Shown here: positions 1 to 32,591 of the stretch, piece after piece
Position numbering within the stretch: the first letter of the stretch is position 1
Layout of the letters: each line of letters begins with the position of its first letter
Notes under the pieces: model-generated
Told to the model about the DNA's origin: nothing
What the model saw: the letters and a program-made list of their open reading frames with translations, nothing else
Databases searched by the model: none
Origin: Desulfuromusa sp.
Lineage (GTDB): Bacteria > Desulfobacterota > Desulfuromonadia > Desulfuromonadales > Geopsychrobacteraceae
NCBI GenBank assembly: GCA_027858895.1
Contig: JAQIBX010000042.1
Span: 1 to 32,591 of the forward strand
DNA length: 32,591 nt
Direction: 5' to 3'
Position numbers and translations under genes: made by a program

Positions 1-1
1 C

Positions 2-1324
2 ACTCCGCCCGGACCAAAGTCCCAGGAGATTCTTGATTTCCAGAGTGCTAATGAAAGCTCCGCCGTCTCCTACGCCAAGGGGATGCCAATGGCCATGGCC
101 AAAGGCAAAGGCGCAACCATTGAAGACGTCGATGGCAACATTTATATCGATATGTTTTCTGGTGCTGGCGTTATGGCTTTGGGGCACGGGCATCCGGACA
201 TCCTGAAGGCTGCCCACGAAACGATCGACGACATCACCCATACCCTCGATATTCCAACACCGACCCGTCAGAAGATGGTGACTTCTCTGAAAAAAGTTCT
301 GCCTAAAGAGCTGACTCGTATTTTTTTCGGTGGACCGACTGGCTCCGATGCTGTTGAGCAAGCCCTCAAGCTGGCAAAATACAACACCGGCCGTTACGGA
401 GTTATCGCTTTTGAAGGTGCTTATCACGGTATGACCGGCACTGCTCTGGCGCTGACCTGTGATTCACATCACCGACAAGGTCTCGGGCCTCTAACTCCAG
501 GAATACAGTTCCTACCCTACCCTTATGAGTACCGCAACCCGTTTGGTTGCCCTGACGATAAAGTCCAGATCCAGGCGGCTGAAAACCTGGAGCGCGTTCT
601 GTCCGATTCACACTCAGGCTACCTGAAGCCAGCTGCAGTTATTCTTGAATCTGTTCAAGGCGAAGGTGGAACCATCATTCCAGCTCCGATCTTCCTCCAG
701 CGGGTACGCGAGATCTGTACCAAGCACGACATCGTTATGATCTGTGACGAAATTCAGTCTGGTATCGGTCGTACCGGAAAAATGTTCGCATTTGAGCACG
801 CCGGAATCGTCCCTGATATCGTCACCATAAGTAAGGCCCTCGGTGGTCTCGGCTTCCCGATTTCTGCCATTGCCTACCGCGAAGAGCTGAACACCTGGCC
901 AGCCGGTCTGACCATCGGTACTTTCCGAGGCAACATGATCGCCTTTGCTGCCGGTAGTGCTGCTCTCGAATGGATGCAGGACAATGAAGTTATAGAGCAC
1001 GCTGCGGGGCTGGGCGAAAAATGCATGGTCAAGCTGAGAGAACTGGAAGAAAAATCACCAATTGTTGGCCAGGTTCGTGGTATCGGCCTGATGCTCGCCA
1101 TCGAAATGGTCAAAGACAAAGAAACCCGCGAACCTGCAGGCGACTTCGCCAAACTGATCCGCAAGCATGCTCACCAGCGCGGTGTCATGATTGAAGTTGG
1201 CGGCCACCACGGTAACGTTGCCCGCCTGCTGCCCCCGTTGATCATCACCGAAGATCTGGCCATGAAGGCCATTGAAATTATTGCAGGTGTTATCAAAGAT
1301 ATCGAAGATGGCAAGCTTTTTTAA
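2..1324 (+). CDS. doeD: Diaminobutyrate/4-aminobutyrate-type class III aminotransferase, DoeD-like (5' partial)
   Basis: This is a PLP-dependent class III aminotransferase. In an ectoine locus it would move the gamma-amino group of L-2,4-diaminobutyrate to an oxo acid, giving aspartate semialdehyde. The reading frame is open to the left edge and the residues before the first ATG (position 83) already look like family sequence (PPGPKSQEIL), so the true start lies upstream of the window. Visible landmarks are the N-terminal FSGAGVMALGHGHP stretch, the GPTGSDAVEQALKLA cofactor loop, EGAYHGMTG, the DEIQSGIGRTG segment and the PLP lysine in TISKALGG (codon at 833-835). The PYPYEYRNPFGC segment resembles DoeD more than the biosynthetic EctB, and no ectA or ectC lies nearby. 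The next gene uses the predicted product. Family is certain; substrate is inferred from the neighbours. Confidence 0.88.
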   Translation, partial: TPPGPKSQEILDFQSANESSAVSYAKGMPMAMAKGKGATIEDVDGNIYIDMFSGAGVMALGHGHPDILKAAHETIDDITHTLDIPTPTRQKMVTSLKKVLPKELTRIFFGGPTGSDAVEQALKLAKYNTGRYGVIAFEGAYHGMTGTALALTCDSHHRQGLGPLTPGIQFLPYPYEYRNPFGCPDDKVQIQAAENLERVLSDSHSGYLKPAAVILESVQGEGGTIIPAPIFLQRVREICTKHDIVMICDEIQSGIGRTGKMFAFEHAGIVPDIVTISKALGGLGFPISAIAYREELNTWPAGLTIGTFRGNMIAFAAGSAALEWMQDNEVIEHAAGLGEKCMVKLRELEEKSPIVGQVRGIGLMLAIEMVKDKETREPAGDFAKLIRKHAHQRGVMIEVGGHHGNVARLLPPLIITEDLAMKAIEIIAGVIKDIEDGKLF

Positions 1325-1371
1325 CCCATTAACACGGGTTTCAGTTGATCAGTATTTATAGGAGACATCGT

Positions 1372-2397
1372 ATGGCAAAAAAAGACGGTTACAATGTAGC
1401 GGTCGTAGGAGCAATGGGCGTTGTTGGTCGTGAAATGATGGCCACCCTTGAGCGTCGCAAGTTTCCGATTGCTGAATTCCGGCCCCTCGACATTTCTGCC
1501 CACGAAGGTAAAATTGTTGAATTCATGGGGAAAAAATGCACCGTTAAGGCTGCAAACTTTCAAACTTTTAAAGATATCGACATCGCAATTTTCTCAGCCG
1601 GCGGTGATGCCAGTCTGGCATTGACACCTAAAGCTGTTAAGCAGGGTGCGATTGTTATTGATAACAGCTCCGTCTGGCGGATGGATCCAGATTGCCCTCT
1701 GGTTGTTCCAGAAGTTAACCCGGAAGACGTTGACTGGCACAACGGCATTATCGCCAATCCGAACTGCTCAACCATTCAGATGGTTGTCGCACTGAAACCG
1801 TTGCATGATTTCGCTAAAGTTAAGCGCGTCATTGTTTCAACCTACCAAGCCGTTTCCGGCTCCGGTAAAGCCGCTCTTGACGGGCTGGATCTCGAAATCA
1901 AGGAATATGTCAAGACCGGCAAGGTTCAGACGCCCCAGGCCTACGGCAAACAGATCGCGATGAACTGCCTGCCACATATCGACGTATTCCAGGAAGGCGG
2001 CTACACCAAAGAAGAAAACAAGATGGTCAATGAAACCAAAAAGATCATGAAGGATAACTCTATCGGCGTCACCGCAACCTGCGTCCGTATCCCCGTGATC
2101 TACGGGCACTCAGAATCGATCAACGTCGAGACCGAGAAGAAGATCAGTGCCGACAAAGCACGTGAGCTGTTCGGCAATGCAGAAGGCCTGCTGGTGGTCG
2201 ACGATCCAGCCGAGATCAAGTACCCGGTCCCCTGCGAATCGGACAACGAAGACCTAACCATGGTCGGTCGGATCCGCGAGGACAACACCCTGGACAATGC
2301 ACTGAACATGTGGGTTGTTTCCAACAACATCCGCAAAGGTGCCGCATTGAACGCTGTACAAATTGCAGAGACTTTGTTGCAACGCAACGTCATCTGA
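1372..2397 (+). CDS. asd: Aspartate-semialdehyde dehydrogenase, phosphorylating type
   Basis: This enzyme interconverts aspartyl-4-phosphate plus NADPH with aspartate semialdehyde plus phosphate. At 341 residues it has the usual family length. It carries the N-terminal Rossmann motif VAVVGAMGVVGREM (about residues 9-22), the catalytic cysteine in ANPNCST (Cys132), YQAVSGSGKAA, and the RIPVIYGHSE segment with the conserved arginine and histidine. I place the start at ATG 1372 behind AGGAGA; a TTG at 1345 is in frame but has no ribosome site. It lies just after the aminotransferase that would make its aldehyde substrate. Known ectoine degraders use a non-phosphorylating aldehyde dehydrogenase (DoeC/Ssd) here, so this choice is unusual. 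It probably runs in the oxidative direction and hands aspartyl phosphate to the aspartate kinase at 16164. It could instead be the housekeeping biosynthetic enzyme. Confidence 0.95.
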   Translation: MAKKDGYNVAVVGAMGVVGREMMATLERRKFPIAEFRPLDISAHEGKIVEFMGKKCTVKAANFQTFKDIDIAIFSAGGDASLALTPKAVKQGAIVIDNSSVWRMDPDCPLVVPEVNPEDVDWHNGIIANPNCSTIQMVVALKPLHDFAKVKRVIVSTYQAVSGSGKAALDGLDLEIKEYVKTGKVQTPQAYGKQIAMNCLPHIDVFQEGGYTKEENKMVNETKKIMKDNSIGVTATCVRIPVIYGHSESINVETEKKISADKARELFGNAEGLLVVDDPAEIKYPVPCESDNEDLTMVGRIREDNTLDNALNMWVVSNNIRKGAALNAVQIAETLLQRNVI

Positions 2398-2402
2398 TCC
2401 TC

Positions 2403-2437
2403 AATAAGGGGGAGCACTTATGGTGCTTCCCCTTATT
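2403..2437 (+). terminator. Strong hairpin after asd (terminator or processing site)
   Basis: Bases 2403-2417 pair with 2423-2437 over 15 bp with one G-U wobble and a 5-base loop. The hairpin begins only 5 bases after the asd stop. It lacks a clean T-run on the 3' side, so it may be an mRNA-stabilising or partial termination element rather than a full terminator. Confidence 0.6.
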
Positions 2438-2439
2438 CA

Positions 2440-2618
2440 GCTTTCAATTCGGAAATAGAACAATATTATACTTTTTCAAACCAATAAAAATCAGACCTCC
2501 TACGGGGAGGACATCAGGCAACCAGCTTGCCTGTTTTCGATTTTCTAACCATGATCGATTTCGTCCGTTCAGCGTTGGTTAAAAAATCGTTTCCGGATTC
2601 TTTTTAAGGAGAAGGTCA
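2440..2618 (+). promoter_or_regulatory. Structured leader of the first M20 amidohydrolase gene
   Basis: This 180-base gap holds two small hairpins. CCTCC pairs with GGAGG around 2496-2510, and CAGGCAA (2515-2521) pairs with TTGCCTG (2527-2533). An AAAATC near 2488 could also pair with GATTTT near 2539 and close the whole structure. Three blocks recur in the leader of the second M20 gene (17466-17630): ATAAAAATCAG, ACATCAGGCA(A)CCAGC, and CAGCTTG followed by a TTTT/CGATTTTC segment. The blocks are in a different order there. No known riboswitch class was recognised. A regulatory role is inference. Confidence 0.35.
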
Positions 2619-3842
2619 ATGCAAGACATACTTAGAAGAATTGAAGATCTTTACGACGAACTGGTCGCCATTCGCCGTGATTTACACATGTATCCGGAAC
2701 TCGGCTTTGAGGAGCAGCGCACGGCCGGCGTCATCGAAAAGTACTTACGTAAACTGGGTCTTGAGACCCAGCGCATGACCAAAACCGGCGTTGTCGCACT
2801 GATAGAGGGGAGCCAACCCGGACCGGTTCTGATGCTGCGCGCCGACATGGACGCGTTACCGATGGAAGAAGAAAACGATATCACCTACAAATCGCGCAAT
2901 CCAGGAGTGATGCATGCCTGCGGGCATGATGCCCATGTCGCCATGCTCCTGATCGCAGCCAAGATCCTGGTAGAAAAAAGAGACCAGATCAAAGGGACAA
3001 TCAAGCTAGTCTTTCAACCGAACGAAGAGGTTGCCGGCGCCATCCACATGATCAATGATGGGGTTCTCGAATCGCCCAAGGTTGATGCCGTCATGGGACA
3101 GCATATCTGGTCCTTCATGGAATCAGGCAAAATCGGTATTGCATCTGGCCCTATCATGTCCGGACTGGACGTGTTCAAAATCCGTGTTATAGGTAAAGGG
3201 GGGCATACCGGAGCGCCGGAAAATTCAATCGATCCAGTTCTCTGTGCAGCCAATGTTATCCAATCCGTACAGATGTTGCAAACCAGAGAGATCAGCAATC
3301 TCAATTCAACCGTGATCATGTTCGGTAAGATCTCGGGTGGCACCAAAGGGAGCATCATCCCCGACGAGATCGAAATGGAAGGCACCATCCGCTTCCTCTA
3401 CAAGGGGGGTCCAGATAGTGAAGAACAACCGACGGAGCGTTTTATCCGCATTGTCCGCGGCATCTGTACCACCCACCGTTGCGAATGCGAAATTGCGATC
3501 GAACATGAGAACATTCCACTGATCAACGATGAAGAGATGAGTGATCTCGCCTATCAGGCAGCGCAGATGGTTTTCCCTTCAACCAGAGCGATTGAAATCA
3601 ATCGTTCGCTGGCCAGTGAAGATTTTTCCGAATTCACTGACCGGGTTCCCGGAGTATTCATTTTTCTCGGCACAGCCAACCCCGAAGCCGGCTCCGATTA
3701 CGCCCATCACAACAACTGTTTCAACATCGACGAACCGACCATGAAACAGGGAGTGGCAATGCACGTGCTCGGAGCTTTGAACTTTTTTGAGCACGCAGAA
3801 ACGCTGTCCTTCATCAAAAATTTGGAACAGAAACAAGATTGA
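2619..3842 (+). CDS. M20 family amidohydrolase, probable N-acetyl-diaminobutyrate deacetylase
   Basis: This is a zinc-dependent M20D-type aminoacylase/amidohydrolase (hippurate hydrolase, N-acetyldiaminopimelate deacetylase relatives), 407 residues. Metal and catalytic residues are visible: RADMDALPME, MHACGHDAH (Cys101, His103, Asp104, His106), FQPNEEVAG (Glu136, Glu137), GQHIW (His162), the lid-domain GKGGHTGAPE, and SLASEDFSEF with a late YAHHN histidine pair. The ATG at 2619 follows AAGGAGAAGG. It sits between asd and the solute transporter and no AstE/AspA-type DoeB is present, so the likely task is removal of the acetyl group from N-acetyl-2,4-diaminobutyrate made by DoeA. A second M20 gene (17631) closes the cluster. 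The two may split alpha/gamma isomers or hydroxylated and plain substrate. The family is clear; the substrate is inferred. Confidence 0.85.
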   Translation: MQDILRRIEDLYDELVAIRRDLHMYPELGFEEQRTAGVIEKYLRKLGLETQRMTKTGVVALIEGSQPGPVLMLRADMDALPMEEENDITYKSRNPGVMHACGHDAHVAMLLIAAKILVEKRDQIKGTIKLVFQPNEEVAGAIHMINDGVLESPKVDAVMGQHIWSFMESGKIGIASGPIMSGLDVFKIRVIGKGGHTGAPENSIDPVLCAANVIQSVQMLQTREISNLNSTVIMFGKISGGTKGSIIPDEIEMEGTIRFLYKGGPDSEEQPTERFIRIVRGICTTHRCECEIAIEHENIPLINDEEMSDLAYQAAQMVFPSTRAIEINRSLASEDFSEFTDRVPGVFIFLGTANPEAGSDYAHHNNCFNIDEPTMKQGVAMHVLGALNFFEHAETLSFIKNLEQKQD

Positions 3843-3904
3843 CAGCAGTCGAAGTTTACAAACCGGCCCACTAACGGGCCAACAACCCTAAGAAGGAGGA
3901 AGAT

Positions 3905-4951
3905 GTGAAAAAGTTACTGGTACTGTTAATGGCAGCAATGATCCTTTCGTCCGGTAGCGCTTTTGCCAGCGCCTACACCGGTCCCGCGGTCCAAGCAAAA
4001 ATCGCTTCAGAAGAAATTGAAGGTGATTTCATGACTGTCTGGGCCAACAAATTCTCCGACCATATGCGCACGTGGTCTGACGGCAAAATCGATTTCACTG
4101 TCTACCCTTACGGCACTCTGGGAACCACTGGCGACATCAACGAACTGGCTCAGCTGGGCGTTGTTCAGTGTGTGTTCTCCGACTATGCCTGGATCAGTGC
4201 GTTTGTTCCCCAGGCCCAGGTTCTGGCCCTCAATTACCTGTTCCCGACTGAAAAAGTTCCTCAGACCCTAGACTGGATGATGAAGAACGGTGAATTCATG
4301 CCGCTAATGACCAAACACTTTGTCGACAACGGCCTAGTCCCAGCTGCCATCATGTTCGAAGGCTGGCAGTGGTTGTCAACAAAAGAGCCCGTCAAGTCCC
4401 TTAGCGACTTCAAAGGGACAAAAATTCGCGTTATGGGATCCAAGCTTCTGGTGGAAGACTACAAATCCTACGGCGCATCTCCAACCCCAATGAGCTATGG
4501 CGAAGTCTACAGTGGTCTGCAAATGGGTCTGATCGACGGCCAGGTCAACCCGCTGTTCGCAATTTACAGCATGAAATTCTTCGAAGTTCAAAACCACCTC
4601 ACCCAGCTCAAGAGCGAGCCGTTCCTGGGTATTCCAGCCTTCAATAAGGACTTCTTCGACGGCTTGACCAAAGAAGCCCAGGCTGAAATCATCAAATTCT
4701 GGCAGGATGCCATCATCCCAGCCGGCGAGTGGATCATCGCAAGAAATCAGAGCGATGGCGAAAAGATGAAGAAGGAAAAACCGTCCCTCAAGTTCCACAC
4801 CCTCGACGATGCTGCCGTGGCTCAGTTCAAAGCCCAGGCCGAAACCGTTTATTCCAAATATGTTGAGATCGGTGGCGAAGGTTCTCAGAAAATGCTCGAC
4901 ACCCTGCTCAAAGACGTTGCCAGCGCCAGCAAGGCTCTCGGCATCAAATAA
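3905..4951 (+). CDS. uehA: TRAP transporter substrate-binding protein, ectoine/hydroxyectoine type (TeaA/UehA-like)
   Basis: This is the periplasmic DctP-family binding protein of a TRAP transporter. Residues 1-23 form a signal peptide (MKKLLVLLMAAMILSSG then AFASA). The start is GTG 3905 behind a strong AAGGAGGA; the overlapping ATG at 3903 reads straight into a stop. Compared from memory with Halomonas TeaA, it keeps the EEIEGD box (the ligand glutamate of TeaA falls at Glu37), the KIRVM arginine (Arg175), the SPTPMSYGEVYSGLQ box and GLIDGQVNPLF (Asn215, Phe218). The pocket tryptophan of TeaA appears as Tyr198 and a pocket phenylalanine as Trp96, so the aromatic cage is kept with swaps. Together with DoeA downstream this supports ectoine or hydroxyectoine as ligand. 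Confidence 0.9.
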   Translation: MKKLLVLLMAAMILSSGSAFASAYTGPAVQAKIASEEIEGDFMTVWANKFSDHMRTWSDGKIDFTVYPYGTLGTTGDINELAQLGVVQCVFSDYAWISAFVPQAQVLALNYLFPTEKVPQTLDWMMKNGEFMPLMTKHFVDNGLVPAAIMFEGWQWLSTKEPVKSLSDFKGTKIRVMGSKLLVEDYKSYGASPTPMSYGEVYSGLQMGLIDGQVNPLFAIYSMKFFEVQNHLTQLKSEPFLGIPAFNKDFFDGLTKEAQAEIIKFWQDAIIPAGEWIIARNQSDGEKMKKEKPSLKFHTLDDAAVAQFKAQAETVYSKYVEIGGEGSQKMLDTLLKDVASASKALGIK

Positions 4952-4960
4952 TTATAACTT

Positions 4961-4988
4961 TGACTCGCGGCGTTTACGCCGCGAGTCA
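4961..4988 (+). repeat. Perfect 12-bp inverted repeat between TRAP binding-protein and permease genes
   Basis: TGACTCGCGGCG (4961-4972) and its exact reverse complement (4977-4988) flank a TTTA loop. It starts 9 bases after the binding-protein stop and has no T-run. Such hairpins between a binding-protein gene and its membrane subunits commonly protect the upstream mRNA or reduce read-through, giving more binding protein than permease. Confidence 0.7.
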
Positions 4989-5019
4989 TTCAACGTTCGA
5001 TTCACGGTGGAGATCGATC

Positions 5020-5658
5020 ATGACAGGTACGCAACCAGACCCACAAAAACCGTCTATCATCGAGAAAATGAATCCTGAAGCACATGTAGACACCAGCGGA
5101 ATGACCGTATTCCAGAAAATAAATCACTATATCGGCCTGATCGTCAACGGGATTGAAGTATCGGTTATGGTTTTTTGTGTTGCTGCACTCGCTGTCCTGT
5201 TAATTGCCAACGTCATCGCCAGAACCTTTTTTCAGAGCCTCTATTTCGCTGATGAAATTTCAACCTTTCTCGTTCTTATTATTACTTTCGTCGGCGTCAG
5301 CTACGGGGTCAGAAAAGCCCGACATATCCGTATGGGTGCGTTCCTCGACGCAATGCCGCCGAAAATGGAAAAAGCCTTCATCATTAGCATCTCACTGATC
5401 AGTGCAGTGGTTCTTGGAATCATGACCTGGGCTTCCTGGAAGTACCTGCTCAACGCCTTCGACCGCGGCCACATGAGCCAGGCCCTGCGAGTTCCCAAAT
5501 GGATCTTTTACGCCATCATTCCAGTCGGGTTCGGTCTGGCAGCGATTCAGTACCTGCGTACGATCATCAAAAACCTGACCGAGGATGAACCCTGGCAATC
5601 ACCAGACCAACAAAGTGAATATGAAGATGAAGATGAACAGATAGGAGGAGTGGAATAA
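5020..5658 (+). CDS. uehB: TRAP transporter small permease subunit (DctQ family)
   Basis: This is the four-helix small membrane subunit of the TRAP transporter, 212 residues from ATG 5020, which follows GGTGGAGA. A TTG at 4960 in the same frame overlaps the hairpin stem and is unlikely. Hydrophobic stretches fall at about residues 47-70 (VSVMVFCVAALAVLLIANVI), 80-100, 117-138 (AFIISISLISAVVLGIM) and 155-176. The YGVRKARHIRMGAFLDAMP segment after the second helix is typical of DctQ. The C-terminus is very acidic. It partners the binding protein upstream and the large subunit downstream, whose start overlaps this stop by one base (TAATG), so translation is probably coupled. Confidence 0.92.
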   Translation: MTGTQPDPQKPSIIEKMNPEAHVDTSGMTVFQKINHYIGLIVNGIEVSVMVFCVAALAVLLIANVIARTFFQSLYFADEISTFLVLIITFVGVSYGVRKARHIRMGAFLDAMPPKMEKAFIISISLISAVVLGIMTWASWKYLLNAFDRGHMSQALRVPKWIFYAIIPVGFGLAAIQYLRTIIKNLTEDEPWQSPDQQSEYEDEDEQIGGVE

Positions 5659-6947
5659 TGGGAATTTTCGGAATCAGCCTCGCATCAATGCTGCTCATTG
5701 GGTTTCCTTTCATGGTCACCCTGCTCGGCTCTATCATGCTCTACCTGTTCATCTACATGCCCGACTTGGCCCCGAAGATGCTTCTTATCATGGTACAGCA
5801 GGTCATTACCGGCGTCACCCCACCAGCCCTGGTTTGCGTACCGATGTTTATCCTCTCGGCCAGTATCATCACCTCGGGTGAATCGGCCGGACGCCTGATC
5901 CATATGCTCAAGGTTTTCGTCGGCCACCTCCCTGGGGGGCTACCGATCACCACCAGCGCCAGCTGTACCTTGTTCGGTGCGGTCTCCGGTTCGACCCAAG
6001 CAACCGTGGCCGCTATCGGCGGCACCATGCGCCCGATGCTGCTCGACGCTGGATATAAAAGTTCGTTTACCCTGGGACTGATCGTTAACGCCAGTGATAT
6101 CGCCTTTTTGATTCCCCCCAGTATCGGGTTTATCGTCTATGGGGTCGCCACCAGCACCTCAATCGGAACCCTGTTCCTCGCCGGAATTCTCCCGGGACTA
6201 ATGATCTTATTAATGTTCTCAGCCTACTGCTACTTCTACTCGAAGGCGAAAAAGATCCCAACCCTGCCGAAAGCAAGCTGGCTCGAGCGTAAACAAGCGA
6301 TCAGGGACGGACTGCCCGTTCTCGGATTCCCGATTATCATCATCGGCGGAATTTACACCGGTATTTTCAACCCAACAGAAGCAGCCGCCGCCTCAGTGGT
6401 ATACGCAATCATCCTGGAAAGCCTCATCTACAAGGCAATCACGTTTCCACGTCTGATCGATTCTTTCCTGCAGACCGGTGTCATCACCGGGGTGGTCTTT
6501 ATCCTCGTCGGGGCAGGACAGGCCTTTTCCTTCCTGATCGGCTTCCTGCAGTTGCCAGCTAAATTATTGCCACCATTGTTCGGCCCTGATCCATCCAGGT
6601 TGTGGGTTATTGCAATTATCGTCATGGTTTATTTTGTCGCCTGCATGTTCGTAGATCCGATCGTTGCGATTTTTGTGCTGAGCCCGATTTTTCAACCATA
6701 CGTCGTCAACGCAGGCGTTGACCCGATTCTGCTCGGCGTTCTCGTGACCCTGCAAGCAGCCATAGGATCAGCAACACCACCGTTCGGTTGCGATATCTTC
6801 ACCGCGCAACTGATATTCCGGCGGCCCTACCTGGAGGTCATCGGGCACTCACTTCCGTTTCTGCTGATCCTGATCCTGGCAACTATCTTGCTGGTTACAT
6901 TCCCGCAGATCGCCCTGTTCCTGCCGAACCTGGCACTCGGCGGCTAG
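5658..6947 (+). CDS. uehC: TRAP transporter large permease subunit (DctM family)
   Basis: This is the large membrane subunit that forms the Na+-coupled transport path of the TRAP system, 429 residues with about a dozen hydrophobic segments. DctM hallmarks are visible: FGAVSGSTQATVAAIGG near residues 110-126, IPPSIGFIVYGVATSTSIG near 150-170, the GIFNPTEAAAASVVYA motif near 235-250, and a late AAIGSATPPFGCDIF segment. The start overlaps the DctQ stop. Together with the TeaA-like binding protein it should import ectoine or hydroxyectoine at the cost of a sodium gradient. Confidence 0.94.
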   Translation: MGIFGISLASMLLIGFPFMVTLLGSIMLYLFIYMPDLAPKMLLIMVQQVITGVTPPALVCVPMFILSASIITSGESAGRLIHMLKVFVGHLPGGLPITTSASCTLFGAVSGSTQATVAAIGGTMRPMLLDAGYKSSFTLGLIVNASDIAFLIPPSIGFIVYGVATSTSIGTLFLAGILPGLMILLMFSAYCYFYSKAKKIPTLPKASWLERKQAIRDGLPVLGFPIIIIGGIYTGIFNPTEAAAASVVYAIILESLIYKAITFPRLIDSFLQTGVITGVVFILVGAGQAFSFLIGFLQLPAKLLPPLFGPDPSRLWVIAIIVMVYFVACMFVDPIVAIFVLSPIFQPYVVNAGVDPILLGVLVTLQAAIGSATPPFGCDIFTAQLIFRRPYLEVIGHSLPFLLILILATILLVTFPQIALFLPNLALGG

Positions 6948-6985
6948 GAAGGCGTCCGACCATAACGATACAATTTTGCGGAGGA

Positions 6986-7011
6986 CGGAGCCGGAATCAG
7001 CCCTGGCTCCG
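6986..7011 (+). repeat. Hairpin between the transporter and doeA
   Basis: CGGAGCC (6986-6992) pairs with GGCTCCG (7005-7011) over a 12-base loop, 39 bases after the TRAP stop. No T-run follows. A TTGACA hexamer at 7016 lies just downstream, but no good -10 box is found at the right distance. It is probably an mRNA-processing or attenuation hairpin. Confidence 0.4.
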
Positions 7012-7095
7012 CCCCTTGACATACATTACTGAATAACCCGTCATGCATGGGGCCACTGGAACCGGTATGTCGAAGCAGGACTAAAGGAGTTTAAA

Positions 7096-8268
7096 ATGTT
7101 GACTTTTCCACGTGAGGAGTATCTGGCACGTATTGCTAAGACCAAACAACTAATGCTCAAAGAAGGTATTGACTGCCTACTTATCTCACAGCAGGCCAAT
7201 ATGAATTATCTGACCGGGTACGACGGCTGGAGTTTTTATGTCCATCAATGCGTTATCGTTTCTCTTGACCAGGAACAACCAATCTGGATTGGTCGGGGGA
7301 TGGACGCCAACGGTGCTCGTATTCTGTCATTTCTTGATGACAAGAATATCTATGAATACCCTGACTATATGGTTCACAACACCGTTGAGCACCCGATGCA
7401 TCACGTTGCTAAGATCATTGAGGAAAAAAGCTGGGCCAATAAAACCTTCGGTGTTGAAATGGATCAATTCTATTTCACTCACAGATCTTACCTTGAGCTC
7501 GAAACCAAACTGCCTAACGTCAAATTTGTCGATGCTAATGCTCTGGTCAACTGGGTTCGCGTCATTAAGTCCAAGCGCGAAATCGAGTTCATGAAAATCG
7601 CTGGTCAAATTTCTGAAAACGTCATGCAGACGGCTGTTGATTCGATCAATGTCGGAGTTCGTGAATGTGATGCTGCTGCTGAAATCGCCCGCGCTCAGTA
7701 TCGCGGCACTGAAGAACATTCCGGCGACTACCCGGCAATCGTTCCATTGATGATGGCCGGTGAAAAAACTAAAACACCTCACCTGACCTGGACTGAAAAA
7801 AAGTTTCAGACCGACGAAGCCGTACTCCTTGAACTGAGCGGTGTTTACCGTCACTACCACACACCAATCGCACGGACTATTTTTCTTGGACAGAATCCAC
7901 CGGCAATCATGACAGAAACAGCAGCCGTCGTCACCGAGGGTCTTGCTGCTGCTCTCGAAATCATCAAACCTGGAATTTTAGCTGAAGACGTCGAAGCCCG
8001 CTGGCGTGAAGCTATTGCTCACTCAAGTGTCGTCAAAGAATCACGTCTCGGTTACTCCATCGGTGTCAACTACCCACCCGACTGGGGTGAGCACACGATC
8101 AGCTTGCGTCCCGGCGACAAAACCATCATCGAACCAAACATGTGTCTACACCTGATCCCGGGGATCTGGTATGACAATGTCGGTTTTGAAATTGATGCGA
8201 GTATCGTCGTCACTGAAAATGGATATGAACAACTCTTCGATTATCCGATCGATCTGGTTCTCAAATAA
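7096..8268 (+). CDS. doeA: Ectoine hydrolase DoeA/EutD (M24 pita-bread fold)
   Basis: DoeA opens the ectoine ring to N-acetyl-2,4-diaminobutyrate; it is a creatinase/aminopeptidase-P relative that works without the M24 metals. The protein has 390 residues, near the roughly 400 of Halomonas DoeA. The N-terminal signature NYLTGYDGWSFYVHQ (37-51) is characteristic. The M24 metal ligands are gone: the usual aspartate pair region reads LLELSGVYRHYHTPIART (244-261). Glu246 aligns with the glutamate reported to form a covalent intermediate in the Halomonas enzyme (Glu255 there, recalled). Other landmarks are YSIGVNYPPDWGEHT and a C-terminal GFEIDASIVVTENG. The start follows AAAGGAG. It sits between the transporter and the EutABC-like genes, as expected for an uptake and breakdown locus. 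This gene is the firmest anchor for the pathway call. Confidence 0.93.
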   Translation: MLTFPREEYLARIAKTKQLMLKEGIDCLLISQQANMNYLTGYDGWSFYVHQCVIVSLDQEQPIWIGRGMDANGARILSFLDDKNIYEYPDYMVHNTVEHPMHHVAKIIEEKSWANKTFGVEMDQFYFTHRSYLELETKLPNVKFVDANALVNWVRVIKSKREIEFMKIAGQISENVMQTAVDSINVGVRECDAAAEIARAQYRGTEEHSGDYPAIVPLMMAGEKTKTPHLTWTEKKFQTDEAVLLELSGVYRHYHTPIARTIFLGQNPPAIMTETAAVVTEGLAAALEIIKPGILAEDVEARWREAIAHSSVVKESRLGYSIGVNYPPDWGEHTISLRPGDKTIIEPNMCLHLIPGIWYDNVGFEIDASIVVTENGYEQLFDYPIDLVLK

Positions 8269-8309
8269 TTTTGGGATGACGCCAGAAAATAGCAGTCTTA
8301 TTACAAGAC

Positions 8310-8351
8310 AACCCAATCTGCCCTGGCCCTTCGGTCAGGGCAGATTGGGTT
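8310..8351 (+). repeat. Perfect 16-bp hairpin with TTCG-type loop between doeA and the racemase gene
   Basis: Bases 8310-8325 are exactly complementary to 8336-8351. The 10-base loop contains a C(TTCG)G tetraloop-like core. The structure lies 41 bases after the doeA stop and 28 before the next start. The 3' flank (AAATAAC) is not a T-run. It may separate translation levels or partly terminate transcription in the operon. Confidence 0.65.
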
Positions 8352-8379
8352 AAATAACAATATCTCTAAGGAATGACTG

Positions 8380-9111
8380 ATGATTTATTCAATTAAAAAA
8401 GGGCAGGTCTGTCAGGGAGAACCTATTGGCATCCTCCTCTTGGATACGTGTGTTCCCTTCATCCCCGGAGACGTGGCCAATGCAACAACCTATGATTTCC
8501 CGGTTCGGTTCAAAAAGGTAGAAGGGTTTACTGTTGAAAAAGCGTTGAACCAGGAGCCAGAAGTCTATGACAGCCTGCTTGCAGCTGCCAGGGAACTCGT
8601 CACAGAAGGCGTTCGTGGATTAGCTGGAGACTGCGGTTTCATGGGTATTTTCCAGAACCGCTTAGCTGAAGATGTCGACGTTCCTGTATTTCTTTCAAGC
8701 ATGATTCAGATAGAATTAATTCTGCGCATGATTGGCGGAAAAAACAAGCTTGGTGTCGTCACAGCTGATTCAAGCAAGATTGGCCCAGAGATCCTCGAAG
8801 CCGTTGGGGTTACCAACAAAGATCGCCTCGTTTTCGGCGGACTGCAGGACAAACCTCATTTTATAGATTTTGCGATTAAAGAGATCGGCACTCTCGATAC
8901 CGATCTGGTTGTCCCGGAAATCATTAAAACAGCAAAAGACCTGGTTGCTTCCGATCAGGATATCAAAGCTATCCTGCTCGAATGCAGTCTATTGTCGCCT
9001 CACGCTCATGCAGTACAGCAGGCAGTCAATCTTCCAGTATTTGATTTCATCAGCCTGATTAACTACGCTTTTTCTGGAATCCAGACAAAAACATACACAG
9101 GCTTCATGTAA
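8380..9111 (+). CDS. Aspartate/glutamate racemase family protein (possible EutA counterpart)
   Basis: This 243-residue protein belongs to the Asp/Glu/hydantoin racemase and arylmalonate decarboxylase superfamily, which uses two cysteines as acid and base. Both candidate cysteines are visible: Cys85 in GDCGFMG and Cys202 in LLECSLLSP. The start ATG follows AAGGA. In hydroxyectoine degraders EutA belongs to this superfamily and lies next to eutB and eutC, and this gene directly precedes the EutB-like gene. It may therefore do the EutA job, which is not fully resolved in the literature. It could instead racemise diaminobutyrate or aspartate. I do not claim orthology with EutA, because its sequence resembles the broader family at least as well. 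Confidence 0.75.
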   Translation: MIYSIKKGQVCQGEPIGILLLDTCVPFIPGDVANATTYDFPVRFKKVEGFTVEKALNQEPEVYDSLLAAARELVTEGVRGLAGDCGFMGIFQNRLAEDVDVPVFLSSMIQIELILRMIGGKNKLGVVTADSSKIGPEILEAVGVTNKDRLVFGGLQDKPHFIDFAIKEIGTLDTDLVVPEIIKTAKDLVASDQDIKAILLECSLLSPHAHAVQQAVNLPVFDFISLINYAFSGIQTKTYTGFM

Positions 9112-9141
9112 TCAACTGCTAAACAAACCACATAAAGACAG

Positions 9142-9214
9142 GCAGTTGTTGCCATTTGATGCCAGCAACTGCTCAACCAAGATCGCAATCATCCTTAAGC
9201 AGTAACGCGATCTT
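9142..9214 (+). repeat. Two inverted repeats in the racemase-eutB gap
   Basis: GCAGTTGTTG (9142-9151) pairs with CAGCAACTGC (9163-9172) with one wobble, and AAGATCGC (9179-9186) pairs with GCGATCTT (9207-9214) over a 20-base loop. They occupy most of the 123-base gap before eutB. No T-run follows either. Likely mRNA structure; function unknown. Confidence 0.4.
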
Positions 9215-9234
9215 GACTTCATAAGGATAAACAG

Positions 9235-10227
9235 ATGGTGACATTACCAACCCTGATCAATGTCTATCAGGCAGCTGAACGCATTCAACATGTAATCCGC
9301 AAAACACCTATTTTTGAAGCGCCGGAATTAAAGGAATTAAGCGGAGCGGCATCAATTCACTATAAAATGGAATGTCTGCAGCAGACAGGAGCGTTCAAGG
9401 TTCGTGGTGCGGCCAACAAAATTCTCAGTCTGACAGATGAGGAAAAGCAACACGGTGTGATTACCTTTTCCACCGGCAATCATGGTAAGGCCGTTGCCTA
9501 TGTTGCCGGACAAATGGGCATTCGTGCAGTTGTCTGTCTTTCAGAAAAAGTCCCAACATACCGGGCAGATCTGATTCGCAGCCTGGGTGCGGAGGTGGCT
9601 GTTCAAGGCAAGTCTCAGGATGAAGCGGAAGAGAACTACTACCGAATTTTAAAAGACGAGGGATTGGCCCCTGTAGTTCCTTTTGATGACCCAATGGTCA
9701 TTGCCGGACAAGGGACAATTACTCTCGAGATTCTGGAAAAGCTACCAGATACAGACATGCTGTTGGTCCCACTATCAGGTGGAGGTTTAGTATCCGGCAT
9801 GGCTTTGGTCGCTAAACAGATTAACCCCGCTATCCATATTGTCGCCATCTCGCTCGAACGTTCACCCGCAATGTATGAAAGCCTGAAAGCGGGGAAACCG
9901 GTTCAAGTCGAAGAAAAAGGGTCTTTAGCAGATTCGCTGTTAGGTGGCATCGGTGTAGAAAATCACTACAACCTCCCCCTGATTGACCGCTATGTCGATG
10001 AACATATCCTCGTATCGGAAGACGATATCAAAACCGGCATGTATTCGGCTTACAATTCACAGCAAATGATTATTGAAGGCGCTGCGGCAGTTGGCATTGG
10101 AGCTATCATCAACAAGAAGCTCGATGTGACTGGAAAAAATGTCGTTTCAATATTGAGTGGACGCAGTATCGACACCCGCAGATATCTGCAGGTAATTGCA
10201 GAGCAACAACGTGTAGGAGAAAAATGA
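9235..10227 (+). CDS. eutB: EutB-like PLP-dependent threonine dehydratase family protein
   Basis: This fold-type II PLP enzyme (330 residues) resembles catabolic threonine/serine ammonia-lyase. It shows the PLP lysine in GAFKVRGAANK (Lys55), the STGNHGKA motif (79-86) and the phosphate-binding SGGGLVSG loop (181-188). Two arginine/lysine-rich cofactor loops are ordinary. No C-terminal ACT regulatory domain is present, which fits a catabolic enzyme. Hydroxyectoine degraders carry EutB of this family with EutC and EutA, thought to deal with the hydroxyl group. The gene follows the racemase-family gene and its stop overlaps the EutC-like start. The ATG follows AAGGA. A plain threonine dehydratase is the alternative, but the neighbourhood favours EutB. 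Confidence 0.85.
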   Translation: MVTLPTLINVYQAAERIQHVIRKTPIFEAPELKELSGAASIHYKMECLQQTGAFKVRGAANKILSLTDEEKQHGVITFSTGNHGKAVAYVAGQMGIRAVVCLSEKVPTYRADLIRSLGAEVAVQGKSQDEAEENYYRILKDEGLAPVVPFDDPMVIAGQGTITLEILEKLPDTDMLLVPLSGGGLVSGMALVAKQINPAIHIVAISLERSPAMYESLKAGKPVQVEEKGSLADSLLGGIGVENHYNLPLIDRYVDEHILVSEDDIKTGMYSAYNSQQMIIEGAAAVGIGAIINKKLDVTGKNVVSILSGRSIDTRRYLQVIAEQQRVGEK

Positions 10228-11210
10228 TGATCCGTATACTGTCAGAAACAGAAATCAAACAACTCGCAAAGCTCGACCTCGATGTCATTGCCGCAATTGA
10301 ATCAGGTTTCAGCAAACTGGCTGAAGGCAATGCTACAGTTCCTCCGATCATGATGATTCCAGTTCCGGAAAAAGATGGTGAAGTTGACATCAAAAGTGCC
10401 TTCATCAAAGGGATCCCCAATCTGGCTGTCAAGGTTGCTTCTGGCTTTTTCGAGAATCCAAAGATCGGGCTTCCGTCCCAGAGTGGTCAGATGCTGGTCA
10501 TCAGTGCCGAAACCGGATTTTTGCAAGCGGTTCTTCTGGATAACGGTTACCTGACCCAGATTCGAACCGGAGCGGCAGGAGCCGTTGCAGCAAAATATCT
10601 TGCCCCTGAGGTTGTAGAAAATGTTGGCGTTATCGGCACTGGAGTACAAGCCCGTTTCCAAATGGAAGCTCTCTTTCTGGTACGGCCATTCAAAACCATC
10701 CGAATTTTCTCCCGCTACAGCGAAGAGGCTAAAGACGCATATGCCGAAGAAATGAGCGCCAAACTTGGCGTGAATGTCATCAAATGCGACTCTGTTGCTG
10801 AAGTCGTCAAAGAAAGTTCAGTTGTTGTAACCACCACCCCTTCAAGAGAAGGCTTCATCACCAAAGAGATGCTCCACCCTGGACTGCACATTACTGCCAT
10901 GGGAAGCGACACGGAAGAAAAGCAGGAGCTACATCCTGAAATTCTGGGCATGGCTGATGGCCTGTTTTGTGATCTACACAGTCAAAGTGAGCGTTTGGGT
11001 GAATTGCGCTCAGGCTATGAATCTGGTTCCATTTCGACAGCAACGACCGTGACTGAATTGGGAGAAATCATCAATAAGGTCAAACCAGGTCGCACAGACA
11101 AAGACCAGATCACCATCTGTGATCTAACCGGTGTTGGAGTTCAGGATACGATGATTGCTGTCAAACTTTATGACACTGCAGAAGAGAAAGATCTTGGTAT
11201 AAAAATCTGA
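10224..11210 (+). CDS. eutC: EutC-like ornithine cyclodeaminase/mu-crystallin family protein
   Basis: This 328-residue protein has the ornithine cyclodeaminase/mu-crystallin architecture: an N-terminal substrate-binding region with KVASGFFENP, the QIRTGAAGAVAAKYL segment and an NAD-binding Rossmann motif VIGTGVQARFQMEAL around residues 133-150. Family members act on cyclic imines or amino acids with NAD(P). In hydroxyectoine loci EutC is the partner of EutB. The start overlaps the eutB stop in ATGATGA; a second in-frame ATG at 10227 has slightly better spacing from AGGAGA, so the start could be one codon later. Overlap suggests coupled synthesis. The exact reaction of EutB/EutC on hydroxyectoine is unsettled. 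Confidence 0.85.
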   Translation: MMIRILSETEIKQLAKLDLDVIAAIESGFSKLAEGNATVPPIMMIPVPEKDGEVDIKSAFIKGIPNLAVKVASGFFENPKIGLPSQSGQMLVISAETGFLQAVLLDNGYLTQIRTGAAGAVAAKYLAPEVVENVGVIGTGVQARFQMEALFLVRPFKTIRIFSRYSEEAKDAYAEEMSAKLGVNVIKCDSVAEVVKESSVVVTTTPSREGFITKEMLHPGLHITAMGSDTEEKQELHPEILGMADGLFCDLHSQSERLGELRSGYESGSISTATTVTELGEIINKVKPGRTDKDQITICDLTGVGVQDTMIAVKLYDTAEEKDLGIKI

Positions 11211-11263
11211 TTTTCCTGCTTCAGCTATCGAGCCATCACAACTTATTACCCGATATGGCATCG

Positions 11264-11290
11264 ACTCAGGCTGCTGGAGACAGCCTGAGT
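11264..11290 (+). terminator. Hairpin after eutC
   Basis: ACTCAGGCTG (11264-11273) and its exact complement (11281-11290) enclose a 7-base loop, 54 bases after the eutC stop. There is no T-run, so termination would be weak or factor-assisted. A separate promoter follows at 11378, consistent with a transcription unit boundary here. Confidence 0.5.
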
Positions 11291-11377
11291 TGCCAAGCAA
11301 CGCTCAGCTATAGCTTTCTTTTATAAACCAATCAGTTACAAATCACCGTAACACCTCAAAAGAGAGCTATTTTATGA

Positions 11378-11405
11378 TTGACTTGAAAGTGAAAATTGCT
11401 ACAAT
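11378..11405 (+). promoter_or_regulatory. Sigma-70-type promoter for the proline-racemase-family gene
   Basis: TTGACT (11378-11383) and TACAAT (11400-11405) are separated by 16 bases, and the gene start lies 60 bases after the -10 box. This is the best promoter-like match inside the catabolic locus. It also rules out a translation start upstream of the -10 box. Confidence 0.6.
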
Positions 11406-11464
11406 CTGCACACTGTGTCACTATTAAAACGCACGTTCATATAGTGAACACACGGGAGAGTGTC

Positions 11465-12478
11465 ATGGAATCAGGAAAAAACTTTAAGGAAAACAACCTT
11501 CGCGTCATTCAAAATTATTTCGGCAGCAACACCCCTGAAAAACTCCATATTGACAACATCACTTATGATGGTGATGATCATTTGATCACCTATACCGAAA
11601 TTGATATTCCTGGTGACAGTTTACTTGAGCAAATGGATTATATGGAAGAGAGCATGGACAACATTCGCTTACAGTTGCTTGGCGATGACCCAACCAACTG
11701 TAGCGACCTGATTGTTCCTCCAAAAGATCCACGTGCCGTTGCCGGTTACATCATTATGGAAACCATGGGTTATCCTCCATTCTCCGGCTCTAATACCTTG
11801 GCCGCTGGGTATTCACTGTTACAAAACGGCTTTGTTGAGCAAAAAGACGGAAAGCACAGTTTTTACATCGAGTGTGCAGCCGGGCTGTCAGAGATCACCT
11901 ACGAATCAATCAATGGTGAGATCAAAATGATCAGCATCACTGGGCAGGACGTTTACCTGGCACACGACGGCCTGGAACTGACCATCTGCGGCAAACAGGT
12001 CAAAGTACCAGTTGTTTACAGTGGCGGGTTCTACCTGATGATCCCAAGCAAAGAGATTCCAACCGAGTTGAAGCAGGAAAACTACGACGAATTCATCAAA
12101 ATCGGTAAAAAATCAGTCGATGATGCTCGTGCACTCTACTATCCCAAGCACCTGACCGTTGGTGATGTTGGCCCGATTCCTTTTGCCAATTTTATGGAAG
12201 ACAAGCAAGAAGCCGGTCATTATGTCGGCGCAACCTTCGTCTATCCCGATTGTATCTGCTACTGCCCGACCGGAACTGGTTCTTCAGCTCACACTCTGAT
12301 GCGCTACGTCGCCGGTGAAGTCAAAGTTGGTGATCGCGTCGAAGTTCAGTCCCCTATCGGCTCAACCATGTACATTGACATCCTCGGTGCGGATAAGCTC
12401 GAAGACCGCCCAAGACTTCAAGTCAGAATTAACGGTCTTCCAACTCCAAAAGAAGTAGGTATCCAGGCCATCGCCTAA
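11465..12478 (+). CDS. Proline racemase superfamily protein with Ser/Thr in place of both catalytic cysteines
   Basis: The protein (337 residues from ATG 11465, after GGGAGAG) has the length and fold signature of the proline racemase/hydroxyproline epimerase/3-hydroxyproline dehydratase superfamily. The first catalytic motif, normally (C/S)GH, reads PPFSGSNTLAAG with Ser107 and also Ser109 where histidine is usual. The second, normally DRSPCGTG, reads CYCPTGTGSS with Thr269 in place of cysteine and no aspartate. Cys-Cys pairs racemise, Cys-Thr pairs dehydrate; a Ser-Thr pair fits neither well-studied group. It lies between eutBC and the TfrAB-like genes, with its own promoter and a terminator, so a role in hydroxyectoine or diaminobutyrate-derived intermediates is plausible. 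Substrate and reaction are unknown. Confidence 0.8.
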   Translation: MESGKNFKENNLRVIQNYFGSNTPEKLHIDNITYDGDDHLITYTEIDIPGDSLLEQMDYMEESMDNIRLQLLGDDPTNCSDLIVPPKDPRAVAGYIIMETMGYPPFSGSNTLAAGYSLLQNGFVEQKDGKHSFYIECAAGLSEITYESINGEIKMISITGQDVYLAHDGLELTICGKQVKVPVVYSGGFYLMIPSKEIPTELKQENYDEFIKIGKKSVDDARALYYPKHLTVGDVGPIPFANFMEDKQEAGHYVGATFVYPDCICYCPTGTGSSAHTLMRYVAGEVKVGDRVEVQSPIGSTMYIDILGADKLEDRPRLQVRINGLPTPKEVGIQAIA

Positions 12479-12490
12479 TTAATTTTCTCC

Positions 12491-12556
12491 TGGCCCGATG
12501 AATTGGCGGCAGATCCTGAACCGACCCTGCCAAAAATTCACGGGGCCATTTTTTCT
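12491..12556 (+). terminator. Intrinsic terminator after the proline-racemase-family gene
   Basis: TGGCCC (12491-12496) pairs with GGGCCA (12543-12548), extended by AATT pairing inside, with a nested GGCAG/CTGCC hairpin. Six T bases follow directly (12549-12554). This is the clearest terminator in the catabolic locus and suggests the TfrA-like gene has its own promoter; a TATAAT at 12590-12595 could be its -10 box, although no good -35 box is visible. Confidence 0.7.
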
Positions 12557-12637
12557 TAAGTTTCAGCCGCTTAAATCGGTCGTTGAGATTATAATATTTA
12601 GAAAACTGGTTATCATTTTTGCTCCGGGAGATTGTGA

Positions 12638-14320
12638 ATGAAGTTCACTGAAACAGACGTATTGGTGATCGGCTCAGGAGCTGCAGGTTTTTATGCGGCA
12701 ATCCGAGCAGCCGAATCCGGTCTGCGGGTCACCCTGTGGGAAAAAGGCCTTGCTGGCCGAAGTGGCGGTACCGTCAGTGGTGCTGGTCCATCGGCCTACG
12801 GTCCCTTTAGTGATCCGGAAGACTCAACCGACAGCCACTTCCGTAATACGGTTGAAGGCGGGTCTTACCTGAGCGATCAGCCTCTGGTTCGTGTCCTTGT
12901 CGAGGAAACACAGCACCGCATTCAGGAGTTGGAAGACTGGGGTATCCGCTTTGATAAAAACAGCGACGGCTCCTATGTAATTTACCTTGCAGGTGGTCAC
13001 AGTTACCCACGCGTTATGGCAATCAGTGACCGCGTTGGGCTGCAAATGTGCAAGGTTCTACGTACAAAACTTCACACTTTCAAAAATGTTACTTTTGGTG
13101 AAGACATGCTCGCAACCAAAATTATGGTCGAAGTTGGACGTGTCTGCGGTGCCGTCGGCGTTGATTTCCGCAATGGTGAAACAGTCAGCATGAACACCCC
13201 GTCCGTTGTTTTGGCAACAGGTGGTGTCGGCCAACTCTACCCGGTCACCAGTAACCCAATTCAAGTTACTGGCGACGGCATGGCGATCGCATATGAAGCA
13301 GGCGCAAACCTGCTCAATATGGAGCAGGTCCAATTCTTCCCATGTGGCCTGGTTCATCCACCTTCCCTGAAAGGTTTCATTCTGGGCATCCAGGAATGTG
13401 CCAAACTGTATAACAAAGACAACGAACGCTTCATGGAAAAATATGAGCCCGAAAAACTTGAGCTCACCACCCGTGACCGTCTGGCTCGCGCAATCCATTC
13501 AGAAATAACCGCTGGCCGCGGGACCGAGCACGGCGGTGTCTGGCTTGATGCAATCGACCTGGGCGATGACACCTACAAGAGCTTTATGCACGAAATTGAA
13601 GTCACTGCCGAACGTGGTTACGACTATCGCGAGAAACGTCTTGAAATTGCTCCATCTGTTCATTACTTCATGGGTGGTGTTGAGATCGATACCGACGCCA
13701 GTTCATCGGTCCCAGGCCTGTTTTCTGCCGGCGAATGCTCCGGTGGACTTCAGGGCGGTAACCGCCTCAGCGGTAACGCTCTGTCAGAGTTGCTGGTCTT
13801 CGGCTCGCGTGCCGGTGAGGCTGCTGTCAAACATGCCAAAAATACGACTCTTGCTTCCTGCGAAGAGCAGGGCAAAGCTGAAAAAGATCGAATTCTCGAG
13901 AGCCTCAATCGCCCTAAATCGGACATGACGCCGAATAAAGGCAAAAATCGACTACGTAAAATCATGGCTGATTACATGGGTGTTACCCGAACCGGTGAAG
14001 GCCTTGAAAAAGCGGTAAAAGAGATGCAGAAACTTAAGGAGCTATTGCCCACTATCTACGTTCAGGGGACAGCAGTCCAGTTCAACCAGAGTCTGCAATC
14101 TTACCTTGAGCTTGAAAAAATGGTGACAATCTCTCAAGCAATGATTGAATCAGCGATAATAAGAAAAGAGAGCCGTGGTGCACACTTCCGCGAAGACTAT
14201 CCAGAATGGGACACAGCCACTGCACCACAGTGTACCCTGGCCAGCCTCGAAGGCAGTGAGCCTGTCATCAGGACCAGACCGGTAAAGATGACGGAAATTC
14301 CGCCGGGACAATCGGCTTAA
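12638..14320 (+). CDS. Fumarate reductase/succinate dehydrogenase-type flavoprotein, TfrA-like
   Basis: This 560-residue FAD protein belongs to the SdhA/FrdA/NadB/TfrA group, and its length matches thiol:fumarate reductase subunit A of methanogens. The FAD Rossmann motif is VLVIGSGAAGFYAAIRAA (8-25). Where covalent FAD enzymes have a histidine, this one reads GRSGGTVSGAG, so FAD is probably noncovalent as in TfrA. The catalytic region reads ITAGRGTEHGGVWLD, and the C-terminal FAD segment SVHYFMGGVEID then GLFSAGECSGGLQGGNRLSG keeps the active-site histidine and arginine. It pairs with the Fe-S protein 22 bases downstream. No membrane anchor is encoded, so the complex should be soluble. It may reduce fumarate derived from aspartate, or another unsaturated acid of the pathway. 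The function within the locus is inferred. Confidence 0.85.
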   Translation: MKFTETDVLVIGSGAAGFYAAIRAAESGLRVTLWEKGLAGRSGGTVSGAGPSAYGPFSDPEDSTDSHFRNTVEGGSYLSDQPLVRVLVEETQHRIQELEDWGIRFDKNSDGSYVIYLAGGHSYPRVMAISDRVGLQMCKVLRTKLHTFKNVTFGEDMLATKIMVEVGRVCGAVGVDFRNGETVSMNTPSVVLATGGVGQLYPVTSNPIQVTGDGMAIAYEAGANLLNMEQVQFFPCGLVHPPSLKGFILGIQECAKLYNKDNERFMEKYEPEKLELTTRDRLARAIHSEITAGRGTEHGGVWLDAIDLGDDTYKSFMHEIEVTAERGYDYREKRLEIAPSVHYFMGGVEIDTDASSSVPGLFSAGECSGGLQGGNRLSGNALSELLVFGSRAGEAAVKHAKNTTLASCEEQGKAEKDRILESLNRPKSDMTPNKGKNRLRKIMADYMGVTRTGEGLEKAVKEMQKLKELLPTIYVQGTAVQFNQSLQSYLELEKMVTISQAMIESAIIRKESRGAHFREDYPEWDTATAPQCTLASLEGSEPVIRTRPVKMTEIPPGQSA

Positions 14321-14341
14321 TCAGAGATACAAGGTGATATC

Positions 14342-15973
14342 ATGACACAAACCTTTAAGGTCATTGTTGACCGCTATGATCCGGAAACCAAAAAGGCTTC
14401 TGCTCAGACATACGAGGTCGAGTTCATTCCCAGCCAGACAGTGCTGCAGACCCTGAACTTTATTCGTGATAACCTCGATGATAGCGTTTCGTTCCGGTCA
14501 TCCTGCCAAGGTGCCAAATGTGGAAGCTGCGCTGTTGCACTTAATGGCAAACCGGTTCTGGCCTGTAATACCATGATTGACGGCCAAGACATCACAATCA
14601 GCCCTCTGCCAAACTTCCCGGTTATTAACGATCTGGTCGTTGATCGTACAGAGTGCGAAGATGATTTTTTCAAGATGCTGGCGCAAACGGGATCTTGCGA
14701 AGGATCCTGCAATGGGCACGCTCACAAAGAGCCAGAAGCGGTCCTGTACGAATCTAAAATCAACTACGACAACCTGTCCCGTTGTCTCGGCTGTATGGTC
14801 TGCACCTCAGCTTGTCCGTACAACGCTCAGATGTCTGAGAATGGCCCGAATCCATCGATGCTCGTCAGTGTTATGAGCTCAGGGGTGCTAACCAAAAAGG
14901 ATGGACAACTGGCCTTCCCAATCGGCAAGAACATCGACTATTGCAGCCTTTGCCTGAATTGTTACACCGCCTGTCCTGCAGGTGTTCATCTGAACCGTGC
15001 CAATACCCAGAGCAAGGATGCCTACGTTCAGACCAAGGGACAGAAGCTCCGTGACCGTCTGCTTGGCCATGCTGAATTTGCTGATAAAGCAGCAACCTTA
15101 ACTCCTGGATTAAACAATGCTCTGGTCAAGAGTCCTCTGGTTCGTACAACCCTGGAAAAGATCCTGGGTATCAGCAGTCAGCCATCGATGGTCAAGTTTT
15201 CCAAGCCATTGACGACCCAGAGACCAGTTGCCAAGCAACCAAGTTCAATTGCCAAGAAACACAAGGTTGCCTTCTTTACCGGTTGCTATGCCCGCTACAA
15301 TGATACCGACGCTGGCCTGGACGCTATCACTGTTCTTGAAAAACTGGGGATTCAGGTTGAAGTTCCAGAGCAGTCCTGTTGTGGTCTGCCGCTTATCGGT
15401 AACGGCGACATGGCAACAGCTGAACAAAAAGCCCGCACCAACGTTGCTGCATTCAAGCCATGGGTTGATAAAGGCTACGATATCGTCACAACCTGTACCA
15501 GTTGCAGTCTGATGCTTAAAACTGAATACACAGAAGTGTTTAGGATCAAAGCAGCCGAGGGTCTGGCCGGTTGCACCTACGATCTGGCTGAATACATCAA
15601 TAAGCTGGTCGATAGTAATGAAATTGAGCTGAACCTGACCTCGATCCCAATGCAAACCGCCTATCATACTCCATGTCACCTGAAATCACAGAAGATCGGA
15701 TTACCGTTCATCGAACTGTTGAATAAGATCCCGGATTTTAAGATTGACGTCATGGACGCCAAGTGTTGTGGTCAATCGGGAAGTTACGGCTACAAAGCTG
15801 AGAAGTATCCGATCAGTGAAGCGGTCGGGAACGAACTGAAGGAATCAATAGAAAAACTCAAGCCGGAAATCGGACTGAGCGAATGTGGTCCATGTCAACT
15901 CCGGATGCATGATGTCTCAGGCCTGCCTGTTGTACATCCAGTATCGATTTTACGGCGTGCATTGAAGGAATAA
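14342..15973 (+). CDS. TfrB-like fusion: FrdB-type iron-sulfur domain plus HdrB-type CCG domains
   Basis: This 543-residue protein joins an FrdB/SdhB-like half to an HdrB/GlpC-like half, the architecture of methanogen TfrB. An N-terminal [2Fe-2S] ferredoxin domain uses Cys55, 60, 63 and 75. Two [4Fe-4S] sites follow: Cys148/151/154/158 and Cys201/204/207/211. The C-terminal half has two complete cysteine-rich CCG domains: Cys315, 346/347, 385/388 and Cys445, 475/476, 515/518, the pattern that binds noncubane clusters in HdrB. An extra pair, Cys119 and Cys123, is not part of these sites. It would carry electrons between the flavoprotein and a thiol/disulfide or other soluble partner. In methanogens the partner is CoM/CoB thiols, which bacteria lack, so the physiological electron partner is unknown. 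Confidence 0.88.
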   Translation: MTQTFKVIVDRYDPETKKASAQTYEVEFIPSQTVLQTLNFIRDNLDDSVSFRSSCQGAKCGSCAVALNGKPVLACNTMIDGQDITISPLPNFPVINDLVVDRTECEDDFFKMLAQTGSCEGSCNGHAHKEPEAVLYESKINYDNLSRCLGCMVCTSACPYNAQMSENGPNPSMLVSVMSSGVLTKKDGQLAFPIGKNIDYCSLCLNCYTACPAGVHLNRANTQSKDAYVQTKGQKLRDRLLGHAEFADKAATLTPGLNNALVKSPLVRTTLEKILGISSQPSMVKFSKPLTTQRPVAKQPSSIAKKHKVAFFTGCYARYNDTDAGLDAITVLEKLGIQVEVPEQSCCGLPLIGNGDMATAEQKARTNVAAFKPWVDKGYDIVTTCTSCSLMLKTEYTEVFRIKAAEGLAGCTYDLAEYINKLVDSNEIELNLTSIPMQTAYHTPCHLKSQKIGLPFIELLNKIPDFKIDVMDAKCCGQSGSYGYKAEKYPISEAVGNELKESIEKLKPEIGLSECGPCQLRMHDVSGLPVVHPVSILRRALKE

Positions 15974-16039
15974 GCTCATGACTGAGTGCCTAGTCGAAGT
16001 GTCAGATGGGGACTCAATCGCTTCATATGAAATGAATAA

Positions 16040-16059
16040 CCCCGCAGCAAGCTTCGGGG
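16040..16059 (+). repeat. Short GC hairpin after the TfrB-like gene
   Basis: CCCCG (16040-16044) pairs with CGGGG (16055-16059), 66 bases after the stop; only a few T bases follow. A 10-base palindrome TTCATATGAA (16022-16031) lies just upstream and could be an operator. Weak evidence for either. Confidence 0.3.
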
Positions 16060-16095
16060 AATTGAACCCTCTTTGAGATTAAAAACAGGTATTTA

Positions 16096-16124
16096 CTGTC
16101 AAGGTTTCTTCTGCTATCTATAAA
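16096..16124 (+). promoter_or_regulatory. Possible promoter for the aspartate kinase gene
   Basis: CTGTCA (16096-16101) and TATAAA (16119-16124) have a 17-base spacer, and the gene starts 39 bases later. The -35 box matches four of six consensus bases. No lysine-riboswitch-like structure was recognised in the 190-base gap. Confidence 0.4.
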
Positions 16125-16163
16125 TAACCTGCAGAAACCGTCACCACAAGAAGGAGCTACACT

Positions 16164-17465
16164 ATGAAAGTCGTTAAATTCGGCGGCACATCTTTAGCCA
16201 GTGCAGACCAGATCAAAAAAGCAGTTGAAATCATTCAGGCTGATGAGCAAAGACAAGCTGTTGTGCTCTCCGCTCCGGGAAAACGTGACAGCCAGGATAT
16301 TAAAATAACAGACCTTTTGATTAACACCCATAAGGCAAAAACAGCAGGACAGAACTACCTTCCGACATTCACTAAAATCCGTGCCCGATTTGTCGAATTG
16401 GTTGAACTGCTCAATGTGACAGTCGACATTGAAGCAGAACTTGATTACATCCAAGAGAAAATCGAGCAAGGAACAACTCTCGATTTTGTTGAGTCTCGCG
16501 GAGAATACCTCAACAGTCTGGTTATGTCACAAGCCCTCGGTGCTGAATTTATCGATGCCGCAGAGGTGGTTCGTCTCACCGTCGACGGTCGTGTTGATCC
16601 CCAATCTTATGAACTGATCAACGAGCGCGTGACTAAAGTGACCGGTCGTTTTGTTGTCCCAGGTTTTTATGGAACCGGCCCGGATGGTGAGATCAAATCA
16701 TTCTCCCGTGGTGGCTCAGATATTACCGGTGCAATCGTCGCCCGTGGCATTAATGCTGAAGTCTACGAAAACTGGACCGATGTTTCAGGTATTCTCCAAG
16801 CTGACCCCCGTATCGTCTCTGAAGCACAACCGATTCCCGAAATCACTTACACTGAGGTTCGCGAACTGGCCTCCTGTGGCGCCAGCGTCTTCCATGAGGA
16901 GGCGATTGCCCCGGTCCGCGATGCAGGAATCCCGATCAATATCAAAAACACCAACAGCCCGACCGACAACGGCACCATGATCGTGCCGAAGCGCTCGACC
17001 GACAAGCAGCCGGTCGTCGGCGTCTCCGGCAAGAAGCCCTACCGGATTTTGCATGCCGAGAAGTTCATGCTGAACCGCTACCCGGAACTGCCCGGCCAGA
17101 TCAAGGACGCCCTGAGCCAGCAAAACCTGTTTGCCGAATTTGACATGAAAGGGTTCGACACCCTGGCAATGCTGGTCAACAGCAACAACGATTTTGACAC
17201 AACAGCAGCCAGCCAGTACATCAACACCAATACCGACGTTGATGATTGCAGTTTCGGCATGACCGTCGCCCTGGTCGGCATTGTTGGTGCCGGCCTGTCA
17301 AGTCAAACCGGCCTGCTCGGGCGCATGCTCAGCGCACTGGATCAGAACGGTATCGAAGTGCACAGTATCAGCTACGGCGGTTCACAAATGACGGCGCTCG
17401 TGACCGTCAACCTGGAAGACTATGAAAAGACCCTAAAAGTCCTGGTAGCACAAATGCAGAGTTGA
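16164..17465 (+). CDS. Aspartate kinase
   Basis: Aspartate kinase interconverts aspartate plus ATP with aspartyl phosphate plus ADP. The protein (433 residues) starts with VVKFGGTSLAS, has the SRGEYLNS substrate segment, FSRGGSDITGA and VYENWTDVSGI in the kinase domain (to about residue 270), and two ACT-type segments after 290 (VSGKKPYRILHAEKF; GIVGAGLSSQTGLLGRML). The ATG follows AAGAAGGAG. It lies inside the ectoine catabolic locus, 14 kb from the asd gene with which it shares an intermediate. In ectoine producers a special aspartokinase (Ask_Ect) accompanies ectABC, but no ectABC is here, so reverse operation to make ATP is worth considering. GC content is visibly higher around 16900-17110 than in the first 400 bases. 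Feedback control is not predictable by eye. Confidence 0.93.
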   Translation: MKVVKFGGTSLASADQIKKAVEIIQADEQRQAVVLSAPGKRDSQDIKITDLLINTHKAKTAGQNYLPTFTKIRARFVELVELLNVTVDIEAELDYIQEKIEQGTTLDFVESRGEYLNSLVMSQALGAEFIDAAEVVRLTVDGRVDPQSYELINERVTKVTGRFVVPGFYGTGPDGEIKSFSRGGSDITGAIVARGINAEVYENWTDVSGILQADPRIVSEAQPIPEITYTEVRELASCGASVFHEEAIAPVRDAGIPINIKNTNSPTDNGTMIVPKRSTDKQPVVGVSGKKPYRILHAEKFMLNRYPELPGQIKDALSQQNLFAEFDMKGFDTLAMLVNSNNDFDTTAASQYINTNTDVDDCSFGMTVALVGIVGAGLSSQTGLLGRMLSALDQNGIEVHSISYGGSQMTALVTVNLEDYEKTLKVLVAQMQS

Positions 17466-17630
17466 TTCCATAAAAATCAGCCTATTGAAAATCAACAAGT
17501 GGGCGATACATAGCGGCAGCTTGTTTTCCGATTTTCATAAAGATTGGGGCAAAACATCAGGCACCAGCCTCTGTGCCCCTGCGGTGGAACGATTGGGGAT
17601 AGATCCTCTTTTTCGGTGGAGACAACAACG
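17466..17630 (+). promoter_or_regulatory. Structured leader of the second M20 amidohydrolase gene
   Basis: GAAAATC (17487-17493) pairs with GATTTTC (17530-17536), and inside it AACAAG (17494-17499) pairs with CTTGTT (17520-17525), giving a long hairpin with a one-sided TTCC bulge. Further on, GGCAC and GTGCC around 17562-17575 can pair. Blocks ATAAAAATCAG, CAGCTTG/CGATTTTC and ACATCAGGCACCAGC also occur before the first M20 gene (2440-2618), in different order. The shared blocks suggest common regulation or a duplicated leader; this is inference. Confidence 0.35.
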
Positions 17631-18800
17631 GTGAACATCAAACAACTATTAACAGGCTGTCGTGCTGAGCTGATCGAACTTTACCGCGATTTTCATGCCC
17701 ATCCGGAATTGGGGTTCCAGGAATTCCGTACCCAGGACAAGGTCAGTACCTATCTGAGCGCGATCGGTCTGGAACCGCAGCAAATTGCCGGAACCGGTGT
17801 GGTTGCGGAACTGCGCGGATCCCGGCCGGGCCCAACCATCCTGTTGCGCAGCGATATGGACGCCTTGCCGATCACAGAAGAAACCGCTCTCCCCTTTGCC
17901 TCCCAGCATCCCGGGATCATGCATGCCTGCGGCCACGATGGCCACATGGCCATACTGCTAGTCACCGCCAAGCTTCTTAACAGCATGAGCGCAGAACTGC
18001 CCGGCACGGTCAAAATCCTGTTCCAACCAAACGAAGAAGATGCCGGGGCCTGGAAAGTTGTCGCGGAAGGGGTCATGACCGATCCCAAAGTCGATGTTGC
18101 CTTCGGTCTTCATCTCTGGTCACAGTGTCCCACGGGAACGATAGATATCGTCGATGGTCCACAGATGGCGGCCTCATACTATTTCGACCTGAGCATTAAA
18201 GGGCGCGGGGGACATGCTGGCTTCGCCCACGAATCGATTGATCCCATCTATATCTCCACACTCATAATACAGGCGGTTCAGGGAATTCAAACGCGGGAGG
18301 TCAACGCTCTCGACCCGGCCGTTATCATGTTTACCCGCATGAACGCCGGCAGCAGCGCTACCATTATCCCAGAGGAAGCCAAGCTTCAGGGATCGATCCG
18401 CTTTCTCTATTCAAACGGAAAGAAATTGTTCAAACGCTTTGAAAGTGTCGTCAAACAAATCTGCACAGCCTATTCGGCCAGTTATGAACTCAGCTTTAAA
18501 AAAGGCAATGATCTATTGACCAACGTTCCGGAAATCGCCGCCTGCGCTCGTGCTGCAGCGGCCGAGGTTGTTGGTCCTGAGAAGGTCACAACAGAAATAC
18601 GAACCATGGCAGGAGAGGATTTTTCCGACTATCTGGTCCACGCACCCGGAGCTTTTGCCTTTGTCGGTTGCCACAACCCGGCCAACGGTGTTTCTTACCC
18701 CCATCATCACCCCCGTTTCACGATTGACGAAGAGGCGCTGGCCATAGGTGTCGAACTGCACCTGCAGTGCGCTTCGAAATTTCTCAAGTGTGCGGGCTGA
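17631..18800 (+). CDS. Second M20 family amidohydrolase/deacetylase
   Basis: This M20D-type zinc amidohydrolase has 389 residues from GTG 17631, which follows GGTGGAGA; family sequence (RAELIELYRDFHAHPELGF) starts right after it, while a longer in-frame extension to 17544 reads nothing family-like. It has RSDMDALPIT, MHACGHDGH (Cys100, His102, Asp103, His105), FQPNEEDAG (Glu135, Glu136), GRGGHAGFAH in the lid domain, TMAGEDFSDY and YPHHHPRF near the end. It is clearly a paralogue of the enzyme at 2619 but not a recent duplicate. Placed at the end of the locus, it may deacetylate the alternative isomer or the hydroxylated form of N-acetyl-diaminobutyrate. Substrate inferred only from context. 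Confidence 0.85.
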   Translation: MNIKQLLTGCRAELIELYRDFHAHPELGFQEFRTQDKVSTYLSAIGLEPQQIAGTGVVAELRGSRPGPTILLRSDMDALPITEETALPFASQHPGIMHACGHDGHMAILLVTAKLLNSMSAELPGTVKILFQPNEEDAGAWKVVAEGVMTDPKVDVAFGLHLWSQCPTGTIDIVDGPQMAASYYFDLSIKGRGGHAGFAHESIDPIYISTLIIQAVQGIQTREVNALDPAVIMFTRMNAGSSATIIPEEAKLQGSIRFLYSNGKKLFKRFESVVKQICTAYSASYELSFKKGNDLLTNVPEIAACARAAAAEVVGPEKVTTEIRTMAGEDFSDYLVHAPGAFAFVGCHNPANGVSYPHHHPRFTIDEEALAIGVELHLQCASKFLKCAG

Positions 18801-18999
18801 GGCAGACAAAGACAACACCGTCTCATTCTCTGGATGCTGTCATCTGACCCGGGAGTCCATATCGCTATGGAAATTTTTTGGGATCTTTGCTAGTTTGATA
18901 TTCTTCAAAGGGGGAATTTTTTATTGCAGATGGGATACGTGCAATTTCCAACCGGACACGACTGAGTTGAAATAGAATCCTACAGCACAGGGGCAAAAA

Positions 19000-19140
19000 G
19001 TGACAAAAGACATCATAAAATTACTTATTCTACTGATCATCGTTGGCGCTATTATCCTAGGCATCTATTTTTTCGGTAAAACGATCGATAATAAAAGCAA
19101 ATACCAACACCCGATCACGAAGCCAAAAGGCAGCTGGTAG
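19000..19140 (+). CDS. Small single-pass membrane protein, hypothetical
   Basis: A 46-residue frame starts at GTG 19000. Residues 5-25 are strongly hydrophobic (IIKLLILLIIVGAIILGIYF), preceded by a short charged N-terminus and followed by a basic, polar tail ending KPKGSW. The ribosome site (AGGGGCA) is weak. It ends 14 bases before the convergent GSU3473-like gene. The bases from 18801 to 18999 upstream hold nothing recognisable. No family was recognised; the case rests on the clean membrane segment. Confidence 0.4.
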   Translation: MTKDIIKLLILLIIVGAIILGIYFFGKTIDNKSKYQHPITKPKGSW

Positions 19141-19153
19141 AGTCGCAGATTGA

Positions 19154-19363
19154 TCAACCAACTCTTCGTTCCACCCCTGCAAAATTGGCTTCCCCAACTT
19201 GACGTACCGGATCACTACCCACACTGACCCAGCCACTTGAGCGTTCAAATTTTTCGACCTGCTTCGAATGAATCAAGGTTCCAAGCAAAGCGGGACTGAT
19301 ATGATCCTTGACACCGTTTTTATAAACAACATTAATTTTCACATTCTGCCTGAAGTATCCCAT
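19154..19363 (-). CDS. GSU3473-type small conserved protein
   Basis: This 69-residue protein has the compact pattern of a small family I recall from Geobacter and relatives: MGYFRQNVKINVVYKNG, then ISPALLGTLIHSKQVEKF, then RSSGWVSVGSDPVR. The ATG at 19361-19363 on the minus strand is preceded by GGGAGG. No signal peptide or membrane segment is seen, and its function is unknown. It is a weak taxonomic marker for Desulfuromonadales. The 222 bases upstream (19364-19585), between it and the PlsC-like stop, show no further gene. Confidence 0.75.
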   Translation of the reverse strand: MGYFRQNVKINVVYKNGVKDHISPALLGTLIHSKQVEKFERSSGWVSVGSDPVRQVGEANFAGVERRVG

Positions 19364-19585
19364 GACCCGACCTCCCTTTTCACAATCTTTGTTAAAGAGT
19401 ACCCGAACTGCCTATGGATAGCAAGCTGACAGAACTTTTTTCTTCTATTTATTAGTGCCTTAGAGTAGCAAAGACACTTGATGTTCTGCGTTCGCAAGAT
19501 CAACAAAATCAAGTATTTGGGAAAAGGGGGACAGGCTAAAGGGCTGTGAGAGAGGGAGATAGATATAGAGAAAAAATTACTGGCC

Positions 19586-20212
19586 CTAAACTAGCTCTGC
19601 CGCGATAGAAGACATAAGCCGCTCAACAATCAGAAGGTGGGTCTCCTTTTTATCCTCTAGTTTAAGAAGATCCGAAAAATCGATGGGTGCGCCAAAACGA
19701 ATTTTTCCTGGTTGCCCGAATTTCAAAAATGCCCAATGGTTAATTCCAGATAAAGCTGTCGGTATCACCACCGGTTGATGTTTATAAATCAATTTTCCAA
19801 CACCACGATTCCCCGGCCCTAATTTTCCATCTTTGTGGCGAGTTCCTTCCGGAAAAAGCATCACCTTTTGTGTCTGTAGCAAATCGCCTAAATGCTTGCC
19901 TGCCCGGATATCACGGCCACGTTTGACCGGAAAAGCCCCCCATGAACGATAAATTGCCCCGACCAGAGGATTTTTGAACAGCTCCTCTTTCGCCGGAGCC
20001 CAAACCATCTGCCAAGGATGGTGTTCCAGGACTGCTACCGGGATAAAGACCGTATCATAACCGGAAATATGGTTTGCTGCGAGGAGCACTCCACCGCTAG
20101 CAGGAATATTTTCTGCACCGGTAACCACAAATCGATTTAAAAAACTCGCGTAAAAACGGATTACTGAAGTGCTCACCGTCACCCACAGACGACGAATAAA
20201 CGATACTTTCAA
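19586..20212 (-). CDS. 1-acyl-sn-glycerol-3-phosphate acyltransferase family protein (PlsC-like)
   Basis: A 208-residue acyltransferase of the PlsC/LPLAT family, which esterifies the second position of lysophosphatidic acid in membrane lipid synthesis. The catalytic HX4D motif reads NHISGYD at about residues 47-53, and the FPEGTR substrate motif follows near 119-124. The N-terminus (residues 4-25) is amphipathic to hydrophobic and suits membrane association. Both motifs are intact. It is oriented against its neighbours and appears to be a single-gene unit. Other lysophospholipid or lyso-ornithine-lipid acyltransferases share these motifs, so the acceptor is not certain. Confidence 0.9.
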   Translation of the reverse strand: MKVSFIRRLWVTVSTSVIRFYASFLNRFVVTGAENIPASGGVLLAANHISGYDTVFIPVAVLEHHPWQMVWAPAKEELFKNPLVGAIYRSWGAFPVKRGRDIRAGKHLGDLLQTQKVMLFPEGTRHKDGKLGPGNRGVGKLIYKHQPVVIPTALSGINHWAFLKFGQPGKIRFGAPIDFSDLLKLEDKKETHLLIVERLMSSIAAELV

Positions 20213-20361
20213 AGAAAAACTCCTGATATCTGCTGTGTTATCAACATAAAGAAGGACTGTTAGATAAAATCCTTGCAGCCACCATAAACATCACTCATTA
20301 TGTCTATCTTGTCTCACTTTACCATGAATTTAAATAGTTTTTACTGAAAAGGATAATGATT

Positions 20362-21123
20362 ATGGGTTGGTTATCAGGAGTTATTGGCGGAGGGCTTGGC
20401 GCAATGATTGGCGGGCCATTCGGTGCTATTATGGGAGCTGCAATCGGTGCCCGCATGGGAGGTTCGCAAAAACTCCCACAAGGAAGAGCTGGATTTAATC
20501 AGCCTCAACAACGCCAGGCGATCTTTTTTACCGCTGCGTTTTCTATGGTTGGAAAACTGGCCAAAGCTGACGGGCGAATCTGCCCCGATGAGATTGCTGC
20601 GATTGAAAAGATAGCCAAAGAAGCATTAGGGCTAGATAAACAAACCCGTGCTTATGCAATCAATGTCTTTACTCAAGCAAAAGATCGACCTGAATCTTTT
20701 GCCGATTATGCCCGGCAGTTCGGCGAATTATTTGCGCATGATCAACAGCTCTGTAATTTTATGATGAGTTTTCTGTTTGAAGTGGCCATGGCAGATGGTG
20801 AACTACACCCACAGGAAGAAAACATGCTACTAGAGGCAAAAACTGCCTTTCGACTGTCAGAAAGTATTTATCAATCCCTGCGCAGCCGCTATGTCGGCCT
20901 GCACTCCTCCAGTGTCAGCCTGAGCAAACACTACGATAATTTAGGGATAACCAGTACTGCAACGGCCGCTGAAATTAAAAAAGCCTACCGACAAAAAGCG
21001 ACCGAATTCCATCCTGACAAAATTGCGGGGAAGGGCTTGCCGCCTGAATTCATCAAGTTTGCCAATGATCAACTGGCAGAGATCAATGCATCGTATGATG
21101 CCGTCATGACTGCAAAAAAGTAA
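20362..21123 (+). CDS. DjlA-like co-chaperone (TerB domain plus C-terminal J domain)
   Basis: The protein has 253 residues from ATG 20362, which has the better distance to AAAAGGA than the ATG at 20356. A glycine-rich hydrophobic N-terminus (GWLSGVIGGGLGAMIGGPFG) could insert in the membrane. A TerB-like helical domain follows (about 55-165, with KADGRICPDEIAAIEKI and MADGELHPQEENML repeats), then a J domain (about 185-250) with the HPD motif in EFHPDK. This is the architecture of DjlA, which stimulates DnaK at the membrane. It is 12 bases from pgi and probably co-transcribed with it, without an obvious functional tie. Confidence 0.88.
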   Translation: MGWLSGVIGGGLGAMIGGPFGAIMGAAIGARMGGSQKLPQGRAGFNQPQQRQAIFFTAAFSMVGKLAKADGRICPDEIAAIEKIAKEALGLDKQTRAYAINVFTQAKDRPESFADYARQFGELFAHDQQLCNFMMSFLFEVAMADGELHPQEENMLLEAKTAFRLSESIYQSLRSRYVGLHSSSVSLSKHYDNLGITSTATAAEIKKAYRQKATEFHPDKIAGKGLPPEFIKFANDQLAEINASYDAVMTAKK

Positions 21124-21135
21124 AAGGAGTCTTCC

Positions 21136-22785
21136 ATGCCTGATTTGACCCAACTTTCCGCCTGGAACAATCTCCAAGCTCATTATCAGGATATTGAAGC
21201 AATCCATCTGCGCGATCTGTTTGCTGAAGATACACAGCGGTTTGAAAAATTTTCTTTAAACTTTGACGACATCCTGTTTGATTATTCCAAACATCGCATC
21301 ACCGACACCACTCTGAAACTGTTACTTGAGCTGGCTGAACAGACCGGGCTGCAAGAAAAAATCGCTAAAATGTTCTCCGGAGAGAAAATCAATTCAACCG
21401 AACAACGTCCGGCCCTTCATATTGCCCTGCGCAACCGCAGCAACCGTCCAATTTTTGTCGACGGACAAGATGTTATGCCCCAGGTCAATGCCGTTCTGGA
21501 AAAAATGGCTGAATTCTGTCGACAAGTCCGCGACGGGCACTGGCTTGGAGCAACGGGGCAACCGATCAGTGACATCGTAAATATCGGCATCGGTGGTTCT
21601 GATCTCGGTCCATTAATGGTCACCGAGGCCCTCAAACCCTATGGACACGAAAGGTTGAATGTTCATTTTGTCTCCAATGTTGACGCAACTCACCTAGCCG
21701 AAACGCTGCGCCATCTGAACCCCGAAACCACGCTGTTCCTGATTGCATCAAAAACCTTCACCACCCAGGAAACCATGGCCAATGCACATTCCGCAAAGCA
21801 ATGGCTGTTAAACCAGATCAATGATGAAACAGCGGTGGCACGACATTTTGTTGCGGTATCCACCAACCTTGCGTTGGTGAGTCAATTCGGCATCAATCCA
21901 GACAACATGTTCGAATTCTGGGATTGGGTCGGTGGGCGTTATTCTCTCTGGTCTGCAATCGGTCTCTCAATTGCCCTCTCTATTGGCATGGATCGCTTTG
22001 AAGAGCTGTTAGCGGGAGCCCACCAGGTGGATGAACATTTCCGCACTGCGCCCTTTGACAAAAACATCCCCGTTTTGATGGGTCTGCTCGGCATCTGGTA
22101 CAACAATTTTTTTGCTGCCGATTCTCACGCAATTCTCCCTTACGACCAATATCTCCACCGATTTCCCGCCTATTTTCAACAAGGCGACATGGAAAGTAAT
22201 GGTAAAAGGGTCACTCTCTCGGGAAGACAAGTCAATTATTCCACCGGCCCGATCATCTGGGGAGAGCCCGGCACCAACGGCCAACACGCTTTTTATCAAC
22301 TACTGCATCAAGGAACCATATTAGTTCCGACCGATTTTCTCGCCCCGATTGAAAGCCAAAACCCGCTCGGTGATCATCATCAAATTCTGTTATCCAATTT
22401 TTTTGCCCAACCTGAAGCACTGATGAAAGGAAAAACCGCAGAAGAAGTACAAATTGAACTTGAAGCTGAGGGACTAAGTCAGGAGAGGATAAAACAACTC
22501 CTTCCACACAAGGTTTTTCCCGGCAATCGACCAAGCAGTTCTTTTCTGTTTCAGAAACTCACGCCACGAACTCTCGGTTCATTGATCGCCCTCTATGAGC
22601 ACAAAATCTTTACCCAGGGAAGCATCTGGAATATCAACCCCTTTGATCAATGGGGGGTTGAACTCGGCAAACAGCTGGCCAAAAAAATACTACCAGAACT
22701 CGGTCAGGAACAGCCCGCCGACAGTCATGATTCTTCCACCAATGGACTGATTAATTATTATCGCCGCAGGAAAGGTACCGCTTGA
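21136..22785 (+). CDS. pgi: Glucose-6-phosphate isomerase
   Basis: Pgi interconverts glucose-6-phosphate and fructose-6-phosphate in glycolysis and gluconeogenesis. The 549-residue length fits the large bacterial/eukaryotic type. Signatures include [16 protein letters not shown], the sugar-phosphate loop [13 protein letters not shown], the [19 protein letters not shown] signature 1 region, and a C-terminal [18 protein letters not shown] signature 2. The start follows AAAAGGAG, right after the DjlA-like gene, and a HAD phosphatase starts 4 bases after the stop, so the three genes likely form an operon. Confidence 0.97.
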
Positions 22786-22789
22786 TTAT

Positions 22790-23614
22790 ATGAACATCAG
22801 GATGGTTGTCACCGATCTGGACGGCACCCTGGCCAGATCCGACGCAACAATTTCCAGGAATAACCGATTAATGTTGCAACGGCTCGGGCAACTTGGCGTC
22901 TGCCGGGTCATTGCGTCGGGGCGTAGCCTCTATTCCGCCCGTACCGTTCTGGAGAGAGAGTTTCCCATCGACTACCTGGTTTTTTCCTGCGGTGCCGGAA
23001 TTCTGGACTGGAAAAACGACCGGATCATCAATGCTGAATCTCTGGACAAAACCGTTGTCCAGGAAATAACCGATCTGCTGGTGAACCGAAAGGTTGATTT
23101 CTCCGTTCAGGACAAAATCCCCAACAATCACTGTTTCAGCTATGTTCAGCATAATCAGGCAAACAACGATTTCAGAAAAAGACTTTCGCTTTATCAGGGC
23201 TACACAAGGGCCTTTGATGCCGATCACGTCAGCGACGCTTCCCAGGTCATTGCCATTCTTGGAGAAGATATCGATCAGTTTACAATCCTGAAGAAAGACT
23301 GCGAGCAGATCGACACCAGGATCATCAGGGCCACCTCTCCCCTGAACGGAAGATCGATCTGGATGGAATTCCTGCCGCCGCAGGTTTCGAAGGCCTTTGG
23401 GATTAAGTTTCTGTGTCAACAGCTGAACATCAATCAACAGCAGACGGTCGGCATTGGCAATGATTTTAATGACATCGATCTGCTCGAATACTGTCGATAC
23501 AGTTACGTCGTTGACAATGCACCGGATGAACTCAAAGAAACCTACCCTTCAGTGTCATCCAATGATCATGACGGCTTTGCCGAAGTGATTGAGCGCTTCT
23601 TTCCAAGCACTTAA
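22790..23614 (+). CDS. HAD superfamily phosphatase, Cof type
   Basis: This 274-residue protein is a haloacid-dehalogenase-type phosphatase of the Cof/IIB class. Motif I is VVTDLDGTLA with the nucleophile Asp9 and acid Asp11, motif II lies in VIASGRS, motif III is probably the lysine in QVSKAFG, and motif IV is GIGNDFNDIDLLEY. A C2-type cap fills the middle. Such enzymes remove phosphate from sugar phosphates or similar metabolites, which fits a place directly behind pgi, but no substrate can be named. Confidence 0.88.
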   Translation: MNIRMVVTDLDGTLARSDATISRNNRLMLQRLGQLGVCRVIASGRSLYSARTVLEREFPIDYLVFSCGAGILDWKNDRIINAESLDKTVVQEITDLLVNRKVDFSVQDKIPNNHCFSYVQHNQANNDFRKRLSLYQGYTRAFDADHVSDASQVIAILGEDIDQFTILKKDCEQIDTRIIRATSPLNGRSIWMEFLPPQVSKAFGIKFLCQQLNINQQQTVGIGNDFNDIDLLEYCRYSYVVDNAPDELKETYPSVSSNDHDGFAEVIERFFPST

Positions 23615-23684
23615 CCCTCTTTTCTCATCCGGCTATTTTGAGAAAGCCGTTGTCTTCATTGGTAGATATAAACTTCTGATTGTA

Positions 23685-23713
23685 TTGATTTTCCAAATGC
23701 TCTTAGATAGAAT
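23685..23713 (+). promoter_or_regulatory. Sigma-70-type promoter for the peroxiredoxin gene
   Basis: TTGATT (23685-23690) and TAGAAT (23708-23713) have the ideal 17-base spacer, and the gene starts 37 bases later behind AAAAGGAG. No operator was recognised around it. Confidence 0.6.
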
Positions 23714-23749
23714 GCAAAACAACGTAATTAATGGGGAAAAGGAGTTCAC

Positions 23750-24484
23750 ATGAGTGAAGATCAAGGGGCAGGCTGCGTCAGACCAGTTGCAGCCTCAGCG
23801 GTCACAACGGATGAAGGACAGCCAGAAGCTGAGGAAAATGCTTCATCCACTACTGTTAAAAAGGAGAGATCAATGGTTCACGTTGGAGAAAAAGCACCCG
23901 ATTTTACCGCACCGGGCTACCACAAAGGTGCATTTCTTAATGGAGCTAAGCTGTCTGATTACGCGGGGAAATGGGTGGTTCTTTGCTTCTACCCCGGCGA
24001 TTTCACCTTCGTCTGATCGACAGAACTCTCGGCAGTTGCCGAGAAATACCCTCAATTCCAAGAGCTCGGCGTTGATATCATTTCAGTCAGTATCGACAGC
24101 ATGTTTACCCATAAAATCTGGAATGACCAGGAACTGTCAAAAATGGTTGACGGTGGCGTTCCTTTCCCAATGCTTTCGGATGTCGGCGGCGATATCGGCA
24201 GACTTTATGGCATCTTCAATGAGGGAGCTAAAGTTGAGAACCGTGGTCGTTTCATCATTGACCCTGACGGTGTGATCCAGGGCTATGAAGTTCTCACGCC
24301 ACCCGTTGGTCGGAACGTGAATGAAACGCTGCGCCAACTTCAGGCCTTCCAACTTGTCCGCAATACCAATGGTGCCGAAGCCACACCTTCCGGCTGGAGA
24401 CCTGGCAAGACGACCCTGAAACCAGGCATCGATCTCGTTGGCAATGTCTGGAAAGCTTGGAAAGTCAGTGAAGCAGACGAATAA
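23750..24484 (+). CDS. prxU: Selenocysteine-containing peroxiredoxin (AhpC/Prx1 family, UGA read through)
   Basis: Peroxiredoxins reduce hydrogen peroxide and organic peroxides. The frame runs 244 residues from ATG 23750 if the TGA at 24014-24016 is read as selenocysteine 89. That codon falls exactly at the peroxidatic position: family sequence FTFVCSTE appears as FTFV-U-STE, and the frame continues as full-quality Prx sequence ([31 protein letters not shown]) through a normal stop. A hairpin fitting a bacterial SECIS lies directly after the TGA. The first 41 residues are a polar extension; a second ATG at 23873 has its own AAGGAG and begins the standard family N-terminus, so two forms may be made. 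No CXXC is needed for the peroxidatic role and the partner reductant is unknown. Simple annotation would wrongly split this gene. Confidence 0.93.
24014..24044 (+). promoter_or_regulatory. UGA selenocysteine codon with SECIS-like hairpin
   Basis: The TGA at 24014-24016 is followed, 10 bases later, by TCTCGGC (24027-24033) pairing perfectly with GCCGAGA (24038-24044) over an AGTT loop. The loop begins 17 bases after the TGA and has a G in its second position, within the range usual for bacterial SECIS elements bound by SelB. Confidence 0.8.
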
Positions 24485-24504
24485 CGAGAATTTCAACACT
24501 TAAA

Positions 24505-24551
24505 CCATAAAGAAAGCCCCGATTCTTTGCGCGTCGGGGCTTTCTTTATGG
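24505..24551 (+). terminator. Strong bidirectional terminator after the peroxiredoxin gene
   Basis: An 18-bp perfect stem (24505-24522 with 24534-24551) encloses an 11-base loop. The stem includes AAAGAAAGCCCCGA and its complement, so T-rich sequence follows the GC core on both strands. It starts 20 bases after the stop. Confidence 0.85.
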
Positions 24552-24905
24552 CCCATTGAGAATCAAAAAAACAATGGAATTGTAAATCCTTACACACTGT
24601 TCAACATAATATGCCGGCACTGAAAACCTATTTCACCCTCCAGCCCCACAAACTTAACCCCATCACACAATATCTTTTATTCGTAAAAACATGTACAATA
24701 GCTGAAAGCACGCCAATATCAGACCTTCTCTAAACCACCACCGTCCTTTAAGCCATACGGAGATGACGTTATGGCAGTGAAGAAAACCTACGGTCGTGCC
24801 TAGTTTTCCACACACGTAAATTGTCAAGTATGCCCTGTAGATTCCGGCACTCTCCCTGGTTTTTATGGCTATATTTTGGCTAACCCCAAGCAAGGGAGTC
24901 GTACT
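24552..24905 (+). other. Intergenic region without a recognisable gene
   Basis: About 350 bases separate the terminator from the first zinc-ribbon gene. Short frames here (for example a 40-codon frame from 24611 and a 10-codon frame from 24771) lack family similarity; the second one is in frame with the downstream gene but ends in TAG. A TATATT at 24870 could be a -10 box, but no convincing -35 box accompanies it. Confidence 0.5.
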
Positions 24906-25307
24906 ATGCAAAGCACCACACTTTCTATAGGAGATCCAATTGAAGGCCGCTGCACTAAATGTCGAAAAAACACCGACCACATTATAGTCACTCTGGTCGA
25001 AGAGGCTCCCGGTAAGGTGCAATGCAACACCTGCACGCGTCAGCACAAATACCGGCCACCCTCCGTTCCGAAAAAACCTGCCGTGCGACAAATCAAACCT
25101 CGAGATACCGACCGGAAAGAATGGGAATCCCTGCGACCGAACATGAATAGTGCAAAAGCGAGAGAATATTCCATGACTGATGCATATAAGCTCAACGCTC
25201 TGATTAATCACCCTGTTTTCGGCCTCGGTCTGGTGCAGCGAGTCATTGGCTCGCAAAAAGTGGAAGTTCTTTTTGAGGACGGCAAAAAAACGATGCGCTG
25301 CCAATAA
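24906..25307 (+). CDS. Zinc-ribbon-like conserved protein of unknown function
   Basis: A 133-residue protein from ATG 24906, which follows AAGGGAG. The N-terminal 50 residues hold two CXXC pairs (GRCTKCRKNTDH and VQCNTCTRQH) that should bind one zinc. A basic, proline-rich linker follows (KYRPPSVPKKPAVRQIKP). The C-terminal part, HPVFGLGLVQRVIGSQKVEVLFEDGKKTM, resembles the small beta fold seen in CarD/UvrD-tail-like and other nucleic-acid-associated proteins. I recall similar proteins in Geobacter relatives annotated as hypothetical. A nucleic-acid role is only a guess from the zinc ribbon and the basic linker. Confidence 0.75.
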   Translation: MQSTTLSIGDPIEGRCTKCRKNTDHIIVTLVEEAPGKVQCNTCTRQHKYRPPSVPKKPAVRQIKPRDTDRKEWESLRPNMNSAKAREYSMTDAYKLNALINHPVFGLGLVQRVIGSQKVEVLFEDGKKTMRCQ

Positions 25308-25388
25308 CACCCGGCCGCTCGTAGCTTTTACTTTTTGAAAAATTGACCTGCTTTGGGGTTTACCAGAAACCAGACAGAAAGAGATGAA

Positions 25389-25601
25389 ATGAAAATTTGC
25401 GACCTGTGTGAAGCGCAATCAAAGAAATCACGTAATGGCAAGCCACATGAACATTTAATAACAATGAATGAGTCGCGTATTTTTAAAGGGCAAAAACCCC
25501 GAGGCTTTGAGGAACAGGATTACCAGTGCATAACCTGCGGAGCAACATTTACCCATAGTACAGATAAGAACGATTTGCCATGGACTTTATGGCGAGGGTG
25601 A
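25389..25601 (+). CDS. Small zinc-ribbon protein, hypothetical
   Basis: A 70-residue protein with two CXXC pairs: CDLCEAQ at the start and YQCITCGATF at about residues 46-55, followed by a tryptophan-rich end. ATG 25389 follows AAAGAGATGA at suitable distance; an upstream in-frame start at 25353 is less likely. It lies 81 bases after the other zinc-ribbon protein on the same strand and may be co-transcribed, with a terminator directly after it. Function unknown. Confidence 0.65.
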   Translation: MKICDLCEAQSKKSRNGKPHEHLITMNESRIFKGQKPRGFEEQDYQCITCGATFTHSTDKNDLPWTLWRG

Positions 25602-25630
25602 TGAACTGAGGTTCCACGTTATTTAGAGAC

Positions 25631-25675
25631 AAAAGGGAGACTATTCATAAACGAAGAAGTCTGCCCTTTTTCTTT
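25631..25675 (+). terminator. Terminator between the zinc-ribbon gene and the convergent RelA/SpoT-domain gene
   Basis: AAAAGGGAGACT (25631-25642) pairs with AGTCTGCCCTTTT (25658-25670) apart from one bulged G, followed by TTCTTT. It can serve the + strand gene and, with its A-rich left arm, perhaps the minus-strand gene. Confidence 0.7.
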
Positions 25676-25693
25676 ATAGCCTCAACAGATACA

Positions 25694-26773
25694 TTACTGC
25701 TGGTTTTTACAAAATTCTTTTATCCAGGACTCAAAACGATCTTTTGCCCCTTTGGATAAAACTCGACCGAAGTTCTCCAGATCATAGAGATACAAACAGT
25801 GGCGGATTGAGGTGTAAGGGCTGAAGGTATTTTCGGGGTTTTTCAGCATGAATGCATCACGATAATCTCTGACAGTTTTAAAGTTCTCGATTAAGCTTTT
25901 GTGTAAATCGGACCGGTGAAAGTTGCTGTCCAGCTTCAGAATATCTTGGACAAAATTGTCAACTTTGTAGTCTTCGAACTCGAAATCTTTGAAGAAATGG
26001 GACGCGACACGCAGAAAGTTGAAAGCATTAATAGTTTTACCGCTAGCAGTTGTCAACGATTCTCCACTGGCAGCATCAGTCTCTGTCGCTGTCGCTGAAT
26101 CGCTGATGGGGTCTACCGTTGCCTGTTGTAATAATTCCATTGTAGCGTTGCGGATTTCTTTAAATTCTCGGTCGGCCAACTCAAACAGAGCCGAAAGGAC
26201 ATTGATTCTCCGCTTAAGATCATTGGGGATCGATTTTTTGTATTTAATTTTGTGATCCAGAACACTCCAGGCATCCTGGATCAAAGACCTTATCTGGACC
26301 TCAAAAGGATAGTTCTGGTGTTTCGGCAAGGAAGCCGCCCCCCCGATGGGAGCAAGATCCATGTGCAGGCCTTTATAGCCAAATAAGTCCTCGGTACTTT
26401 CAACCGCCGCAATCTTGTCGGTCACGTCGATAATCGTGAAGTGCCGCTTCAACACCTCAGACACTACGCTGATCTGGTCGTCATAAAGGCAGACAATGCG
26501 GATGCCGATCAGGTCGGACAGGTAGTCTTTAATCTTGTAGGGTTGTTCATCTGTTTCAAGTTTGCTCTGGTATTTGCGCTGAAACTTTTTGATGCACTCC
26601 TCTTTCTCCTTGACCCGCCCTTCAATTTTTGTCACTTCGCCAACATTTGCTTGCTGTATCAGAGAGTTGATAGCACTGATATAATTGTTCTTTGCCTCCT
26701 CGAAGTGGGACACGTTATTATCGTAAAATTTTCTGAAAATGCGTTTTTCCAGTTCAAAATCCAAAGAGGTCAA
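25694..26773 (-). CDS. Stand-alone RelA/SpoT synthetase-domain protein (possible small alarmone synthetase)
   Basis: A 359-residue protein carrying a RelA/SpoT nucleotidyltransferase domain at about residues 45-180: a GRVKEKEECIKKF start, DLIGIRIVCLYDD, FGYKGLHMDL and FEVQIRSLIQDAWSVLDHKIKYK, which keeps the EXQIR and aspartate landmarks of (p)ppGpp synthetases. No HD hydrolase, TGS or ACT domain is present. The C-terminal half (about 230-359) is helical and of unknown role. The start is most likely TTG 26773, six bases from AAGGAG; the TTG at 26779 abuts the ribosome site and cannot work well. It probably makes (p)ppGpp or a related modification. Similar proteins exist as housekeeping alarmone synthetases and as toxins, and no antitoxin gene is visible beside it. 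Confidence 0.8.
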   Translation of the reverse strand: MTSLDFELEKRIFRKFYDNNVSHFEEAKNNYISAINSLIQQANVGEVTKIEGRVKEKEECIKKFQRKYQSKLETDEQPYKIKDYLSDLIGIRIVCLYDDQISVVSEVLKRHFTIIDVTDKIAAVESTEDLFGYKGLHMDLAPIGGAASLPKHQNYPFEVQIRSLIQDAWSVLDHKIKYKKSIPNDLKRRINVLSALFELADREFKEIRNATMELLQQATVDPISDSATATETDAASGESLTTASGKTINAFNFLRVASHFFKDFEFEDYKVDNFVQDILKLDSNFHRSDLHKSLIENFKTVRDYRDAFMLKNPENTFSPYTSIRHCLYLYDLENFGRVLSKGAKDRFESWIKEFCKNQQ

Positions 26774-26873
26774 TGACAACTCCTTTCCTCTGCATACTCA
26801 CTGCTGTTTCACCGTTTGAACGACAAAATAAAGCTTGGTGGCCTTACTTGCGACCGGTTTCAATCCCGATCGT

Positions 26874-27653
26874 TTATTCTATCAAATATTTTTCTGGTCG
26901 ATAAAGGTTGACCGCATTTTCATAAAATACTTTCCGCGCCATTTCCTCACCCAGAGTTTCAATGACCATTAAATAGTCATTGTCAGAATAGGGTTGTGGC
27001 GCTCTCGTTGAGGGCAGATCGGTACCGAAAACAAGAGCATCGGGATTAATCGCAATGATTTCTACCATTGCCGATTTAACATCAAAATCCACCCTGCCAA
27101 ACCCCGTGGCTTTGACAAACACCCCCTTTTCAATAAGCGAAAGCAGGTGGGAGAATCCAGATTTTGACAAACCGAGATGATCAATACAAACACAAGGCAG
27201 AGCGATAAGAACATTGTACAGTTCGGGTAAGTCTTTTGCATCCACATATAATTCAGTGTGCCAGCCAACGACCTCATGCACCTGCGTGGCGAAGCGTTCC
27301 AGGTTTGCAACATTTTCAGAGCCGCCACGTTTTAAATTGAAACGTATTGCCCTTACCCCTGCTTTATTCAGGCTGATCAGCTCTTCATCAGAAACCGTCG
27401 CCGGAAGTTGCGTGACACCGACAAAGCTGGGTCCAAGTTCATCAAGCGCAGCAAGCAAATAGGCCTGGTCAAATGCCTGAAATGAACCAGAGACAATAGC
27501 CCCACCAGCAATATCATAGTCTCTGGTTCTGGCTGAATAATCTGTTACTGCAAAGTTATCGGGTAAGTAGCCCTGATTGACAACGAGAGGAAATTTCTTG
27601 TCGATAATATGACAATGACTATCGAAGAGCTTGAATCGATTTAGTTTTTTCAT
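26874..27653 (-). CDS. Amidohydrolase-2 family metal-dependent hydrolase
   Basis: A 259-residue TIM-barrel hydrolase of the amidohydrolase-2 type, related to 2-pyrone-4,6-dicarboxylate lactonase. It has the FDSHCHI metal motif (about residues 10-16), a FNLKRGG segment, CIDHLGLS with a barrel histidine, and the LVFGTDLPSTRA motif with the conserved late aspartate. Such enzymes open lactones or cleave small carboxylate substrates; the substrate here is unknown. It is divergent from an MFS transporter (134-base gap), so uptake and hydrolysis of the same compound is plausible. The ATG lacks a strong ribosome site. Confidence 0.85.
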   Translation of the reverse strand: MKKLNRFKLFDSHCHIIDKKFPLVVNQGYLPDNFAVTDYSARTRDYDIAGGAIVSGSFQAFDQAYLLAALDELGPSFVGVTQLPATVSDEELISLNKAGVRAIRFNLKRGGSENVANLERFATQVHEVVGWHTELYVDAKDLPELYNVLIALPCVCIDHLGLSKSGFSHLLSLIEKGVFVKATGFGRVDFDVKSAMVEIIAINPDALVFGTDLPSTRAPQPYSDNDYLMVIETLGEEMARKVFYENAVNLYRPEKYLIE

Positions 27654-27787
27654 AGTTTCGGCGTGGTATGTCGGGGGTGATTTATTTGTTGCATGATGTT
27701 CATTTTAGCATTGTTTTCCCTATACAGCTCCCTTTATTTCTGCTACAGCAAAGACGACCGTTCACTTTTCACTTCAGGCGAACAAAT

Positions 27788-28945
27788 ATGCCCCTGCGAA
27801 AATATTCAGAAATATTGCCGATCATTTTCAATACTATTCTGGCTCTCTCGGTTCTCTACGCTCCACAACCCCTGTTACCGGTATTGAGTCAGGCGTTCGG
27901 CGTCAGCCGGGAAGCGGCAGCAGCACTGACCACGATCACTTTTATCCCACTGGCTCTGGCTCCACTGGCTTATGGCTATCTGCTTGAAACAGTCTCGCCG
28001 GTTCGAGTGCTAAAAATTGCCATCCCACTGCTGGCCGTGACCGAGCTTTGTTTTGCCGGCACATCCAGTTTTTCACTGTTGATGACCATCCGCCTGATCC
28101 AGGGTTTGCTGGTTCCAGCAATCTTGACCTCACTGATGACCTATCTGTCCGGGCAGTCTTCGGCAGATACCATTCAGCGCGTCATGGCCATCTATATTGC
28201 AGCAACAATTATGGGTGGATTTATCGGTCGGGCAACTTCCGGCTTGATAGCAAACATGTTTGGATGGCGTTTCAGTTTTCTCGCTCTGGCTATCACTCTA
28301 TGCATTGGTTTTCTGACCCTGTTCTTGTTACCCGAAGCAAGCCGAATAAAGATGCCTCGCCCACAACCGAAAGTACTTTTGGAAGTCTTGCGAAGACCGG
28401 CTTTCATGTCCATCTACCTGAGCATCTTCTGCCTATTTATGGTCTTTGCCGCAGTCATGAACTTTCTACCATTCCGGCTCACTGAACTGAGTGATCAGGC
28501 AAATGAACTGCGCATCGGCCTGATGTATTCCGGCTATATGATGGGGGTTGTCACCTCCCTGGGAGCTCCTAAGTTTATTATCTGGATCAAAAGTGAGATT
28601 ACCACGATCCGCGTCGGGTTGATCTGTCTCGGATTAACCTTGATTGGACTGGCCACCGAGCAGATCTGGGTTCTGTTCGGAATGATGTTCCTTTTTTGTG
28701 GCGCCATGTTTCTGGTGCATTCAACGGCTTCCGGACTGGTCAACCAACTTGCGGGAAGCAAATATCGAGGGATGACCAATGGCCTTTATGTCGCTTTTTA
28801 TTATGCCGGTGGGAGCATTGGCTCTTTCGCGCCGGGAATCGTTTACCGGCACTTCGGCTGGAATGGTTTTCTTATTCTATTGGCGCTGATCTGCTGTACG
28901 GGTTATATTTGTATCAACAAAGTACAACTCCCGACAAAACCGTAA
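27788..28945 (+). CDS. Major facilitator superfamily transporter (YnfM-like drug/solute family)
   Basis: A twelve-helix MFS permease, 385 residues from ATG 27788. A longer in-frame start at 27668 adds 40 residues that do not resemble the family. Helices alternate with short loops; between the two halves lies a basic loop near EASRIKMPRPQPKVLLEVL. The MFS motif regions PLAYGYLLETVSPVRVL (loop 2-3) and RLIQGLLVPAILTSLM (helix 4) are recognisable. The substrate is unknown. Its divergent neighbour is an amidohydrolase. Confidence 0.88.
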   Translation: MPLRKYSEILPIIFNTILALSVLYAPQPLLPVLSQAFGVSREAAAALTTITFIPLALAPLAYGYLLETVSPVRVLKIAIPLLAVTELCFAGTSSFSLLMTIRLIQGLLVPAILTSLMTYLSGQSSADTIQRVMAIYIAATIMGGFIGRATSGLIANMFGWRFSFLALAITLCIGFLTLFLLPEASRIKMPRPQPKVLLEVLRRPAFMSIYLSIFCLFMVFAAVMNFLPFRLTELSDQANELRIGLMYSGYMMGVVTSLGAPKFIIWIKSEITTIRVGLICLGLTLIGLATEQIWVLFGMMFLFCGAMFLVHSTASGLVNQLAGSKYRGMTNGLYVAFYYAGGSIGSFAPGIVYRHFGWNGFLILLALICCTGYICINKVQLPTKP

Positions 28946-28969
28946 CCACTTATTACACAAGGATAACTG

Positions 28970-29797
28970 ATGTTATTACCCGGCTACCGCCATACATTGA
29001 AGGTTAAAAGTATCGACCACAAAGGTATTTGGCTGGATGCGCAGGGGGAACAGATTTTTCTTCCCCAGCGCGAATGCCCTGATGAGGTCAGCCCGGAAGA
29101 AGAGATTGAAGTTTTTCTTTATCTCGATCGTGACAACAAATACAAAGTAACAACGAAAATGCCGCTCGCACAGGCTGGAGAATTTGCCCTGATGAAGGTT
29201 CAAAGTATCAGCCCGCACGGTGCTTTTCTCGATTGGGGGCTAGAGAAAGACTTACTTTCTCCCTATAGTGAGCAGGGGCAAAAAATGGAAGAAGGACGCC
29301 GCTACCTGGTCCATGTGTGCCATGATGAAGAGAATCGGCCAATTGCCTCAAGCCGACTGGAAAGGTTCCTGCTAAAAGAAAATCGAGATCTTAGTGAAGC
29401 AGAAGAAGTCGAACTCTTAATCTGGGCTTTCACCGATCTGGGCGCCAAAGTCATCGTCAATAATCGCTATGAGGCACTGCTATACAAAGATGAAGTGCCG
29501 CCGGGTCTGAAACGGGGAGAGTTCCACACCGGTTACGTCCTGCGCATCCGTGCCGACCACCGAATTGATGTCACCCTGCGTCGTCCAGGTGCTGAAGGAA
29601 TTAAAGATGCCAAAACTGTCATTCTGGAGGCCCTTAAAGTTGATGGGTTTCTGCCACTGCACGACCAAAGCCCACCGGAACTAATCCGCAACCAGCTGGG
29701 ATTAAGTAAAAAGGTATTTAAAAAAGCGGTTGGCGGTTTGTATAAAGATGGTTTAGTTGAGCTGGTTGATCAGGGAGTAAGGTTACTGAAAAAGTAA
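28970..29797 (+). CDS. cvfB: CvfB-type S1 RNA-binding protein
   Basis: This 275-residue protein has the CvfB layout: an N-terminal S1-like domain (about 1-60, VKSIDHKGIWLDAQGEQIFLP), a second S1 domain (about 65-125, MKVQSISPHGAFLDWGLEKDLL), a third (about 145-210, with YEALLYKDEV), and a C-terminal winged helix (about 215-275, IRNQLGLSKKVFKKAVGGL). In Staphylococcus and pneumococcus CvfB binds RNA and affects virulence gene expression; in other bacteria its role is poorly known. The ATG follows AAGGA, 25 bases after the MFS stop. The 255 bases after it (29798-30052) contain no gene I can support. Confidence 0.9.
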   Translation: MLLPGYRHTLKVKSIDHKGIWLDAQGEQIFLPQRECPDEVSPEEEIEVFLYLDRDNKYKVTTKMPLAQAGEFALMKVQSISPHGAFLDWGLEKDLLSPYSEQGQKMEEGRRYLVHVCHDEENRPIASSRLERFLLKENRDLSEAEEVELLIWAFTDLGAKVIVNNRYEALLYKDEVPPGLKRGEFHTGYVLRIRADHRIDVTLRRPGAEGIKDAKTVILEALKVDGFLPLHDQSPPELIRNQLGLSKKVFKKAVGGLYKDGLVELVDQGVRLLKK

Positions 29798-30052
29798 TCG
29801 GTAACGAATTCATAGCCTGGTTCACGATTTATTTTCAGGAATGAGCCGAAATGCATCCCTGAGAGTTGAACCTGAACTTCGTTAAGCAACTGAAAATATT
29901 TCGCTTATGGCGAGGTCTCTCCAGCTTCATGGCAGAATTACTCTTCTATTGAGTTATTTGGCAGCTTTGTAGACCAAAACACCGCTTCTAGAAGAAAGGT
30001 AATTCTAATGGTAGATCAGTAAATATTAGGGTTTTGAAATTTCATCTCTGAA

Positions 30053-31966
30053 CTAAAATTCTTCGGCAGTCCACATTGACTCGACAAAGCGTAACGACTT
30101 GTTGCGCCCCATCTCCTTTGCCTGATACAAAGCGACATCAGCAAATTTAATAGCTTGCCAGAAGCCATCAGAATCTTCTGGAAATTCACTGATACCAATA
30201 CTAATTGTCTTCGAAAATTTCTCAGTTCCGATCACAAATGTTTTTTCTTCAATATTGGTGCGAATTTTTTCGGCAACAGCAAAAGCATCCCCAACTTCAA
30301 CATCTGTCAGAATAACCAGAAACTCCTCACCACCAAAGCGAATCACCACATCGGATTCACGGACACTTTTAGCAATAATGGCTGAACTTTCTTTCAATAC
30401 GACATCACCGACATCATGACCATACTTATCATTGACTTGCTTAAAAAAATCGAGATCACACATCAGCAAAGCAATATTTTTCTTGCGCCGTAATGAACCC
30501 GCAACCAAGTGACTGCCCTGATCCTGCAAAAAACGTCGATTAAACAAACCGGTCATTGGATCCCGTAAAGCTGACTCACGCAGTGTATTCATTAAGCGCT
30601 TGGCTTCGATAACAGATAATGATTGTTTGATATAGGCCTCAGCTTTTGCCACCCGTTGCTCTATTTCGAGACGGCTCAACGCATACTCCCCTTCTTTATC
30701 AAAGACAAATTGTACCACACCTCCGGCGTGCCCACCAATAATCATTGGAATACAGATATGAACTTGATTCTGATCAAACAAAAATTGTTTACAGACACGA
30801 TCATAGGCGAGAGAAGAGATTGCGTGCCCCGTTTTTATCGCTCGGCAGAGTTCGCAACTCGTCAGAATATCGGTCTGACAAGATAATTTTTTATCAGGCA
30901 GCAAAAGCGGAAAGGCTGCCATCAGTCCCATGCCATCACTGGTTACCTCATAAATGCGGTAATTTTCAATTCCAACATTGGCGCAAAAAGCTTCACCCAT
31001 CCGCGAGTAAACATCTTCTAAAGTCGCGTCCTCCTCGATGACATTTTTAAACACCGTCATCCCATGTACTGTATCCATTAAATCATTGAACTCACGGGAC
31101 ATTTCACCAATCTCGTCATCTGAGCGAATTTCAATTTTGTCCGTCAAATCAACATGCCCAGTTGCCAGAGTATGGATTTTCTCAATCATCGAAGAGACTG
31201 GTAAGACAATGGAATCCGAGATCCAGAAGGTGAAAATAGCCAACAAACCACAGGCCAGAAATAAAACTGTCATCATAATCCAGAATGCGTAGCTCGTGGT
31301 GGTGCCGATACTGGTTGAATAACTTTTGGTTTGATGAGAAATTGACTCTAAAAATTCCACAGAAGCGCTGACCAGCTCCTCTTTTAAGGCCCCAAAACGA
31401 CCACTCTTACCCTCAAGTTCTGAACGATTATCCTGCCCATTCTTGACCTGATCCACCTTGAGATAGGACATTTCATTAAGCAATTGCAACTGCGTAGCTG
31501 TTGATTTTTTGACCAACTGCAAATATGTTTTATTTCCCTGTCTATCCAGCCAGCTGTTTTCAGCCAATCGATCCCAGACCATGCGGATAGGGGACTGAAC
31601 CTCTGGAGCATCCAGCTGTTCAACCGCCTGGCTAATCGAAATTAAACTGGTTTTCAACAGTTCTGATTTCAATGACACCACCTGCTCTGTTCCAGCCTGA
31701 AGCAGATCGTCAACCAGACGATCGATCTCATTGGCCTTACGTAGCGTATCCTGAGCGAACCGCTCATCGGGCAGCAAACTATTGACCACCTGTGCTGTTT
31801 TAATATTTACATCCAGCAAAATATAAAAGGCAACGCCGGCCAACAACACAAACCAGAACAACACACCGACAGCAAAAAAAGTAAACTTGCGCCGAATGGG
31901 AAGATCTAAAAATGTCATAAGGCGGACAAATCGTTGAAAAACCCCACGTTTGCTATTATTCTGCAT
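30053..31966 (-). CDS. Membrane-bound diguanylate cyclase (two TM, HAMP, sensor domain, GGDEF)
   Basis: A 637-residue signalling protein that should make cyclic di-GMP. From ATG 31966, behind AAGG, it has a membrane segment at about 28-52, an extracytoplasmic helical domain with many Q/L heptads (about 53-225), a second membrane segment at about 228-250, a HAMP-like linker, a cytoplasmic GAF-like domain around 320-450, and a C-terminal GGDEF domain. The active site reads RFGGEEF (about 540-546), and RESD, five residues before it, gives an RxxD inhibitory site, so the cyclase is predicted active and subject to product inhibition. It diverges from the PhnD-like gene. Confidence 0.9.
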   Translation of the reverse strand: MQNNSKRGVFQRFVRLMTFLDLPIRRKFTFFAVGVLFWFVLLAGVAFYILLDVNIKTAQVVNSLLPDERFAQDTLRKANEIDRLVDDLLQAGTEQVVSLKSELLKTSLISISQAVEQLDAPEVQSPIRMVWDRLAENSWLDRQGNKTYLQLVKKSTATQLQLLNEMSYLKVDQVKNGQDNRSELEGKSGRFGALKEELVSASVEFLESISHQTKSYSTSIGTTTSYAFWIMMTVLFLACGLLAIFTFWISDSIVLPVSSMIEKIHTLATGHVDLTDKIEIRSDDEIGEMSREFNDLMDTVHGMTVFKNVIEEDATLEDVYSRMGEAFCANVGIENYRIYEVTSDGMGLMAAFPLLLPDKKLSCQTDILTSCELCRAIKTGHAISSLAYDRVCKQFLFDQNQVHICIPMIIGGHAGGVVQFVFDKEGEYALSRLEIEQRVAKAEAYIKQSLSVIEAKRLMNTLRESALRDPMTGLFNRRFLQDQGSHLVAGSLRRKKNIALLMCDLDFFKQVNDKYGHDVGDVVLKESSAIIAKSVRESDVVIRFGGEEFLVILTDVEVGDAFAVAEKIRTNIEEKTFVIGTEKFSKTISIGISEFPEDSDGFWQAIKFADVALYQAKEMGRNKSLRFVESMWTAEEF

Positions 31967-32407
31967 AAAAAACCTTATCAATAAAAAGCCATAATTTTAA
32001 CTATTTGGGCTATTAAAAGCTGCATTCTGCCATTACAAAAAGACCCGCCCTCGACTTATGATCTAAAATAAATTCTACATGGTCATAGCATAAAATTAAT
32101 AAAACCTAAACATTTAAATTGGCCTAAATCCATTATGCAATTCAAATACACTATAGTTCTTCTTGAATTGATCGAATAACCCCTCACTACGTTCCTCTCT
32201 CAGACCTAGCAAACATGAAAAACCTTACTTAGCCTACATTGATTATTTGACATTAATCCCAATACATGCTTTATTTTGCACTCCTTTTCTATGTAGGCAG
32301 ATTGAAGCCTTACATGGGGAGGAAAAGTGTCAAAGTGGGCAGTGGCACAGGAATAACAAGAATGAACCTGAAAAAGGAGGGGCTCTATACTGGCAAGGTA
32401 ATAATTT
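31967..32407. other. Divergent AT-rich intergenic region
   Basis: About 440 AT-rich bases separate the minus-strand GGDEF gene from the plus-strand PhnD-like gene. It must hold the promoters of both. I found no clear gene, RNA element or convincing promoter pair in it. Confidence 0.5.
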
Positions 32408-32591
32408 ATGCGCTACAAAACTCTCTACCTGCTATTTATCTTCACCCTCCTTTGGCAGGTTTCGCTTTCCAATGCTGCGCCAGTTCGGTTCGGCCCCTTA
32501 CCAATGTACAGTGAAGAACACATCCGTCAAGAGTTTTACCCATTTATTAAATACCTGGAAAGCGTACTTCAGCGACCGGTTCAATTTGCCT
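32408..32591 (+). CDS. PhnD-like phosphate/phosphonate-type periplasmic binding protein (3' partial)
   Basis: The first 61 residues are visible before the window ends. ATG 32408 follows AAGG. Residues 1-24 form a signal peptide (MRYKTLYLLFIFTLLWQVS then NAA). The mature part begins VRFGPLPMYSEEHI and continues FYPFIKYLESVLQRPVQF, the typical opening of PhnD-type binding proteins. Such proteins either serve an ABC transporter or form the sensor half of a histidine kinase or GGDEF protein, and the cut end prevents a decision. It diverges from a GGDEF gene. Confidence 0.75.
   Translation, partial: MRYKTLYLLFIFTLLWQVSLSNAAPVRFGPLPMYSEEHIRQEFYPFIKYLESVLQRPVQFA

Follow-up and report, generated by a model that had tools for sequence, protein, structure and literature searches.

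The window, a 32,591-nt stretch of Desulfuromusa sp. DNA, contains two adjacent genes, here named tfrA and tfrB, that lie 21 bp apart within an ectoine-type catabolic cluster (Table 1). The best family E-values of their products, 5.7e-150 for TfrA and 7.5e-104 for TfrB, are far from chance, and two congeners carry tfrA orthologues at 83% and 89% identity. TfrB has a Fer2_3 domain, a dicluster region of the 4Fe-4S type and a pair of CCG stretches, in which we located ligand cysteines for one [2Fe-2S] cluster (55/60/63/75), for two [4Fe-4S] sites (148/151/154/158 and 201/204/207/211) and for both CCG domains (C-X30-CC-X37-CXXC at 315-388 and C-X29-CC-X38-CXXC at 445-518). A hydropathy scan of both subunits found no 19-residue segment with a mean above 1.6, and no membrane anchor gene adjoins the pair, whose neighbours encode a proline-racemase-family (ProR) protein and an aspartate kinase. 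The AlphaFold2 model of TfrA (pLDDT 91.7) had E. coli FrdA (1kf6_A) as its best solved fold (Z 55.8, rmsd 1.9 over 548 residues); complex-II flavoproteins fill all places in the fold list, which does not thereby rule out families outside it. This fold, together with Arg279, an arginine found in all 122 aligned homologues, places TfrA in the FrdA/SdhA/NadB fold superfamily, and tfrAB is a soluble flavin/Fe-S oxidoreductase pair of the FrdA/TfrA superfamily. The initial annotation had described a TfrAB-like architecture with a full cysteine set, the lack of a membrane anchor and a setting in ectoine catabolism, and all three descriptions hold.

Table 1. Genes of the tfrAB region, with positions in the window
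Feature	Position	Strand	Remarks
Diaminobutyrate (DABA) aminotransferase (DoeD/Atf role)	83..1324	+	Close to contig edge
Asd (aspartate-semialdehyde dehydrogenase)	1345..2397	+	Start uncertain; one of two genome copies
M20 amidohydrolase, first copy	2619..3842	+	Candidate N-acetyl-DABA deacetylase
TRAP transporter DctP-DctQ-DctM	3905..6947	+	Presumed (hydroxy)ectoine uptake
DoeA/EutD-like ectoine hydrolase	7096..8268	+	Best model, under curated cut-off
Asp/Glu-racemase-family protein (PRK07475)	8380..9111	+	
EutB-like PLP dehydratase	9235..10227	+	
EutC-like ornithine-cyclodeaminase-family protein	10224..11210	+	
ProR-family protein	11396..12478	+	Candidate hydroxyectoine dehydratase
TfrA-like FAD flavoprotein, FrdA fold	12638..14320	+	560 aa; FAD_binding_2 + Succ_DH_flav_C
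TfrB-like electron-transfer protein	14342..15973	+	543 aa; Fer2_3 [2Fe-2S] domain fused to GlpC-like region
Aspartate kinase	16164..17465	+	Proposed backward direction
M20 amidohydrolase, second copy	17544..18800	+	Kept in G011

Several ectoine gene names in Table 1 are best matches under curated cut-offs. The DoeA-like protein scored 453.3 bits against 613 on TIGR02993 (next model NF038259, 211.1), the EutB-like protein was just under its cut-off (400.8 versus 413 bits), and the DABA aminotransferase (395.2 versus 401.6 bits) and aspartate kinase (416.5 versus 434 bits) were also below theirs, the kinase exceeding a subfamily cut-off of 208.7. Asd and EutC (PRK08291) pass. For the Asp/Glu-racemase-family protein, no TIGR02990 (EutA) match was among the matches listed, and a phmmer search at E 0.001 turned up no relative of solved structure. 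A second M20 copy was not seen in the stretches of congener G001 examined. Scans of positions 1-19600 gave 17 promoter sites (18.8 in shuffles) and 22 terminator sites (21.0 in shuffles); because such sites were no commoner than in shuffles, operon limits were not set. No Rfam family matched any part of the window at gathering thresholds.

The substrate pocket and family position of TfrA

We compared the pocket of TfrA with E. coli FrdA residues His232, Thr244, Glu245, Arg248, Arg287, His355 and Arg390, which we take to correspond to the aligned TfrA columns, an assignment partly backed by the PDB titles T234A and E245Q. The fumarate-pocket histidine is replaced by Phe234 in TfrA, the HPTG motif reads FPCG (Cys236), and the T-E-x-x-RGEGG loop is gone, with a shortened ILGIQE in its place. 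Three methanogen TfrA proteins retain both motifs. Before counting and tree building, four partial duplicates of proteins already in the set were removed; 110 of the 122 aligned homologues keep the pocket histidine, and TfrA and its seven nearest relatives have Phe or Tyr at this position and no T-E-x-x-R loop. TfrA retains the one-carboxylate pair His342/Arg376 as well as Arg279, and among the homologues Arg376 is as invariant as Arg279 (122/122) and His342 is present in 121. TfrA does not have the second proton-path Arg, and a Gly occupies the position of the histidine that links FAD in its relatives. The loss of the pocket His, Thr and loop disfavours a fumarate role, and, judging from sequence, fumarate probably no longer fits the active site.

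A similar pocket is described for urocanate reductase (UrdA) in the available part of its report: Tyr replaces the pocket His, the loop Glu is absent, the one-carboxylate Arg/His and proton-donor Arg are retained, and only after mutation of the Tyr to His does the enzyme act on fumarate (PMC7921117). UrdA differs from TfrA in having its own N-terminal FMN domain and the second proton-path Arg (PMC7921117), whereas TfrA has an Fe-S partner subunit and gave no Pfam match to a UrdA-type FMN-binding domain, its FAD domain beginning at residue 7. TfrA may thus have been re-tooled for a one-carboxylate substrate, which we put forward tentatively as part of the 2-enoate reductase reading below. The sister proteins of G571 and G464 have no ectoine neighbours, so pocket loss alone is no pointer to ectoine.

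Both subunits fell below the curated cut-offs for methanogen thiol:fumarate reductase. TfrA scored 500.5 bits on PRK06263 (cut-off 718; methanogen relatives 788.3 and 808.2) and TfrB 243.7 bits on PRK06259 (cut-off 385). The pair resembles methanogen TfrAB in combining an FrdA-like flavoprotein with an FrdB-HdrB-type fusion with two CCG domains, and TfrA is 36% identical to Methanocorpusculum TfrA; unlike it, the pair has lost the fumarate pocket, and TfrA forms its own branch, although joining the two was not rejected (AU p 0.0955). CoM and CoB are, to our knowledge, not expected in bacteria. Judged by the scores and the pocket, the pair is not a thiol:fumarate reductase, and the likeness to TfrAB is purely architectural. 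L-aspartate oxidase was rejected by score (327.4 bits against 452.75 on TIGR00551) and by tree position; the genome's own NadB scores 610.7 bits on this model and lies on a separate branch. TfrB residues 143-542 pass the GlpC model PRK11168 (347.8 bits, cut-off 278), but the whole-chain architecture differs from GlpC, since the region is fused to the [2Fe-2S] domain and partnered by an FrdA-type flavoprotein. E. coli FrdAB shares the flavoprotein fold and the Fer2_3 domain; unlike FrdAB, the pair here has no anchor gene, a replaced FAD-linking His, added CCG domains and a changed pocket.

In a tree with the pocket stretch cut out, TfrA grouped with the proteins of G001, tcs-42 and a Suakin Deep Anaerolineales with support of 100/100. 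An eight-row pocket-altered group had support of 87 in a quick tree but was not one clade in the careful tree, and the firm groupings are the four-row and six-row sets only. The comparison with TfrAB, FrdAB and NadB, suggested by the initial annotation, did not place the pair in a clade of known function unrelated to the locus.

Conservation of tfrAB and its gene neighbours

A search of 136 genomes in the order, with at most 10 candidates scored in each, yielded close tfrA orthologues in three. All three carry doeA, and the pair is thus not widespread there without doeA, an objection that had been raised in advance. Among 395 genomes of the phylum (3 candidates scored per genome), only the host genome had one. 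With so few candidates scored per genome in these and in two further group searches (4 and 2), absence is no proof. Genome contigs were scanned by two peptide patterns, and close orthologues without both may be missed. Within a set of 60 genomes, host included, all 3 with tfrA were among the 5 with doeA (chance 0.0003, but the three are congeners). One Chloroflexota MAG among the matches listed, the Suakin Deep Anaerolineales (G449), also carries close tfrAB. We take Suakin Deep to be a Red Sea brine. GC-rich loci were compared by tblastn rather than by longest-frame ORFs. No dsrA above cut-off was found in the four carriers.

The order ProR-tfrA-tfrB-aspartate kinase is common to the three congeners, the ProR gene lying directly upstream of tfrA in each and one alcohol-dehydrogenase-family gene being inserted in G011. 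Each of the four tfrAB carriers encodes DABA aminotransferase, Asd and an aspartate-kinase-type protein, and three of them encode the ProR-family protein. In the doeA loci of four non-carriers, the only match to Asd, aspartate kinase or DABA aminotransferase was one 35% DABA-aminotransferase-like protein (G016). The tfrAB genes of G449 adjoin genes for an EutA/arylmalonate-decarboxylase-family protein and for a protein of the amino-acid-kinase family that shares 28% identity with the aspartate kinase here. On a separate contig, ehuA, ehuC, ehuD, Asd and DABA aminotransferase score above a curated cut-off and a DoeA-like protein falls short of one. More distant Chloroflexota sisters (43-46%) showed no ectoine genes in the DNA stretches examined.

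In the ProR-family protein we found a Ser130/Thr292 dyad (residues counted from the TTG at 11396, although the ATG at 11465 may be the true start). The protein scored 99 bits against a dehydratase-model cut-off of 550. Its second-best match, 4K8L, also has Ser/Thr in the alignment and was deposited under 4-hydroxyproline epimerases, and the 4K7G cluster is described as functionally heterogeneous, with epimerase and dehydratase activities (available part of PMC4113996). The dyad is not diagnostic of a dehydratase, since the family has both epimerases and dehydratases. In G449, the ProR-family proteins are of the Cys/Cys type and none is an orthologue. No eutB or eutC orthologues were found in G001 and G011, two of the three deltaproteobacterial carriers, which weakens EutB as a conserved partner of tfrAB.

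Possible roles of TfrAB

We suggest, tentatively, that TfrAB serves a presumed oxygen-free use of hydroxyectoine as a 2-enoate reductase, acting on a dehydrated intermediate in its ring or ring-opened form, and that it is maybe also an electron sink. The ProR-family protein (here also EutB) would dehydrate a beta-hydroxy acid, either 5-hydroxyectoine or ring-opened hydroxy-ADABA/hydroxy-DABA, to give a C=C bond adjoining the carboxylate (2-methyl-1,6-dihydropyrimidine-4-carboxylate for the ring form). His342 and Arg376 of TfrA would hold the carboxylate, FAD would deliver hydride to the beta carbon and the alpha carbon would be protonated via Arg279, giving ectoine or (acetyl-)DABA. Electrons would pass from a donor docked at the CCG domains through the TfrB clusters to FAD, and the step may double as a sink for NADPH from Asd and NADH from glutamate dehydrogenase. 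Aspartate kinase would run backwards, from aspartyl phosphate and ADP to aspartate and ATP. Dehydration followed by reduction is also proposed for EutB-EutC of Ruegeria pomeroyi, with EutC as an NADH-dependent reductase (PMC5924519, in the part available), and is described for a Ser/Thr-dyad ProR system acting on a cyclic beta-hydroxy acid (PMC4113996, likewise). Unlike in the EutB-EutC route, a ProR-family protein and a flavin/Fe-S reductase would do both steps here, and unlike in the latter system, the ProR-family protein here is far under the family cut-off.

Several observations argue for 2-enoate reduction: the exchange of the pocket His for Phe/Tyr and the shortened loop alongside the retained Arg279/His342/Arg376, as in UrdA; the 100/100 tree group and the ectoine context in G449; the presence of ProR-tfrAB in G001 and G011, where no eutB/eutC orthologue was found; the lack of dsrA above cut-off; and the occurrence of tfrA only in doeA genomes within the set of 60, with the three being congeners. 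Against it count the low ProR score, the non-diagnostic dyad and the missing ProR orthologue in G449. EutB and EutC are present here, which would make TfrAB redundant in this genome. Asd, the aspartate-kinase-type protein and DABA aminotransferase also track tfrAB better than ProR does. Dehydroxylation of hydroxyectoine by a C=C reductase, as in the initial annotation, was contradicted by no test, but its EutB partner is unconserved and ProR is conserved instead.

The steadiest partners of the pair, found in 4/4 carriers, are Asd, the aspartate-kinase-type protein and DABA aminotransferase, and they would fit an oxidoreductase of the DABA-to-aspartate branch. Such an enzyme would oxidise or reduce an amino acid formed close to diaminobutyrate or aspartate semialdehyde, perhaps working as a flavin dehydrogenase whose GlpC-like half hands electrons to menaquinone. 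GlpC is an electron carrier to menaquinone, the C-terminal half of TfrB lies above the GlpC cut-off, and the superfamily includes L-aspartate oxidase. We consider this role rather unlikely: the genome's L-aspartate oxidase is on a different branch, the NadB-branch relatives inspected retain the pocket His, and with aminotransferase, Asd and aspartate kinase present there is no obvious missing step from DABA to aspartate. That tfrAB is a bystander, reducing some unrelated 2-enoate as an accessory enzyme carried along with the cluster, would fit the other kinds of genes adjoining the sister lineages, but the gene order conserved in three genomes and the renewed association with ectoine genes in a second phylum make it quite improbable. 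A soluble fumarate reductase, taking ectoine-derived aspartate via fumarate to succinate as a sink for Asd-made NADPH, is very unlikely despite its TfrAB-like architecture, the FrdA fold, the Asd and aspartate-kinase-type protein of all carriers and an aspartase above cut-off in G001, because the pocket features that methanogen TfrA retains are lost, no aspartase above cut-off was found in G000 or G011 (best 497.4 and 484.2 of 681.2 bits, which may be fumarase) and G000 already has an SdhA/FrdA-type flavoprotein; the fumarate role first offered for the pair thus fares poorly.

The use of hydroxyectoine by the carrier strains is itself a prediction. A wider scheme, which we regard as doubtful, is an oxygen-independent hydroxyectoine fermentation in which a ProR-family dehydratase and TfrAB would together take the hydroxyl off hydroxyectoine and use the compound as electron acceptor, ectoine would be oxidised via Asd and reversed aspartate kinase to yield ATP by substrate-level phosphorylation, and parts of the module would have passed between deltaproteobacteria and brine-pool Chloroflexota. 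Clusters with eutD are reported in Thermodesulfobacteriota and Bacillota, and the words 'fumarate', 'succinate' and 'aspartate kinase' are absent from the available part of that main text (PMC13188858). Among the matches listed, literature titles and abstract starts on anaerobic ectoine degradation, EutABC and TfrAB held no such pair, and neither did those on ectoine with aspartate kinase, substrate-level phosphorylation, fumarate reductase or Asd and Chloroflexi.

EutABC is needed for hydroxyectoine in Ruegeria pomeroyi, its precise activities not being established according to the available part of the report (PMC8739950). Removal of the hydroxyl from hydroxyectoine is thus not settled even in aerobes, and these loci bear on that question. 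With eutB/eutC not found and a possible dehydratase and pocket-altered reductase present, it becomes testable with two purified enzymes. If true, the finding would caution against labelling such pairs fumarate reductase or GlpC, would give the FrdA/TfrA superfamily a branch that does not act on fumarate, and would describe anaerobic use of a major marine osmolyte.

The TfrAB-like pair and its gene cluster

An AlphaFold2 model of TfrA (35-row alignment, pLDDT 91.7) had E. coli FrdA as its best structural match (Z 55.8, rmsd 1.9, 548 residues). TfrB, encoded 21 bp downstream, carries two [4Fe-4S] and two complete CCG motifs in addition to the [2Fe-2S] domain, so every cysteine site named in the initial annotation was recovered. 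Hydropathy analysis revealed no hydrophobic segment in TfrA or TfrB, consistent with the soluble pair described there. The claimed match to methanogen TfrAB held for the FrdB-type/CCG fusion architecture but not for the curated cut-offs, both of which were missed. On the TfrA model (cut-off 718 bits), two methanogen TfrA scored 788.3 and 808.2 bits, the Chloroflexota homologue from Anaerolineales bacterium SuakinDeep_MAG45 (G449) scored 491.7 and the window protein 500.5; by score the latter is not a TfrA equivalog. The whole TfrB chain fell below the TfrB cut-off; its residues 143-542 exceeded that of GlpC, and automatic annotation may therefore label the gene glpC.

Coordinates of tfrAB, cluster genes and related features (L numbers, fetched stretches of other genomes)
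Feature	Location	Strand	Remark
TfrA-like flavoprotein, 560 aa	window 12638-14320	+	FAD_binding_2 and fumarate-reductase C-terminal domain
TfrB-like iron-sulfur protein, 543 aa	window 14342-15973	+	FrdB-type [2Fe-2S] domain, [4Fe-4S] and CCG motifs
Asd	window 1345-2397		in ectoine-type cluster
Aspartate kinase	window 16164-17465		in ectoine-type cluster
NAD-type glutamate dehydrogenase	L037 10259-13261; L039 8837-11899		two sister loci
Second TfrA-like flavoprotein (43%)	L074 7460-8199		contig-end partial, after tfrAB in G449
MTTB-family (trimethylamine methyltransferase-like) protein	L172 2808-4391		near ectoine transporter genes in G449
MTTB-family proteins	L217 1805-3217, 4223-5668		flank EutC-like OCD-family gene elsewhere in G449
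Sister TfrAB pairs	L210 4600-7900; L211 10478-13625		same pocket loss
Stretch with two other FrdA-like genes	L042 481-18151		congener G008; one gene with altered pocket residues

Upstream of tfrAB on the same strand are genes for a DABA aminotransferase, Asd, an M20 amidohydrolase, a TRAP transporter, a DoeA/EutD-like hydrolase, an Asp/Glu-racemase-family protein, EutB, EutC and a proline-racemase-family (ProR-family) protein; downstream are aspartate kinase, a second M20 protein and then other kinds of genes. The pair is embedded in an ectoine-type catabolic cluster, as first noted. A DoeC/Ssd-type aldehyde dehydrogenase was the best match of no scanned window ORF. Most simply, aspartate semialdehyde would be converted to aspartate by Asd and aspartate kinase working in reverse, which would yield ATP. 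A second Asd, sharing 52-53% identity with the one in the cluster, is present in the source genome and in its tfrAB-carrying congeners, G001 and 'Deltaproteobacteria bacterium tcs-42' (G011); in G001 the two copies lie ~2.6 kb apart. No dsrA scored above its curated cut-off in these three genomes or in G449, the fourth carrier.

Active-site pocket and phylogeny of TfrA

Of 122 aligned homologues, 110 have His at the fumarate-pocket position, and the other 12 carry Phe, Tyr, Leu or Asn. Eight proteins, altered in a like manner, have neither this His nor the T-E-x-x-RGEGG loop, namely those of the window, tcs-42, G001, G449, the more distant Chloroflexota sisters G571 and G464, one Clostridiaceae and one Chloroflexi CG23. 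Arg376 and Arg279, the latter presumably the proton donor, are kept in 122/122 homologues and His342 in 121/122. At the former loop, the four ectoine-linked TfrA have in common an ILGIQ stretch, four of whose five residues are rare or absent among other non-sister homologues. Methanogen TfrA keeps the full fumarate pocket, whereas the window TfrA has lost it. Urocanate reductase, as described in sections of PMC7921117, has Tyr373 in place of the His, has no equivalent Glu and is without fumarate activity, gaining a little upon Y373H; its proton path retains the second Arg, which the window TfrA lacks. From the residues kept and lost and this likeness, the window enzyme should bind a substrate with one carboxylate and a non-carboxylate group at the far end.

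A quick tree (122 rows) and a careful tree (48 rows, pocket stretch cut out) both grouped TfrA of the window, tcs-42, G001 and G449 (100/100 in the careful tree). G571 and G464 joined this group (100/100), and all six branched separately from NadB and methanogen TfrA. The Clostridiaceae/CG23 pair joined in the quick tree (87) and took no settled position in the careful one. The AU test did not reject a constraint placing the eight pocket-altered proteins with methanogen TfrA (p 0.0955), which leaves room for a shared origin with TfrAB. The sister pairs with the same pocket loss suggest that non-fumarate TfrAB-like enzymes form a wider set; these pairs neighbour either a gene with an FAD-oxidase C-terminal domain or SelA-like and class-III aminotransferase genes.

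Distribution of tfrAB and ectoine genes

Close tfrA (83-89%) was found in two genomes besides the window's own among 60, and in 3/136 genomes of the order, own included, where a fourth match (G043) reached 35% only. In the genomes searched, the pair did not prove widespread without doeA: the three of the 60 with close tfrA all bear doeA, which at E 1e-40 was detected in five of the 60, these three plus G016 and G026. Across 395 phylum genomes, doeA besides the window's own occurred in G280 (56%) and G395 (49% and 47%), and two further genomes had matches of 29-31%. The stretches from G016, G026, G280 and G395 hold doeA, M20 and TRAP genes, with eutB in 3/4 and eutC in 1/4; asd, aspartate kinase, ProR and tfrAB were absent from those fetched. 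TfrB matches at E 1e-60 were present in 49/395 phylum genomes, own included, near full length only in the source genome and G225 (31%) and otherwise to the GlpC-like part. No doeA was found in congener G008, whose fetched stretch also holds aconitase-, citrate-lyase- and pyruvate-formate-lyase-family genes.

The G011 locus keeps DABA aminotransferase, Asd, the Asp/Glu-racemase-family protein (44%), M20, TRAP, DoeA, ProR-family protein, tfrAB, aspartate kinase and the second M20; between tfrB and aspartate kinase it additionally carries an alcohol-dehydrogenase-family gene. G001 has the same set without this extra gene, and its fetched stretches did not show the second M20. At the position of the window eutA-eutB-eutC, both encode a 1000-1020-aa NAD-type glutamate dehydrogenase, which fits 2-oxoglutarate regeneration for the DABA aminotransferase. 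Neither genome yielded a eutB orthologue (the top match, a 509-aa frame, reached 36%) or a eutC match at E 1e-10, which weakens the case for EutB, the partner first proposed for the pair.

One further close relative, SuakinDeep_MAG45 (58%), appeared among the best 80 of 553 relatives from named genomes. Its 8.2-kb tfrAB contig encodes, in order, an amino-acid-kinase-family protein (28% over residues 3-292 of the window aspartate kinase), a EutA/arylmalonate-decarboxylase-family protein (107 and 111 bits, both under cut-off), TfrA, TfrB, a 211-aa protein, small ORFs and a second tfrA start. On another contig, EhuC, EhuD and EhuA exceed their cut-offs and a DoeA-2-like protein stays below its own (243.8 of 575 bits); this contig also encodes a DABA aminotransferase sharing 58% identity with the window's and a contig-end partial Asd (60%). 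It is plausible that the two contigs are genomic neighbours. At E 1e-90, tfrA was found in 4/298 genomes of this class (G449 59%, G571 46%, G464 43%, G738 35%). The fetched G571 and G464 stretches held no ectoine genes, only a G464 aminotransferase 34% like the DABA enzyme.

Candidate dehydratase and function of the pair

Ser130 and Thr292 occupy the catalytic positions of the ProR-family protein, and the G001 and G011 proteins likewise have Ser/Thr. Such a dyad would allow dehydration without proving it, since parts of PMC4113996 call the Ser/Thr cluster of 4K7G functionally heterogeneous (4-hydroxyproline epimerase and dehydratase) and place 4K8L among epimerases. 4K8L, also Ser/Thr in the alignment, was the second-best match of the window protein, which scored low, 99 of 550 bits, on the curated dehydratase model. 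5-Hydroxyectoine resembles 3-hydroxyproline in being a cyclic acid hydroxylated at the position beta to its carboxylate. The proline pathway dehydrates its substrate first and then employs a reductase of the OCD family, which is represented in ectoine clusters by EutC. In G001 and G011, where EutC was not found, TfrAB would stand in for it beside the ProR-family protein. Mainly on this argument, we tentatively favour, as the most likely function, reduction by TfrAB of a 2-enoate formed from hydroxyectoine.

All four genomes with tfrAB have Asd, DABA aminotransferase and an aspartate-kinase-type protein (in G449 on two contigs), and three of the four have the ProR-family protein. This pattern supports an oxidoreductase of the DABA/aspartate branch as much as the hydroxyectoine reading; overall we rank that branch second, as a rather doubtful assignment. 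An unrelated accessory reductase is unlikely. Fumarate reduction, put forward in the initial annotation as an electron sink, is quite improbable given the loss of the pocket His and the T-E-x-x-RGEGG loop, and 'fumarate reductase' misfiles the pair.

A 2018 review, in the section concerned, proposed without testing that EutB forms 2-methyl-1,6-dihydropyrimidine-4-carboxylate, reduced by EutC (PMC5924519). Later work showed that hydroxyectoine, too, is opened by EutD, yielding hydroxy-alpha-ADABA, and called EutABC activities unknown (PMC8739950). Parts of a 2026 paper report eutD clusters in Thermodesulfobacteriota and Bacillota, its main text containing neither 'fumarate' nor 'succinate' (PMC13188858). 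Among the papers listed from the open-licence literature, none described such a reductase in ectoine use. The pair is real, is conserved among the few genomes that carry it, and is a variant within a known superfamily, new as such.
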